64,000 nucleotides of DNA from Branchiostoma floridae (lineage: Eukaryota > Chordata > Leptocardii > Amphioxiformes > Branchiostomatidae), in the NCBI RefSeq assembly GCF_000003815.2, contig NC_049994.1, positions 15,170,659 to 15,234,658 of the forward strand, in the 5' to 3' direction. Each line of letters starts with the position of its first letter. Positions within the stretch are counted from its first letter, which is position 1. Positions 1-64,000 of this stretch are shown here, in pieces. A program made the translations under genes and the position numbers. The notes beneath the pieces were generated by a model. The model was given only the letters and a program-made list of their open reading frames with translations, was not told the origin of the DNA and did not search any database.

Positions 1-1010
1 AATTTTATGGATGATATCCTCTGCACAATGCAAAAATAGTGCGATAGGGCGAAAAAACCAGATAGGTGAAAAAAAAAAAGATGGCTACCTTTTCAAAAAT
101 AGGCACCATAAAATTGTAACGACTGTTGTAAAAAGAATTAAAGGGACAAAACATGGTATCAGAGCCAACAAGGCATTCCTTCCTGTATTTAAGATATGTA
201 CTGGTGTGGTAAAAGTGACACAAGTGTGGTAGACTGGTATCACCAACAAAGTTGGTAACCACACTTATAGCTTCCATATTGGTGTCACTTTTACAACTAT
301 CCAATAGGTTTTATTTCAGTCCTGGGTACCTCGCAAGCGTAACTTCTGCAAGTACAATTATTAGGCTACACAATATAATTTGCTCATTTTGGTACTTTAT
401 CGTCATGTTCACCATCCCTGCAGAAGAAAAAAAATTTTTTTCTGAAATCAGGCGAAAATTAATGCGCGCGCTGATGTCATCCATAAAATTTACTTGCTGT
501 GGCCTTAGTTGTATTGGTGGTCTGGAATTTGAATTAAAAGTTACAAACGAAGTGCGCTACAATCAAGTGGTCGTTCTAATTTCTTTCAGGGGGAGTACGT
601 CCTATAGGATACTCGAACCGTATGAATCAGAGAGTAATTCGACGATACAGTGGGAACAAAAGATGGCGTTTTACGTCTGAATTGCTAGAAAAACACATTC
701 CTCATTCAAGCGTCTAGCGGACCCCAGACACCCAGCATTAAGCGCCTACTTCTTCCAAATATACAGAATCTATCCTTGGTTATATACACCTTTAACCAAC
801 TTACACAGGTCAAAATGCAGTCCAATCATTTGCTTGTCATAAGAATTATTGCAATGATTACTGTTCCACCTGCCATAAACTATATATTTTACATGCATTT
901 GAGTCCTATGATGGAAAACACGGTAAGTATAGATTTCCTCAGATATGCAAATCAAGTCCCGATTTACATGATATGCACTTCTTTATGTTCATCTCGCTTG
1001 ATCTCTCCCC
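1..1010. other. Left edge, no gene; contains a relic of the lectin-gene intron
   Basis: I see no convincing exon here. Bases 545-760 closely match 21220-21430 and 38095-38310, which are the intron between the last F-type lectin exon and the first WSC-like exon of genes 2 and 3. This stretch is therefore probably a fragment of another copy of the lectin gene. The short ORFs have no domain and no splice context. Confidence 0.5.
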
Positions 1011-1235
1011 AAGGTACCTGCATACTAAATATGGATATCCGCCGTTCCCCTATTCCGTTATTCTCCTTGGAAGATTTTGACAAAAACGCCCTGCAATTCC
1101 AGGGCAAGCTGTCAGGGGGCCAAACGCATGCCACTTTTTCCTTACATCACAAGCTCTCTGCCATCAAAAAGACCACAGCATGTCCTGGTCAAAAGATGAA
1201 AAAATAACGAAGTTTTGCTGCAGTACCAAAGCCAC
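1011..1235. repeat. 225-bp direct repeat, copy 1
   Basis: This block recurs at 1893-2117 with the same length and, by eye, a single substitution (c to a in the early 'ccgttcccc'). The two copies bracket a 657-bp stretch containing an N gap and a GTCGG-rich sequence. Either a true recent duplication around an insertion or an unmerged haplotype at a gap could give this. Confidence 0.85.
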
Positions 1236-1254
1236 CTGGAGTTCGGCACGGTCG

Positions 1255-1614
1255 NNNNNNNNNNNNNNNNNNNNNNNNNNNNNNNNNNNNNNNNNNNNNN
1301 NNNNNNNNNNNNNNNNNNNNNNNNNNNNNNNNNNNNNNNNNNNNNNNNNNNNNNNNNNNNNNNNNNNNNNNNNNNNNNNNNNNNNNNNNNNNNNNNNNNN
1401 NNNNNNNNNNNNNNNNNNNNNNNNNNNNNNNNNNNNNNNNNNNNNNNNNNNNNNNNNNNNNNNNNNNNNNNNNNNNNNNNNNNNNNNNNNNNNNNNNNNN
1501 NNNNNNNNNNNNNNNNNNNNNNNNNNNNNNNNNNNNNNNNNNNNNNNNNNNNNNNNNNNNNNNNNNNNNNNNNNNNNNNNNNNNNNNNNNNNNNNNNNNN
1601 NNNNNNNNNNNNNN
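1255..1614. other. Assembly gap (360 N)
   Basis: Run of N. Any ORF drawn across it is meaningless. Confidence 0.99.
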
Positions 1615-1890
1615 CAAGTCGAAATAGGGTCGGCAATCGGTTGGGGATCAGTCGGGAGTGATTCGGCAGTCTGCAGCTAGAGGTCGGGATGGTTGGTGAT
1701 AGGTTAGTTAGCATTTGGGACACAGTCGGGAGTAAGTCATTTACTGGTCGGGAGGTGTTCGGGACATGTTCGGCGCTAAAAAATAGGCGTGGCCTAAACT
1801 GGTCAGACTACTCCCGAACTACTGCCGACTTGGGTCGGCTAAGGGTCGGCTAGTGTTCGGGAACCAAAGTCGGCTATGTGTAACCTAGGC
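1615..1890. repeat. GTCGG/TTCGGG-rich insert next to the gap
   Basis: Short motifs GTCGG, TTCGGG and TCGGC recur many times, and part (about 1803-1863) is an imperfect inverted repeat: 'ctcccgaact...gccgac' against 'gtcggcta...gttcggg'. It lies between the two 225-bp repeats and looks like the end of a mobile or satellite sequence. I do not recognise the family. Confidence 0.45.
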
Positions 1891-1892
1891 AT

Positions 1893-2117
1893 AAGGTACC
1901 TGCATACTAAATATGGATATCCGCCGTTACCCTATTCCGTTATTCTCCTTGGAAGATTTTGACAAAAACGCCCTGCAATTCCAGGGCAAGCTGTCAGGGG
2001 GCCAAACGCATGCCACTTTTTCCTTACATCACAAGCTCTCTGCCATCAAAAAGACCACAGCATGTCCTGGTCAAAAGATGAAAAAATAACGAAGTTTTGC
2101 TGCAGTACCAAAGCCAC
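1893..2117. repeat. 225-bp direct repeat, copy 2
   Basis: Second copy of the block at 1011-1235. After it the sequence runs into the 3' flank of lectin gene 1. Confidence 0.85.
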
Positions 2118-2355
2118 ATACTATGCAAAATCAACTTGACCTTCGTCTTTCCGACACCTACCTACATGTCTAATATCAGTGTATTGCATTAAGAGATTCT
2201 TGCAATTGAATTATGCTGACTGGAAAAATCCGGAAACATAGACACACCTAAAAGTACAGTTATCTGCATTTTCCATGGAAATAACAAACGATCACTGTAT
2301 ACATGTGAATTCTTAGCGTTCATAAGGCCCACTTCGCCTTCAAAAACGGCGTCTT

Positions 2356-2750
2356 TCATGCTATAATTGAAGCATCGTAGACACACAATAAATATTTTAA
2401 CAACGGAAACTTCACTTCCATCCGTACATCATTTACTACAGTCTGACCTGTAATCATGTAGACCTGGTTTGCCATACTTCCGCCTTCGCCGTCCGACGCA
2501 CAGGCAGTGGAAGGGCCGTACCAGTTGAAAGTGTTGAGCCCACTAGCAGACCCAGCACACCAGCCGCCATCTTGTACAGCAAACACGGGGAAAGCACGAG
2601 AGAGTGCTACCTGGTAACATTTGTCTATTGGGTTTTCACGGTAATAATAGCTGCCATCTAGGCGTGGATCTGTCCCCTCCAGAGTCGAAATGGCGCGGTC
2701 AGATGCGTCCCTCCAGCAACCCAGGCTGATGACCTCACGGCTTTTGCTTC
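2356..2750 (-). CDS. Gene 1 WSC-like module 4 (likely terminal exon)
   Basis: The acceptor is ...catacag before GAAGCAAAAGC at 2750. The module keeps its four cysteines in the contexts GCW, KCY, GWC and TAC, and ends ...MITG at a possible donor (2447/2448; exon 2448-2750 would be 303 bp, phase 1-1). Read-through past the donor adds QTVVNDVRMEVKFPLL and stops at 2356. The paralogous exons at 17152 and 51362 have a similar tail, so this may be the true C terminus. Confidence 0.75.
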
Positions 2751-5700
2751 CTGTATGGGAAAATAAGTAGTTCAGTAATTACCTTCGCTAGAAGGCTATG
2801 TACTCAGTACATGCTATAGTCGTACTTTTTGAGTGAAAGATAGCTCTTGGGACAGAGAGCAAGCAATGCACCTTTCTCGCGCGCGGCGACCATGATAGCT
2901 CGAAGACGAGGTTCATGATGATGATGAATGGTTTATTGTGCAACAGGGAATCTCTTGCAGATCCCATTACAATAAAATGTTGTCATGACAGTCAGTAGTT
3001 CTTATTATCAACATGATTAAAAACATTACGATTATATAGTTATAGTTTAAAACAATTAGTGATCTGACTCTAGAACTTTATCATTCGAAATGATAAATGG
3101 TTAATGAGGCAAACAGACAAAACGTATATTTTCTCAAATCAGCTCCCATTTAGTTTCCCCCCAAACCACACAAATTCTCACAATATAAGATCAAATGATG
3201 AATATCATAACTAGTGTTAAGCACCGACAGATATAACAACTTAGAGTAGCATAGACTGATCCTATAGTCAGTCCCTTAAGAGATTAAAAAAATAAGAACA
3301 CAATAATGCAAATATTTGACGGACATGCAGCCATTCTCTAATTGGTCGATTTTCATGCTATCATTGTTGGTTCAAATTATGATGGACAGTCTTTTGTTTG
3401 CCTCATCAAACTAGTTTTAGATCTATCACGGCTGCCGCATTTGAAAGGGGGGTTGACCCCCAAGCGGGTTTTTTAACTGCAGGACCCGGTTTAGTTTCAG
3501 AATTTGAACGAGAATAACTCAAGAAGGGGTCGACGGATCGCCACAGATTTTGATACGTAGATAGCTTAGGTGATGCTTGACTTCGGTGAATAATTATTAT
3601 GCTAATGATAATCTAATTTGCATAAATAATAAGGAAAATATATAAAACGTCCCGTTCGATGATTGGACTATTCAAACATGTGACATAAGTAGATGAGAAA
3701 GGGAACAACGTTGATATTGTATAGATGACAAAGTATGCAAATGAAGACCTTATTTGAATAATCAATGACGAAATACTGTAATTCCATAATGGTGAATGGC
3801 TGGAATTCCATACTTCAAATAATACGTCATTAAACATGCAGCAAATAATCTGAGGTGAACATAATGGTAGAATAGACTCACATTTAAGTTACTACTATTT
3901 TAAAAACGGAAACTTCCCTTCCACCAATACACCATTTACAACAGTCTGACCTGTAATCTTGTAGACCTCGTTTGCCATACTTCCGCCTTCGCCGTCTTTC
4001 GCACAGCCTGTGGAAGCGCCGTACTTGTTGAAGGTATTGAGCCCACTAGCAGATCCAGCGCACCAGCCGCCATCTTGTACAGCAAACACGGGGAAAGCAC
4101 GAGAGAGTGCTACCTGGTGACATTTGTCTATGGGGTTTTCACGGTAATAGTAGATGCCATCTAGGCGTGAATCTGTCCCCTCTAGAGTCGGAATGGCGCG
4201 GTCAGATGCGTCCCTCCAGCATCCCAGGCTCATGTAGTCACGGCTTTTGCTTACTGTGTGAGAAAAGGAGTATTTCGGCTATTACCTTTGCTAGAAGGTT
4301 ATGGTTATACTTGTAGGATGAAGGAGAATTCTTTTTACACAACCAGTCGGTACTTACATTGCTTACGTTTCGATGTCTCTCAGACACCTTCATCAGAGCT
4401 TCTAACTGGAGTTCTGCTTCTCACCGCTATATGTAGCCGATGTAGGTGGCGCTTTTGCGGTGAGAAAACAGTCCCAAACATGACTTAGCTTGTATCCTCC
4501 CTCGTCCCGGTTCATAACTGGAGTTGTGTAAAAAGAATTCTCCTTCATCCTTTAATTTATTCTACCAACCTCATGAAACTTTTTCCGGGAGATTATGGTT
4601 ATGTTCTCTACATGATATGGTTTAACGTTTTCAGTGAGAGCTGGCTCTTGAGGAAAGAGTAAGTAATAGGGGGTTGGTCCCAATCGTTTTTTTTAACCGC
4701 TAGAGCCGGTTTAGTTTCGGAATCTGAGAGAATAACTGAAGGAGGGGCGGACGGATGGTCATAACTTTTGGTACTATGTAGATAGCTTACGCGATACTTT
4801 ACATCATTAGATGGTATTATGCAAATCTTAATCTAATCTACATAATTAATGAGCAAGTTTTGTGAACCCATCCCGTTCCATGATAGGACCATTCAACCAC
4901 GTGACATATGTAACTTAGAAGGAGAAGAACATTAATATAGATGGGAAATCATGCAAATGAAGACCTACTTTGCATAATCAACGACAAAATGCTGCAATTT
5001 CATAATGGGAATTTCATGTTGATTGATACCTAATTGAACATGCAGAAAATAGCCTGAGGGGAGCGTAAATGGTAAAATAGATACGCATTTACATTATTTT
5101 GATAACGGGAACTTTACTTTCTGACCTGTAATCTTGTAGACCTCGTTTCCCCAGGCCCCTCCTTCGCCGTCCACTTTACAGGCTTTGGAAGGGCCGTACT
5201 TGTTGAAGGTGTTGAGCCCATCAGCAGACCCCATACACTGCCCGCCGTCCTGTACAGCAAACACGGGGAAACCACGAGAACGTGATACCAGGTAACACTT
5301 CTCTATGGGGTTTTGACGGTCACCGTAGCTGCTATCTAGGCGTGGATCTGTCCCCTCCAGAGACGAAATGGCGCGGTCACGTGTGTCTCCCCAGCATCCC
5401 AGGCTGATGTACTCACGGCTTTCGCTTCCTGTATAGGAAAATTCGCCGAAAGGTTATTACAGAACACTGTACCAACAACTCAGTTCTGACAGAGTTGGGA
5501 AGAAAAAGGGCACTCCTAAAGCTGGTAAAAAGGAGGAAGCTACAGTACTTCGGCCACACCACACGGACCCAGACCATCTCCACCCACACCCTTCCATCAT
5601 GGAAAAGTAGAGGGAGGCGGCGCAGGAGATGGAGAGACGACAACAGGGACTGGACAGCAGATCACTAGCTGACTGCACACAGAAGGCAAAGAACAGGGAG

Positions 5701-8700
5701 GATGGACGAGACTTGTACTAGAGGCAACCATAGTCCCCGGCCCTCCTGATGTGATGAGGATGGGACTAGGTGAGGTGGGGTGAGAAGGTTATGGTTATGT
5801 TCTCTACATGCCATGGTCGTACTTTTGAGTGATAGCTAGCTCTTGGCGCAGAGAGTTAGAAATAGGGGTTTGGCCCCCAAGCGTTTTTTTAAACTGCAGG
5901 AACCGGTTTAGATTTGGAATTTGAGTGAGAATAACTCATGAACGGGTGGATGGACGGCCATAAATTTTGGTATGTAGATAGCTTACGTGATGCTTGACAT
6001 TATGAAATGGTAATTATGCAAATAATGATTTGATATACATAATCAATGAGGAATTTCATAACCACACCCCGTTCCATGATAGGACTATTCAAGCATGTGA
6101 CATATGTAACTCAGAAGGAGAAGAACATTAATATAGATGGGGAATTATGCAAATAAAGAGCTAGTTTGGATAATCAATGACAAAATGCTGTAATTCCATA
6201 ATGGTAAATGGTGGGAATATCTTGAACATGCAGAAAATAACCTGAAGTGGGCATAGATGGTAAAATAGACGGTTATGTTATCTGGACAACGGAAACTTCA
6301 CTTCCACTCGTACACCATTAATAGGGCCTTCACACTGAAACCGAATTAGCAGCAATCAATCAGAACCAGCCGGAATGAAGTATTTGAAAAATTCGTGCCA
6401 CATTCGGGGCCATTCCGAGTGGGAATTCCAAATATCCCCTTCACACGAGAAGGAATGAGCCAAAATGTCGTCAGGATGAAAAGTCTTTTCTATTCCTGGG
6501 AATTCGTAGTGTATTCTAGATATTCTCACTGCCTTCCAAATATTCTTTTGGCCACATTCGGGCAGGATTCGAAGTGGGTTGCCGTTTTGGTTCTCCGTCG
6601 AATGAGATAAGAATGTTTCGAATAATGTTGGAATACCGTAGAATGCGGTCATACTGCAGTTAGAATAGTTAAAATCCTTTTTGAATGCCATTCGATATTT
6701 CTCTACTTCGAATGCACCTCGACAGTTTTTAACATGTTAAAAACTTTCGGGCCAGCCAAAAGAGCGGGCACAAATAGCTGGAATGTAGTGATAATTTCTG
6801 GAACACACTACTAAATTTCCAGAATGTACCACGAATGTGGGACCGCGTGGCGCAGTGGCAGCATGTCCGGATCTGCACCGAGAGGTTGCAGGTTCAAATC
6901 CGGCTGTCGTGCCACCGATCTTGTGCCCTTGGGAAAGGCACTTTACACAACTTTCCTCACTTTACTCAGGTGAACATGAGTACCTAGCTTCGGCTAGGGA
7001 CGTCCCTCGGATAGGACGTTAAATGGAGGTCCCGTGTATGGGGAGAGTCACACCCCATGCACGTTAAAGAACCCCCACATGTGCGATGGTGAGGTGTGGA
7101 TGGAGGAAACCACTCTGTCTGGAGTTGGTGATTCACTACGAATCACCCGGACGGAGGCCTGGCGAACCTTCGTGTCCTATCAGCCATACGGTGATTTACA
7201 TCATTCACCATGCCCCGGAGAGGAGATAGGAGCCGCCAGGGGACTTAAAGCCTGTTGAGTCAGCATGACAGTTGTTGTGCTGCCCCTACGGCAGATTAAT
7301 CAGCTTACGGCTGATTAAAAGGCTATGGGACTAACTAACTAACTAACCACGAATAGAAAAGAGTTTTCATTCCGACGGCATTCCGGCTGATTCGTGCTCT
7401 CGTGTGAAGGGGGCTTTACAACAGTCTGACCTGTAATCTTGTAGACCTCGTTTGCCCAAGCCCCGCCTTCTCCATCCGCCGTACAGGCCTTGGAAGGGCC
7501 GTACCTGTTGAAGGTGTTGAGCCCGTTAGCAGACCCGAAACACTCCCCGCCGTACTGTACAGCAAACACGGGGAAACCACGAGAACGTGCTACCTGGTAA
7601 CACGTCTCTACGTTGTCATCTAGGTGTGGATCTGTCCCACCGAGTGTTGGAATGGCGCGGTCACGTGTGTCCCCCCAGCAACCCAGGCTGATGTACACTG
7701 TGTGAGGAAGGAAGTATTTCGGTCATTGCCGACTGGATTTTCTACTCTTGTTCTTTCAGTTGGGTTGTATTGGCGGTCTTGGTCTTAAGGCAATAAAAAT
7801 GAGACTTAATAACAAGATGTTACAATAACGACATGAAAGAACCAAATGATAGGAACACAAAACTTAAAGCTACTCAAATAAGACTGCTAATAATCAACAA
7901 AAACGACCTGTCTGTACAGTGAATTTAAAAACAACATCAAATAGATAACAATTATGAGTGGTGGAGAGAGCGGAGTTCCCCTGAGTAAAGTTGAACATGA
8001 GAAATTGTCAGGAGTGTTTCTCGGATGCCCTGTATGTACATTAATTGGGTAAGGAATACAACAACAGAACGCTCTGTGTCTGGTTCAAGTTGACACGAAA
8101 GGGCGTCTGCTAATAATACATTTGGAGTACCGATTCAGCACATCTACAATCATGCCTCGCTAATTTCCACCTTACCATATCACTCTCTGCTGTCAGAATC
8201 ATCAAAACACCCAATTTTTCTTACCTGTTTCTGCGAAGACCAGGACCTCGCAAATCTGCAGATATTCGGACCGGGCCATCACCTGAATCAGATGGCAGTA
8301 AAACATTAGTAATCGCACCGGCCAACCCTATTCAGACCGTTTTTTGTCATTCCTGGACCGGGGACATAATATCTGATTTTAAGAAATTTGACGCAATGAT
8401 GACGTAATATGACGTCATCAATTTGACTATACTGACTGGAGCCGTGTACAGGGGGTATTCCCAGAAAACTTCATGATATGCTACAAAAATGCAACAGCAA
8501 GTACAGATAACAGAATGATAATCTTTGTTACGGCTAGTGTTGACAATAGCAACATCAATGACGCCACAATAACGTTATAAGATGACATCATGCGTGTCTA
8601 AGATTGGGCTCCGCTATCTTATATCCACCACATTCAATTTTCAAAAATACATTTTTTCAGCACATATTCGCAAAGGAAGATGGAAATAGACTACTAACGT

Positions 8701-11700
8701 CTGTTTAAACATTTTTATGAACGAATACCATGTAGGTACAAATTTTAAGGGATAATAATTCTTAATCTGATTATGGTCCGCCATCTTGGATTTTGACCGA
8801 TGACGTCATAATCTATTAATATTTGATTATTATTTGATTATATAGATATTCCAGATATCATGAGATTTCATATAGCACATTGTTAGGACCAAAATTAGTC
8901 AAAAATGCTTGTCAACAAACGGGTTGCACAGGGTGCACAGCTCCAATTTCGGGTGCACCAAGGTGCACGTGCACCCAGTATTTCGAGCCCTGTGATGATG
9001 ATGATCACCTGAATAGACACATAACGACCGGACATGGGCTGGTCGCAGTGCAACACGATGTTCGCTCCATTAGCTAGACGTCCCATGAAAGTCTCCCCAC
9101 ACTGGTCATTCTGGGCGAAGTTCTCATTCGGGCCCACTCGCGCCTGGACGTTATGCAGTCGCTCGCCTGCAAATACAGTCCGTTGAGAAGTCGATGACGG
9201 TTAGACATCCTGGTAATAGGAATGCCAAATAACAGCCACTCATTGGACAAGTAACCTCTAAATTATTTTGGAAACGGTTAGATATTTTAGATGTTTCCGG
9301 TATCTTTCGACACAGAGGCGATCTAAGTTGAACAGGTTTTATACCGTAACTATGAATTGATAAAGGAGGCATTCAATAAGTAATGTCCCTGACCCATTTC
9401 CCATAGCAGGAGATTAATGAAACTTGGCACAGTTATTAGTCTTTCTCTACATAGGAACCACCCAGAGTTATGCATTTCTCCCATCATTTGATGTAGCTCT
9501 GGACACCGTTCTTGTAGGACATCCCAGGTTGGTCCTGCGACAGGTGCCTCATCAATGGCAGAAGAGGGACGACCAGGTCTGGGAGCTGTTTCCACAGACT
9601 TCCGGCCTTGTTTGAATTCAGGATGCCAGCGTTTTACAAGTTCATATGATGGGGCATCATCACCATAAGTTTTTTTTCATTTCATCAAAAGTCCCTTTTG
9701 GTGTGCGTCCTTTCAAATACAAAAACCGGATCACTGCGCGACACTCAACTTGCTCCATTTCACACCTGGTCCATTTCGCACCTGACTCAGTTCAAACACC
9801 AGTAAATCAGTAACCACAATTAGTTCAGAGCTGTTTTTGCAACATAACCCATAGAAATATGACTCATTACACATGCAACATTTCATCTAGATCAGACAAC
9901 TGGCAGTGGGTCAGGGGCATTACTTATTGAATGCCCCTCGTAGTTTACAGATAAGAATGGTTTACATAGTTCAATAGGAAACAAAGGTACATAGGTACTT
10001 CTCACGAATTTCGTCACTTTACTGAAAATGAGTACCTAGCTTCGGTTAGGGACGTCATTTGGATATTACATTAATTTGAGGCACCTATCGACGCTGAGGA
10101 ACCTTCACCCAAACACGTAAAAGAACCCATAATACCCCTGTCACATTATCCACGATCTTCGGGCGAGGCTCGGGCGATTGCCGCAGAATCGTCGTCCGAT
10201 CAATTTTCGCCAAATGTGACAGGGGTATAACCACACCTATCCAAAAGAGCATGGGTCCTTCCCATTGTGGGTGGATCATTTAACTTAGTTTAATTTAGTA
10301 CAAATCTGGTGTGTTACGCCATGAGGTAGTTTACGGGGAAACAAACAAACAAACAAAAATAAACCAACCGCAGCAGTCGCCCCTGTTCAGAACGCCCACC
10401 CGGTTAACCATGTAGGCATCGCCCAGGTCCACCTTCCACCACGGCTCATACACCCAATCCGTGTGAAGGCACTGGTTGGCCCCAACGTTTGTCCCGAAGG
10501 AGCCGTCCACAGCCTTTTCCGGTCCCCAATTTGATGGGTGAGAGCTTGCTGTTGTTGTCTTACCGAGAGCGACGTTAGTTTCTGCAAGGAAACAAACGAT
10601 GGAAAATACACGCGAAGCTAAAAAGTGAACTAAAAGCTAGTTCACTCTTATGCGTGGGGTAACCTTTGTCCGTATTTTCAAACAGGGCATTTAGGGATAT
10701 CCAGTCGACGTACTGTGGTCTCAAGTTGTAATATTTAAAAGATACACCGTTCAACGACTTGACCTTGATGTTGAAAACAACGAACGTTGGTTACTCCGCG
10801 GATATGTATCAACCACGGGTAATGCGGAATGCATGGGGTTGAGTTCTCTATGTACCCACCGGCGATACATCAGTATGACGCCTCCAGACACCTGTGTTGT
10901 GTTCTCTATGTACCCACCTGTGATACAGCGGTATGACGTATCCAGGTACTTCTGCACACCCGGGCAGGGGTCTCCGAAAGCGAAGTAATCGGCCCGAATG
11001 TAGCACCGCTGTTCGCCCTGGCAGGTTTCCTGCATTACTAACAGACTGCTTGCTGCCCGGCAGTCGGTGGTACAGACGGAACATCCACAGGCGGGGTACT
11101 GGTCGGGCGACTTCCGGCCGAAGGTGGCGTCCAAGATGAGGAGCACCTTTCCCACCTCGCATGACAGATGCAAGGTGCCCCACTCACAGGTGTAGGCTGT
11201 TTCTATATCGCTTGGGATCGCTGTTGTCAGCAACGGAACAGGGACTGTCGGAAACACCGGTTCTACTGGTAGAGAATCGGATTGGAGTGTATTGGTAAAC
11301 AGAGACACCCAATTCCTGAAGCTAGTGTGTTCTTACTTATTCTAAACTCTATATCCGTACACAAAGTAAAGTGATTACCAACAAACTTTCGATCAGACCT
11401 CTGAGTAGAAATGACCCAAAGCCTAAGACACATACAGACCGGAAGTGTGACGTCAGCAAAGGGTCAAAGATGCTTGGGAGTCGGTATCGCCCCCCCCCCC
11501 CGTCTCGGTTGGAGTGTGTTTTTACATTTAGGGAGATTAAACATCCAGGTTATCAATGTTGAAATACAATTGAATCTTTACAACTGCATTAAAACGGATA
11601 CTTACTTATGGTAAATCTCCTTTTTGTCAAATAGAGATTAAATTGTATTACAATATTGTGTTTTGAATACAATCTATAGACAACTTTTTTCTGCATACAT

Positions 11701-13206
11701 GTGACAGTATGTTTATGTATGCAGTCGCCACAGGAAAAATAACTTGTTCTGAGCTAAAAGCGGACCTTCAATGAATTAACACAAAATTTCTTTAAAATTT
11801 CTTTCGCTAACATTTACAAGCAAATGCATAATCTTTACCTTCACGTGGTATAAGTCCAGCCAAACAATGTACTGCTCTGTTTATTCTAACTCGGATACAT
11901 TTTACATAAAAGTACATGTATATGGTGACCAGTCCGTCTTGTTCTGTCCTAACACAATTGTTATACATGATGTAATTGAACGCCACAGGGTGCCAGCTTC
12001 ATTGCCAGTAGCCATGGTGACAACCGTCTGGTCCAGGCCATTGACCTTATTTGTTTCGAGAGAAAACGGATCAAAACAATATATTTCCCTTCCATGAAGG
12101 TAAACACAAAAAGGTAAATACAGTAGAAGCCGCTTAATTGCACGGCCTATTTGCCAGTGAATTTCGTGCTATTATCCGGCTGGTGCAATAATGCGAAGTT
12201 ACCTAGCTGGACCACACCAGTTTGGGATTTAGAGATTCTGTGCAGCTAACCGAAGTGTGCGTTAATCCGTTGTGCAATTAACTGGCTTCTACTGTACCAC
12301 TGAGGAATCTTACCAGGCGGCTGTGTGAAGGCCGGAAGTCTCTGTGAGAAGGAATGTTCCCGGATGCGCACAACCCGCAATGTCACCCTGTCGATCTTAG
12401 CCTTTACTTCTGAGATCCGACCTAGTGAATGCCGTAAATGACTAAAGTTAGAATCGTCTTATAGATAATCAAAATAAGTCGATTACAAATCCCCACCCGG
12501 GGGCTATTTAGTAACGCTTCCTTTATCCGTAGAGTGTCACTTTCGTCCGTAATCTGTGGGTGGATCTTGTAATGTTAGAAATCAGGGTGGAATTTAGTGG
12601 CCTCTTTAAAGAGCTCTTACTTTCCGTGATCGTTTATCGTTGACCAGTTTGAAATGAAGCCAGTTCTTTCGCACACAGGTAACTAGATCAGTCACTCAAA
12701 GAGCTGATTATAGTATACCCATTACCTACCCATTGAAGGTCGGAAAAAATCGGAACCTTCTTATAATGACATTCAGAACTTCTTGCAATCAAAGAGTTTA
12801 TTAGCTGTCTTGCATATTGTTGACATGTAGAGAATGGCGTAAAGTTGGTACCTTCTAGCTGTTTTAGCGTGTCTTTTCACAGGCATTCTATAGACACGTC
12901 CTGTGTTCTTTGTTTCTCTGTGAAGGTGGTATTAATGTTTTTCCCGCTCCTTTTAGAAATATCATCCTTATTTGCACCTGACAACTATTGTTAGACGCCA
13001 AGGTGGACCCACTGACAAGAACAAAGTTGACAAGAACAACTGCAAAAAATAGTCATGCCTTCAAGTAATGAAAAACCGTAAGGGTAAACCTACTAACTTT
13101 TCAATCGGGCCGCGTCCTGCTCAGTTATTCCGTACACATTCGGGCTTGGCCACGTCAGCGCAAAGTACAGGAGAACGAATGCCTTGCTGTAGGTCCAGTT
13201 CCCCAT
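2356..13206 (-). CDS. Lectin gene 1: secreted SUEL / F-type lectin / 4x WSC-like protein (gene span)
   Basis: Ten exons can be chained on the minus strand: signal peptide 13098-13206, helix 12314-12421, SUEL 10918-11202, F-type lectin 10369-10581 + 9009-9166 + 8225-8282, then WSC-like modules 7431-7697, 5126-5428, 3951-4253 and 2356-2750. Every junction has GT/AG and a matching phase, and the total of 2199 nt is exactly 733 codons including the stop. The predicted product is an extracellular multi-lectin: the SUEL domain normally binds rhamnose or galactose, and the F-type domain binds fucose. The WSC-like modules may bind glycans, but that is inferred. The last exon is drawn by reading through its donor to the first stop; a further 3' exon cannot be excluded. 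Genes 2 and 3 are its paralogues. It carries twice as many WSC-like modules as they do. Confidence 0.8.
2751..3950 (-). other. Intron with dispersed-repeat block
   Basis: Intron between WSC-like modules 3 and 4. About 2915-2960 is a GATGATGATGA/TTTATTG stretch resembling a minus-strand retroelement tail. About 3430-3880 belongs to the repeated intron block described at 4625-5090. No exon is seen. Confidence 0.6.
3951..4253 (-). CDS. Gene 1 WSC-like module 3
   Basis: Exon of 303 bp, phase 1-1. The acceptor is ctcacacag/TAAGC and the donor attacag/GTCAGA. It has GCWRDASDRAIPTLEG, KCHQVA, FAVQDGGWC and TGC, so all four module cysteines are present. Without splicing the frame ends in ...VEGKFPFLK and a stop at 3895. 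Confidence 0.85.
4316..4550. mobile_element. Foldback MITE with 28-bp perfect terminal inverted repeats
   Basis: Begins GGATGAAGGAGAATTC... and ends with its exact reverse complement over 28 bp. The middle (235 bp overall) has no coding capacity. It lies in the intron upstream of WSC-like module 3 of gene 1. No clear target duplication was found, so the superfamily is open. Confidence 0.75.
4625..5090 (-). repeat. Repeated intron block linked to WSC-like exons
   Basis: A ~450-bp block with landmarks 'gagagtaagtaat', 'ataactcaaga', 'gtagatagctta', 'tattcaaacatgtgac' and several ATGCAAAT octamers. It recurs at about 3430-3880, 5820-6260, 20400-20760, 37160-37620 and, reverse-complemented, at 50820-51330 and 52260-52620. 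It keeps the same orientation relative to each WSC-like exon, so exon and intron probably duplicated together. A weak relative at about 57180-57300 in the kinase intron suggests it began as a dispersed repeat. Confidence 0.65.
5126..5428 (-). CDS. Gene 1 WSC-like module 2
   Basis: Exon of 303 bp, phase 1-1, acceptor tcctatacag/GAAGCG and donor attacag/GTCAG. The frame is open and holds GCWGDTRDRAISSLEG, KCYLVS, FAVQDGGQCMG and KAC. It has the short read-through tail KVKFPLSK and a stop, in which 24 nt are missing in frame relative to modules 3 and 4. Confidence 0.85.
5456..5790 (+). mobile_element. Non-LTR retrotransposon 3' fragment
   Basis: Plus-strand translation gives LLKLVKRRKLQYFGHTTR followed by a basic GRRRRRWRD stretch and DWTADH. 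This is the usual C-terminal tail of many LINE reverse transcriptases (K-R-R-K-L-x-Y-F-G-H...W-x-D...W-T). It is short, 5'-truncated and interrupted by stops, and lies in an intron of gene 1. Confidence 0.7.
5820..6260 (-). repeat. Repeated WSC-intron block, further copy
   Basis: Same landmarks as 4625-5090 (gagagttagaaatag, gtagatagctta, tattcaagcatgtgac). It ends just before the MITE insertion at 6321. Confidence 0.65.
6321..7415. mobile_element. MITE with GGCCYTTCACAC ends, PIF/Harbinger-like, carrying a nested SINE
   Basis: The left end (atagggccttcacactg) and right end (cgtgtgaagggggct) are inverted repeats, with further inverted similarity around CCGGAATG inside. Flanking TTA on both sides fits a 3-bp target duplication: other copies of this intron read ccatttacaacag without interruption. 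A relative lies at 47564-48108. The interior is split by the SINE at 6837-7345. No transposase frame is present. Confidence 0.7.
6837..7345 (+). mobile_element. tRNA-derived SINE with perfect 9-bp target duplication
   Basis: Pol III promoter boxes are intact: A box TGGCGCAGTGG at 6848-6858 and B box GGTTCAAATCC at 6891-6901. The body contains the 'cttgggaaaggcactttac' and 'gagtacctagcttcgg' core seen in many copies in this window; it resembles the deeply conserved Nin-DC SINE core, which is a family assignment from memory. The tail is (CTAA)n. ACCACGAAT flanks it at 6828-6836 and 7346-7354, so the 509-bp ends are exact. It sits inside the MITE at 6321-7415. Confidence 0.92.
7431..7697 (-). 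CDS. Gene 1 WSC-like module 1 (short form)
   Basis: Exon of 267 bp, phase 1-1, acceptor cctcacacag/TGTACATC and donor attacag/GTCAG. It lacks the SKSRE lead and a few residues before TCYQVA, but keeps all four cysteines (GCW, TCY, GECFG, KAC). It directly follows the F-type lectin exons and is phase-compatible with 8225-8282. The MITE at 6321-7415 begins only 15 bp beyond its donor. Confidence 0.85.
8225..8282 (-). CDS. Gene 1 F-type lectin exon 3
   Basis: A 58-bp exon, phase 0 to 1, encoding VMARSEYLQICEVLVFAET. This is the last strand of the F-type fold (L-Q-I-C-E-V). The donor is acag/GTAAGAA and the acceptor tgattcag/GTGATG. The same exon occurs at 21584-21641 and 38451-38508. It is too short for ORF callers but phase, splice sites and paralogues agree. 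Confidence 0.85.
8540..8870. repeat. Dispersed repeat containing CCATCTTGGATTTTGACC
   Basis: The stretch 'ccgccatcttggattttgacc' followed by a TGACGTCAT palindrome recurs at about 22885-22925 and 50030-50075, with flanking similarity. TGACGTCA matches a CREB/ATF site, but here it belongs to a repeat and no regulatory claim is made. Confidence 0.55.
9009..9166 (-). CDS. Gene 1 F-type lectin exon 2
   Basis: A 158-bp exon, phase 1 to 0, acceptor tatttgcag/GCGAGCG and donor attcag/GTGATC. It encodes GERLHNVQARVGPNEN through QCGET to GRYVSIQ. It supplies the second arginine of the fucose site (CCG|ER) and the conserved GRYVS strand. Paralogues: 22478-22635 and 39274-39431. Confidence 0.88.
9363..9950 (-). 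mobile_element. Mariner-like element, internally deleted
   Basis: The element is flanked by TA dinucleotides (9361-9362, 9951-9952) and has ~30-bp inverted ends around GGCATTCAATAAGTAATG. On the minus strand the middle encodes fragments of a mariner transposase N terminus: a YELVKRWHPEFKQGR-like helix followed by SVETAPRPGRPSSAIDEAP. The catalytic part is absent, so it is non-autonomous. It lies in the intron between F-type exons 1 and 2 of gene 1. Confidence 0.85.
9985..10366 (+). mobile_element. SINE fragment (AACA-tailed) with a nested MITE
   Basis: The core 'gagtacctagcttcggttagggacgtc' and tail '(AAAC)n' match SINEs at 22965-23640 and 39570-39950, which sit at the same place in genes 2 and 3, just downstream of F-type exon 1. 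The 5' tRNA part is missing here. The MITE at 10133-10227 has inserted into it. Confidence 0.75.
10133..10227. mobile_element. 95-bp MITE, PIF/Harbinger type, inside a SINE
   Basis: Perfect 15-bp terminal inverted repeats TACCCCTGTCACATT and a TAA target duplication at 10130-10132 and 10228-10230. The uninterrupted SINE in gene 2 reads cccataaccacacc at the same point, which confirms the empty site. Confidence 0.88.
10369..10581 (-). CDS. Gene 1 F-type lectin exon 1
   Basis: A 213-bp exon, phase 1-1, acceptor ccttgcag/AAACTAAC, donor tgctgcg/GTTGG. It encodes NVALGKTTTASSHPSNWG, a CLHT histidine, WWKVDLG and VLNRGDCC. These are the hallmark F-type (fucolectin, eel-agglutinin family) features, including the fucose-contact His, the first Arg and the adjacent Cys-Cys. 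The second contact Arg lies in exon 2. Confidence 0.9.
10841..10964. repeat. Short tandem duplication across the SUEL exon donor
   Basis: 'ttctctatgtacccacc' plus ~30 bp occurs twice in direct tandem about 60 bp apart. The second unit contains the end and donor of SUEL exon 10918-11202, and the first is a mutated copy in the intron. Only gene 1 has it. Confidence 0.75.
10918..11202 (-). CDS. Gene 1 SUEL (rhamnose-binding lectin) exon
   Basis: A 285-bp exon, phase 1-1, acceptor gatatag/AAACAGCC, donor atcacag/GTGGGT. It encodes a complete SUEL/Gal_lectin domain: TAYTCE start, ATFGRKS in place of the canonical ANYGRT, then DCRAASS, TCQGEQRC, and FGDPCPGVQKYL before SYRC. The FGR variation at the YGR motif could alter sugar preference compared with genes 2 and 3; that is inference. 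Confidence 0.9.
11203..12313 (-). other. Gene 1 intron with a block conserved across all lectin genes
   Basis: About 11860-12110 is a non-coding block also found downstream of the helical exon in genes 2 (25540-25790), 3 (42930-43180), 4 (28700-28870) and 5 (46230-46390). No reading frame is preserved across copies. The Harbinger MITE of genes 2 and 3 is absent: the site reads gttgtcagcaacgg. Confidence 0.7.
12121..12294. mobile_element. 174-bp MITE, Tc1/mariner-pogo type
   Basis: Ends CAGTAGAAGCC and GGCTTCTACTG are inverted repeats extending about 23 bp, flanked by TA on both sides. It lies just 3' of the gene 1 helical exon and has no coding sequence. Confidence 0.85.
12314..12421 (-). 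CDS. Gene 1 helical (putative coiled-coil) exon
   Basis: A 108-bp exon, phase 1-1, acceptor attcactag/GTCGGATC, donor ccgcctg/GTAAGA. It encodes RISEVKAKIDRVTLRVVRI and SQRLPAFTQPP. The hydrophobic spacing I-V-I-V-L-V suggests an amphipathic helix that could multimerise the protein. Five copies exist in the window. This one is most like the plus-strand copy at 28289-28396. Confidence 0.8.
13098..13206 (-). CDS. Gene 1 first coding exon: signal peptide
   Basis: A 109-bp coding part from ATG (13206) to donor ttgaaaa/GTTAGT, phase 1 end. MGNWTYSKAFVLLYFAL is followed by TWPSPNVYG, a typical secretory signal. An in-frame ATG lies 9 nt upstream (MAN-MGNW) in genes 1 and 2 but not in 3 and 5, so MGNW is the shared start. 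Confidence 0.85.
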
Positions 13207-13584
13207 GTTGGCCATTCTTGGGCAAAGTATAAGAAAGACAACGTTAACACTTAGGCGGCTTTGTTAACGATGATAACGAACAGAGCGTGGCTGACTTCCT
13301 AAGTGGAGGCTTCTGATTTGAGTCACATGAGGTCAGAGTTCAAGGCCCCAATGAGCTAATTTGATCTGCGCTCAAATGTTCCCGTAATTCAGTTACGACA
13401 GATAAGAAACGGCGCTGTAAACGTCGTTACATGTTTTGCCCTGTAACAGTGTGGTGCCCCTCTAGTTGTTTCAGCGGGGGGGGGGGGTCGTCAGTACGAA
13501 CAAGCAAATGGTTGATATGCTTTGAGATTAATTTCACTACTTACAATTTCGTGTTGGAGTTCACTAATCTGGAGAAGAATAGCC

Positions 13585-13830
13585 GGGCTTAAGTGGACAA
13601 GAGATCTAGAGGTCCCAGGTTTGATCCCTGGCATACCCGAGTAATTATCTCCTTGGGAAAAGACCTTTAGACAATTTTCCTGACTCCGTTATGGAGGTAA
13701 AAGGTAATGTAAGGACAGTGATGGCCTCCCCCATTCTAACACTGTTTCCTAGTCAAAGTGGATTAACAACCCAATGCTCCAAAGGTGCTAGGACCTTTAC
13801 CATTACCTTACAAATGTAGTTATGAGCATT
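13585..13830 (+). mobile_element. SINE-like repeat
   Basis: A B-box-like 'caggtttgatccctgg' is followed by 'ccttgggaaaagacctttagacaattttcc' and an 'aggtaaaaggtaatg' body. The body is repeated at 14300-14440. The 5' half is degenerate. Confidence 0.55.
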
Positions 13831-14120
13831 CGCTCCTGTTCCTGAGTATATCTCCTTGTTGGGAAAATCCCTTTATGGCAGCAGAACAGAATTTTCTGCA
13901 TGGGAATTTCTGTAGTTAAGGACCAAAAGGACTGACATCGACGCGGACAAAATTATAGTAGGGTACAGTTTTCAAGCTAGACAAACTAATATGTTGATTT
14001 CGAAGGAATAACCTACAAAATTACTGAAAAGGAAAAAAATCGTTTTGAAAAAAAATTACGCCCTCTTTAATGCTCATGCTGGGCCATGCGGGCCGACTCA
14101 CCGAGGCAGTCAGCTGTAAA

Positions 14121-14220
14121 NNNNNNNNNNNNNNNNNNNNNNNNNNNNNNNNNNNNNNNNNNNNNNNNNNNNNNNNNNNNNNNNNNNNNNNNNNNNNNNN
14201 NNNNNNNNNNNNNNNNNNNN
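14121..14220. other. Assembly gap (100 N)
   Basis: Exactly 100 N, the usual placeholder for a gap of unknown size. The sequence on either side contains the same SINE-like repeat. Confidence 0.99.
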
Positions 14221-14959
14221 GCGCATTGATACACTGAATGGGGCAAACATCATGATCTTAGTGCGCGGAAAAATCCCTGTGTTCTGCGACCCTTATACAG
14301 TGTCCTGGACCCCGTTTGGGAGGTAAAAGGTAATGTAAGGACAGTGATGCCCCCCCCCCCCCCATTCTAACACTGTTTCCTAGACAAAGTGGATTAGCAA
14401 CCCAATGCTCCAAAGGTGCTGGGACCTTTACCTCACTCATGGCAGGGTATTGTCGCTCTCTCTAAGGAACCCCTCCCTTGCAGTCTGTGGCCAGGTGGGG
14501 CCTAGGTGTTACACCTAATTATTACATTACAAATGTAGTTATGGACATTCGCTCCTGTTCCCAAAACTGCTGCACAGACAATGAAGGCTTAGTTTTAAAA
14601 CAGTCAGGGTTGGCTGCTTCCTGCCCACGGCCACCGCATTACACTCCCAGTCCTATTGGACGTGTGATGGCTTTTCTAGGGAACTATTATTTGTTGTCAT
14701 GGTGCCCCAACGTCCCACTAGAAGGTCAAAGAATAGGTGGGGTGATTATTCGTGGGGGAAGTTAGTTATAATTGTATACTAGTATTTCAGACATGCTCAT
14801 AAAAGCATGCAAAATCTTGCAATTACTGGGTGAGTTTTGTTTTTGTAGATTATTCCTGTACATTCTGTTCAGTTGTGACCTTTAAGGCATACGTTCTAGT
14901 ATGGGTGTGAGTCTTTGTAGGGACAATTATGGTGCATTTGTTATTCTGGTGTTTTTAGG

Positions 14960-15305
14960 CCAGCGTCCCTGAAAGCCTTTGATATAAAAACTGATTCCTG
15001 GGAGCATCTTGCCAGTGACCGGCCACAGTGGCGGCGTGCAGTTCAGAAGGGTGCCGTTACCTACGAGGGAACACGCAGAGCTACTGCCCAGCAGAAGAGG
15101 CAGGCCAGGAAGGAACGTGCAGCCAACCCCCCTCGAGCATCACTTTACTTCGCTGCCCGCACTGCAACAGACACTTCAGAGCGAAGATAGGGCTGTACAG
15201 CCACCTGCGAACTCATTTGACTACTTGAATGATGGACAAGATGATGACGAAAGCGGTCCTCGTCGACTCGACGGACGAACAACACACAACAGGCCAGTAC
15301 CGAAA
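14960..15305 (+). mobile_element. LINE 3'-end fragment with terminal zinc-finger motif
   Basis: One frame reads IKTDSWEHLASDRPQWRR and a neighbouring one CPHCNRHFRAKIGLYSHLRTH. Together they match the C-terminal DSWE...DR..WR...C2H2 end of several LINE ORF2 proteins, split here by a frameshift. It is a dead retroelement piece, not a zinc-finger gene. Confidence 0.75.
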
Positions 15306-15799
15306 TAACTTTGACGGTACTCTACCGGTACCAATACAGAATGCATATTTTGTACAACTTTATTACTGATAGCCTTAAGCCTGAGATTAGGAGAATGTTA
15401 TTGTGCCTTTATTCAACCTTAAAAACTCACAATGTGACAATCAAAAAGGAAATTCACATGCTTCTCCTTGCACAAAACAGTACAAATGCACACTCTTCAT
15501 CTAAAAATCGCAAACAATGCCATACTTACAACATTAAAGCCACAGGACAACAACCTACTAATCAAGAACAGAGGTTACATTGACATGTTTGAATGGTTGA
15601 TGGTGGGTGCATAACCTGGTACCTAGTGTACCACATTGACATTTACATCAGATGATATGAAAATATGATTCAGGGGATGTACTTGTTTAAAAAATATCAG
15701 ATTGCAGTGTGCTCTATACACCAACATGCACTGAAACAGTATATCAATATGTGACATTGAAATGAAGAGTATTTTCTCTCCTTTGAGTCAAATTTGAGC

Positions 15800-16342
15800 A
15801 ATGCCAAAAAACATTGTACCCACATACGTAACAACTTTCACATCAAGCAGAGAAAGCCAACAATTTTCCTTCGTACATGATACATAAAACGAATATGGCT
15901 TAAAACACATCAATTGGTACATTTGTATATGGGAAAGTCTGACTTAAGTCGTCAGTGGATATTGTGTCCACGTACAAAGCAAATTTCACATCTAGCAGGA
16001 ACGCAAACCACTTTCCTTCGTACATAATAAATAAAACGAATATGGCTTAAAACACATCAAGTTGTGTATTGGAAAGTCTGACATAAGTCGTCAGTGGATA
16101 TTGTGACCAAATACATAACAAATTTCACATCAAGCAGAAAAAGCAAACAATTGTCCTTCGTGCATAATACATAAAACGAATATGGCTTAAACACATCAAT
16201 TGGTATATGGGAAAGTCTGACTAAAGTCGTCAGTGAATATTGTGACCAAATACATAACAAATTTCACATCTAGCAGGAACGCAAACCTCTTTCCTCCGTA
16301 CATAATACATAACATAAATTGTGCTTAAAACACATTGATACA
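15800..16342. repeat. 139-bp tandem repeat, about 3.7 units
   Basis: The phrase ggaaagtctgac starts at 15932, 16071 and 16210, exactly 139 bp apart, followed each time by 'gtcgtcagtg.atattgtg' and 'aaaacgaatatggctt'. The homologous flank of gene 3 (about 35530-35670) has one degenerate unit, so the array expanded in the gene 2 copy. Confidence 0.88.
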
Positions 16343-16649
16343 TGTGTGAATTATATGCAAAACGTGACAAACCATCGTGTAAAACTTTTTTTCTCATCAA
16401 ATCTTTGAAGCTCTCGTCAAAATATCACGCGCACGCACACACATACACACAAAGATCAGATGTCTGTTCTCTCCATTGTGTTGTTGACAGCTCTGTCCCT
16501 TTGCCACTGCTTCGAATTCCATGCTACATTGTGGAGATGGGTAGCCGTCAGTGCTGCGGGTCTCTATTCCGTTACCCTGAGGGAGGGAGGGAGCAAATGC
16601 TGAATCATTATCTTTGTCACACTATACCAACAAACGGCCACTTTATACG

Positions 16650-16935
16650 ATCGTCTGGCGCTATCGGTAAGGTGTTAGGCCCAAACCCCACAGGTCTCCA
16701 GTTCAACACCGCTGAAGTGCCCAGATGTTATGCCTTGAGAAATGCACCTTACATGGCTTTCCTCACTACACTCAGGTGTAAATGAGTACCTAGCTTCGGT
16801 TAGGGCCGTCCCATGGATAGGAGGTCCCGTGTTTGGGAGAGCCACACCTCAAGCACGTTAAAGAACCTGCCACACTTATCGAAAGAGTTCCTTTCCGGTG
16901 TGAGTGGATCAAACCTTACAGTCTGGTTTCCGGGC
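16650..16935 (+). mobile_element. SINE copy
   Basis: Contains 'tctccagttcaacacc' (weak B box), 'actcaggtgtaaatgagtacctagcttcgg' and 'gtgagtggatcaaacctt'. It has a homologous partner at 35995-36245 at the same place 3' of gene 3, so it predates the unit duplication. Confidence 0.7.
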
Positions 16936-17095
16936 TGACTTCTTAAAAAGGTGATAGTCACCCTTATATGTCAACCCTTCCACAAATCTGGTAAAGTTGA
17001 ATAAACATAAATATAGATACTTAAACATGTAAATACTGTAATACCCCTTTTGCCTACCAAAACGACGTTTTTCAAGCATCGTAGAAACTCATTAT

Positions 17096-17454
17096 TTACT
17101 TTGACAACAGAAACTTCATTTGCACCCGTACACCATTTACTAGAGTCTGACCTGTAATCTTGTAGACCTCGTTTGCCCAAGCCCCGCCCTCGCCGTCTGC
17201 CGTACAGGCCGTGGAAGACCCGTACCTGTTGAAGGTGTTGAGCCCGTTAGCAGACCCATAACACTCGCCACGATACTGCAAAGCAAACATGGGGAAACCA
17301 CGAGAACGTGCTACCTGGTAACACTTCTCTATGGGGTTTTGACGGGAACTGGCGCTGCCATCTAGGCGTGCATCTGATCCCTCGAGTGTAGGAATGGCGC
17401 GGGAACGTGTGTCCCTCCAGCATCCCAGGCTGATGTACTCACGGCTTTCGCCTC
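17096..17454 (-). CDS. Gene 2 WSC-like module 2 (likely terminal exon)
   Basis: The acceptor is cctcacacag/GAGGCG. The 303-bp module (17152-17454) has GCWRDTRSRAIPTLEG, KCYQVA, GECYG and TAC. Read-through of the donor-like attacag/GTCAGA gives QTLVNGVRVQMKFLLSK and a stop at 17096. Confidence 0.82.
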
Positions 17455-20400
17455 CTGTGTGAGGAAAGGAGTATTTCTGAATCGGTAATTCTCTTCACCA
17501 GAAGGCTATGGTTATGTTCTCTACATGCTATGGTCGTACTTTCTTAGATAGATAGCTCTTGGGGCAGAGAGTAAGTAATAGGGGTTTGTTCCCCAGTGGG
17601 TTTTTTCAACGCAGGAGCCGTTTTAGTTTCAGAATTTTGGTGAGAACTCTGTTGGCTTAAGATGGCCCAGGGCATATGAGCACTACTTTCAAAGTCCTGT
17701 AGGAAATTTGTCATAACTCCGTCATAGAAGCTTGAAAATGCCTCAAATCTGGTGTATACGGAAAACACAACTATAGAAATGCAAGCATGGGTCATTTATG
17801 AAGTTACATACTCTGAATTTTGAGATATTACAATTTATTATGATGTATAATTTTTCCAACAAAATGTAGTCTAGAAAACCATTCCCAACGCGCAAATTAC
17901 ATGAAAATTTTTTAGTACATACTGACATATGTTCCCTTTCAGAACTAGTGAGATTTATTGAGAAACATGTTCCTGCTCTGTGAAAAATATTGATTTTTTC
18001 ACATTTATGCATATAATTTTAGGGTACCTTTTTCTATAATCACCTTATAACTCAAAACAAAGACCATATACAATATATTCAACTACATCTGAGTGTAGAA
18101 CAGGACATTTCCAACGATCTAATTTCCTTTTCAATCATTTTAAGTCATTGCTACCGTTTTCTACAAAGGTTTGAAGTTTGTACCATCAATTTTTACCCTG
18201 TAAGCCATGTTTTAGTAAATCTGCCCATCACTCAACGTGACAGGTCGTAATTAGCACCTCCATGGGAAGGAATTAGCTGTAATTTGCACTTGTGCCATGA
18301 CAAAAGTTTTATTGTTATGCGTAGACTAGTCTGTTGGTATAAACAGTTGTTTTGTAGCAAGATTGTTATTATGCTCATAGAACGAGAAAAGTTTCAGTCA
18401 ATGTTAGAGAATAAGTCTCTCTATTTACATTGAAGATGGATTCTACAAGATGCACACCCGGAAAGCCGTACAAAATGTAAAAGTAGGGTTCAAGCGCCAC
18501 CAACTGGGCCGGGCATTTTGGCCCCGCAGCGCGGCTTCGAATCCCTGGTGTCAAGAGACTGTACTATTCGGCAAAAACTCAGCAAAATTCGCTCAAAACA
18601 AGTCCGACTTGGCCTCTGTTGCAGTCTTCGAACGGGGCTGGTTTTTATTGGGGGTGGGGGTGGGGGGCTTAGTTCGCGATTTTCAACGTCTAGCTACGTT
18701 TTCATGCGCCGGGAAAGGGGTTTTGCCCAAGGCAAAGGAGCTTGGTTTGCCGAAAAAGGGAGTTTGCCGTGGCATAAGATAGCATCATTAGCTTGGGAAG
18801 GAAGGCGGAGGCCAATGAAACTCCTCACTAATACTATCTTATGCTACCGCAAGTTCTGCTTGGAGATAAGTTATATAGCTCAGATATTAACCTCCTTGCT
18901 CAATACATTACAACGTCCTTGACTCAATACTGCCAAACTGGGGTATGAAATGACGCGATTTTGGTCCAACAATTTTTTCCAATGCACCAGAATAGAACAG
19001 AGAGCCAAATTGTGTGCTTTGAGAAGTAAAACATAATACAGGTTGCTATAGTTTGCATGAAATAGTGTATAAAACTTAACATGAGAACAACAAATCATTA
19101 GAGAATACTAGTACCATGAGTACAATGCAATCTACAGCCATAATGATTCTGGCCTGTCGCCATGTTTGTAATCATTACTGATTAGAATGTTTGTTTAGGG
19201 CTGCCAGAGTAAAATTGCCCATGATGAAAAGAAATGCATGTTTAGTATAATTCGATGTGCAAACTTTTGTAGAAAAACGTGACAAAGGTGACATTGGTCT
19301 CCTCCTTCTATATTTCCCCCAAGACAATTGTACAAAAGTTGTGTTATTTGGAGGTTGGTCCAGACAGACAACCATACATATGATCTAGGCCGACAAAGGA
19401 AAATAACCACACTAATTCAACTCGTATGTTCTTTTCTTTTTATAGCTAGAATCCTGTGCTTCCCTTATCAGAAACGCCCATGTTGGTGAAATGCCCTTTC
19501 CCCGACTGTTATATTGGGCAAAAAAGTCTGGTCATTTAGGGCAAGGAGTTTATATAGAAATATATAGGGTGTCTTCTATTTAATGTGTTTATGTTGTGCT
19601 GTGCTCTTTTGCAGTTTACTTGAAGCACTTCAAGTATGATGCATAACATTTTTGATAAATGTTTTTTAGAGCAGCGGGAGTGGTTAAAACTTTCAGAAGC
19701 ATGTCAAATACTTCAAACATCTATCTGAGTATGAGACTGTGATTTTTTCCCCATCTTTTGTATGGGTTAGATTGTAGTTCTCCCTGGTTGTGAAGAAGGT
19801 ACTTTTTGTTTGTTGTTCACACCCGGGCAGAGACAAAAGACCAGACTACACATAGTGATACGCCGTGGCAAATACAACTTTTACAATGGCTGCCCTGCTG
19901 AAATTTAGGATTGAACAAAGGAGCTTCCATTTTGCTCAGCTGTGATTAACAAACTCAAAAGTGTCACATCTAAGTGTCAAATGTATGGTTAAACAAAATG
20001 AATCAATAAGAATAAAGAAATGACGATTAGAAAATAGATTGAAAGTTAATCCAAGCGCGTGCATTCCCATATCCCCATTCAGCGTTTCACAGATGTGTAT
20101 TGTTTCTTGTTTTGCCGAAATCATTAGTGGCCATGAACCAGTATTCTGTATGAAAAAACACACGACTGTCTTGACCTTCCCTTTGCACTTCCTCAGATTT
20201 TAGAAATTGAGTGCGAGCAATTACCTCACCAGGACAGATTAGCGCCTGATTGGGATGCAAAGTGAAGGCGGGACACTGGGAGGCAATTATCACTCAAACT
20301 ACTGCATATTTACAAGCTATATACTGGCACTTGGCTCATTTCAATATCCAAGTACCTAATAATCATATTTAAATGAGATATCTGGCAAGGCAAGCCTGGG

Positions 20401-23400
20401 CAATCTTAAGTGAATGGAGAATAACTCAAGAACAGGTGGACGGAAAGGTCATAAATTTTGGTATGTAGATTCCGTGATGCATGACATCATTAGATGGTAT
20501 TATGCAAATCTTAATCTAATCTGCAAAATTAATGAGCAGATTTTATGATCCCGTCCAGTTCCATGATAGGACTATTTAAACATGTGACATATGTAACTGA
20601 GAAGGAGAAGAACATTAATATAGATAGGAAATTATGCAATTGAAGACCTACTTTGCATAGTCAACGACAAAATGCTCCATAATGGGAACTCCGTAATTCA
20701 TACCTAATTGAACATGCCTGAAATAACCTGAGGTTAGCATAAATGGTAGAATAGACATACAGTTACATTATTTTGATAAGGGAAACTTTACTTTCTGACC
20801 TGTAATCTTGTAGACCTCGTTTCCCCAAGGCCCGCCTTCGCCGTCCGCCGCACAGGCTGTGGAAGGGCCATGTCTGTTAAATGTGTTGAGCCCGTCAGCA
20901 GACCCGAAACACTGTCCTCCATTCTGAACAGCAAACACGGTGAAACCACGAGAACTGGCTACCTGGTAACACTTCTCTATGGGGTTTTGACGGGAATAGT
21001 AGCTGCTGCCATCCAGACGTTCATCTGATCCCTCCAGAATCGGAAGGGCGCGGGTATATGAGTCCCTCCAGCAACCCAGGCTGATGTACTTGCTCACTGT
21101 GTGAGGAAGGAAGTATTTCGGTCATTGTCGAATGGATTTTCTACACTTGTTCTTTCATCAGTTAGGTTGTATTGGTGGTCTTGGTCTAAGGACCGTGTTA
21201 TAATTTCATTTCCATCAAGTTAGAAGTGCGCTACAATCAAGTTGTCGGTGTAATTTCTTACAGGGGGAGTACGTCCTATAGGACACTCGAAACGTATGAA
21301 TCAGAGAGTAATTCAGCGATACCGTGGGAACAAAAGATGACGTTTTACGGCTGAATTGCGATATTATTTAATAAACCACATTCTTCAAGCGTCTTGTGGT
21401 TCCCAGACGCCCAGCATTAAGCGTCTACTGTGTCTAGTTCAGGTTGACACAAAAGAGCGTCTGCTAATAGATGTAATATATTTCGTGTACCGATTCAGCA
21501 CGTTTACAATCATGTCTCACTAAATCCCACCATATCATGTCATTCTCTGCTGTCAGCATCGTCGAAAGGCCCTATTTCCTTACCTGTTTCGGCGAAGACC
21601 TCGACCTCACAAATCTGCAGATTTTCGGACCGGCCCATCACCTGAATCAGATGGAAACAACAGATTAGTAAAGACACAGTCGGAAACCGCACCGGTCAAC
21701 CTTGAACTCTCAAAACTCATACAGAGAGCAAGACTGTGTTGGCTTGCTTTTTTTTTTTACTTAATGGTCACCACGCAACAATACCTGAAGGTCATTTCAA
21801 GATGTGACCTAAAGGCCACTCCAAGTTGAAGTGTTACACTGGAACTGTCCTAGGTCAGAAACATCATGAATTAGACCAGCTCAAGTGCTCACTAAGAGTG
21901 AGGACTAACTGACCCAAAGGCGAAGCAGGGGTTACAAATGCCGAGGCTGAAACTTCCCAGGGTGGTACTGAACTGCAACCTCCTACGCAGGGACATCCAG
22001 CAGCCAAACTGCCTGTCTGGATGTGCCCTGCTATTTCAACCGTCACTCTTAGTCTTAGTTCTTGTGGACGCCCCCCCTCCCAAACTAGCTGTTAGCCAAT
22101 TAGAGAATAGGCTTTCCGTTTTTAAAAGCTGTCTCGCATGTATGATGGTAACCTCAATGATATTTATGGTCATTTATAAGCAGGGCGGTCAGGAACTAAG
22201 GGTGACGTTTGAAAGAAAAGGGCACATCCAGACAGGCAGTTTGGCTGTTGGATGTCCCTGCGTAGGAGCTCGAGGATGCCTGAACTGGAAAAAATGACAT
22301 GGAGGAGAACTGTAGAGCGAGACCATGCTAAGATGTGATGCACCTGGAGGGGGTGCAACGGACAGGAGTAGACAGAAAAGGGTGGCGAATAATGGCGGCC
22401 CTTCTCAGCGGCCCTTCTCAGCGAATGCGATGCTAGCGTGTGGCAACGATGATAATGATGATGATGATGATGATTACCTGAATGGACACATAACGGCCGG
22501 ACATCGGCTGGTCGCAGTACACCACGATGGTTGCTCCATTGGCTGGACGTGCCGTGTAAGTCTCCCCACACTGGTCATTCTGGGCCAAGTTCTCGTCCGG
22601 GCCAACTCGCACCTGGAAGTTTCGCAGTCGCTCTCCTACAAATGTAATCCATTGAAAAGGCCTTTTAATGTGGACATCCGGGTAATAGATATGCCAAAAA
22701 CAGTCCCTCAATTGGATTTGCTTTTGGAAACTACCAGACGTTACAGCTAGCTTCCACTCTCTTTCGTCAGTGACACTGAGGAGATATTCTTGAACAGCAG
22801 GTTAATACCGTAACTATGAATTGATATCTATATTAGGTGAAGATAGTTTACATATTTTAGATTTCGCCATGGCTAATGACATGGTTCGCCATCTTGGATT
22901 TTGACCCATTACGTCATCAAATGAATTATGAATAACTAATTTAGATAGGGTTAAGGATCTGGCCTTGCGTAGCGTAACGGTAGGATGTTTGTCTTTAAGT
23001 CCTGTATTTCAGTTCCCTTATATACTCTGACGTTGTGCTCTAGGGAAAGGCTCTTCAAATCCTTACTTCACTCAGGTGTAAATGAGTACCTAGCTTCGGT
23101 TGGGGACGTCCCTTGGATTTTACGTTAAATTGAGGCCGCTAATGTGTTGACACTGAAGAACCGGGTACATTCACCTAAACACGTAAAAGAACCCATAACC
23201 ACACCTATGCAAAGAGTATGGGTCCTTCCTGGTGTGGGTGGATCAATCAATTAAAAAAAGTTAAAGTTTGCCAATACGTCTAAGATGCGTAGGGTGGCGC
23301 CCAAATCCACTTCGAAGCCCTTGGGCCACACATTTGTGCAAGTCACTACAGCAGGGGGCTGGTCCGCTGGTAGTGATGTGTGTTTAACTTCCATACTCTT

Positions 23401-26400
23401 CCTCATTAGTCCTGAGTGCTGAGCAGAGAAAGCAGCATGTACCATTTTAGAGTCTTTGGTATGACTCGGCCGGGGATCGAACTCACGACCTACCGTATGC
23501 AAGGCGAACACACTACCCACTCGGCCATTGCACCGGTACAATTACAAAAATTAACGGTTAACTTAAATACAAACCTCGTGTGCTGCGCCATATGGTGCCT
23601 TACAGGGTAAACAAACAAACAAACAAACAAAATTAAACTAACCACAGCAGTCGCCCCTGTTCAGAACGCTGACCCGATTAACGGTGTAGGAGTCCGCACC
23701 ACCCAGGTCCACCTTCCACCACGGCTCATACACCCGATTCGTGTGGAGGCACTGGTTGTACCAGGAAACGCTTGTCCCTCTGGAGCCGTCCACGGCCTTT
23801 CCGGGTCCCCAATGTGATGGATGAGAGCTTGCTGTTGCTGTCTTACCCTGGGCGACGTTACTTTCTGTAAGGAAACACCGATAGAGAATAATATATATCC
23901 AAGCAGATCCTATGGTAGCATAAGATAGTATCAAAAGCTGTCAGAGGAGTGAAGCCGGGCATAGGAGTTTATTTGGGTACCCAGTAGCTGAGGACCCCCT
24001 TTGGCCATTTATACTCCTTAGCCAGCTTTGAATCTTATTCCACTGGTAAATATGCCTGGAGATTAGATTGGGGTAAAGTAGTAGTGGACAAACTCAAGTC
24101 AATCGTAAATACTTTTGCCACATCTTCGGAAATTTGTTGGGATGGTGTACAGAATCTCCTCTGGGTCTATGAACGAGAACCTGGTGAATCCAGCGTCTCG
24201 TTTGAATATATGGCATAAGTTGACTTGAGGTTGTCCACCACTACATTGCCTAACGATGGAAACATACAAAATGTGTTGTCCACACACACACACACGCGCG
24301 CTCGCAAGCGCGCACACACACACACACGCGCGCGCGCGCAAGCGCACACACACACACACACACACATACAGATTACATCACGATCGGGTCCTAATAAATA
24401 TATCAACATATATCATTACATGGTATAAAAACATATCGTTGAGCAAAAGCTCAAAGTTCTTGTATACCCACCTATGATACAGCGGTATGACGCTTCCAAG
24501 TACTTCTGCACACCCCAGCAGGGGTCGCCGAAGACGGAGGCAGTGGCCCGCACGGCGCACTGCCGTTTGCCCTGGCAGGCTCCCCGTACCACTGACAGAC
24601 TGCTGGCTGCCCGGCAGTCGGCACGACAGGTGGAGCATGGGCAGGCGTGGTCGGTCGACGTGCGGCCGTAGTTGGCGTCCAAGATCAGGAGCGTCTTTCC
24701 CTCCGCGCACGACAGCTGCAAGGTGCCACTCTCACCACAGGCGTAGGCTGTTGCTGTATCAATGTTTGAGAATCAATGTTGTCAGTATAAAGGCGCGGTC
24801 ACATAAGGTACGCTCCAACCGCACATGTGTCAAGCTTGCGTCACTGCGGGGTTCGTTCATTGCGTCACTGCTGTGTTATTTTCTCCGATTTTTTATAATT
24901 TAGATATTGCGTAATAGGTAAACTTATGACTTAGAAGTCGACAAAATATATCAAAAGAAAAGAAATTCCGTTCTTTATCTCTGAAATTCGTTGAGCATCT
25001 TTCGAACCCCGCAGTGACGCAAGCTTGACACAAGTGCGGTGGGAGCGCACCTATAGGTCGTGCGATCGTCGTATTATTTTATGCCGTAGGATTTTCAAGC
25101 AGGCCGTTACGACAGAACAAACCACCGACATGGACCCAAGACAGCACTTTGTGTACCAAGACAGTTTACATTTGTAGGAGACATACATTTTTTACATGCA
25201 AAATGCCCGAAGTTAGCCACCGTACGACGATCGCACGACCTATGTGACTACGCCCTAACTCAACAGAAAGGGTAGTGGTTGTAATCCGGTCGAATCGCCG
25301 GTTCTACGAATCAGTGTAGATCTGGATTGGAATATATTTGTCGACGGAGACGCCAACACCCCCATTCCTTAAAGTAGTGTGTTAACATCCATGGGCAGCT
25401 ATTTTGTTCATGATTTCATGTTTTATGTCAGCTGTATGTAGACACTACAGGAAGAATGCTTGCCCCTAGCAAGGAGGTTACAAAGCAGACCTTCAATAAA
25501 TCGACAAAAAATGTCTTTAAACTATAACATAAGTAATGTTTACCTTCACATGGTCTAACTGTAGTCTGTTTATTCTTACTAGACATATGCATGTATAGGA
25601 TGACCATCCTCTCTTGCTCTGTCCTAACATACTTGCAACATAATGTGATTAAACACCACAGGGTGCCTGCTTCATTACCAGTAACCATGGTGACCGCTGT
25701 CTGGTCCAGGCCATTGACCTTATTTGTATCGAGAAAAAAAGGAGCAAAAAAAAACAACCTTTCCCTTCCTTGAAGGTTACCATAAAAAGGGCCATGGTGC
25801 TGATGGAAAGAGCTAAAAAGTTCCACTAGGACGACGCTCTCGCCGCGCTCTCTTTGTGACATAGAATTTGACAGACCGCTCAACGAATTGTATAGAAAAG
25901 AAACGAAGGTTTTAATAAACACTTTGTGTATTTTGTTGTCTTCTTAATCACACTTTCACGTTTAGTATGATATACCCAACAGTGTGAAAGCGAAGGTTAC
26001 ACATATTATGTTTAGGTCTCAGAGAGAGCGCAGCGTGATCGCCGTCTAGTGGAAAGGGGCACTCAGGAATCTTACCATGCGGCGGGCCGAAGACGAATCT
26101 CTGTGACAATGAGTGGTCCCGGGTGTGGGCTACCTGCTCCATCGCCCCGTCAATCTTAGCCTTCACCTCTAACATCAGACCTAGTGGATGTCGTATAAAA
26201 AAAAGACATTATTAAACGGATTTGTTCAATGCAAGGTCATTTAAGCGAAATTTAAGTTCATGATGGAAATTATTTTGCTAGGAGATAAACATAGCGGTGA
26301 ACACTGTTTTTGACGGCCTGAAGATTGTGTATAGGAGGAAAACAGTTATCATCGAGAGCTAGAGAGTTCCATTGTTTGGCAGTCTGACGAAAGAACACTG

Positions 26401-26792
26401 CACGAAAAGGCAGATTTCCGCTTTGCAAACGATAATCCCTTCACGACACGGGAAGTGTGCAACAGTGGGGACGCTTGGACTCTTCGAGTGTCCTATTGTG
26501 CGCACAGCTTTTCAACATTGAGCACGGGGGATAGACAGTCCGTGGAAACCCGTGCCCACGGTGAGGACACGTCAGCTTTCACCTTCGTGCACAAAGTTGG
26601 GAACTTGTTGAAATCTGCCTTTTCGAGCAGTATAACATTGTGCATAAAGATCTTCGTTAACCGCTAAGGACGATCCTACTGACTTTGCAACTGGGCCGCT
26701 TCCTGCTTAGTTAATCCGTACACATTCGGGCTTGACCACATCACAGCAAAGTACAGGAGAACGAAGGCCTTGCTGTACGTCCAGTTTCCCAT
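17096..26792 (-). CDS. Lectin gene 2: secreted SUEL / F-type lectin / 2x WSC-like protein (gene span)
   Basis: Eight exons on the minus strand: 26684-26792 signal peptide, 26076-26180 helix, 24472-24753 SUEL, 23643-23864 + 22478-22635 + 21584-21641 F-type lectin, 20800-21096 and 17096-17454 WSC-like. Junctions are GT/AG with compatible phases, and the sum (1590 nt) is 530 codons including a stop. It is predicted to be a secreted multi-lectin. It lies head-to-head with the LamG gene starting at 28289. Its introns are heavily invaded: hAT-type MITE 21976-22279, two SINEs at 22965-23640, microsatellite 24280-24367 and Harbinger MITE 24791-25255. It is closest to gene 3, with which it shares that Harbinger insertion. 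Confidence 0.82.
17455..20799 (-). other. Long gene 2 intron, no exon seen
   Basis: The interval starts with the usual WSC-intron block (17500-17640) and ends with another (20400-20760). Between them 17650-20390 is unmatched AT-rich sequence. It holds an imperfect inverted repeat at 18771-18848 (gcataagatag / ctatcttatgc), a G-rich run near 18649-18670 and no plausible splice-bounded exon. Confidence 0.55.
20800..21096 (-). CDS. Gene 2 WSC-like module 1
   Basis: Exon of 297 bp, phase 1-1, acceptor cctcacacag/TGAGCAAG, donor attacag/GTCAG. It begins VSKYISLGCWRDSYTRALP and keeps KCYQVA, GGQCFG and TAC. It follows the F-type exons, as in genes 1 and 3. Its read-through tail has the 24-nt in-frame deletion (QKVKFPLSK). 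Confidence 0.87.
21220..21430. repeat. Paralogous intron block (also at 545-760 and 38095-38310)
   Basis: 'gaagtgcgctacaatcaag' to 'cccagcattaagcg' is shared between the three positions. It lies between F-type exon 3 and WSC-like module 1 in genes 2 and 3. Confidence 0.8.
21584..21641 (-). CDS. Gene 2 F-type lectin exon 3
   Basis: A 58-bp exon, phase 0 to 1, encoding VMGRSENLQICEVEVFAET. Donor acag/GTAAGG, acceptor tgattcag/GTGATG. Confidence 0.87.
21976..22279. mobile_element. hAT-type MITE copy A (304 bp)
   Basis: Nearly palindromic ends of about 80-90 bp around CCTCCTACGCAGGGACATCC. An exact 8-bp duplication, CTGAACTG, lies at 21968-21975 and 22280-22287. In gene 3 the same site (about 39050) is empty and reads ggtactgaactggtgtcc. 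Relatives lie at 28409-28691 and 36886-37150. Confidence 0.9.
22478..22635 (-). CDS. Gene 2 F-type lectin exon 2
   Basis: A 158-bp exon, phase 1 to 0, encoding GERLRNFQVRVGPDEN to GRYVSIQ. Acceptor catttgtag/GAGAGCG, donor attcag/GTAATC. Confidence 0.88.
22965..23640 (+). mobile_element. SINE with A/B boxes, interrupted by a second SINE
   Basis: The head 'gtagcgtaacggtaggatg' (A-box-like) and 'tatttcagttccc' (B-box-like) lead into the 'gagtacctagcttcggttgggg' core. The (AAAC)n tail at 23600-23640 ends at the donor of F-type exon 1. The element is split by the reverse-oriented SINE at about 23255-23545. Confidence 0.8.
23255..23545 (-). mobile_element. Second SINE family, tRNA-derived, minus strand
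   Basis: On the minus strand, A box TGGCCGAGTGG (23517-23527) and B box GAGTTCGATCCCC (23472-23484) are both near consensus and correctly spaced. The body includes 'gtggcccaagggcttcgaag'. It is nested inside the SINE at 22965-23640; exact ends are uncertain. Confidence 0.8.
23643..23864 (-). CDS. Gene 2 F-type lectin exon 1
   Basis: A 222-bp exon, phase 1-1, acceptor ccttacag/AAAGTAAC, donor tgctgtg/GTTAGT. It encodes NVAQGKTATASSHPSHWG, CLHT, WWKVDLGG and VLNRGDCC, so the fucose-contact His, Arg and the Cys-Cys pair are kept. Confidence 0.9.
24280..24367. repeat. (CA)n/(CG)n microsatellite
   Basis: Alternating purine-pyrimidine tract of CA and CG repeats over about 88 bp, in the intron between SUEL and F-type exon 1 of gene 2. 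Such tracts can adopt Z-DNA. Confidence 0.95.
24472..24753 (-). CDS. Gene 2 SUEL exon
   Basis: A 282-bp exon, phase 1-1, acceptor gatacag/CAACAGCC, donor atcatag/GTGGGT. The rhamnose-binding lectin signatures are canonical: ANYGRTS near the start and FGDPCWGVQKYL before SYRC, with LSC and ACQGKRQC between. Confidence 0.92.
24791..25255. mobile_element. MITE, PIF/Harbinger type, copy in gene 2 (465 bp)
   Basis: Ends RGGCGYGGTCACATA and the reverse complement, flanked by TAA at 24788-24790 and 25256-25258. A second inner inverted pair surrounds 'caagcttgcgtcactgcgggg'. The same insertion occurs at the same intron position in gene 3 (40616-41073) and is absent from gene 1. Confidence 0.9.
26076..26180 (-). 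CDS. Gene 2 helical (putative coiled-coil) exon
   Basis: A 105-bp exon, phase 1-1, acceptor tccactag/GTCTGATG, donor ccgcatg/GTAAGA. It encodes LMLEVKAKIDGAMEQVAHTR then SLSQRF. Its amphipathic pattern suggests oligomerisation. Confidence 0.82.
26684..26792 (-). CDS. Gene 2 first coding exon: signal peptide
   Basis: From ATG (26792) to donor ttgcaaa/GTCAGT. It encodes MGNWTYSKAFVLLYFAVMW, SSPNVYG and LTKQEAAQLQ. An upstream in-frame ATG gives MAN-MGNW. Confidence 0.87.
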
Positions 26793-28288
26793 GTTGGCCA
26801 TTCTTGGGCTAAGAATAAGAATAAGAATAAGAAAGACAACGTTAACCATTAGGCGTATTTGTTAAGGATGATAACTTGCAAAAGTGTGCGGTCATGTAGA
26901 GTAACGACAGTGTGTTCAGCTCAGATCCAAACGATCCATATGGTTCGAATATTGTCGTGTCCAAAGGAAAGGCACGATCATGTGTCCAAAGGAAAGGCAC
27001 GTTCCTCACTCCACCCAAGTGTAGAAAAATGGGGTACCTGACGTCGGCTGGGAAGGTAAAAGGCGATGGGAAGAGAGGTTTGGGCTCTGCTTCCGAATAA
27101 AAATCCTAGACACAGTGGATGGCCACCTATGGCCTTAAAAAGGCATTGGGACTGGACTACCGGTCACCTGTACCTTTACCCTCTTTATACTTGCCAACGG
27201 TAATGAACTCTCTGTTTCAGTTTTACCTATAACACACGAATCAACGCTATAACTATAAAGTTAACATAATGTAAAGCATAGGTTCTATTCCTAACATCCC
27301 TGGCTAGACGTTGTGTCCGTATTTAAGGCATGGAACTTTCCCCCACTACGCCCAGGTACCTGGCATCGGTTGGGAAGGTAAAATCTGATAGGCGGTGGAA
27401 GGAGAAGGATGGGTTTATGACAGTATGGTCCACTGCCTTTTAACCCTAAAAGGCTTTGGGAACTTTAACTTTTACCTATATATTTAAGGATGGCTTTCCA
27501 TGACTTACCTTGTCTATAAGGGCTTCTCTACATGGACGTAGTGCTGACGAACCCCTACATGACCATCTGACGTCTGGTCTTTGTGCAACATACAATGTAT
27601 GTTGTTGGCATCCTTCTGTCTCATACAATGCATCTAACAACGTTTAAAACGTCATTACTTATCTGTTGTAACTATGTAACGTGACCACAAGGGTGTTCAT
27701 GTCGGCAGGCCTTCACCTTAAAGCAACAATGTACTAACAACTTTAATTCAAAACTTCATTACTTGTCTGTTGTAATTACATCACGTGAACAAAGGGGCGT
27801 TAATGTCGGCAAGGCTTTCAGCTTAAAGCAACAATGCACTCATTAGACGTTGATTCAAAGGAAATTAGGTACCTGTGAGGAAGGTCACATATTTCTGTTA
27901 ATGAGGTTCAATGCCAAGCAACCATTTGTTAAGGCATCGTAAACACATCCTAAATTCAATTTGTGTGGACGTGTTGTATAATGGAAGGGTTTTTAAGCCA
28001 ATATATAGTTCAAACGCCCTGAGTTGAAAGTCTGACTTTATACTGCTCTTGTTGAAGACTACATAATTTCCACCTTTACAAATTTATAAGGACTGTTTAT
28101 GTCTCAGAAAGAAGTCAATAAGTCAGTGTTTAGAGTCGTCTTTTAGACTACACACATGTCATAATGTTCTGCACAATTTTCCCGCCCTTGTCACATTTAC
28201 CTGCAAATAGCACTCGGGCAAAGGTTTGCCATTAACTTATTATTGTGTGTAAGACGATTCTAAATTTAGTCTTTACTACATTTACTAG
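26793..28288. other. Divergent intergenic region of genes 2 and 4
   Basis: From 26820 to about 28080 it is collinear with 43920-44690, the head of gene 3. SINE-like repeats lie at 26930-27170 and 27270-27480 ('gtacctgacttcggttgggaaggta' core). The stretch that should contain a plus-strand first exon for gene 4 is missing: homology to gene 5 resumes only near 28225, just before the helical exon. No TATA box is convincing. Confidence 0.6.
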
Positions 28289-28396
28289 GACGGATCTCAG
28301 AAGTGAAGGCTAAGATCGACAGGCTGACATTGCGGGTTGCACACACCCGGGAACATACCTTGTCACAGAGACTTCCGGCCTTCACACAGCCACATG
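28289..28396 (+). CDS. Gene 4 helical exon
   Basis: A 108-bp exon, phase 1-1, acceptor tttactag/GACGGATC, donor ccacatg/GTATGA. It encodes RISEVKAKIDRLTLRVAHTR then SQRLPAFTQPH, nearly the same as the minus-strand exon of gene 1. Confidence 0.78.
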
Positions 28397-30067
28397 GTAT
28401 GATCGATTCATCCTCCTACGAAGGAACATCCAACAGCCAAACCGCCTGTCTGGATGTACCTGCTTTCTCAACCGTCACTCTTAGTTCCTGACCGCCCTGC
28501 TTATGAATATTAATGAGCTTACCTTTATATATGCGAGACCCATTTTGAAAACAGAAAGGCCTATTCTCTGAATGGCTGACAGCTGGTTTGGGGGGGGGGG
28601 GGCGTCCACAGGAACTAAGAGTGACGGTTGAAAGAGCAGGGTACATCCAGACAGGCGGTTTGGCTGTTGGATGTCCCTGCGTAGGAGGATGGATGGATTA
28701 TTCAGTGACATTTTACATTTCGTGTTTGTATTCATGGGAGGGAAACATGGAATTGTTTTTGCCCCGCTCCCTGCTTTTCTTCCCCAAACAAATGAGATCA
28801 ATGACCTGGTCCACAAGGCTGTCATCTTGATTACTGGAAAAGTAGCAGTCACTCTGTAGTGTTTGATTATAATTTCTGTTGAGATTTCTCTCTCCTGCAC
28901 CCGTATCTATTGTTTATCGTATCATGTATTATGTACTTTCTTGTTAACAAATATAGATAAACAAATCTCAGTTTCAGTTACTACAACCCTACCTGCAGCT
29001 GCGTCTTTAGCTGCAGGTTTGTGGCCCTTGAACTCACGTGCACAGCATGCAGCATCAGACATAACAGGAAACGGAAACGACGGGACAGCAACAGGGACCC
29101 AGTTAGCCACAGGTCCGTATGGCGACGCCGACGGAGCTTTCCTGTTTTCTGGAACTGCAGATTCCTACATTGACATTCCCAACAATGGCAAGTTGGATGT
29201 GCGCTACTCCTTCACCATGCTGGCACACATCTATCCTACCGGACGGGCTGGACCGATCTTCAGCTACGGCGGGAATACGAACGACTGGAACTGGGTACTG
29301 CAGTTGCACTTTTGGCAGCATACTCCACGAAACCTGCAGATGCGGTAAGTTTACTTACCAGATACAAATCGAGCCGTTACAATTATCCCTTCTCATTCCA
29401 CTCCATGCTTATAACCATCTTCATTAAACACACTTATCCCTTGCTGACACTTTCTAATGATCGGACGGTCAGTCCCAAGCAAAAATTGTGCAAGAACATA
29501 TTTATTGATCACAGGATTGTTGGGAATGATCTTGAAAAAAACTTCATGACAGGAGCTTCCAGTCTACTCTCCGTTATTTTTTTTCTTATGTTCATCGTTG
29601 TCCGGAGACCATTGCCGTCATGGCAATAAAGTATTGTTAGTTTTGTTTTTCTGAATTCAGTTCGATTTCTTATCATCGTCATTGAATTGAATGGCATTAT
29701 CCCTGTCTGTTGTAGGCCGGCAAGCAGAGATGGGTACTTATCACCTGACATCCAGGCGAACGTGGTGCAACAGAACGCTTGGAACTACGTGGGTACAAGC
29801 TACGACAACGAAACAGGGAAGGGATCCATCTGGAACAACGGGAAACTGGCACGTGAACTACACATCGGAGTTGCCGACGTTGCAAGTCTGAACCCTGTCC
29901 GGGTGGGGGCGAATGCCGAAAATTCTCGGCGCTTCGCGGGGCGTATCTCCTGCCTGCAGCTGTACAACTACGCCATGACTCAAGAACAGATTGTCGCAGC
30001 TCGCGATGCGTGTAAAGATTCAGATTCAGCTTTATTCCTGGATGACTTGGCATGTATATACACATGA
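28289..30067 (+). CDS. Gene 4: LamG-domain lectin gene, broken at both ends (gene span)
   Basis: Plus-strand exons 28289-28396 (helix), 28978-29344 and 29716-30017 (LamG halves) are phase-compatible with open frames. They match gene 5 exon for exon. No signal-peptide exon could be found upstream, and the donor that should follow 30017 is replaced by the end of a LINE (agattcagattc instead of aggtgagt). Read-through adds a few residues and stops at 30067. WSC-like exons that follow LamG in gene 5 are absent. It is probably a pseudogene or a truncated gene, though the remaining frames have no stops. Confidence 0.65.
28409..28691. mobile_element. hAT-type MITE copy B (283 bp)
   Basis: Long inverted ends beginning CATCCTCCTACG, with an 8-bp duplication GATCGATT / GATGGATT (one mismatch) at 28401-28408 and 28692-28699. 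Gene 5 has the empty site (tatgattggttcttcagtg at about 46217). Confidence 0.87.
28978..29344 (+). CDS. Gene 4 LamG domain, first half
   Basis: A 367-bp exon, phase 1 to 2, acceptor cagtttcag/TTACTACA, donor atgcg/GTAAGT. It encodes AAGLWPLN, DITGNGNDGTATGTQL, GAFLFSGTADSYIDIPNNG and PIFSYGG, typical of a ConA-like LamG fold. Confidence 0.85.
29716..30017 (+). CDS. Gene 4 LamG domain, second half; donor destroyed
   Basis: A 302-bp exon, same length as in gene 5, phase 2 to 1, acceptor tctgttgtag/GCCGGC. It encodes NAWNYVGTSYDNETGKGSIW, LHIGVADVA and CLQLYNYAMTQEQI. Base 30018 is the first base of the LINE end, so GT is gone. Confidence 0.82.
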
Positions 30068-32160
30068 AATACGTCATCAGTCACAGAAGCAACTTAACAT
30101 TAATACATTTACAACATTTAAAATTAGACAGCAATCGGATTAAGAAAATATACATGACAGAATCAACATTCTTTACCGCTCATCTAGCACTTTCGTACAG
30201 CAATCGTACAGAGCGGGGTGCAAATGACATCTCATGTCGCTTCGTTTTACTTCTAGATGCTCTGTATCGGGCTTCCCGACGAAGACTGTAGGAACTGTCC
30301 TGAGGTGAAGTAAAGAACTCCCTCAGCGGAGAGCTACTGTCCCGCAGTATGTCTTGTAGAGTCTTCAGCGTCGCTGCGTCCCGTCTGTCTGATAGTGAGG
30401 GCAGAGAGTCAGATGGGATACCAATGATTCTAAGACAGCGCCTCTGCATGGCTTCTAGCTTGTCTGACAGGTGTTTCGGCAGTCCTCCCCACACCGGACT
30501 GGCATACTCCAGTAAGGGGCGTAGGAATGTTAGGTAAATCTGGAGCAAGACATCAGTAGGGAGACCAGCCTTCTTTGCTGCTGCAAGGTAATACACACGT
30601 GGACGGGACTTCGTCAACATGAAATGAACGTGTTCATCCCAGGTAAGGTTGGCAGTGATGTGTACTCCAAGTAGTTTGAAAGACGTAGTCCTCTGAATCA
30701 CATGTCCGGATATTGTCGGATGAGGAGGGACAGGAATGTTTACCTCCTTCCTTGCGCTGATAACCATGTCCATTGTCTTTTTCCCGTTTACCTTGAGAGA
30801 GTAGTCCTCCCCCCATTCAACAATGGAGTCAAGTGCCTTCTGCGTTTGACCAGGAAGTGACGCCATTAGCATTTCAGAGGTTGTCAGATCGTCCGCATAT
30901 TTGACAGGAACAATGGGCCTTGGCAACCTTGCATCCAAGGTATTTATACAGATGACGAAAAGTGTTGGTGATAGAATACCACCCTGTGGAACACCCGCGA
31001 GGACGTCGTGGGACTTAGATACACAGGGACCCCACTTTACCTTCTGTGTACGTCCTTCCAGATAGCTGCTGATGCTCATCCATAAGGACCGCCTGATACC
31101 CATGTCAGCTAGGCACATGAGCAGTTGACTATGACTGATGGTATCAAATGCACGGGAAAAATCAACGAACACAGCATGAACGTCCAACTTCGGGTTACTG
31201 TTTAACGCTTCGTGCCACGTTTGGAGGATGTGTATCAACGCAGTAACCGTAGATCTTCTTGACAGGAAGCCATGTTGAGACGGTGCGAGGCTACTGGTAG
31301 TGTCCTGTAGCAAAGCATCACGGAGCAGCCCTTCATACACTTTCCCGACGCAGCTGACTAACGAAATTTGTCGGTATTCCGATGGGAACTGTGGTCGTTG
31401 TTTCTTAGGCACTGCCGTGACTACAGCCTCTTTCCATTGCTGCGGAAAGGCGTAGTTCTGAAGACAAGAATTGAAGACGTCACATAAAACAGGACCAAGT
31501 TCTTCATGATACTGCTTTAGTAACCAGGAAGGAATGAGGTCTGGCCCAGCGGCTTTCCTCCCATTGAGTCTGCGCAGTCTGGCCTTAACCTGACCAATAC
31601 TGAACGGTGTGGGTGTATCATGCGAGAGCTTGTGCTCGACATCAGCCAACGTTGGAACAGTACGGGACACTTCACTCCACACAGACCCGAAATGCTCTGC
31701 AAGCGTGTCACATTCGTTTTGTGTCACGGTGATGTTGGGATTGGAGACATCCTCCTTAACAGAGTCCTTTCCCATAAGGGACTTGATGGACTTGAACCAG
31801 TGCCTTGGGCTGGAGTGCCTCAAGTTAGCTACTTCTCTTTCATAGTACTCCCGTTTTGCTTTCTTGATATGCTTGGCAACAGAATTCCTTAACTTGGAGT
31901 ACAGAGCAACGTTTCCGGAGCGGAATGCCTGTTGTCTCTCTGTAAGCAACTCCTTAATCCTCACAGTCATCCACGGTTTGTCAGCGGTGGAAATCTTGAC
32001 TTTCTTAACAGGTACAGCTTTGTCAAGTAGTCCTTTTAGCATGGTTGTCAGAACTGCCACCTTTCTGGAAGGCTCTGTGGTCTGGAAGACAGGTGCAAAA
32101 TCAGTTGTGTTCATCAGTAAAGGTGAGTTGATGGTCCATATCCCCAGCATTTTACACTGA
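30018..32160 (-). mobile_element. LINE (CR1/L2-like), 5'-truncated, with short ATTCAG end repeat
   Basis: The 3' end on the minus strand is AATAAAGC followed by TGAATC units abutting the LamG exon of gene 4 at 30017/30018. The 5' end is lost inside or after the endonuclease domain near 32160. The body is the reverse transcriptase ORF 30180-32150. Confidence 0.85.
30180..32150 (-). CDS. Reverse transcriptase ORF of the LINE
   Basis: An uninterrupted 656-codon frame. Residues 1-190 form the linker with PWMT, RQQAFRSG and AKREYY motifs. RT motifs follow: AVFVDFSRAFDTI about 326-338, GVPQGGILSPTLF about 386-398 and YADDLT about 418-423, then the thumb (LLGVHI, LEYASPVWGG) and a C-terminal tail. 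All catalytic aspartates are present. There is no endonuclease domain, so the copy could not retrotranspose unaided. The absence of stops indicates a young insertion. Confidence 0.9.
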   Translation of the reverse strand: MLGIWTINSPLLMNTTDFAPVFQTTEPSRKVAVLTTMLKGLLDKAVPVKKVKISTADKPWMTVRIKELLTERQQAFRSGNVALYSKLRNSVAKHIKKAKREYYEREVANLRHSSPRHWFKSIKSLMGKDSVKEDVSNPNITVTQNECDTLAEHFGSVWSEVSRTVPTLADVEHKLSHDTPTPFSIGQVKARLRRLNGRKAAGPDLIPSWLLKQYHEELGPVLCDVFNSCLQNYAFPQQWKEAVVTAVPKKQRPQFPSEYRQISLVSCVGKVYEGLLRDALLQDTTSSLAPSQHGFLSRRSTVTALIHILQTWHEALNSNPKLDVHAVFVDFSRAFDTISHSQLLMCLADMGIRRSLWMSISSYLEGRTQKVKWGPCVSKSHDVLAGVPQGGILSPTLFVICINTLDARLPRPIVPVKYADDLTTSEMLMASLPGQTQKALDSIVEWGEDYSLKVNGKKTMDMVISARKEVNIPVPPHPTISGHVIQRTTSFKLLGVHITANLTWDEHVHFMLTKSRPRVYYLAAAKKAGLPTDVLLQIYLTFLRPLLEYASPVWGGLPKHLSDKLEAMQRRCLRIIGIPSDSLPSLSDRRDAATLKTLQDILRDSSSPLREFFTSPQDSSYSLRREARYRASRSKTKRHEMSFAPRSVRLLYESAR

Positions 32161-32640
32161 GAAGCATTTCGATGGCTTTTGTTGGTGAATATTACAGAGG
32201 TTTTTCCAGTTTCACGACCCTTGCTTTATTTCCGCCGACGTTTCAGTGACAGTTTGCCTAACCTGAGAACTAACCTCCGTAGCGACCGCTGGCACAATCT
32301 TTTCTTGAAAAGGTACACAGTGGTCGCTACGGAGAACGGCAGCTTCCTCAGGGCAATTCTGACTGGGTCACATTGCACTGCAACTTGGTGTCGCTGCTTA
32401 CAGATGCGGTTTCAAACGTTTTTACAATCTCACATATACGGTGATCGTTTATTGGTATTTGTATGACAAAATAATGATCCAGTCTCTATGCCTTCCTCAG
32501 GGTAGCCGGATGGAGGCCGCCAACACCAACCGCTGCTCCTCTCCACCGCTTCAGTGGGAGCAGTGGTAATAATCACGTTCACTGTTACGTTTACGCATGT
32601 GCAGTAACAGGCATTGTGGGTAATAAATGAAGTAGGCCCC
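32161..32640. other. Repeat-derived stretch with a hairpin, no gene
   Basis: 'ccgtagcgaccgctgg' near 32277 and 'cagtggtcgctacgg' near 32320 form a stem of about 15 bp. 'gacgtttcagtgacag' and 'cttcctcagggcaattctgactggg' resemble other repeats in the window (4375-4405). No protein match. Confidence 0.45.
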
Positions 32641-32699
32641 AGTAAACAGTACTGGTCCCGACCATTGTCTCGATTTGCGTATTTCGTTTGTCTCGAGCC

Positions 32700-33540
32700 T
32701 TCACCTTTGACATATTACCAGGTGGCTTTACAGCTAGACTTATGTGCGGTGGAGCACTGGTCAGAGATCTGGCAGTTACCTTTTAACGCTGGCAAGTGTA
32801 AGGTTTTGCATCTAGGAAGTAGGAACCAGAGGGCCAAGTATACACTAGGCGGTCAAGAGCTAGAGCAAACCAAGGTTGAGAAAGACCTAGGTTTAGCAGT
32901 TGATGACCAGCTCAAGTTTCATGTAAATACTGCAGCAGCAGCTCTGAAGGGAAATCAGGTTTAGGGCTAGTTAAGAGGGCATTTAGATGAATGTTCAGTA
33001 CCTATTCTTTACAAATGTATGGTCAGACCACACTTGGAATATGCAAATGTGGTTTGGGGTCCGCATTTTAGCTCTGACCAAAAGCTTATTGAGAGAGTCC
33101 AGCATAGGGCGACAAGACTGGTTCCCTCGCTAAAATGGATGCCGTATAGTTCCAGACTCAGGAAGTTAAAACTACCATCACTTAAGTACAGAAGGGAAAG
33201 GGGCGACATGATTCAGCTCTACAAGATCATGTCCAAAAAAGAGAGAATTGATCTCGAGAACTTCTTTGAGTTAGCAAACCTCGACAAAACAAGAGGTCAC
33301 TGTTTCAAGATCAAAGTACCACTAGCCAGGTCTACTGTGAGACGCCAGTCCTTCTCTGCAAGGACAGTTCGATTGTGGAACTCTTTGCCTGAGGAAGTTG
33401 TAACAGCCAACAGTCTGAACACTTTCAAAACAATGCTGGACAGGGTTTGGGAGCATAAGAGATACCAGGAATGAAGAGGTTGTGTCAACAGGCGGGAGCC
33501 TTACTACAACGAAGTATCCTCAAGGTATCCTCAAGGTATA
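32700..33540 (+). mobile_element. CR1-like LINE, 3' half, frameshifted
   Basis: Frame one gives LQLDLCAVEHWSEIWQLPFN, KCKVLHLG and EKDLGLAVDDQLKFH. After a frameshift or stop near 32960-33010, MVRPHLEYANVVWGPH, RVQHRATRLVPSL, RRERGDMIQLYKI and RLWNSLPEEVV follow. These are the RT thumb and C-terminal hallmarks of CR1 elements. It is a dead fragment in the opposite orientation to the LINE at 30018. Confidence 0.88.
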
Positions 33541-33648
33541 ACCCACAATACCTGTCGCCGCGCATGAGTACTCGGTGCTGTGAACGTGCTTATTGGGCTC
33601 GGTTGCAAACAACGCAATTCAATGGGCAAAACAGACATCTGATTGGTT

Positions 33649-33662
33649 TGTGTGTGTGTATG

Positions 33663-33697
<35 letters not shown>

Positions 33698-33727
33698 GTG
33701 CGTGCATGTGTGTGTGCGTGTGTGTGA
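33649..33727. repeat. (TG)n microsatellite
   Basis: Imperfect TG repeat of about 79 bp directly after the CR1 fragment. Confidence 0.95.
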
Positions 33728-35289
33728 TACTTTGACAAGAACTTTAAGTTTGCCCGCATTTTAATTCCCTTTGATGATTCAAAGTTGAGACTTCACGTGA
33801 CAGTTTGTATGTATTTCATATTTGTTTGTTTGTTTTCAGATCACAATGTATGTTTTGCATGTAACTTGGAAGAATATTATATATTTACACAAGTATTATA
33901 CGAATATTTCCCATATATAGATTTGTTTGTTTTAAGTAATATTCGTAATGTATGTGTGACGGGACCTATGTGCATACCGTTAAAATCCTGCGTTTTCCTG
34001 CACAGTCGCCTGTGCAGTGATTCCCAGGCATCGTACAACCACGCCGGATAGATAACAATAAGCTTTGGTTCACGTATTATAAGCCCCACTGTGTGAAATA
34101 TACGAACGGAAATGATTGGAGAATATTCTAAAACTGCTGTGGTCTTTTGTTCGACAGTTTAAACAAGAAACTACTAAAGTGATTCCAATAGAGAATATAA
34201 CTGACATTAAAACTCGTCTGCAATCGAATTTTTGATCAAAATCTCCACTATGGAATGTAGTAAGATTGAAAAAATACTGAATGTCGTAAAGATAGACCCG
34301 TTTTATAAAGAATTTAATTACATTATTATTCTTGTGAGAGAATTTGTCCTCGGAAATAATTTAGAACTCTATGACTATGGGGTACATCCGTATATGGTTT
34401 CATCAGCATGGTAAATCACTGGTTAAGAAATCTCTTAATCATGCACAGCCGAAGAGTGAACTTAATACCTTGACGCCGTTTTGGTTACCTGGTATCCAGT
34501 CTACCGTGGATTGGTCCGACTCTCTTCAGGGCAGCTGAAGCTTTTCACTGCTTGACTCCTACCCCGTAATACTTCTACCGGCTGCGAAAGAAACCCCTGC
34601 AGTGGAAAGTTTCATCTGAACCGAAGAGATTCAGCCCAATCCACGGTATACAGGATATTAGGTCAACGTTTTAGTAACCGTCAGTCACATAATCGTCAGT
34701 TATAGCCCCATTACACTAGGACGGCGCTCTTTCCAGATGCCCCAGTCCCCATAGCGTTCTTTAGATCTTCGGCCTGCAACTGCGCATCCTGAGCAAGTTT
34801 TTCTGGGCAAGTCAGTAACATTCCTTATACATTTTTAAAGTGGAAATTAATGTAAATGTTAAGGTAGCATTTACAAAGAGCATAATAACATTAGTATTTG
34901 AAACCAGGACGTTTCAATTATAGGCTAAAATCCTTTCATTGTACAATACGTCCCAAGAAATTGAATTTAGGATGTGTTTGGCATGTCTTAACAAATGGTT
35001 ACTTGGCACTGAACCTTATTAACAGAAATGTGTTGCTTTCCTACGACACAACTTTTGTCCATTTAAATGACTTCTATTGATATTGATATGGATATTGTTG
35101 CTTCAAGCCGAAAGAGCTGCCATTGTGTTCACACGTAATGCAGTTACGACGGATAAGTAACGTCGTCATATGCTTTGCACGAACACCAGGCAGCCAGGTG
35201 GTCATGTAGAGGTTCGTCAGTACGAACAAGCAAATGGCTGATATACTTTGAGATTGATTTCTACCACTTACATATTTTTGTTGGAGTTG
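33728..35289. other. No gene seen
   Basis: AT-rich sequence without domain-bearing frames. It contains the foldback element at 34484-34664. Confidence 0.5.
34484..34664. mobile_element. Small foldback element
   Basis: Inverted ends: 'ctaccgtggattgg' at 34501-34514 against 'ccaatccacggta' at 34636-34648, with imperfect pairing extending outward. Superfamily unknown. Confidence 0.6.
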
Positions 35290-36239
35290 CATATGTATGC
35301 ATATTTTGTACAGCTTTATGACTGATTTCTTAAGCATTTGAATGGTTGATGTATTAATATTCACTTAATATTCACATCAGATGATATGAAGATATGATTT
35401 AGGGTATGTACTTATTTCGAAAACATCAGAATGCAGTGCTAGTGTGCTCTATACACCAACATGTACTGAAACAGTATCTTAATATCTGACATTGAAATGA
35501 AGAGTCACAAGTATTTTCTCTCCTTTAATTCAAATCTGAACAAAGTCGTCAGTGGATGTTGTGACCACATACATAACAAATGTCACATCTAGCAGGAACG
35601 CAAACCATTTTCGTATATAATACATCAAACGAATATTGCCTACAACACATCAATTTATATACGGGAAAGGCTTGACGTGTGAATTGTATGCAAAACACGT
35701 GAAAAAAACCAGTATTATGACAAACCATCGTGTAAAACTGCTTTTTCTCATATAGTCTTTGAAGTTGTTATCAAAATATTTCGCACACACGCATAACATA
35801 CACACAAAAATCAGTCTTTTTCTCTATTGTATTGTTGACCGCTCTGTCTATTTGCCACTGCTTCCATGCTGAGTTGTGGAGAGGAGTAGCGGCCAGTGCT
35901 TCCGTTCTCCATCCCACTACCCTGAGGAAGAAGTAGATACTGAATCATTATTTTTGTCACACATTACCATACGATCGTGTAGCGCAATCTGTAAGATGTT
36001 AGGCCCAAACCCAGGAGGTCTCCGGTTCAAACCCCCTGATGTGTCACGATGGGAAAGGCACTTTCCACAACTTTCCTCACTAACAAGTACATGTCATTGA
36101 GTACCTAGCTTCGGTCAGGGCAGTCCCTCGGATAGGACTTACACAGGGGTCTCGTGTTTGGGAGAGCCACCCTTCGAGCACGTTAAATAAATCGCCGCAC
36201 TTATCGAAAAGGGTAAGGGTCCTTCCCAGTGTGAGTGGA
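35290..36239. repeat. 3' flank of gene 3, duplicated from the gene 2 flank
   Basis: Homologous to 15340-17080: both have 'gcatattttgtaca', 'aaaacagtat', one unit of the 139-bp repeat and a SINE (35995-36245 here) in the same order. This marks the left end of the duplicated gene-pair unit. Confidence 0.75.
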
Positions 36240-36820
36240 TCAAACCTTATAATCTAGTTTCCGGGCTGGCATCTTAAAAAGGTGATAGTCACCCTTATAT
36301 GCCAACCCTTCCACAAAAGTGGTAAAACTAAATGAATAAATATTCATGTAGATACTTAAACGTGTAAACACGAGTTTCACGTTCATGAGGCCCATTTCGC
36401 CTACCAAAACGACGTTTTTCATGCTGAACGTCGTCGACAATTGAAGCATCGTAGACATACAGTATTTCAACAACGAAGTCTTCACTTCCACCCGTACACC
36501 ATTTACTGGGGTCTGACCTGTAATCTTGTAGACTTGATTTGCCATACTTCCGCCTTCGCCGTCCGCTGCACAGGCTGTGGAAGAGCCGTACTTGTTGAAG
36601 GTGTTGAGCCCACTAGCAGATCCAGCACACCAGCCGCCATCCTGTACAGCAAACACGGTAAAACCACGAGAGAGTGCTACCTGGTAACATTTCTCTATGG
36701 GGTTTTGACGGTAAGCGTAGATGCCATCTAGGCGTGCATCTGTTCCCTCGAGGGTCGGAATGGCGCGATCAAGTTCGTCCCTCCAGCAACCCAGGCTGAT
36801 GTACTCACGGCTTTCGCTTC
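36240..36820 (-). CDS. Gene 3 WSC-like module 2 (likely terminal exon)
   Basis: The acceptor is tcctatacag/GAAGCG. The module (36518-36820, 303 bp) holds GCWRDELDRAIPTLEG, KCYQVA, FAVQDGGWC and TAC. Read-through gives QTPVNGVRVEVKTSLLKY and stays open to 36240, longer than in the paralogues. The extra tail has no domain and may not be translated. Confidence 0.72.
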
Positions 36821-39800
36821 CTGTATAGGAAAAATTAGTAGTTCAGTACTCATCTTCACTGGAAGGTTATGATTGTATACTATACCATTATATTCTCATA
36901 TGCAGAGACATACAACAGCGCCAGCAAACCGCCTATTGTCTGTACTCTTCTATCTCTAGAGTATCACCATCAGTTCCTGATCGCCCTGCTTATAGATATC
37001 TCTTTTGGAAACTGAAAGGCCTATTCTATGATTGGCTGACAGCTGGTTTGTGGCGACGCCCACAGGAACTGATGGTGACGGTTGAGATAGCAGAGTACAG
37101 ACAAGAGGCGGTTTGCTGGCGCCGTTGGATGTCTCTGCGCAGGAGAATGGTACTATACATGCTATGGTCGTACTTTTTGAGTGATAGCTGGCTCTTGAGG
37201 CAGAGAGTAAGTAATAGGGGTTTGGTCCCCAAGCTTTTTTTTTTTAAACCAAAGGACCTGGTTGAGTTTCAGAATTTGAGAGAGAATAACTCAAGGAGGG
37301 GTCTACGAATGGTCGTAGATGTTGGTATGTAGATAGCTTACGTGATGCTTGACATTATTAGATGGTATTATTATGGAAATCGCAATCTAATCTGCCTAAT
37401 TAATGTGCAAATTTTATGAACCGGGACGTTCCATGATAGTACTATTCAAACATGTGACAGATGAACTGGGAAGGAGAAGAACATTAAGATAGATGGGAAA
37501 TTATGCAAATGAAGACCTACTTTGCATAATCAACGACAAAATGCTCCATAATGGGAACTTCATAATTGATACCTCATTGAACATGCAGAAAATAACCTGA
37601 GATGAGCATAAACAGTTACATAATTTTGATAACGGAAACTTCACTTTCTGACCTGTAATCTTGTAGACCTCGTTTGCATAAGAACCTCCTTCTCCGTCCG
37701 CTGCACAGGATGTGGAAGGTCCGTACCTGTTGAAGGTGTTGAGCCCATCAGCAGACCCAGCACACCAACCGCCTGCCTGTATAGCAAACACGGGGAAACC
37801 ACGAGAACTGGCTACCTGGTAACACTTCTCTATGGGGTTTTGACGAGTAGGGTAGCTGCCATCTAGACGTGAATTTGTCCCCTCCAGAGTTGGAATGGCG
37901 CGGGTGTATGTGTCCCTCCAGCAACCCAGGCCGATGTACTTGCTCACTGTGTGAGGAAGGAAGTATTTCGGTCATTGCCGACTGGATTTTCTACTCTTGT
38001 TTTTTCATCAGTTAGGTTGTATTGGTGGTCTTGATGTAAAGACCGTGCATGTTATCATTTCATTTCCATCAATGTGAATTTAAACAATTTTAAAACGAAG
38101 TGCGCTACAATCAAGTGGTCGTTCGTACTTCTAACGTCCTATGGGCAATCGAAACGTATGAATCAGAGAGGAATTCAACGATACCGTGTGGACAAAAGAT
38201 GGCGTTTTACGTCTGAATTACGATATCGCTAAAAAAACACATTCCTCATTCAAGCGTCTTGCGGACCCCAGACGCCTAGCATTAAGCGCCTACTGTGTCT
38301 AGTTCAGGTTGACACAAAAAAGCGTCTGCTAATACATGCAATATATTTTGAATATATCGATTCAGCACGTTTACAATCATGGCTCACTAATTTGTACCTC
38401 ATCATTTTACTCTTTGCTGTCAGGATCATCGAAAGTTCCTATGTCCTTACCTGTTTCAGCGAAGACCTCGACCTCGCAAATTTGCAGATTGTCGGACCGG
38501 CCCATCACCTGAATTAGATGACAACAACACATTAGTAATGACACAGTCACTGCACCGGCCAACATTAACTCTCTACACTCATACAGAGAGCAAGAATGTG
38601 TTGGCTAGGTACTTTTATTCACTTAATGATCACCACGCAACAAGACCTGAAGGTCATTTCAAGGTGTGACCCGAAGGCCACTCCAAGGTTACGGGATGCA
38701 TTGTATCTGTAACAGCATCTCTTTTACTGTGTTATAAACATCATGATTGAGACCAGTTCAATTGCCCACTAAGAGTGAGGACTAAATGCAGAAATGTTCG
38801 CGGTGGATTAATGTTCGCGGTTTTCGCGGTGCCCACTTCACCGCGTACTTAAATCCACCGCGAACATTTTTCTATTATGGTATTAGACTACGGTGTTACC
38901 GCGAACTTAAAAACACTGCGAAAATTTTTTTTTTCCGCTACCGCGAAATTAAATCCCCGCGAACTTAAATGCATTTACAATAACTGACTCAATAGGCGAA
39001 GCAGGGGTTACGAATGCCGAGGCTGAGACTTCCCAGGGTGGTACTGAACTGGTGTCCAGAGGAAGAAAAAGGAGGGGGGGGGGCAAGCCATAACATGAAG
39101 GAGAACTGTGGAGCGCGACCATGCTGAGATGTGATGCACCTGGAGGGGGTGCAACAGACAGCTGTAGACAGAAAAGTGTGGAGAACCCGCCTCAGCGAAC
39201 GCTGATAAATAAAGTGAAGTGAAGTGAAGTGAAGTGAAGGGAAGTATGTGGCGACGATGATGATGATATTTACCTGAATAGACACATAACGGCCGGACAT
39301 CGGCTGGTCACAGTACACCACAATGGTTGCTCCATTGGCTGGACGTGCCGTGTAAGTCCCCCCACACTGGTCATTCTGGGCGAAGTTCTCGTTCGGGCCA
39401 ACTCGCACCTGGAAGTTTCGCAGTCGCTCTCCTACAAATACAATCCATTGAGAAGTCAATGAATGTGGGACATCCAATCCTTAGCTTTGTGTCTGTTTAA
39501 CGTAAACGTAAAGGCTTTCTAGTGTTTTATTATTATTATTATCATTATCATTATTATTATCATTATTAAGAATGTGGCGTAACGGTAGGATGTTTGTCTT
39601 TAAGTCCAGAGGTCCTGGATTTCAGTTCCCTTACATACTCTGGCGTTTTGCCCTAGGGACAGCCACTTAAGATGAAAATCCTTACTTCACTCGGGTATTC
39701 AACCTAGCTTCGGTTGGGGACGTCCCTTGGACATCACGTTAAATTGAGGTACGTGTTTGACGACGTAAGCTAAACTTTCCCCTAAACACGTAAAAGCAAC

Positions 39801-42800
39801 CATAACCACTCCTATCGAAAAGAGTATGGGCCCTTCCCGGTGTGGGTGGATCAACTAAGTTACATTTAGTACAGATACGGTGTGTTGCGCCATAAGGTGG
39901 TTTTACGGTTAAACAAACTAACAAACAAACAAACAAACAAACAAAAACTAACCACAGCAGTCGCCCCTGTTTAGAACGCTGACACGGTTAACCGTGTAGT
40001 GACCCCCACCACCCAGGTCCACCTTCCACCACGGCTGATACACCCGGAGGGTATGAAGGCACTGGTTGTACCAGGAAACGAACGTCCCTCTGAGGCCGTC
40101 CACAGCCTTTTCCGGTCCCCAATATGAAGGATGAGTGCTTGCTGTTGCTGTCTTGCCCTGGGCGACGTTACTTTCTGCAAGAAAACACAGATGGGGAGTA
40201 CATTTTAGGTAACGTAGTAGTGGACAAACTCAAGCCAATCGTAAGTACTTTTGCCACATCTTCGGAAATTTGTTCAGGGTTCATGCGTGTTCCCACCTGT
40301 GATACAGCGGTATGACGCTTCCAAGTACTTCTGCACACCCCTGCAGGGGTCGCCGAAAACGGAGGCAGTGGCCCGCACGGCGCACTGCTGTTCGCCCTGG
40401 CAGGCGCTCTGCACCACGGACAGGCTGCTGGCTGCCCGGCAGTTGGTGCGACAGGTGGAACATCGGCAGTCGTGGTTGGTCGACGTACGGCCGTAGTTGG
40501 CGCCCAAGATGAGGAGCGTCTTTCCCTCTCCACACGACAGCTGCATGGTGCCACTCTCACCACAGGCGTAGGCTGTTTCTGTACCAATGTTTTAGAATCA
40601 ATGTTGTCAGTATAAGGGCGCGGTCACATAAGGTACGCTCCCACCGCACTTGTGTCAAGCTTGCATCACTGCGGGGTTCGTTCACTGCGTCACTGTTGTG
40701 CTATTTTCTCCGATCATTTATAATTTAGATATGGCGTAATACGTAAAAGTATGACTTAGAAGACGACAAAATACATCAAAAGAAATGAAATTTCGTTCTT
40801 TATTTCTGAAATTCGTTGAGTATCTTTCGAACCCCGCGGTGACGCAAGCTTGACACAAGTGCGGTGGGAGCGCACCTATAGGTCGTGCGATCGTCGTACG
40901 ATTTTAATGCCATAGAATTTTCAAGCAGGCCGTGACAGAACCAACCACCGACATCCAAGACAGCATTTTGTGTACCATGACAGTTGAACTTTGAAGGAGA
41001 GGAACATTTTTGTCCTGCAAAATGCCCGAACCTAGCATTGGACGACGATCGCACGACCTATGTGACCACGCCCTAACATCTCAACGCATGATTGCGCAAG
41101 GTGTATATAGCATAATTTCCGTATCAAAATATCGTATCTAAAAACGTACCTTAAAATAGAAAAAATAGGTCAACGATATACGTATTTTCCGGTTAAAAAG
41201 ATATCGCTGTACGTATATGACATCGTCTCGGAATAAAAATATTGCCATACTCCATTGTACGCAGCAAAATTCACTTTGCAAAGATATCGTTGTAAGTACC
41301 TTAAATCATCATTATCAGGTATACGATATCGCAATTCAGACGATTTTTTTCATACGGTATCGTTCTGGCATGTACATTTAATGTCTTCATCTTTTCTGAT
41401 AACAAAGCGATCTTTTGTATGTTCCAGTAATGTACCTTTGTTTCTGTAGTCGACACAGTCCGAACAGTAACAGTGGGCCGCAGTGTTGCCGCACCAGTTT
41501 CCCGGGGAGCAGCATGGGTAAAACCTGTCAGGGTCGCATTCAGCAGGGTTACCGTCTTCAGCAGGGTAGCCCTGCCCGCAACGCAGGTCATCACGCCACT
41601 TCTTAGGAGCTATCAGTGAAAAATGCAGTAAGTAACGATTAGTCACATATGAACACGCAATTGACAACCATGGCTAGAGACCCTTTGCTGCTGTTTCCTT
41701 AGAATTTTGCTTTTGTTCTCAGTTTAGTTCATTCTTTGTTCATCGTTCTCCACAGATAATGATTTATTTGTACCCTGACATATTTCAAGGGGTTGTGAAA
41801 TTTGATAACTTAGTCAAGAAACTTATATTTTAGGCAGTTTGTCTGTGTATCCCTATCGCAACATCGTGCACGTTTGTAGGCTTGTTTATGGTATGCATCT
41901 TAATGTGATATTTTGACACGGAAATTGTAAAGATGAAGTAAGAGACATTAGGAATCGTTCATAAGGCCCCTTTCGTCCTACCGAAACGGTGTCTGTGCGA
42001 TTGCCACGTTACCATATGCAGGCCGTACTTACACGTGCTGCGTAAGTACGGTTTCCTTACTCACTCGCATTGGCTGTCCGGGGCACGCGCGTTGCCCGTA
42101 CTGGCACGTACGGGGGGCTAATTCGCAGACCAAAGGCACACAAAGTTTTACCTGCAGGTAAAGTTCTCCAAAATCCGTCGGATTCCCTACGAGTTCATAC
42201 GGTACTTAGCACCTACGGATCCCAAAAGATTGCCCACGTTACTGGCTTGCCCACGTTTTGACGTAGACANNNNNNNNNNNNNNNNNNNNNNNNNNNNNNN
42301 NNNNNNNNNNNNNNNNNNNNNNNNNNNNNNNNNNNNNNNNNNNNNNNNNNNNNNNNNNNNNNNNNNNNNNNNNNNNNNNNNNNNNNNNNNNNNNNNNNNN
42401 NNNNNNNNNNNNNNNNNNNNNNNNNNNNNNNNNNNNNNNNNNNNNNNNNNNNNNNNNNNNNNNNNNNNNNNNNNNNNNNNNNNNNNNNNNNNNNNNNNNN
42501 NNNNNNNNNNNGCAAATACGTGCCAAAACGTGGGCAATCTTTTGGGATCCGTAAGTAGTAAGTACCGCCTCCGTACGAACTCGAAGGGAATCTGGCGGAT
42601 TTTGGAGCGCGCAGACACGCCGTAGAACTTTACGTGCAGGCAAAACTTTGTGTGCCACCGGGCTGCGGATTCGCCCCCGTACGTGCCAGTACGGGCAACG
42701 TGACTGCCCTGTACAGCCTGAACGTTTTCAAAAATACGTAGCGGACGTAGCCTCCTAACAAAAGGTACGGAGAAATTGCACATACGGCGGGTTGTGCCCT

Positions 42801-43910
42801 TTCCTGTTTTCTGTCACCTGCATGCAGACGCTACAGGAAAAATGCTTGCCCTCAGCAAGGAGGTTACAAAGCAGACCTTCAATAAATCGACAAAAAAGTC
42901 TTTAAACTAGAAAACAAGTAATGTTTACCTTCACATGGTATAACTGTAGCCAAACAAACTACGCTGTTTATTCTTAGTAGTCTATACTTAAACACATTCA
43001 TATACATGTATAGGATGTCCAGCCCCTCTTGTTCTGTCCTAATAAACTTGCTACATAATGTGATTAAACACCACAGGGTGCCTGCTTCATTACCAGTAAC
43101 CATGGTGACCGCCGTCTGGTCTAGACTATTGACCGTATTTGTTTCGAGAAAAAACGGAGCATAAAGGTAAACATAAAGAAAAAGGGACATGACACTCAGG
43201 GTTCTTACCTTGCTGCGGGGTAAAGACGAATCTCTGTGACAAGGAGTCTTCCCGGGTGCGCGCAACCTGCTCCATCGCCCCGTCAATCTTAGCCTTCACC
43301 TCTAACATCAGACCTAGTGAATGTCGTAAAGAATAATGTTAGAATCTTCCTATAAAAATCTAAGCGAAATTTAAGTTCATGATGGAAATTCTTTTGCTAG
43401 GAGATAAACATAGCGGTGAACACTTTTTGAAGGCTTGAAAATTGTGTATAGGAGGTAAACAGTTATCATCGAGCTAGAGAGTTCCATAGTTTGGCAGTCT
43501 GAGGAAAGAACATTGCACGAAAAGGCAGATTTCCGCTTTGTAGACGATAATTCCCCTCACGACACGGGAGGTGTGCAACAGTGGGGACGCGTGGACTCTT
43601 CGCGTGTCCTATTGTGCACACATGTTTTCAACATTGCGCACGCGGGAACAGGCAGTCCGTGGAAACCCGTGCCCACGGTGAGGACACGTCAGGTTTTACC
43701 TTCGTGCACAAAGTTGGGAACTTGTTGAAATCTGCCTTTTCGAGCAGTAGAACATTGTGCATATAAAGAACTTCGTTAACCGCTAAGGACGACCTACTGA
43801 CTTTTCAACTGGGCCGCTTCCTGCTTAGTTAATCCGTACACATTCGGGCTTGACCACATCACCGCAAAGTACAGGAGAACGAAGGCCTTGCTGTAGGTCC
43901 AGTTTCCCAT
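36240..43910 (-). CDS. Lectin gene 3: secreted hevein-like / SUEL / F-type / 2x WSC-like protein (gene span)
   Basis: Nine exons on the minus strand: 43802-43910 signal peptide, 43209-43313 helix, 41436-41609 hevein-like, 40297-40578 SUEL, 39953-40174 + 39274-39431 + 38451-38508 F-type lectin, 37653-37946 and 36240-36820 WSC-like. All junctions are GT/AG and in phase; the total is 1983 nt, 661 codons with stop. It has the plan of gene 2 plus one extra Cys-rich exon. It lies head-to-head with gene 5 (first ATG at 45455). The read-through C-terminal tail is longer than in the other genes, so either a later splice or a different end is possible. Confidence 0.82.
36886..37150. mobile_element. hAT-type MITE copy C (265 bp)
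   Basis: Inverted ends around CTCMTATGCAGAGACATAC and a perfect 8-bp duplication TACTATAC at 36878-36885 and 37151-37158. The other WSC introns read 'ttctctacatgctatggtcg' without the insert. It is the most diverged of the three copies. Confidence 0.88.
37160..37620 (-). repeat. Repeated WSC-intron block, gene 3 copy
   Basis: Same landmarks and order as 4625-5090. Confidence 0.7.
37653..37946 (-). CDS. Gene 3 WSC-like module 1
   Basis: Exon of 294 bp, phase 1-1, acceptor cctcacacag/TGAGCAAG, donor attacag/GTCAG. It begins VSKYIGLGCWRDTYTRAIP and keeps KCYQVA, GGWCAG and TSC. Confidence 0.87.
38451..38508 (-). CDS. Gene 3 F-type lectin exon 3
   Basis: A 58-bp exon, phase 0 to 1, encoding VMGRSDNLQICEVEVFAET, with donor acag/GTAAGG. 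Confidence 0.87.
38783..38981. mobile_element. MITE with TTCGCGG / CCGCGAA repeats
   Basis: Built of inverted phrases such as 'gttcgcggtggatt' and 'aatccaccgcgaac', ending 'aaatgcatttaca'. It is related to the element at 57484-57683. It lies in the intron between F-type exons 2 and 3 of gene 3. Confidence 0.75.
39274..39431 (-). CDS. Gene 3 F-type lectin exon 2
   Basis: A 158-bp exon, phase 1 to 0. It encodes GERLRNFQVRVGPNENFAQN to GRYVSIQ, with QCGGT in place of QCGET. Confidence 0.88.
39570..39950 (+). mobile_element. SINE, full copy with A/B boxes and AACA tail
   Basis: Head 'gtggcgtaacggtaggatg' and 'cctggatttcagttccc', core 'aacctagcttcggttgggg' and tail (AAAC)n ending at the donor of F-type exon 1. 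It is orthologous in position to 22965-23640 and 9985-10366. Confidence 0.8.
39953..40174 (-). CDS. Gene 3 F-type lectin exon 1
   Basis: A 222-bp exon, phase 1-1, acceptor tcttgcag/AAAGTAAC, donor tgctgtg/GTTAGT. It has NVAQGKTATASTHPSYWG, CLHT, WWKVDLGG and VLNRGDCC, so the fucose-site residues are kept. Confidence 0.9.
40297..40578 (-). CDS. Gene 3 SUEL exon
   Basis: A 282-bp exon, phase 1-1, acceptor ggtacag/AAACAGCC, donor atcacag/GTGGGA. It contains AYACGESGTMQLSC, ANYGRTS and FGDPCRGVQKYL before SYRC. Confidence 0.92.
40616..41073. mobile_element. MITE, PIF/Harbinger type, copy in gene 3 (458 bp)
   Basis: TAA at 40613-40615 and 41074-41076, ends GGGCGCGGTCACATA and inverted partner. 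Same family and same intron position as 24791-25255. Confidence 0.9.
41436..41609 (-). CDS. Gene 3 hevein-like Cys-rich exon
   Basis: A 174-bp exon, phase 1-1, acceptor cactgatag/CTCCTAAG, donor acaaag/GTACAT. It encodes PKKWRDDLRCGQGYPAEDG, then ECDPDRFYPCCSPGNWCG, HCYC and DCVDYR. It has eight cysteines in a C..C..CC..C..C.C..C pattern, including the CCSxxxWCG core of chitin-binding hevein domains (ChtBD1). The aromatic sugar-stacking residues fit only loosely, so chitin binding is inferred. Genes 1 and 2 have no counterpart. Confidence 0.75.
42072..42722. mobile_element. Large foldback element around an N gap
   Basis: About 200 bp on the left ('gttgcccgtactggcacgta' at about 42089-42108) is the inverted copy of about 200 bp on the right ('acgtgccagtacgggcaac' at about 42682-42700), with continuous pairing through 'caaaagattgcccacgtt'. 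The N gap 42270-42511 is the loop. It lies in the gene 3 intron between the helical and hevein-like exons. Confidence 0.85.
42270..42511. other. Assembly gap (242 N)
   Basis: Run of N at the centre of the foldback element. Confidence 0.99.
43209..43313 (-). CDS. Gene 3 helical (putative coiled-coil) exon
   Basis: A 105-bp exon, phase 1-1, acceptor attcactag/GTCTGATG, donor cagcaag/GTAAGA. It encodes LMLEVKAKIDGAMEQVARTR then SLSQRF, almost identical to gene 2. Confidence 0.82.
43802..43910 (-). CDS. Gene 3 first coding exon: signal peptide
   Basis: From ATG (43910) to donor ttgaaaa/GTCAGT. It encodes MGNWTYSKAFVLLYFAVMW, SSPNVYG and LTKQEAAQLK. The upstream ATG of genes 1 and 2 is mutated to ACG here, supporting MGNW as the real start. 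Confidence 0.87.
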
Positions 43911-45454
43911 GTTGACCGTTCTTGGGCTAAAAATAAGAAAGATAACGTTAACCACACAATCAAGGCAATTTACAGGCTATTACTACAAAGTTTACAGAAT
44001 GTAGGTTCTATTCCTAACATTCCTGGCTAGACCTTGCGTAGCATAGGAAAGGAATGCAACTTTCTTCACTCCGCTCAGGTACCTGACTTCGGTTAGGGAG
44101 GTAAAATTTGATAGGCGGTGGAAGGAGAGGGATGGGACAGTATGGTCCACTGCCCTTTTGACCCTAAAAAGCATTTGGGAATCGAACTTTTAACGTTTAC
44201 CTATCAATTCAAGGATGACTTTCCAGGACTTACCTTGAGGGCTTCTCTACACGGACGGTCGGAGTGCTGACGAACCCCTACTAACTACATCTGACGTCTT
44301 ATCTTTGTGCAACATACAATCCTTCTGTCTCATACAATGTATGTAACAACGTTTAAAACGCCATTACTTATCTGTTGTAACTATATAACGTGAACAAAGG
44401 GGCGTTAATGTCGGCAAGGCTTTCAGCTTAAAGCAACAATGCACTCATTAGACGTTGATTCAATGGAAATTAGGTGCCTCTGAGGAGAGCCACATATTTC
44501 TGTTAATGAGGTTCAATGCCAAGCAACCATTTGTTAAGGCATCGTAAACACATCCTAAATTCAATTTGTGTGGACGTGTTGTATAATGGAAGGGTTTTTA
44601 AGCCTATAGTTCAAACGCCCTGAGTTGAAAGTCTGACGTTATACTGCTCTTGGTGAAGACTACATAATTTCCACCTTAACAAATTTATAAAGATTGTCGA
44701 ACCCCTGCATGACTATCTTATGTCGGGTCTTCTTGCAACGTACAATGTATGTAGCAACGTTTAAAACGTCATTACAAATTCATAAGGACTGTTTATTGAG
44801 AGTGGGAGAACTAGTGCCACATGTGGAGACACCAGATACCATTCTTTTCTTTTTTGCAGTCAACCTTACGCTAAAAGCCCTTGTATTCACGTAATGCAGT
44901 TACAACAGATTAGTAATGTTTGCTATAGACTTTAGCCTTTACATAGACTTTAAACGTTGTTTCATCCGTTACACTATAAGACCAGACCTTCAGTTGGCCA
45001 TACAGTTGGTCGGGTGCGAGAAGTCCTCGTAGACAAGGTAGGTCCTAAAACTTTAATAAGTCATCTTTAATTGGTTAGGTCAAAGTTCAAGGTCCCAAAG
45101 CCTTTTCGAGGTCATAAGGGCAGTGAACTATAGTACCATGAGCCCATCCCTCTCCTTCCACCGCCTTTACCTCCCCAACCGAAGTCAGGTACACATTTAA
45201 ACCATTTTACAGATTGGGGAACGTTACTTTCCTACGGACGCTATGGACTGCCAGGAATGTTAGAGATAGAATCTATACGTTACATTATGTGAACTTGGTA
45301 GTAAAATCCAATACATAAATCTCACTGATTCATATGGTACAGGTAAAACCAAACCACTTCAAAAGATACAACACCTTCGGTAAGCTATCATCGTTAACAA
45401 AGCCGCCTAACTGTCAACGTTGTATTCCTTATTCTTAGCCCAAGAACGGCCAAC
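43911..45454. promoter_or_regulatory. Divergent intergenic region shared by genes 3 and 5
   Basis: 1544 bp between two outward-facing signal-peptide ATGs, so it must hold both promoters. Its left half is collinear with the head of gene 2. It contains SINE-like repeats (44000-44200 plus; 45080-45290 minus) and a relic terminal exon (44860-44894). I could not pick TATA or initiator elements with confidence. Confidence 0.6.
44860..44894 (+). pseudogene. Relic of a C-type lectin gene terminal exon
   Basis: 'cttttcttttttgcag' then TCAACCTTACGC... reads VNLTLKALVFT and stop, and matches the splice site and start of the exon at 54073-54161 (VDLNLKTKYGAIS). Similarity extends upstream through 'gccacatg.ggagaca'. 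It stands alone between genes 3 and 5, with no attached lectin exon. Confidence 0.55.
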
Positions 45455-45563
45455 ATGGGAAACTGGACCTACAGCAAGGCCTTCGTTCTCCTGTACTTTG
45501 CGGTGATGTGGCCAAGCCCGAATGTGTACGGTATTACTAAGCAGGAAGCGGCGCAGTTGAAAA
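45455..45563 (+). CDS. Gene 5 first coding exon: signal peptide
   Basis: From ATG to donor ttgaaaa/GTCAGT, 109 nt. It encodes MGNWTYSKAFVLLYFAVMW, PSPNVYG and ITKQEAAQLK. It is nearly identical to the minus-strand gene 3 exon 1.5 kb away. Confidence 0.88.
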
Positions 45564-48500
45564 GTCAGTAGGTCTACCCTAACGGTTCTTATTTTGTGCT
45601 TGAAGGCATGACTATCTCTTATTCTCGTCAGCTTTGTTCTTGTCAGTAGGTCCACCTTAAGTTAGCATTTAACAAAGTTCTTTCTACACAATTATTTATA
45701 CCTAGCCTACGTTCCGACAACTTTCTGTTACCACCAATATTAACCTAGTTGTAAATTCGGCACCAAGTATTCTCCAGTCTGGGGCCAGAGTTTTTGCTTC
45801 GTTCAGGTTAACCCCAAGTTGGTCGAGGGCCATTTGTAGCATATGTCTATAGAGCTACAATTGTAATAATCATTAGTCTTCGCCACTTTCTGTTTCCTTT
45901 GTCCTGTTAACAGTACAGTGCATCCCTGTTTCAGCGTGTCTTTCCACAGGCATTCTAAAGACATGTCCTGTGTTCATTCCACTTTCCTCTGTGATGGTGG
46001 TACTCTGTTTTTCCCCTTTCCTTTTATAAACTTCTTCATGCTGTTTGCAATAAACTTATTATGGTGTGTAAGACAATTCTAAGTTTAGTCTTTACAACAT
46101 CTCCTTGCCAGGACGGATCTCAGTAGTAAAGGCTAAGATTGACCAGGCGATATTGCGGATTGCACGCATCCGGGAACACTCCTTGTCACAGAGACTTGCC
46201 TTCACCCTGCCGCAAGGTATGATTGGTTCTTCAGTGACATTTTACATTTCGTGTTTACAATCATGTGAGAGGAACATAGAATTGTTTTTGCTCGGTTTCC
46301 TGCTCTTCTTCCACAAACAAAGAAGGCTGTGCCAGGAAGGCTGTCACCTTGGTCACCGGTAAAGTAGCAGACTCCCTGTAGTGGAGACCTGCACGTCAAA
46401 ATCTACCTTTAAAACCAAATGCAGGGCTTGGCTAGCCTGACCTCTGACCACCCAATGAAAATGACAACTTGATAGTATTTATTTTGTTATTATCATTATT
46501 GTTTTCTTTAGTTTCGTACCATTATTTTCATTCATCATTTGTATTGATATCATCATCACTAGCAGCATATATTGTTATGATTAGTATTATTGTTTACATC
46601 AGTTTCATTACCATTGTTATTTAATCATTTCATTTATTGCTGTCTATTTATGTTTGCCTATGTTTGTGATGAATATGTTTAATTTCTTTTTATGTAACAC
46701 GCAGGGCTCCACTGAAAAGCAGTGCAAGAGCACTGAGCTTGGACCACCCTGGATAAAGATTACAGAAATAAAATAAATAAAATATAGTGTTTGATTATAA
46801 TTTCTGTTGAGATTTTTCTATCCTGCACCCGTAACTATTGCATTATCGTATCATGTATTATGCAGCTTCTTGTTGTGCAAAATAGATAAATGAACATTCA
46901 AATAAATCTCAGTTTCAGCTACTACAGCCCTACCTGCAGCTGCGACTGACGCGGTAGGTTTGTGGCCCTTGAACGCACGGTACGGAGCATCAGACATAAC
47001 AGGAAACGGAAACGACGGGACAGCAACGGGGACCCAGTTAGCCACAGGTCCGTATGGTGACGCAAACGGGGCCTTCCTGTTCTCTGGAACTGCAAATTCC
47101 TACATCGACATTCCCAACAATGGCAAGTTGGATGTGCGCTACTCCTTCACCATACTGGCACACGTCTATCCTACCGGAGAGGCTGGACCGATCTTCGACT
47201 ACGTCGGGACCAACCCCAATATCTGGCACTGGGCACTGCACTTTTGGCAGTTGTTACCAGAGGAACTGCAGCTGCGGTACGTTTTAGTTAGTTTCTACCA
47301 GACCCCCGCCTGTCCGAATAGAGGACTTTGCCAAAGTTAGGAATAAAAGCCTTGTAGGAGTTAATTGGCCTAGGAGTATTGGACGGCCGGTACTCCTAGG
47401 CTATCTAAGTCCTATGGTGTGTTTTTTGCCTTATTTGGCCAATTTCTACTATTTTTCCAGCGACCTGTGGAGCCTAGTAGAGGTTACAATTAAGTGTCTA
47501 CCGGTACGCGGTCCCGATTTCCCGATTTTGTTTGCCGAATTCTACGATCCCTGAACTCCCTTAAGGCCCCTTCACACGAGAAGTGGAATCAGCCGGAATG
47601 CCGTCAGTATGGCTATTCTTTGTATATTTCTGAGTATTCTAGAAATTCTCAATGCGTTCCAGATATTTCTGCCCATTCTTGGGGCCGTCCCGAATGTTTT
47701 TGACATGCTCAAAACTTTCGAGGTGCATTTGAAGTGGAGAAACATCGAACGTCATTGAAAGTGCATTCTAACTGATGTATGACCGAATTCTACGGCATTC
47801 CAACATTATTCGAAACATTCTTATCTCATTCGATGGAGAACCGAAACAGCAAGCCACTTAAAATCTTGCAAGAATGTGGCCGAAAGAAAATCTGGAATTG
47901 AGCGAAAATGTCTAAAATGCACTACAAATACCCAGGAATATACAAAGAATAGTTATTCTGACGGCATTTCGGCTCAGTCTTCTTATGTGAAGGGGATATT
48001 AGGTCCATTTGGAATTCCCACCCGAATGTGGCAAGAATTTCGCAAATTCTACATTCCGGATGGTTCTGCTTGATTCCTGCTAATTCTGTTTCAGCGTGAA
48101 GAGGCCCTATTGGGTAGGCCTGTTGAAGGCTGGGTACGTTTAGTGACCAGACGAATTACCGTTCTCTATCCACTCCCTGTTTATAATCATCTTCATCAAA
48201 CATACTTATCCCCCATTGCTCTACACTGGTGAGACAGTTCCCAAAAATATTTGTGCAAGAACTCGAAAAAAACATTACAACAACAAACAAGAGTCTGAAA
48301 ACTCAAACCTGCATGAATTTTTGTTTTTGTGATGGTGCGTACGGTGTGTTGTGGGGTTGATATGGTTTGACGTTTGGCAAGATTATTCTATCATTGTTCT
48401 TATATATCTACCCATGGTAAACGGTGAGATCCAAAATTACAGCTTTCTATTGACCTCACCATTTCCTTTTTATTTCCTATTGTTACACCTGCACATATCC

Positions 48501-51500
48501 CTAATGTATATATAATGGTTCATTCCATACAGAGGTGACAGGGATGGTCACAGTTACTCTTTCTACTAGTTGTGGATCCGTGTAGCTACGCGATTGGCTT
48601 CATATCCCGACTGTGTATATAGTTATTCACCCCGCACACAGTGGTATTCATGTATCAATTACTGGGACCACTCTATTCCTATCAAAAAGGGGTGTACATA
48701 TTTTTTTTTAAACGGACCACAAAACTGCAGCAAACTTCTATATTCTGATATACGAAATTCTCTGTACACAAGGCTATCTTATACACAAGAGTTTATCTGG
48801 ATGGACCTGAAGTGCAAATTCAAATACATCATGACATGTGACAATCCCTGCATGACAGATATAGGAAAATATATCAAAGAAGGTTTAGACATTAGAAATT
48901 CCTCCAATGATTGTAAAAGCCTCCAACAACTGTAAGAAATTTATCCCATACTACAACTTCTGTATTAGTTAGATAAGCGTTAAGTTATAGAACTGTAGTT
49001 ATGTAGATGCCATACTTTGTACCCCGTACAATTGTTGTGCAATAAAACTATATATATATATATATATATAATGCGCGCTAAAGCACAATGGCTAATATCT
49101 ATCCCCATAGTAAATGTGATTGCAATCCATCCAGAGGTTCTAAAGATATTTGTCCGGAATCACAAACTCCAAATCGTGATCCCTACCAAAAACAGTGCCT
49201 GCTTTTTTAAGCAGGTACAAACAACAACAAAATTCTGAAATTCAGGTTGATTTCTTTGAATTGCTTGTCGAGTGTAAAGATACATTTTTACTTAGATTCA
49301 TATCGATTTCTTATCCTCATGGTTAAATTGAATGGTGTTATCCCTGTCTGTTGCAGACCGGTAGGCAGAGATGGATATTTTTCACCTTTCGTAATTGCAA
49401 GAGTGCTGCAACTGAACTCGTGGAACTACGTGGGCTGCACCTACGACAACGAAACAGGAATGGCATCCATCTGGGGCAACGGGGAACTGGCACGTGAACT
49501 ACACATCGGAGTTGCCGAAGTTGCAAGTCTGCACCCTGTACGCGTGGGGGCGAAGAACGGAGATGATCGGTGCTTCGCGGGGTGTATCGCCTGCCTACAG
49601 CTGTACGACTACGCCATGACTCAAGAACAGATTGCCGCAGCGCGCGATGTGTGTAAAGGTGAGTTGAACCCTATTCTGTATTCAGACCGGGCTTTGTAGG
49701 TCAATCTGGGACGGGGGGGGGGGGGCGTAGTTATTTTGAAGGCCCGTCCCTTCGAACTCCTGTAAATCTTAAACAACTAAATTTCAGAAAATGATGTACA
49801 CATAAAAGTTTACGAAATTTGACGCTGTTATGATATTATATGACGTAAATATGCATATCTAGAATACCAGTTGGGCTTTTGGATTTTAAAAAATACATTT
49901 TTTCAGCAAATAATCGCAAAAGACAATGGACATAGACTAAAAATGTTCATTTACACAATTTTTTATGAAAAATGCTAGGTAGGTACAAATGGTAAGGGAC
50001 AATAATCTAGTTATTCTTGATCTGGTCATATGGTCCGCCATCTTGGATTTTGACCAATGACGTCATCAAATTAGCATAATTTATTCATCTTCATTTATGA
50101 AAGATATTCTACATAACACAAGATTTGTTTATGTAAGAAAATAACAGTAATGTAGCAAATAAGCGTGAAAAATACTAGCCTCCTTGGTTATCAAGCGAAA
50201 GTATTGAGCCATCGGTCACTACGAGGAAAAATACATCGTTTATTAAAGCGTAATTGGCGATTTTCGTCTCAAAAGCCTGGCAACAAATGGTTTCCATGGC
50301 AACACAAAAAAAGAAAATTTTCCAAAATTTAAGAACTTGTTCAACTAAATCTTAGCAAATCTCACCAAATATTTGGTGGCTCTAGCGTAAGTCGTTCTGG
50401 CTTTATGCGAGAGCAAGAGTGGAAAAATCCATTTGGCAATGACCGAACTGCTCCTTTCCTCACACAGGAAGCAAAAGCCGTGAGTACATCAGCCTGGGTT
50501 GCTGGAGGGACACACGTTCCCGCGCCATTCCTACACTCGAGGGGACAGATGCACGCCTAGATGGCAGCTCCGGTTCCCGTCAAAACCCCATAGAGAAGTG
50601 TTACCAGGTAGCACGTTCTCGCGGTTTCCCCGTGTTTGCTGTGCAGTATGGTGGGGAGTGTTTCGGGTCTGCTGACGGGCTCAACACCTTCAACTTGTAC
50701 GGATCCTCCACAGCTTGTCTAGCGGACGGCGAAGGCGGGGCTTGGGCAAACGAGGTCTACAAGATTACAGGTCAGACTCTAGTAACTTGTGTACGAGTGG
50801 ATCTGTAGTTTCCGTTATCAAAATAGTGTAACTGTGTGTCTATTTTACCATTTATGCTCACCTCAGGTTATTTTCTGCATGTTCAATTAGGTATTAATTA
50901 TGAATTTCCCGCCATCTACCATTATGGAATTATAGCATTTTGTCATTGATTATGCAAAGTAGGTCTACTAATTCATTTGCATAATTTGTCATCTATATTA
51001 ATGGTTCTTTTCTTTCTCAGTTACATATGTCACATGTTTGAATAGTCATATCATGGAACGGGATGGGTTTATAAAATTCTCTCATTGATCATGCACATCA
51101 AATTATGATTTTCATGCACATCAAATTATGATTTACATCTAACCATCTAATGATGTCAAGCATCACACGGGTTATTCTCTCTCAAAATATAAAATGATAA
51201 AACTAAACGGGCTCCTGCGGTTAAAAAACCGCTTGGGGGCCAAACCCCTACTACTTACTCTCTGCCCAAAGAGCTAGCTATCACTCAAAAAGTACGACCA
51301 TAGCATGTACAACACATAAGCATAATCTTCTAAGTACCGAAATACCCCCTTCCTGACACAGGAAGCGAAAGCCGTGAGTACATCAGCCTGGGTTGCTGGA
51401 GGGACACATCTGCCCGCGCCATTCCGACACTCGAGGGGACAGATGCACGGCTAGACGGCAGCCCCCTTTCCCGTGAAAACCCCATAGAGAAGTGTTACCA

Positions 51501-51720
51501 GGTAGCACTCTATCGTGGTTTCCCAGTGTTTGCTGTGCAGTATGGTGGGGAGTGTTTCGGGTCTGCTGATGGGCTCAACACCTTCAACAGGTACGGACCT
51601 TCCACATCCTGTTGGGCGGGCGGCGAAGGCGGGACTTGGGCAAACGATGTCTACAAGATTACAGGTCAGACTCTAGTAAATGGCGTACAGATGGAAGTGA
51701 CGTTTCCGTTATCACAATAA
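45455..51720 (+). CDS. Gene 5: secreted LamG / 2x WSC-like protein (gene span)
   Basis: Six exons on the plus strand: 45455-45563 signal peptide, 46112-46216 helix, 46919-47276 + 49357-49658 LamG, 50468-50770 and 51362-51720 WSC-like. All GT/AG and phases agree, and 1536 nt give 512 codons with stop. The N-terminal cassette is the same as in the oppositely oriented lectin genes, while the sugar-binding head is a ConA-like LamG domain instead of SUEL and F-type. The C-type lectin exon downstream (52911) is out of phase with the last WSC-like exon, so I end the gene at 51720; a joined transcript via an unseen exon remains possible. Confidence 0.8.
46112..46216 (+). CDS. Gene 5 helical exon
   Basis: A 105-bp exon, phase 1-1, acceptor ccttgccag/GACGGATC, donor ccgcaag/GTATGA. 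It encodes RISVVKAKIDQAILRIARIR then SLSQRLAFTLPQ. Confidence 0.82.
46919..47276 (+). CDS. Gene 5 LamG domain, first half
   Basis: A 358-bp exon, phase 1 to 2, acceptor cagtttcag/CTACTACA, donor ctgcg/GTACGT. It encodes AVGLWPLNARYGASDITGNG, GAFLFSGTANSYIDIPNNG and FTILAHVYPTGEAGPIF. Confidence 0.88.
47277..49356 (+). other. Gene 5 intron inside the LamG domain
   Basis: A 2.1-kb intron holding the MITE at 47564-48108, a TA microsatellite (49048-49071) and an AT-rich 121-codon frame at 48570-48935 without recognised domain, signal or splice context, judged accidental. Confidence 0.65.
47564..48108. mobile_element. MITE related to 6321-7415
   Basis: Left end aggccccttcacacgagaag and right end gcgtgaagaggccct are inverted. 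The interior shares the CCGGAATG and GAATTC-rich phrases of the element at 6321. TTA precedes the left end; the right target duplication is unclear. Confidence 0.75.
49357..49658 (+). CDS. Gene 5 LamG domain, second half
   Basis: A 302-bp exon, phase 2 to 1, acceptor tctgttgcag/ACCGGT, donor gtaaag/GTGAGT. It encodes NSWNYVGCTYDNETGMASIW, LHIGVAEVA and CLQLYDYAMTQEQIAAARDV. Confidence 0.88.
49659..50467 (+). other. Gene 5 intron with dispersed repeat
   Basis: About 49860-50110 belongs to the CCATCTTGGATTTTGACC repeat (other copies at 8540-8870 and 22860-22945). No exon seen. Confidence 0.6.
50468..50770 (+). CDS. Gene 5 WSC-like module 1
   Basis: A 303-bp exon, phase 1-1, acceptor cctcacacag/GAAGC, donor attacag/GTCAGA. 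It holds GCWRDTRSRAIPTLEG, KCYQVA, FAVQYGGECFG and TAC. It is the plus-strand counterpart of the minus-strand modules. Confidence 0.88.
50820..51330 (+). repeat. Repeated WSC-intron block, inverted with gene 5
   Basis: Reverse complement of the block at 4625-5090, in the same position and orientation relative to its exon. Confidence 0.7.
51362..51720 (+). CDS. Gene 5 WSC-like module 2 (likely terminal exon)
   Basis: The acceptor is tcctgacacag/GAAGCG. The 303-bp module (51362-51664) holds GCWRDTSARAIPTLEG, KCYQVA, GECFG and TSC, and read-through adds QTLVNGVQMEVTFPLSQ and a stop at 51720. Confidence 0.8.
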
Positions 51721-52842
51721 TGTAACTGTATGTCTATTTCACCATTTATACTCACCCCAGGCTATTTGTTGCATGTTCAGTTACATTTTAAACTTCTTGA
51801 TAAATCAGACTTTTTGCTTTGGCCATCTTTTTTTTCACGTTATTGGCTCGCGTTAGTTTCAGTACACACTGATCACAAATAAATTCAGATTGATTTGCAA
51901 TCAGACTTAAGTTGGCCTATTGACCTAATTATAAAATCAAAACCGAAAGTCTTGCTGTAACATCAATGAAACACGCTAGCGGGTCCAAACTCCTATCGTT
52001 TCTTCAACTGTACGTCTAGTATGCCATGATTCAAGAACAGATTGTCGCAGCGTGCGATGCATGTAAAGGGGAGCCCAGTAGGAGTGGGTACCGGTACAGA
52101 AACTTCAGGTCCATGATAATTTCGAGCATACATTACTAAAAAATACTTACAACGGGGAGAAATACTTAAAAATTACAAACATTCGACACAGCGTACTAGC
52201 ATGAAGTAGTCTCTGTAGATGTAGTATGATACCATTTTCTTACATCAAATGGTGCCTTATTGCTACGACCTGTACTTAGCTTGTTTGTCATTTATTATGC
52301 AAAATAGGTCTTCATTTGCATGATTTCCCATCTATAAATGTTATTCTCATTCTCAGTTACATATGCCACATGTTTGAATAGTCCTATCATGGAACAGTTT
52401 ATAAAATTTCCTCATTGATTATGCAGAATAGATTCCGATTTGCATGATTACCACCTTATTATATCGAACATCACTTAAGCTTTCTACAGACCAAAAGTCA
52501 TGACAATTCGTACGCGTGGACCCCTTCTTGAGTTATTCCCTTTTAAACTCAGAAACTAAACCTCGACCGCTTACTACTTGCCCCAAGAGCTCTCTACCAC
52601 ACAATATTACGACCATAGCATGTTAAGAACTCGAGATATCAAAACCGAAAATTATGCCGCAGTATTGTAACAAGCTGCCGATGGGCCCAAAATCTAAACA
52701 TTTCAAGGTTAAGATACCTACCCACATACTAATTTATAATCAAAGTATAACCTATCCGATTAATAACCATTCCACTGAGATATGTTTGCGAAAAAGTCAA
52801 GCCAGACCCGCTCAGTAATTTCCCGCCAGAGCTGCTGCACAA
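51721..52842. other. Between gene 5 and the C-type lectin exon
   Basis: It holds a relic of the LamG second half (about 52005-52068: 'gccatgattcaagaacagattgtcgcagcg...tgtaaag') whose donor GT has become GG, and another WSC-intron block (52260-52620). No intact exon seen. Confidence 0.6.
52005..52068 (+). pseudogene. Relic end of a LamG second-half exon
   Basis: Matches the last ~60 bp of exons 29716-30017 and 49357-49658 (AMTQEQI..A..D.CK) but has substitutions including a stop (tag) and no donor. Confidence 0.7.
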
Positions 52843-54161
52843 ATGAGTATGAAAATAGTCTGGTATTTCTTCTTTTACGACTTATCTATAATAACGTTTT
52901 TTGACTGCAGTGTGACCGGCTTGTGTTACCGTGCCTACAACAGAGAAAATAACTACGACGAGGCTTTGGCGACCTGCCAAGCTGACGGCGGCACTCTGGC
53001 TATGCCTCGCGACAACACAACCAACGACTTTCTTATCGAGTTGAAGAACGCTACGAACAGGAATGCCTATTTCTTTTTTGGACTTGACCGTAGGGATGGC
53101 TCGTGGAATTACGTAGATGGCGGAGAACTGTCGTACACCGACTGGGGTGAAGGGCAGCCGAATAATTATGGTGGATACAAGGAGGAATGTGGAACGTACT
53201 GGCCTGCAACACGAGGAAATAAATGGAACGATGGGCGCTGTTGGTCAAGGAATAGTTTTATCTGTGAAGTTGGTAAGTCAAGGTCATGATTTTAGTGTTT
53301 CTCCCGGCCTCGTAGTGAGGGCACTGACTAATAAAGTCATAAGCGAATGTAAAATCAGGTTATTTTCACTCGAGATTCGTCACGACCTTATATTTTTCCC
53401 AAGAGCACATTCATAAGAAAGTGTAGCTTGTATTAGAAGTGAAACTAGTTCTATAATAAAAATACACGTATGTGCTTTTTGACTGGCCTACACATGTTTA
53501 CACATTGAAGGTCTTGTTACTTGATACCTATTATGTAGTAAGAAGTTTATTTGCAAGTTCATACCCGAGGGCTGATACATGCAAGTACATAGAAGATATA
53601 CAAGTGACAATGGACAGTTATGAACAATATTCTACTCTAATACTATATAGTGTTGGCTATTTCTAAGCAGGTTGGGTTTGACTTCTGTTTTGGAAGCAGA
53701 GGGAGAGAAAAAGCCCCACATTTTCTAAGATTTGTGGGTTCTGCGATGTCAAGAGAAAATTGGCTTTCTGTTCGTCTTTGAATGTGGGGAAATTGGGATA
53801 TGTCTTCTCTAAACAAAGTGACTCTTTTGGTTTGGTTGGATGAACACTTGTTTCGCCTTCCACTGTTTAGCTGTACAGTATTTACATTTTTTTTTCACAC
53901 ACTGGTAATCTCGTCTTCCACTGCTTCAGATGTACAATATTTAAAATTCTTTCACAAACTGGTAATCTCTTTTCACTATTGTGTAAAAAAGTAATTAGCA
54001 CAAATGCTTAACACGTGGGGCAACTGGAGCCACATGCGGAGACAACCTATACTGTCCTTTTCTTCTTTGCAGTCGACCTTAACCTGAAGACGAAGTATGG
54101 CGCCATTTCAGTTAATTTAGTTACCAACCTGTGTTCCCATGTTATCTTTGTTCACAGCTAA
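52843..54161 (+). CDS. C-type lectin gene or gene 3' part (span)
   Basis: Two parts join in phase: the CTLD exon 52911-53272 and a terminal exon 54073-54161, followed by AATAAA at 54516. The start is uncertain. An in-frame ATG at 52843 would give MSMKIVWYFFFYDLSIITFF, a weakly signal-like N terminus, making this a single-domain secreted lectin. Alternatively the strong acceptor ttttttgactgcag at 52910 joins it to an upstream exon ending in phase 2. The last WSC-like exon of gene 5 ends in phase 1, and joining it would create an immediate stop. Confidence 0.6.
52911..53272 (+). CDS. C-type lectin-like domain exon
   Basis: A 362-bp exon, donor gaagttg/GTAAGT. It encodes a full CTLD: LCYRAYN, ATCQADGGTLAMPRD, FFFGLDRRDGSWNYVDGG, WGEGQPNNYGG, EECGTYWP, KWNDGRCW and FICEV. 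The sugar-site triplet is QPN (between mannose-type EPN and galactose-type QPD) and the WND motif is present, so calcium-dependent sugar binding is plausible but its specificity cannot be assigned. Confidence 0.9.
54073..54161 (+). CDS. C-type lectin gene, terminal exon
   Basis: Acceptor ttcttctttgcag/TCGACC, phase 1 start matching the CTLD donor. It encodes VDLNLKTKYGAISVNL and ends ...VHS stop at 54161. A relic copy at 44860 supports it as a real exon. Confidence 0.65.
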
Positions 54162-54515
54162 TTGATCTCTTTAAATTCAGGGTCGTCGTTTTGCCTTAGT
54201 CAGAAACTAATCTTATAATACGAACTGGAATTTTAATCATTTATACTAATCAGTCTCCAACAGATCCTTTTGAGGGATGTGAAAATAGTTGACCTCTGAC
54301 CTGATAAACTTTTTACTATATTCTTTCTTCTGTTGTGAAGTTTGCTTTTCTACTAGGTTTTATACTGTTTGATCTACCGTCTGTCATACATGTGTATGTT
54401 TTAGTGTACATGTATCAATGCATTATTTCTACATGAATGTTCAACCTGTATGTTTCATATAACCCAAAAATCGGCAATAATGTGTGTTAACTCTGTATTG
54501 CTTGGATGTAATTTC

Positions 54516-54521
54516 AATAAA
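54516..54521 (+). terminator. PolyA signal AATAAA of the C-type lectin gene
   Basis: AATAAA 355 bp after the stop codon, on the plus strand (atttcAATAAAcaatgtg). It is the first such hexamer after 54161. Confidence 0.7.
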
Positions 54522-56089
54522 CAATGTGAAAATATTAGAATGCAGAAACACAAAGGGCCAAACATGACATTCACCTTTTGTACTTCATAGGGTCACACTG
54601 ACTTGACAAAATACTCTGGACCCCTAAACCTATTGCCTTAATCTAAATGATCACTAGAGTCGTAAAATTAAATGAACAAATTTGGATTTTCTGTGTATTT
54701 TATTGACTACAAAGTCATGGTTATTACAGCTATCCACCACAACACACGCCACCACATTTTCATGTAACGTGTAACTTTTAAGTGATACTGGGCAATATCT
54801 AACGCACAAAAAGTGTTAGTCACCACTTAGAAGTGGGGCGGTAACAAAACTGCTATGTAATGTAACTTTAAGATATCCGCTTAAAAGACAGTCAGAACTT
54901 TTCAACTTAGGTTCTTGACACCAAGATCAATGGATTGACTTGAAACTCAGAATTTATAAATTTTTGACCACAATTACAAATTCCTAGTATCCTCATCACA
55001 ATTTCTTTTAAAAGAGACTGATTGGGATCTCATCCCAAAGACGCAATGATTATGCCAGCTAAAAACAATCTCTATCCTAACACATCTATTCATACACCTG
55101 ATCTTAATTCTCTACCAACAAAGGTCTCATGTCAAATAATGTAGAGACATCTTGATGTCCCTTTTTGCATTTCAGGGAATGTATATCCCGTACACAAAAC
55201 CTGCGTGTTCTCGTTTGTATTTACATGTACTTGTAGATAAGCTTTGAAACAGTCTTTTTTTTTATAATTGTGTGTCAAAAATTCTCTAAAAACAATCCCT
55301 GAAATGCAAATAGGGGCACCATTATCGTGTAAGCTCTGTAGCCCAATGCAAAGTACAGAAAAAAATAATATGAGATATATTTGTGCAACTTGCACTGCAA
55401 GGCCAAATTAGTGAAGTTTCATACTAAATATCTAACTTACACACAGAAGAGATCACAAGAGGTACATGTAACAGTACCACTATGCAAATGCCTAATATTT
55501 TATATCACCAACTCAGATAATATTCCAAATACATTACATTCTTTAAAAGGTAATAATATATAAAATCTTCAGACATGCAAATTCAATCTATTCCTTATAT
55601 TTTATCAAAAATCTTTCACAAAGATTTTAAGTACTAATCTTATATTTCAATTGAATGTACACAAAAATCACAAGTGAAACTGAAAAAAAGGCCATCTCAT
55701 ATATAGCAATGAAGACAATGTTTCCTGTGTATTTCATACTGCTCATTAAGTAGTTCCTATTCCTTATCTATAGAATATATATATGTATAGAATAGTAAAG
55801 TGCTGTTTCTGTAGCAGGGTAATTTTACAAGGAGTGGTTCCTAACCATTCTAGTTTAACGTGCTGGAAGCACCTCAGCAAACATGGAACTTCATTTTACG
55901 TCTCTTTTGAAAGACGGATGATTTTTTTCAAATCAGGCAGAAACAATCATTTTCTAGTAACTACAACTACATTTTCTTTCTTAATTCATAACTGAGAAAA
56001 CAAGGAAAAGTCAAAATGCCATTTTAGCCAGTGAGGAAAGCTAAAGCCTGATTAATTGACTAATGTCAACATGTCAGGTACAAGAAATC
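54522..56089. other. Tail-to-tail intergenic region and kinase 3' UTR
   Basis: About 180 bp after the lectin polyA signal comes the minus-strand AATAAA at 54699-54704. If used, 54700-56089 is the 3' UTR of the kinase gene. The sequence is AT-rich without frames of interest. Confidence 0.6.
54699..54704 (-). terminator. Candidate polyA signal of the MAP3K14-like gene
   Basis: TTTATT on the plus strand, AATAAA on the minus, 1.4 kb after the kinase stop. It was found by scanning; nearer non-canonical signals may be used instead. Confidence 0.45.
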
Positions 56090-56415
56090 TCAATCAAAAC
56101 AGGGAAACATCCTCTCCCCCTCCCCCTGGTACTCCAGGATGCACTGCTCATTGATACACCACTTCCAGCTCTCCCCAGCCACCGCCACGACCTCCACAGA
56201 CAGCTCCTGACCTACGACCCATGACCCCTGCTCTCCCACGGTGGCGTCGGCACTGATGAATGTTCCATCAGTGTGAACGATGGTGAAGCGGTCAAACCCG
56301 TCGTGTGACTGGATGCTGTTAGCCACTCCCTCGCACAGCTCTACGATAGTCTTGGCAGGCTTCACGCGGCATTGGCAGAGGGTGTTGCCGCGATCGAGAA
56401 ACCTCACCAGCACTC
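56090..56415 (-). CDS. MAP3K14: Kinase gene exon: C-terminal domain and stop
   Basis: Acceptor tgttctacag/GAGTGCTG, stop TGA at 56090-56092. It encodes GVLVRFLDRGNTLC, FTIVHTDGTFISADATVG and WKWCINEQCILEYQ. The spacing and the W-x-W...LE ending resemble the extreme C terminus of NIK. Confidence 0.88.
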
Positions 56416-59400
56416 CTGTAGAACACAACAGAGACATCTAAGTCTCACCTTAACAATTCATCACCATCTAGTTGAGTTAATCACCCCAACCAAGTTCACT
56501 TTAACTCTCAAATACAGTCAAAACTGGCCTAGACAACCACTTGGGACCAATAAAATCTGGTCTAAGTGGGCAGGTGATCACATACACTACAGTATAGATT
56601 ATTCATGCTTGTGTCTATGTCCAACCTGAACTACATTGTACATGTACTAGTGATCACCTCAAAATGCCACCTGGTCATTGTGATCCGTTCTGGGTGGTCA
56701 TATTAATTTCTCCATCAAGAAAATAAAAAGCATTAATCACTTAGAAGAAAATAAAAATCGTGCAATCACAAAGTGCTATTACCTGAAGAGCCACTGGACT
56801 CCGCAGAGCTACTGGAGATAGTCCTGGAGATGATGTTCTGGGGGTCAGAGGGCGATGGGGTTCCTGACTCCACCCCGGACGAGGTACCGTACTCCAACAC
56901 TCGATCCTTCAGAACATGAAAAGAAATATCATAATTTAAGATGAGTATTATCTTCATTTTGGAGGGCAGGTTTGTATCTATGTATGTTTTTGTTCGAACA
57001 ACATAACTCAAGAATGCCTGCATGGCTTGTCTTCATATTTGGTATGCGGGTAAGTCTTGATGGGACCTCAAAATAAATACATTTACGCTTGATACATTAC
57101 TGCTGCAGAACTTCCAGTTTTGATACAGTTATTATAAACACGCTATGGCCGTGATCTTTGAGTTAGCATACATGCTATCTCTATCTGTGAATAAAGAATG
57201 ATTTTACTACTAGGGACAGAAAGTAAGTGTTATAGGTTTGGGTCTCCTAGTGGCCTTTTTAAAAAACACGGGATCCTTTTTTCATGCAGGGAAAAAGTTT
57301 CTGAAAATTACTGCAACATTTATACAGAACAATAAGGATACCTCTGGTTGGTCCTTGCCCCCGAGGTAAGAGGATGCTGACAGCTGACTCGCCCTCTCCA
57401 TCAGCTCCTCCTGCTCATCCAGATCATCCACCTCCTGCAACCGGGCCATCAGGAACTCTAAACACAAGGAAAACAAGCTGTTACTGTAAATGCATTTAAT
57501 TTTGCGGGGATTTAATTTCGCGGTAGCGGGTAAAAGGACTTTTTGCGGTGGTTTTAAGTTCACCATACACTGTAGTCTCTTACTGCCATGGAAAAATGTT
57601 CACGGTGGTTTTAAGTTCGCGGGGAAGCGACCACCGCCAAAACCGCGAACATTAAACCACCGCGAAAGTTTCTGCATTTACGGTATTTTATCAGATCTGT
57701 TTAAACTTAAGGCCATGTTGACTTGATTAGATGGATTACATCCTCTGCGAATCCCAAAACTTATGCGAGCGTGCGAATAAAAAAAGATTTGACCGAAAAA
57801 AAAAGTTGGCCTTCATTACGAAATCTAAGCAGTCTGAACAGCAGGTTGAACAAAATGACAAACAAGACATCAGCTAGAAATACAAAATCCTGGAAACTCC
57901 AAAATGATTATCCAATTGCTAAATATTACATCATTAAACACATCATTATGGATTTTTTTCTTTTCTCTGGAAAAAAAAAAGATGCACATCTTTATTTGTA
58001 GTGATATCAAATTGTGGTACAAATGAATCGTTGGATAACACTGAACTCAAGTGATCAAAATCACATCAACACTTTGTGATATAATATAAAGCCATCCAAA
58101 GATAAACTCACCATTTAAGAGCTGTTCCTCCACTTCCTCTACACTCTGGCTTGACGTACGGGACGCTTCACGTGCCAACGTCCGGCTGGCAATTCCACCA
58201 GAACTCTTCCTCTCTAGGGTGGGGAGGGGGGCATCTGCTGGACTCTCGAGGTCAAACAATGACCCCTTCTTCGGACTACCCTGGGTCGTGAGCGACCCTT
58301 CCGTACTGGGCGAGCTGGCAGCCACTAGGGGTGACTCTGGAGGGGTTTGTGGACAGGGGTTGTTCATTTCTGCTGTTGGGTGGGTGGTGTTGAGGGCGGC
58401 AGTTACTTCTTCCTTCTCGTCTGGGGTGTGGAGGGGGTGGGAGAAGGCACAGGCCAGACGGACGCGGGATCGATTCCCGAAGGCCTGCAGGGAAGCAGGT
58501 TGGGTGGGAGGGGGGTTTGGAGTGTTGGCAAACAGCACATTGTGCATCATGGCAGGTAGGGACTGCAGACCAGCTGCAGGTTGCAAGGCCACAGCTTCAA
58601 TCGTGGCGGTCACAGCCATGCCATCTGCTGTAACGTGAAGAAAACAATAGGACGTCAGATTCTTACATTCATTTTCAAATGTCAGTAAACTTAGCTTATT
58701 CTGCCATCAAAATTCGTCCCTTAAAATGCAGGAAATAGGGCTTTAGGAGGTAAAGGTTTTAAAATTTTTCTGGGGGGGAGCACAACCTCATACCACGCTA
58801 GGATTGTCATGGCTTCCTCACTAATATTTTCCCCCCAATAACACACACGAATTTACTGCCACTATCTAGCTCTGAATTAAGATTAAAATGTAAAGTGTAA
58901 TAGCAGGACAAAGTCTGTTTCTGTGAATCACACTTTAACAGGACTGAAATGAATGAAAAACTTACCTGTGAGTCCTTGCACACCTTGCAGCACTTGCGGC
59001 ATCTTGTGTTTGTCAGTCTCTGCCAGGTAGATGTCTTCCATGGATTCCTCTCCACTGTGGAACAGGCTGCCCCCAGCACCTAAGCCAGGTAGGGAAGGTG
59101 GGGTGATGTTCTGACGCACCTGGAGAACTGATGCACTGCCGAGTTTGGTTTCTGCATGTGCAAGGGAGGCTGCTTGTGGAACTGGTAGAGTGGTGACCAT
59201 CTCTTCAGGTGTGTAGCTGACTCTGCTTTCTGGAGGAGAGGGACTAGTGACCATCTCTGTAAGCGCGCGCTGTTGTTGTAGCTCACGTTCTTGCCCAGGG
59301 TTCTTGGTTGGGGTCAGAAGTTTTGAAGCAGGGACTGTTGTCATATGCTGCTCTTTGCTTTCTTGTGCCTGTAAGGGACAGGTCACAATCTCTGAAAGAG

Positions 59401-62400
59401 CACACTGTGGTTGTAGCTGACTTTCTAGCTGACTCTCTTGCCCAGGGATGTTGGTTGGAAGTACATCAAGAGTTGCGTTATCCAGTTCTTTGTTGCTGGC
59501 CTTCTCTACTATGGTATCTGCTGGGAGATCTTGAATCATCAGAGGCTGGGGTGAGATGGTTGCTGACTTGTCCAGCATCAGGAGCTGGTTTGAAGGGTCT
59601 TCTATCTTGTGTGACGTCAGGCTGTGCCCTGTGTCAGGACATTGCTGTTGCGCTGTGACATCTAGTCTTCCCTCTGGTGTGAGACGTCGCTGTTCGGTCA
59701 AATGGGTATCTGCAGAGCTTGTACTAGGGGCTTCGCCACTGGTACAGTCTTCCATGGAGCTCACTGGAGGAAAAGCTTCCACTGTGACATCCTGGGTGTT
59801 TTGAGGTTCTTGGGTTACATCTGGGTGGGTCACGCTTCCCTCGTCATCAACTGAAAAGCAAGAAAGCAACTCATAAGCCAATGTTTCTTTACTTGTAAGC
59901 CACCATCACTCCAAACCAGACCTGTCTCCAGCTTTTACCTTCTTTCTGTCCTACTCCTTCTGTGGGAGCCCATGTTGTTAATTTTTGTAGTTAAATCTGT
60001 CATTTTAAGCTTAATAAAACATATTTCATCATCAATTCATGCCTTGAAGTTCGGATTTATTGAATTTTTTCGTTGCAACACACAAATTTCTGTCCAGGGA
60101 CAGAGGGAGGGAAGGGTCCAGGAGACAGCTCTGCTCCAAACAAGCCTTAAGTTCCAACCCAGACGGTTTACACCTTGAAAATGCTCTTGCTGTATCCTCC
60201 ACCAGTGTGTGGAAGTTCACCCCTATAGTTGAGTGGGCTAGTCCAGTATATTACAGCTGTGAACATGGGAGAGGATTAGTCTATTTGCAGCATAGGTTGG
60301 TTGCCTCTCCATGCTACAGAACCCACCAGCGTAAGTGATGATAAAAACAGAAACCTGAGGAAAGTTGCAATTGTGCATGTGAGTCAGAAATCCAGGCCTG
60401 CCATGTTGCCAAACATCACCACCGTTCTACGAATGAAAAAGATTGTCTTAGATCAAAAGAGAGAGCTTCAAATTGAGCCCACACTACTAAACTAGAAGTT
60501 GCACAGAACAAACACCCAAGGAAAGATCTCTCGATAATATGACATAAGCGAAAAGACTTACAAAGTGTTATGGTTGTAAAAGAATGAAACCAAAACATTG
60601 TACATTGTACAAGAACGAAAAAGCTGCAGGCAAAAAAGACATGATAAATCTGTAAGGCTAGTTGACCTCTATCCGCAGGGTAACCTATATCCGTTGTGTC
60701 TAAAAACAGGATATTTAGGGGTATCAACTTGACAGTTTGAAATTGCAGTATTTTCCAAATATATTGCAGTTTGACACTATCTGTCGATTTGATATCCTTT
60801 GATACCTTGTTGTTAAAACAACGGATATAGGTTACCTCATGGATAAAGGCGAACTGGTGTCAATAAAAAGAGTGCTTCCTAATCCTACTCTGACCTCTGA
60901 GGAAAGTAAAACCTCACACCAATTATAGTAACAAAAACTTACCAAGGTTTACCTTAGATATTCAAGACGTGAGAAAAGTCTTAGGACTCTCAATACACAA
61001 AATCAAGGAGCTTTCAACAAATTCACTCACTTCCATAGGGCTGTTCCCTCCTGTGTGCACCCTCCCCATGGCTGTTCCCTCCACCCCTGTTCAGCAGCAT
61101 GTACCCCTGGCCACCCTGCTCCTCGGGTGTTACGATCACGTCCGTCGCGCTGTCCCAACGCTCCTGGAGATCCTCAGGTTGGGAGGGTCCTGTTTGGATG
61201 AGATTAGATTGGATTAGGCCTAGGAAAATTTGTGATGTTTCCTGTTTCAGTCATGAAAAAAATTAGGGTCGGCAGGTAAGGATTATCTTTTTTTTTTTCC
61301 ATCATTTTCTTTTAAGGCTTTGGCCAAAATTCTAGTAAAACTGAGACAATTAAATATTTTATGCCAAACTTAAATTTTGTGCCTAATGGGCACAAATCTG
61401 TGGAATCTGATGCATTGTCCTTCATTAGATAGGATGTAGTTTTTACGTACAGATTTTGGCCCACCCCCCAAAAAAAGCTAGGGTTGCAGGTTTTTCTAAG
61501 GTTGGTTGGGAAATATTAACACAACATATGATAGTCACTCAACTGTTTTCATTTGCTTAGGGACTCTACCGTTAGCGAGAAATTGCTCATGATGTCAGTC
61601 ATACAAGCAGATTACCCTGCACATTAAGGTGAACTATCATCATAGTTGAACATGTCTGTTGAACACTATTAGAACTTTTATGACATCAGCATTGAACTGT
61701 TGAGGTGGTTTCTCACCCTGTTGATCCTGGTCCAGATCATCCATGATCCTCCTCAGCTCGGAGGTGGTTGGTCCATACCCGCCCCCCGATGCCTGGGGAG
61801 CCAGCTGGGGGGAGTAGGGGGGCGTGAGGTCCTGGGGGGACGTCTCTGTCGGGCTGGGAGGACCCGACCCTACTGCACTGTACACTGTGATAGAAGGAAA
61901 ATTAAAGTCAAACATTATCAATCAAAAATACCTACAAAAGAGAACAGTTATTCATAATTTCAATCATCACCAATCCATGGCTAGATTACATGTAAGCAGT
62001 GATCATCCCCTACAAATTGAAGTTGCAAGATACCACCAGGCTCCTCCGAATAAAAGACCCTGTATACTTTGTAACTCCAACCGTATAGAAAATGATGTCC
62101 ATTAATTTTGATATTAGTGTTCTTTATGCAATGATATACATGTACACAATTCTTTAACCAGTGCTCTCAATGTAGACGTAAACAGCTAACCAAAGACTAA
62201 CTATTTGTTTGTATAATGACAGGCAGACGACATTGTACCAAAAAAACTCTGGGAGTTTTATGAACACCAGTTTTAAGAAGAGGGATGAGGCAATTTCAAA
62301 ATGCCACTTCAATACCAATGGACTAGTCTGTATGCACAATGGTCTATAGAAACAGAGATGGCCACCACCCATATACATGACGGAAGGACATCAACTTCAC

Positions 62401-64000
62401 CAACCTTCAGTAAGTGCATCATCAGCCATGGTGAGCATGGCGGCAGCAGAGGGGCGTGTGGTGGGGTTGGGGTCCAGACCACAGCGCAGCAAACTCTGGA
62501 AACTCTCGTGGATCAACGAGGGAATCTCTGTCTTGATCTCTTCAGCCTTGCTAACAATCTGTAACATAAGACAAATCAATTCAGAACTGCAAATACTACA
62601 TGTAGGGTGTATCTATTGTTTTTAATAACTATGATGATATTTTTCATTTGTAATGTTTGTGACTTATAAACAATGCATGCAAGGTCATTATATATGACCA
62701 TTAACTTAACCTGAACATGTTTATTCTCTCTGTATAATTACAAAGTACCAAGTTGAACCTGTTGATGAATTCTTTCTGTGCAAAGTACTAGTAACCACAT
62801 TTGGATCTTTCCACACCACCAACATGACCCAAGCAGAAGATGAAGACTATCATGATTAATAAGTTGATAAAGGTTAGACATACAGGTAACAAGATACACC
62901 AAAAAGCAGTCAATAATGCAACCAGTTCTTGAGTAACTGCTTTTGACACAACATGACAATTTGCAGTTCAACTTTCACATCTTTTACAGATCCAGAAGAA
63001 CTAGTCCAACACAGACGAATTTTCAAATTATGATAAATGTGTGTGGGATGATCTTAAAACGTAACACTTACGATGAGCAGGAGCGTGGCTGCGTGGCTGT
63101 AGCGCCGTATCCATGGGTGACACCCGTTCAGCATGTGGAGTCCCACGCAGCAGCCGCTCCACACGTCCACCTTACAGTTGTGAGGCTTACACTCCGCCAC
63201 TTCTGTAGGCATGTGAGTTTGGGTGCCCTGAAAAAAAAACTAAATACTTAAAACCTTCTCCCTGGTGCCTAACCCTGAAATGATCCAAATTTGGTACAAA
63301 AAGGCTACAGTGCACATACTTCCGTGGGGGGAAGGAAAACAAGCTCTAGAAACAGTGTACAATTTTCGTCCTGGTTACAATACTATGAAACAAGCTTCTT
63401 AATCAAAGTATCAGCATTTACAATGTCTACATGTATGTACCAAAAAACAAAACTTAAAATACAAAATCTGTTTCCTAGGTACTGTACTTAATACTCTACA
63501 AAATCACAGAATTGTATGTACTTGTAATCTGTGACAAGATACATATTGTATACGCACAATCAAAGAGCTGGCTTTACTTACAGAGTTTAAAAAAGATATC
63601 TTGTAAACAAGTGAGGCAAAATGTTACAATGACTGAACAAGGGAAAGAATTATCATAGCCATATCAGTGATCAGACATGGCCTATGCAGCACCCACCTCA
63701 GGAAAGGCGTTCCGTTGTGGTTCCACCCAGTCCGCCCCATCAGGAATGGTGTGCGCCATCCCGAAGTCGATCAGTTTGAGGTGTGCCCCATCAGAAGACA
63801 CCATCATGTTGGCAGCTGTAGGGAACATAAGAGTGGTACTTGTAGTAACACACATTTGATGTAAAAAGTTCCATGCTCCTTTGTTAAATGTGTCCTCAAC
63901 TCAGACAATAGCAATATAAATATATCTAATAGTATATAAGATGTGCCCCATCAGAAGACACCATCATGTTGGCAGCTGTAGGGAACATAAGAGTGGTACT
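56090..64000 (-). CDS. MAP3K14: MAP3K14 / NIK-like kinase gene, 3' part (span, runs off the edge)
   Basis: Ten minus-strand exons in consistent phase, from 63697-63815 down to 56090-56415, encode the activation segment, C lobe and long C-terminal tail of a Ser/Thr kinase. The best family match is NF-kappa-B-inducing kinase. WSGCCVGLHMLNGCHPW is nearly the vertebrate NIK sequence, and the tail repeats NIK landmarks in order: LDEQEELM, a Ser-rich SSGVESG stretch, and a C-terminal domain ending ...WKW...ILEYQ. NIK phosphorylates IKK-alpha to drive p100 processing in the non-canonical NF-kappa-B pathway. The ATP-binding lobe and N terminus lie beyond 64000. The 885-bp exon 58966-59850 is unusually long, low-complexity and Gln/Thr/Pro-rich. 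Confidence 0.85.
56783..56906 (-). CDS. MAP3K14: Kinase gene exon: Ser-rich linker
   Basis: A 124-bp exon, phase 0 to 1, acceptor ttctgaag/GATCGA, donor tcttcag/GTAATA. It encodes DRVLEYGTSSGVESGTPSPS and a run of serines. The upstream stretch 57000-57300 (intron) has a weak copy of the WSC-intron repeat. Confidence 0.85.
57342..57457 (-). CDS. MAP3K14: Kinase gene exon: LDEQEELM segment
   Basis: A 116-bp exon, phase 1 to 0, acceptor gtgtttag/AGTTCCTG, donor ccagag/GTATCC. It encodes EFLMARLQEVDDLDEQEELM and SYLGGKDQPE. Corresponds to the acidic helix FLNSLS..LEEQEQIL region of NIK. Confidence 0.88.
57484..57683. mobile_element. MITE with CGCGG/CCGCG repeats in a kinase intron
   Basis: Begins CTGTAAATGCATTTAA and ends with an inverted TGCATTTACGG, flanked by TA on both sides (57482-57483, 57684-57685). 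Same family as 38783-38981. TA duplications suggest Tc1/mariner-type mobilisation. Confidence 0.8.
58112..58627 (-). CDS. MAP3K14: Kinase gene exon: Pro/Ser-rich tail segment
   Basis: A 516-bp exon, phase 1-1, acceptor cgttacag/CAGATGGC, donor ttaaatg/GTGAGT. It encodes MAVTATIEAVALQPAAGLQS, then NRSRVRLACAFSHPLHTPDE and several SP/TP sites (TPPESP, SSPSTEGS, GSPKKGS). It is poorly conserved and probably disordered. Confidence 0.85.
58966..59850 (-). CDS. MAP3K14: Kinase gene exon: long low-complexity insert
   Basis: An 885-bp exon, phase 1-1, acceptor cttttcag/TTGATGAC, donor ctcacag/GTAAGT. It is rich in Gln, Glu, Thr and Pro. It has two similar repeats: PGQESQLESQLQPQ-ALSEIVTCP and PGQERELQQQ-RALTEMVTSP. 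No domain recognised. It is much longer than the equivalent vertebrate linker, so it may be lineage-specific. Confidence 0.85.
59851..61030 (-). other. Kinase intron, no exon seen
   Basis: A 1.2-kb intron without repeats recognised or splice-bounded open frames. Confidence 0.55.
61031..61189 (-). CDS. MAP3K14: Kinase gene exon: linker
   Basis: A 159-bp exon, phase 1-1, acceptor ccaaacag/GACCCTCC, donor tatggaa/GTGAGT. It encodes PSQPEDLQERWDSATDVIVT and a Gly-rich GGGNSHGEG stretch. No ORF caller would pick it because it has no internal start; phase and flanking exons support it. Confidence 0.82.
61717..61884 (-). CDS. MAP3K14: Kinase gene exon: Pro-rich linker
   Basis: A 168-bp exon, phase 1-1, acceptor ctatcacag/TGTACAGT, donor caacagg/GTGAGA. 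It encodes GSGPPSPTETSPQDLTPPYS and TSELRRIMDDLDQDQQ. Confidence 0.85.
62405..62558 (-). CDS. MAP3K14: Kinase gene exon: end of kinase C lobe
   Basis: A 154-bp exon, phase 0 to 1, acceptor tgttacag/ATTGTTAG, donor actgaag/GTTGGT. It encodes KTEIPSLIHESFQSLLRCGL and NPTTRPSAAAML, the subdomain XI region with the invariant Arg. Confidence 0.9.
63072..63227 (-). CDS. MAP3K14: Kinase gene exon: activation segment to subdomain IX
   Basis: A 156-bp exon, phase 0-0, acceptor ttttttcag/GGCACC, donor ctcatc/GTAAGT. It encodes GTQTHMPTEVAE (the APE position is PTE), KVDVWSGCCVGLHMLNGCHP. The WSxCCxxLHMLNGCHPW string is the strongest evidence for NIK. Confidence 0.92.
63697..63815 (-). CDS. MAP3K14: Kinase gene exon: catalytic loop end and DFG
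   Basis: A 119-bp exon, phase 1 to 0, acceptor cctacag/CTGCCAAC, donor cctgag/GTGGGT. It encodes ANMMVSSDGAHLKLIDFGMA, so the catalytic Asn and the DFG Asp are intact. Confidence 0.9.
63782..63840. repeat. 59-bp direct repeat, copy 1 (kinase exon 5' part and acceptor)
   Basis: Identical to 63942-64000, offset 160 bp. This copy covers the first 34 bp of the DFG exon, its acceptor and 25 bp of intron. Confidence 0.95.
63942..64000. repeat. 59-bp direct repeat, copy 2 (at the window edge)
   Basis: Exact copy of 63782-63840 including the acceptor, and may continue past 64000. It is either a partial exon duplication or a local assembly artefact. Confidence 0.95.

Follow-up and report, generated by a model that had tools for sequence, protein, structure and literature searches.

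The window, by which we mean the whole 64,000-nucleotide stretch of Branchiostoma floridae DNA analysed here, contains five genes with a common start, referred to as the cassette. Two of them, gene 3 on the minus strand and gene 5 on the plus strand, diverge from an intergenic region at 43911..45454 (strandless), with 1,544 bp between their ATGs, in agreement with the 1.5 kb given in the preliminary description. Exon 1, which encodes a signal peptide and the start of a helix, lies at 43802..43910 (minus) in gene 3, where it was located by tblastn and ends in a phase-1 donor, GTCAGT, and at 45455..45563 (plus) in gene 5, where it was placed by tblastn, splice sites and alignment to gene 3. The two copies had been called nearly identical; they share 104 of 109 nt, with their ends exactly where that description had put them. 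An inverted repeat of 175 nt (43778-43952 and 45413-45587, 91%) spans both exons, and ungapped similarity between the genes falls to about chance beyond roughly -40 to +125 of the ATG. Inside the intergenic region, 43980-44221 is related to 45058-45304 in inverted orientation (68%). An allelic or assembly artefact is an improbable source of the inverted pair, because gene 3 and gene 5 have unlike heads and genes 2 and 3 are diverged (dS 0.08 to 0.36 across the compared exons).

Exon 2 encodes an amphipathic helix and has phase 1 at both ends (gene 3, 43209..43313, minus, from splice sites, alignment and a heptad test; gene 5, 46112..46216, plus). The two copies are identical at 84 of 108 nt when the three preceding bases are counted in. 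AF2, run on a single gene 5 chain and thus silent on assembly, predicted helix 2-31 with a mean pLDDT of 86.1. The heptad score was matched by 2 to 74 of 20,000 shuffles in all four window sequences and by 0 to 63 of 5,000 shuffles in nine of nine sequences, with a single register throughout. Positions a and d were more hydrophobic (85/112 residues versus 59/255 at other positions) and were not less variable (mean entropy 0.88 versus 0.79). By the shuffles and AF2, the predicted helix has the hydrophobic heptad repeat of a coiled coil, and the earlier characterization of the second exons as similar and helical was sound.

Further downstream the heads differ, as had also been recognized: gene 3 carries SUEL (PF02140) and F-type domains, and gene 5 Laminin_G_3. 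In gene 3, all on the minus strand, a chitin-binding-like exon related to the N-terminal part of a PGRP3 (41436..41609; PDB 4zxm, E 1.2e-14; tblastn; splice sites) had no tblastn counterpart in genes 1 and 2 at E up to 1. The SUEL lectin exon (40297..40578; Pfam and splice sites) scored 71.1 bits against PF02140 (cut-off 31.4; E 1e-19), which identifies a SUEL/rhamnose-binding lectin domain. The F-type domain is divided among exon a (39953..40174; Pfam), exon b (39274..39431; tblastn, PDB match and splice sites) and exon c (38451..38508; splice sites). Pfam labels it F5_F8_type_C; joined, the three exons matched FBP32 (PDB 3cqo, E 7.6e-34) and 'LECTIN' (PDB 1k12, 7e-21), the latter presumably the eel lectin, and belong to the F-type lectins by sequence. 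The fucose motif is given in the accessible part of PMC5712786 as H-Xn-R-X-D-X4-(R/K) with n = 24. Genes 1, 2 and 3 have H followed by RGDCCGER at n = 26, 28 and 28, and the first FBP32 domain, counted by eye, has n = 26. At the site of the cation motif, h2DGx with x being N, D or S in the same source, genes 1 and 2 have AVDGS and gene 3 has AVDGL.

Two further exons of gene 3 (37653..37946 and 36518..36820; splice sites) were related by tblastn to the WSC exons of gene 5. Spliced gene 3 had no Pfam WSC row at E up to 0.1, and WSC 4 of gene 1 reached 16.6 bits against PF01822 (cut-off 27.8); because the exons of genes 1 and 3 are related to gene 5 WSC but lie below the Pfam cut-off, we call them WSC-type. 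The frame of spliced genes 1, 2 and 3 is open across every junction.

Gene 5, on the plus strand, has LamG exon A at 46919..47276 (PF13385, 8.3e-15 on the spliced product, with no row for the exon alone) and exon B at 49357..49658 (PF13385, 1.6e-10). On the spliced gene, PF13385 scored 55.7 bits against 27.6, which marks a LamG/ConA-like (Laminin_G_3) domain. WSC exon 1 (50468..50770) reached 26.8 bits alone, just below the PF01822 cut-off of 27.8, and WSC exon 2 (51362..51664) was found by tblastn and by Pfam on the spliced product; spliced gene 5 as a whole exceeded the cut-off with 36.3 bits, and its frame is open as far as the second WSC exon. Whether the C-type lectin exon at 52912..53268 (plus; PF00059, 1.3e-18) belongs to gene 5 is uncertain, because its acceptor is phase 2, not phase 1. 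Pfam showed no collagen-like family (E up to 0.1) in the spliced products of gene 3 or gene 5, and by this measure neither is a collectin. The WSC-type exons common to genes 3 and 5 had escaped the preliminary description, as had the extra chitin-binding-like exon of gene 3 and a block in intron 2 common to all five window genes.

This intron-2 block lies at 43063..43155 (minus) in gene 3 and at 46301..46383 (plus) in gene 5, where it is most diverged and was reached via the gene 4 copy. Intron 2 of gene 5 gave no blastn hit to introns 2 of genes 2 and 3 and aligned to them weakly (scores 44.5 and 46, against shuffled maxima of 37 and 36). The block is present in 5/5 window genes and at 11 of 15 outside loci, and was not found in L011, L015, L017 and L020 (L-numbers denote exon-1 loci outside the window, where 15 of the 19 exon-1 copies lie).

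Both cassette exons were likewise found by tblastn and alignment in gene 2 (exon 1, 26684..26792; exon 2, 26076..26180; minus). Gene 1, also on the minus strand, has exon 1 at 13098..13206 (tblastn, alignment), with no divergent cassette partner identified, and exon 2 at 12314..12421, which is closest to gene 4 exon 2 despite the SUEL head. Gene 4, on the plus strand, has exon 2 at 28289..28396 (tblastn, alignment) and LamG exons A (from 28978) and B within 28978..30013, the donor after B being lost. No plus-strand tblastn match to exon 1 occurred near 28 kb at E below 1, and the segment corresponding to 44697-46043 is missing on the gene 4 side. Genes 2 and 4 had been said to repeat the gene 3/gene 5 layout; since gene 4 has no exon 1, they do not. 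A reverse-transcriptase ORF lies at 30180-32225.

We then looked beyond the window in the same assembly. Exon 1 gave 19 matches out of 23 candidates, on contigs C14, C16 and C19, and exon 2 gave 18 at E up to 1, of which 16 lie behind an exon 1 by position. Heads of the outside copies were assigned in one 10-kb stretch per copy (15) by tblastn with the window exons and by open frames, ten of which (from L011, L015, L016 and L017) were named by Pfam. With window genes 1, 2, 3 and 5 included, the 19 copies comprise seven with SUEL and F-type heads, four with LamG, two with LamG and SUEL, two with Ephrin_rec_like and ApeC (the ApeC domains, by Pfam, in L015 and L017), one with CTLD and Sushi, one with GON and Xlink, and two whose heads were not determined. 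At the seven outside loci checked, exon 2 is entered in phase 1 and followed by a phase-1 donor, in L015 14 bases ahead of the end of the peptide match, and in 7/7 a candidate phase-1 acceptor precedes the first recognized head exon, other phases also being possible in L016. L014 has an in-frame ATG three codons upstream. All gene models were derived from sequence and the full splice chain was followed for genes 1, 2, 3 and 5 only, so that at the other loci some of the domains assigned from the 10 kb downstream may be parts of separate genes. It has been argued (PMC4967905, accessible part) that many of the novel domain combinations in lancelets are gene-prediction errors, and that warning applies to our downstream head assignments.

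The upstream DNA recurs along with the exons. That of L017, an ApeC gene on C14, matches gene 5 at 79% over 619 nt, and that of L011, on C19, at 77% over 306 nt and 81% over 81 nt; start module and upstream DNA together precede at least five kinds of head, namely SUEL/F-type, LamG, C-type lectin with Sushi, apextrin ApeC, and GON with Link. What is new here is thus a gene beginning that can be reused, and not a special two-way promoter: it occurs at 19 places, in front of binding domains of at least five kinds. The pattern suggests, with good though not full confidence, a portable promoter-signal-peptide-helix start that spread by duplication and exon shuffling onto different heads. The unit would comprise upstream, probably promoter-bearing DNA, the signal-peptide exon and the helix exon ending in phase 1, and would have been copied and placed ahead of various phase-1 head exons, chiefly on C16 but also on C14 and C19. 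Its products may be secreted pattern-recognition lectins, in which a helix of about four heptads would gather chains into small coiled-coil oligomers and so let weak sugar sites act in concert, in the way of collectins and long pentraxins. Genes 3 and 5 would be a pair of these units, oppositely oriented and with a separate copy of the upstream DNA for each gene, and their divergent layout a by-product of inverted duplication. The shared cassette with swapped heads of the preliminary description thus survives, for products that would be secreted and probably oligomerize, and it reaches further than had been suggested, to 19 exon-1 matches and five or more kinds of head.

Genes 3 and 5 could instead be ordinary paralogues, one lectin gene having been duplicated in inverted orientation with its middle exons replaced or lost on one side; the common start would then reflect nothing more than descent from the same gene, and the helix would serve as a linker. 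The start, the intron-2 block and the WSC-type exons common to both sides of the differing heads fit this history, as do the dS values, which are similar in magnitude from exon to exon (0.08 to 0.59). We nevertheless consider it improbable, since duplication of one gene is insufficient to place the module, on the three contigs C14, C16 and C19, before heads as different as ApeC, GON/Link and CTLD, and the heptad pattern is consistent across sequences.

In the module tree (19 rows, two unlabelled, no outgroup), heads change six times against a minimum possible of four, and well-supported branches force two or more changes for each of SUEL/F-type, LamG and ApeC, which favours the portable start. 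A tree at odds with the heads is, however, also what gene conversion of the module among neighbouring genes would produce. Gene conversion that kept exon 1 alike in neighbours, with old and fixed heads, is in keeping with the sharp identity island around exon 1, with the lower divergence of exon 1 than of exon 2 in 6/6 pairs (Fisher p < 0.05 in 5/6) and with the grouping of gene 1 exon 2 with gene 4 (informative sites 5 versus 1 for genes 4/5). However, between genes 3 and 5 the synonymous divergence of exon 1 was not significantly below that of exon 2 (p 0.48) or WSC (p 0.38), and conversion alone could not easily carry the module onto other contigs, making this an unlikely account. Strong recent conversion of exon 1 is unsupported by synonymous sites; as they show no significant deficit in genes 3 and 5, peptide constraint explains most of the likeness.

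The preliminary description had instead proposed that one bidirectional promoter drives co-production of chains with different heads, which assemble into mixed-specificity complexes. Bidirectional-promoter pairs have opposite-strand start sites less than about 1 kb apart; the 1,544 bp that separates genes 3 and 5, whose divergence accords with such a design, is measured between ATGs, not between transcription start sites. Signal peptide and heptad register are common to both genes, SUEL and LamG genes diverge once more at L014/L022 (1,919 bp from one exon 1 to the other), and the accessible part of PMC5803294 proposes a bidirectional promoter for the amphioxus pair SYCP1/CHIC. Against this, besides the 1.5 kb between the ATGs, the same upstream DNA precedes cassette genes, also on other contigs, beside which the searches located no divergent cassette partner, and 11/19 exon-1 copies are without such a partner. 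Five divergent arrangements were found, and both cassettes were complete in gene 3/gene 5 only. In the other four the partner is broken or unproven: gene 4 and an exon 2 at C16:2454803 lack exon 1, L022 lacks exon 2, L023 has an in-frame stop, and exon 2 of L020 may lie in an N gap. A divergent exon 2 was found beside L021. With four of the five in this state, we rejected a maintained paired design as the best reading, and the data give no support to a bidirectional promoter being maintained to make mixed complexes.

The helices point the same way. Crude g-e' charge counts (negative being attractive) were -2 for gene 3 with itself, 0 for the mixture and +2 for gene 5 with itself, giving no attraction between the two helix types and no preference for mixing. 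LamG and SUEL/F-type genes also tend to differ in helix class: class L (LMLEV start, assigned by eye) includes 5/7 SUEL/F-type and 0/6 LamG helices (p 0.02), with gene 4 counted among LamG and L022, which has no exon 2, contributing none. The design of a shared promoter with mixed complexes is therefore very unlikely. Homo-oligomers would be the default expectation, and mixing of unlike heads is possible, not indicated. It is similarly doubtful that the copied start confers the same expression control and a compatible helix, such that SUEL/F-type, LamG, C-type lectin, ApeC and GON/Link chains are produced in the same cells and form mixed multi-head recognition particles; if so, these would be a combinatorial innate receptor set on one shared socket.

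Collectins and ficolins are secreted lectins gathered by a common N-terminal stalk, which in collectins is of collagen and bears one kind of head, whereas here a short helix precedes at least five. Long pentraxins such as PTX3 place N-terminal helices ahead of a pentraxin-like head, to which the LamG head of gene 5 is a weak match (E 0.009 over 37 residues); unlike them, gene 5 has WSC exons after its head, and its helix module is common to other heads. The precursors of frog skin peptides, which share an 'export exon', and conotoxin superfamilies also use one signal-peptide region for different products, but these are small peptides, whereas here the heads are large and multidomain, and the signal peptide moves together with upstream DNA and a likely assembly helix. 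Heteromers are known for the collectins CL-L1 and CL-K1 (PMC6079254, accessible part). F-type mosaics with CTL and pentraxin domains have been described, with B. floridae named, in the accessible part of PMC5712786, which does not describe a common start module across head kinds. Among mosaic F-type lectins (FBP32, the Xenopus pentraxin fusion and the amphioxus mosaics), FBP32 is matched by the head of gene 3 (E 7.6e-34). Given these mosaics and the CL-L1/CL-K1 heteromers, the earlier statement that no such system has been described was too strong for mixed lectin complexes. In the accessible part of PMC12373286, ApeC proteins of lancelets are described that also have fucolectin and C-type lectin domains; L015 and L017 resemble them in their ApeC domains, and a common start module is again not mentioned there. 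Literature searches returned no paper on 'WSC domain' together with 'F-type lectin', on a WSC-domain lectin in Branchiostoma, on an amphioxus PGRP3 with a chitin-binding domain, or on head-to-head, bidirectionally promoted, coiled-coil oligomer lectins; judged by titles and the beginnings of abstracts, none of the papers returned for amphioxus head-to-head lectins concerned such a pair.

Exon shuffling is usually discussed for domains within proteins; here a gene start appears to have been joined several times to different recognition heads. The travelling start would bring upstream DNA, an export signal and a likely assembly helix, and some joins are traceable in introns. The family is suited to asking how a newly arisen secreted receptor acquires its expression and its oligomer state in one step, and it also bears on whether unlike heads can share one particle.

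Searches for regulatory signals gave no Rfam matches in the whole window at gathering thresholds and no occurrence of one TATA-like pattern in about 450 nt upstream of genes 1, 2, 3 and 5; a bacterial-type promoter scan of the intergenic region is uninformative for animal DNA. Genes 2, 3 and 5 have a pyrimidine tract and AG ahead of the ATG, which leaves room for 5' UTR introns.

Five genes of one kind lie in the window (C16:15170659-15234658 of the 513-Mb assembly): genes 1, 2 and 3 run downward on the minus strand from positions 13206, 26792 and 43910, and genes 4 and 5 run upward on the plus strand from 28289 and 45455. The splice chains of genes 1, 2 and 3 comprised 10, 8 and 9 exons, respectively, with AG/GT at all junctions and zero stops. 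Their order is signal peptide, helix, SUEL, F-type (three exons) and WSC-type exons, the last numbering four in gene 1 and two each in genes 2 and 3. Among these three, only gene 3 carries a chitin-binding-like exon between helix and SUEL, which matched the PGRP3 structures 4zxm (E 1.2e-14) and 4z8i (E 3e-14). Gene 5 consists of signal peptide, helix, two LamG exons and two WSC exons. Pfam WSC exceeded the cut-off in spliced gene 5 only; as spliced gene 3 gave no Pfam WSC row, the WSC-type name there is based on tblastn likeness to gene 5. A C-type lectin exon downstream of gene 5 (52912-53268) has an acceptor that takes phase 2 and was therefore left out of that gene. Between this exon and the second WSC exon of gene 5, a fragment with an in-frame stop (51993-52073) resembles the terminal part of the second LamG exon and is probably a remnant of exon duplication.

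The preliminary description had reported that the head-to-head genes 3 and 5 share near-identical first exons and similar second exons before diverging to different binding heads, and this was borne out. Exon 1, which is signal-peptide-like as judged by eye, was identical at 104 of 109 positions, and exon 2 plus the three preceding bases at 84 of 108; the heads are SUEL and F-type (plus the chitin-binding-like exon) in gene 3 and LamG in gene 5. Intron 1 of the two genes aligned no better than background (213/442), and ungapped similarity was near chance outside roughly -40 to +125 of the ATG. Exon 1 was less diverged than exon 2 in all six gene pairs (p < 0.05 in five). For genes 3 and 5, this exon comparison gave p 0.0005 at nonsynonymous and p 0.48 at synonymous sites; the lower exon-1 divergence sits mainly at amino-acid-changing sites. 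The same layout had been attributed to genes 2 and 4, but it is not repeated there, because gene 4 lacks exon 1: the window's four strong exon-1 matches belong to genes 1, 2, 3 and 5, and nothing between genes 2 and 4 corresponds to gene 5 segment 44697-46043. Immediately downstream of gene 4 lies a long minus-strand reverse-transcriptase ORF (30180-32225; RVT_1, 1.6e-30), and the gene 4 splice donor is lost where this ORF adjoins.

Across the 513-Mb assembly, 23 candidates were scored for the exon-1 peptide, and 19 of them matched it with E no higher than 0.001. Seven of these matches were near 15.1-15.2 Mb and seven at 2.06-2.49 Mb on contig C16, with two more on C16 (near 17.1 and 17.7 Mb), two on C14 and one on C19; one copy, L023, has an in-frame stop. 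With a limit of E 1, the exon-2 peptide found 18 matches (weakest 0.024), 16 of which sit behind a same-strand exon 1, judged by position. The remaining two, gene 4 and C16:2454803, are each divergent to a gene carrying the exon 1-exon 2 cassette (gene 2 and L021, respectively).

Heads outside the window were sought within 10 kb for each of the 15 copies there, using tblastn with window exons together with open frames; Pfam was run on ten open frames from L011, L015, L016 and L017. In the tally of these copies and window genes 1, 2, 3 and 5, SUEL plus F-type heads occurred seven times (genes 1, 2 and 3, L009, L010, L014, L018), LamG four times (gene 5, L013, L019, L022) and LamG followed by SUEL twice (L012, L021). 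C-type lectin plus Sushi was found in L011 on C19, GON plus Link in L016, and Ephrin_rec_like plus ApeC in L015 and L017 on C14, L017 also having a C-type lectin, an EGF and a chitin-binding-like exon. No head was assigned to L020 (5,843 N) or L023. The best Pfam values were 7e-24 for ApeC, 4.6e-21 for Xlink, 7.9e-20 for Lectin_C, 1.1e-14 for GON and 5.9e-12 for Sushi. Full splice chains cover genes 1, 2, 3 and 5; elsewhere, exon 2 and the first recognised head exon were considered at seven loci, all with a phase-1 acceptor candidate at that head exon, although L016 allows other phases too. LamG exon B of gene 5 matched 56 places on many contigs of the genome (E up to 0.001), so the LamG head, too, is a module with a wide distribution. 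Three minus-strand exons (C16:14982187, 15074433 and 15157788) share 91% identity with exon B. One follows exon 1 of L018 by about 18 kb and another follows exon 1 of gene 1 by about 26 kb, in both cases on the same strand, and each may be part of the gene it follows.

A bidirectional promoter serving paired chains had been proposed for genes 3 and 5. When divergent neighbours were counted within about 5 kb, both modules were demonstrably complete only in gene 3/gene 5 (1,544 bp between ATGs). In L014/L022 (1,919 bp), exon 1 and the intron block described below are present in L022 and exon 2 is absent; gene 4 lacks exon 1 opposite gene 2; no exon 1 was found for the exon 2 at C16:2454803 opposite L021; and in L023/L020 (4,103 bp), L023 has its stop and L020 is interrupted by an N gap. 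These arrangements involve 8 of the 19 exon-1 copies (genes 2, 3 and 5, L014, L020, L021, L022 and L023), and 11 are in none. Such counts speak against a selected pair mechanism, although the single gene 3/gene 5 pair may differ. We favour a portable promoter-signal peptide-helix start that would have spread by duplication and exon shuffling.

An intron-2 block of about 92 nt occurs once per gene in the window (43063-43155, 25648-25739, 11975-12067, 28776-28867 and 46301-46383). Intron 2 of gene 4 aligned locally with genes 1-3 at scores of 64 to 87 (shuffle maximum 33, 200 each), and that of gene 5 at 44.5 to 46 (maxima 33.5 to 37). By blastn, gene 5 intron 2 matched gene 1 (E 0.002) and showed no link to genes 2 or 3; its block was detected via the gene 4 copy. 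Genes 1 and 3 are 87% alike in the block, compared with 75% in exon 2, and one reading frame through it is open in genes 1-3; the block may have a regulatory role or be an exon that escaped recognition. Among the 15 outside loci, it was found in 11 and not in L011, L015, L017 or L020. Gene 3/gene 5 similarity restarts about 45 nt upstream of the first WSC exon, which, together with the common block, means that heads were probably exchanged between points within introns. At informative exon-2 sites, five unite gene 1 (SUEL) with gene 4 (LamG), two unite genes 1 and 5, and one unites genes 4 and 5; a three-base insertion is common to genes 1 and 4.

The module tree (19 rows, two without a head label and three from exon 1 alone) has no outgroup and includes near-copies; it required six head changes against a possible minimum of four, and 6 of 200 shuffles gave a count as low. 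For each of SUEL/F-type, LamG and ApeC, two or more changes were forced by branches with good support; conversion could mimic a head change here. L009 and L010, near-alike cassette genes in opposite orientation 0.6 Mb apart (C16:17.1 and 17.7 Mb), have branch lengths of 0.007 and 0.010 and represent either a recent duplication or two haplotypes retained in the assembly. The exon-1 parts of L019 and L020, about 0.32 Mb apart, have branch length 0; L020 has no exon 2 within reach, and a large N gap comes next. In the 600 nt preceding the ATG, gene 5 shared 79% identity with L017 on C14 (619 aligned positions) and 77% and 81% with L011 on C19 (306 and 81 positions, respectively). Upstream DNA thus appears to move together with the cassette exons.

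The best heptad register of the helix was identical across all sequences tested. Its score was matched by 2 to 74 of 20,000 shuffles for four window sequences and by 0 to 63 of 5,000 for nine sequences, two from the window. In 16 distinct exon-2 peptides, a/d positions were more hydrophobic than the rest and not less variable. For exon 2 of gene 5, AlphaFold2 predicted a helix spanning residues 2-31 (mean pLDDT 86.1, pTM 0.46). Mixed complexes of gene 3 and gene 5 chains had also been suggested, but g-e' charge pairs, counted assuming a parallel dimer (negative being attractive), were -2 for gene 3 with itself, 0 for gene 3/gene 5 and +2 for gene 5 with itself, lending preferred mixing no support. 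Helix class L (LMLEV start), assigned by eye, occurred in 5 of 7 SUEL/F-type genes versus 0 of 6 LamG helices, a set including gene 4 and without L022, which has no helix (p 0.02, a contrast inflated by near-copies).

The products would be secreted, coil-joined, multivalent recognition proteins, and a copied start may have given genes both expression and oligomer state in one step. A search of titles and abstract openings, with subscription journals mostly outside its coverage, listed no work on this shared start. In the literature, amphioxus domain mosaics are known and partly disputed (PMC4967905, PMC12373286), heteromeric lectins are known (PMC6079254), and F-type lectins act as multimers (PMC5712786).
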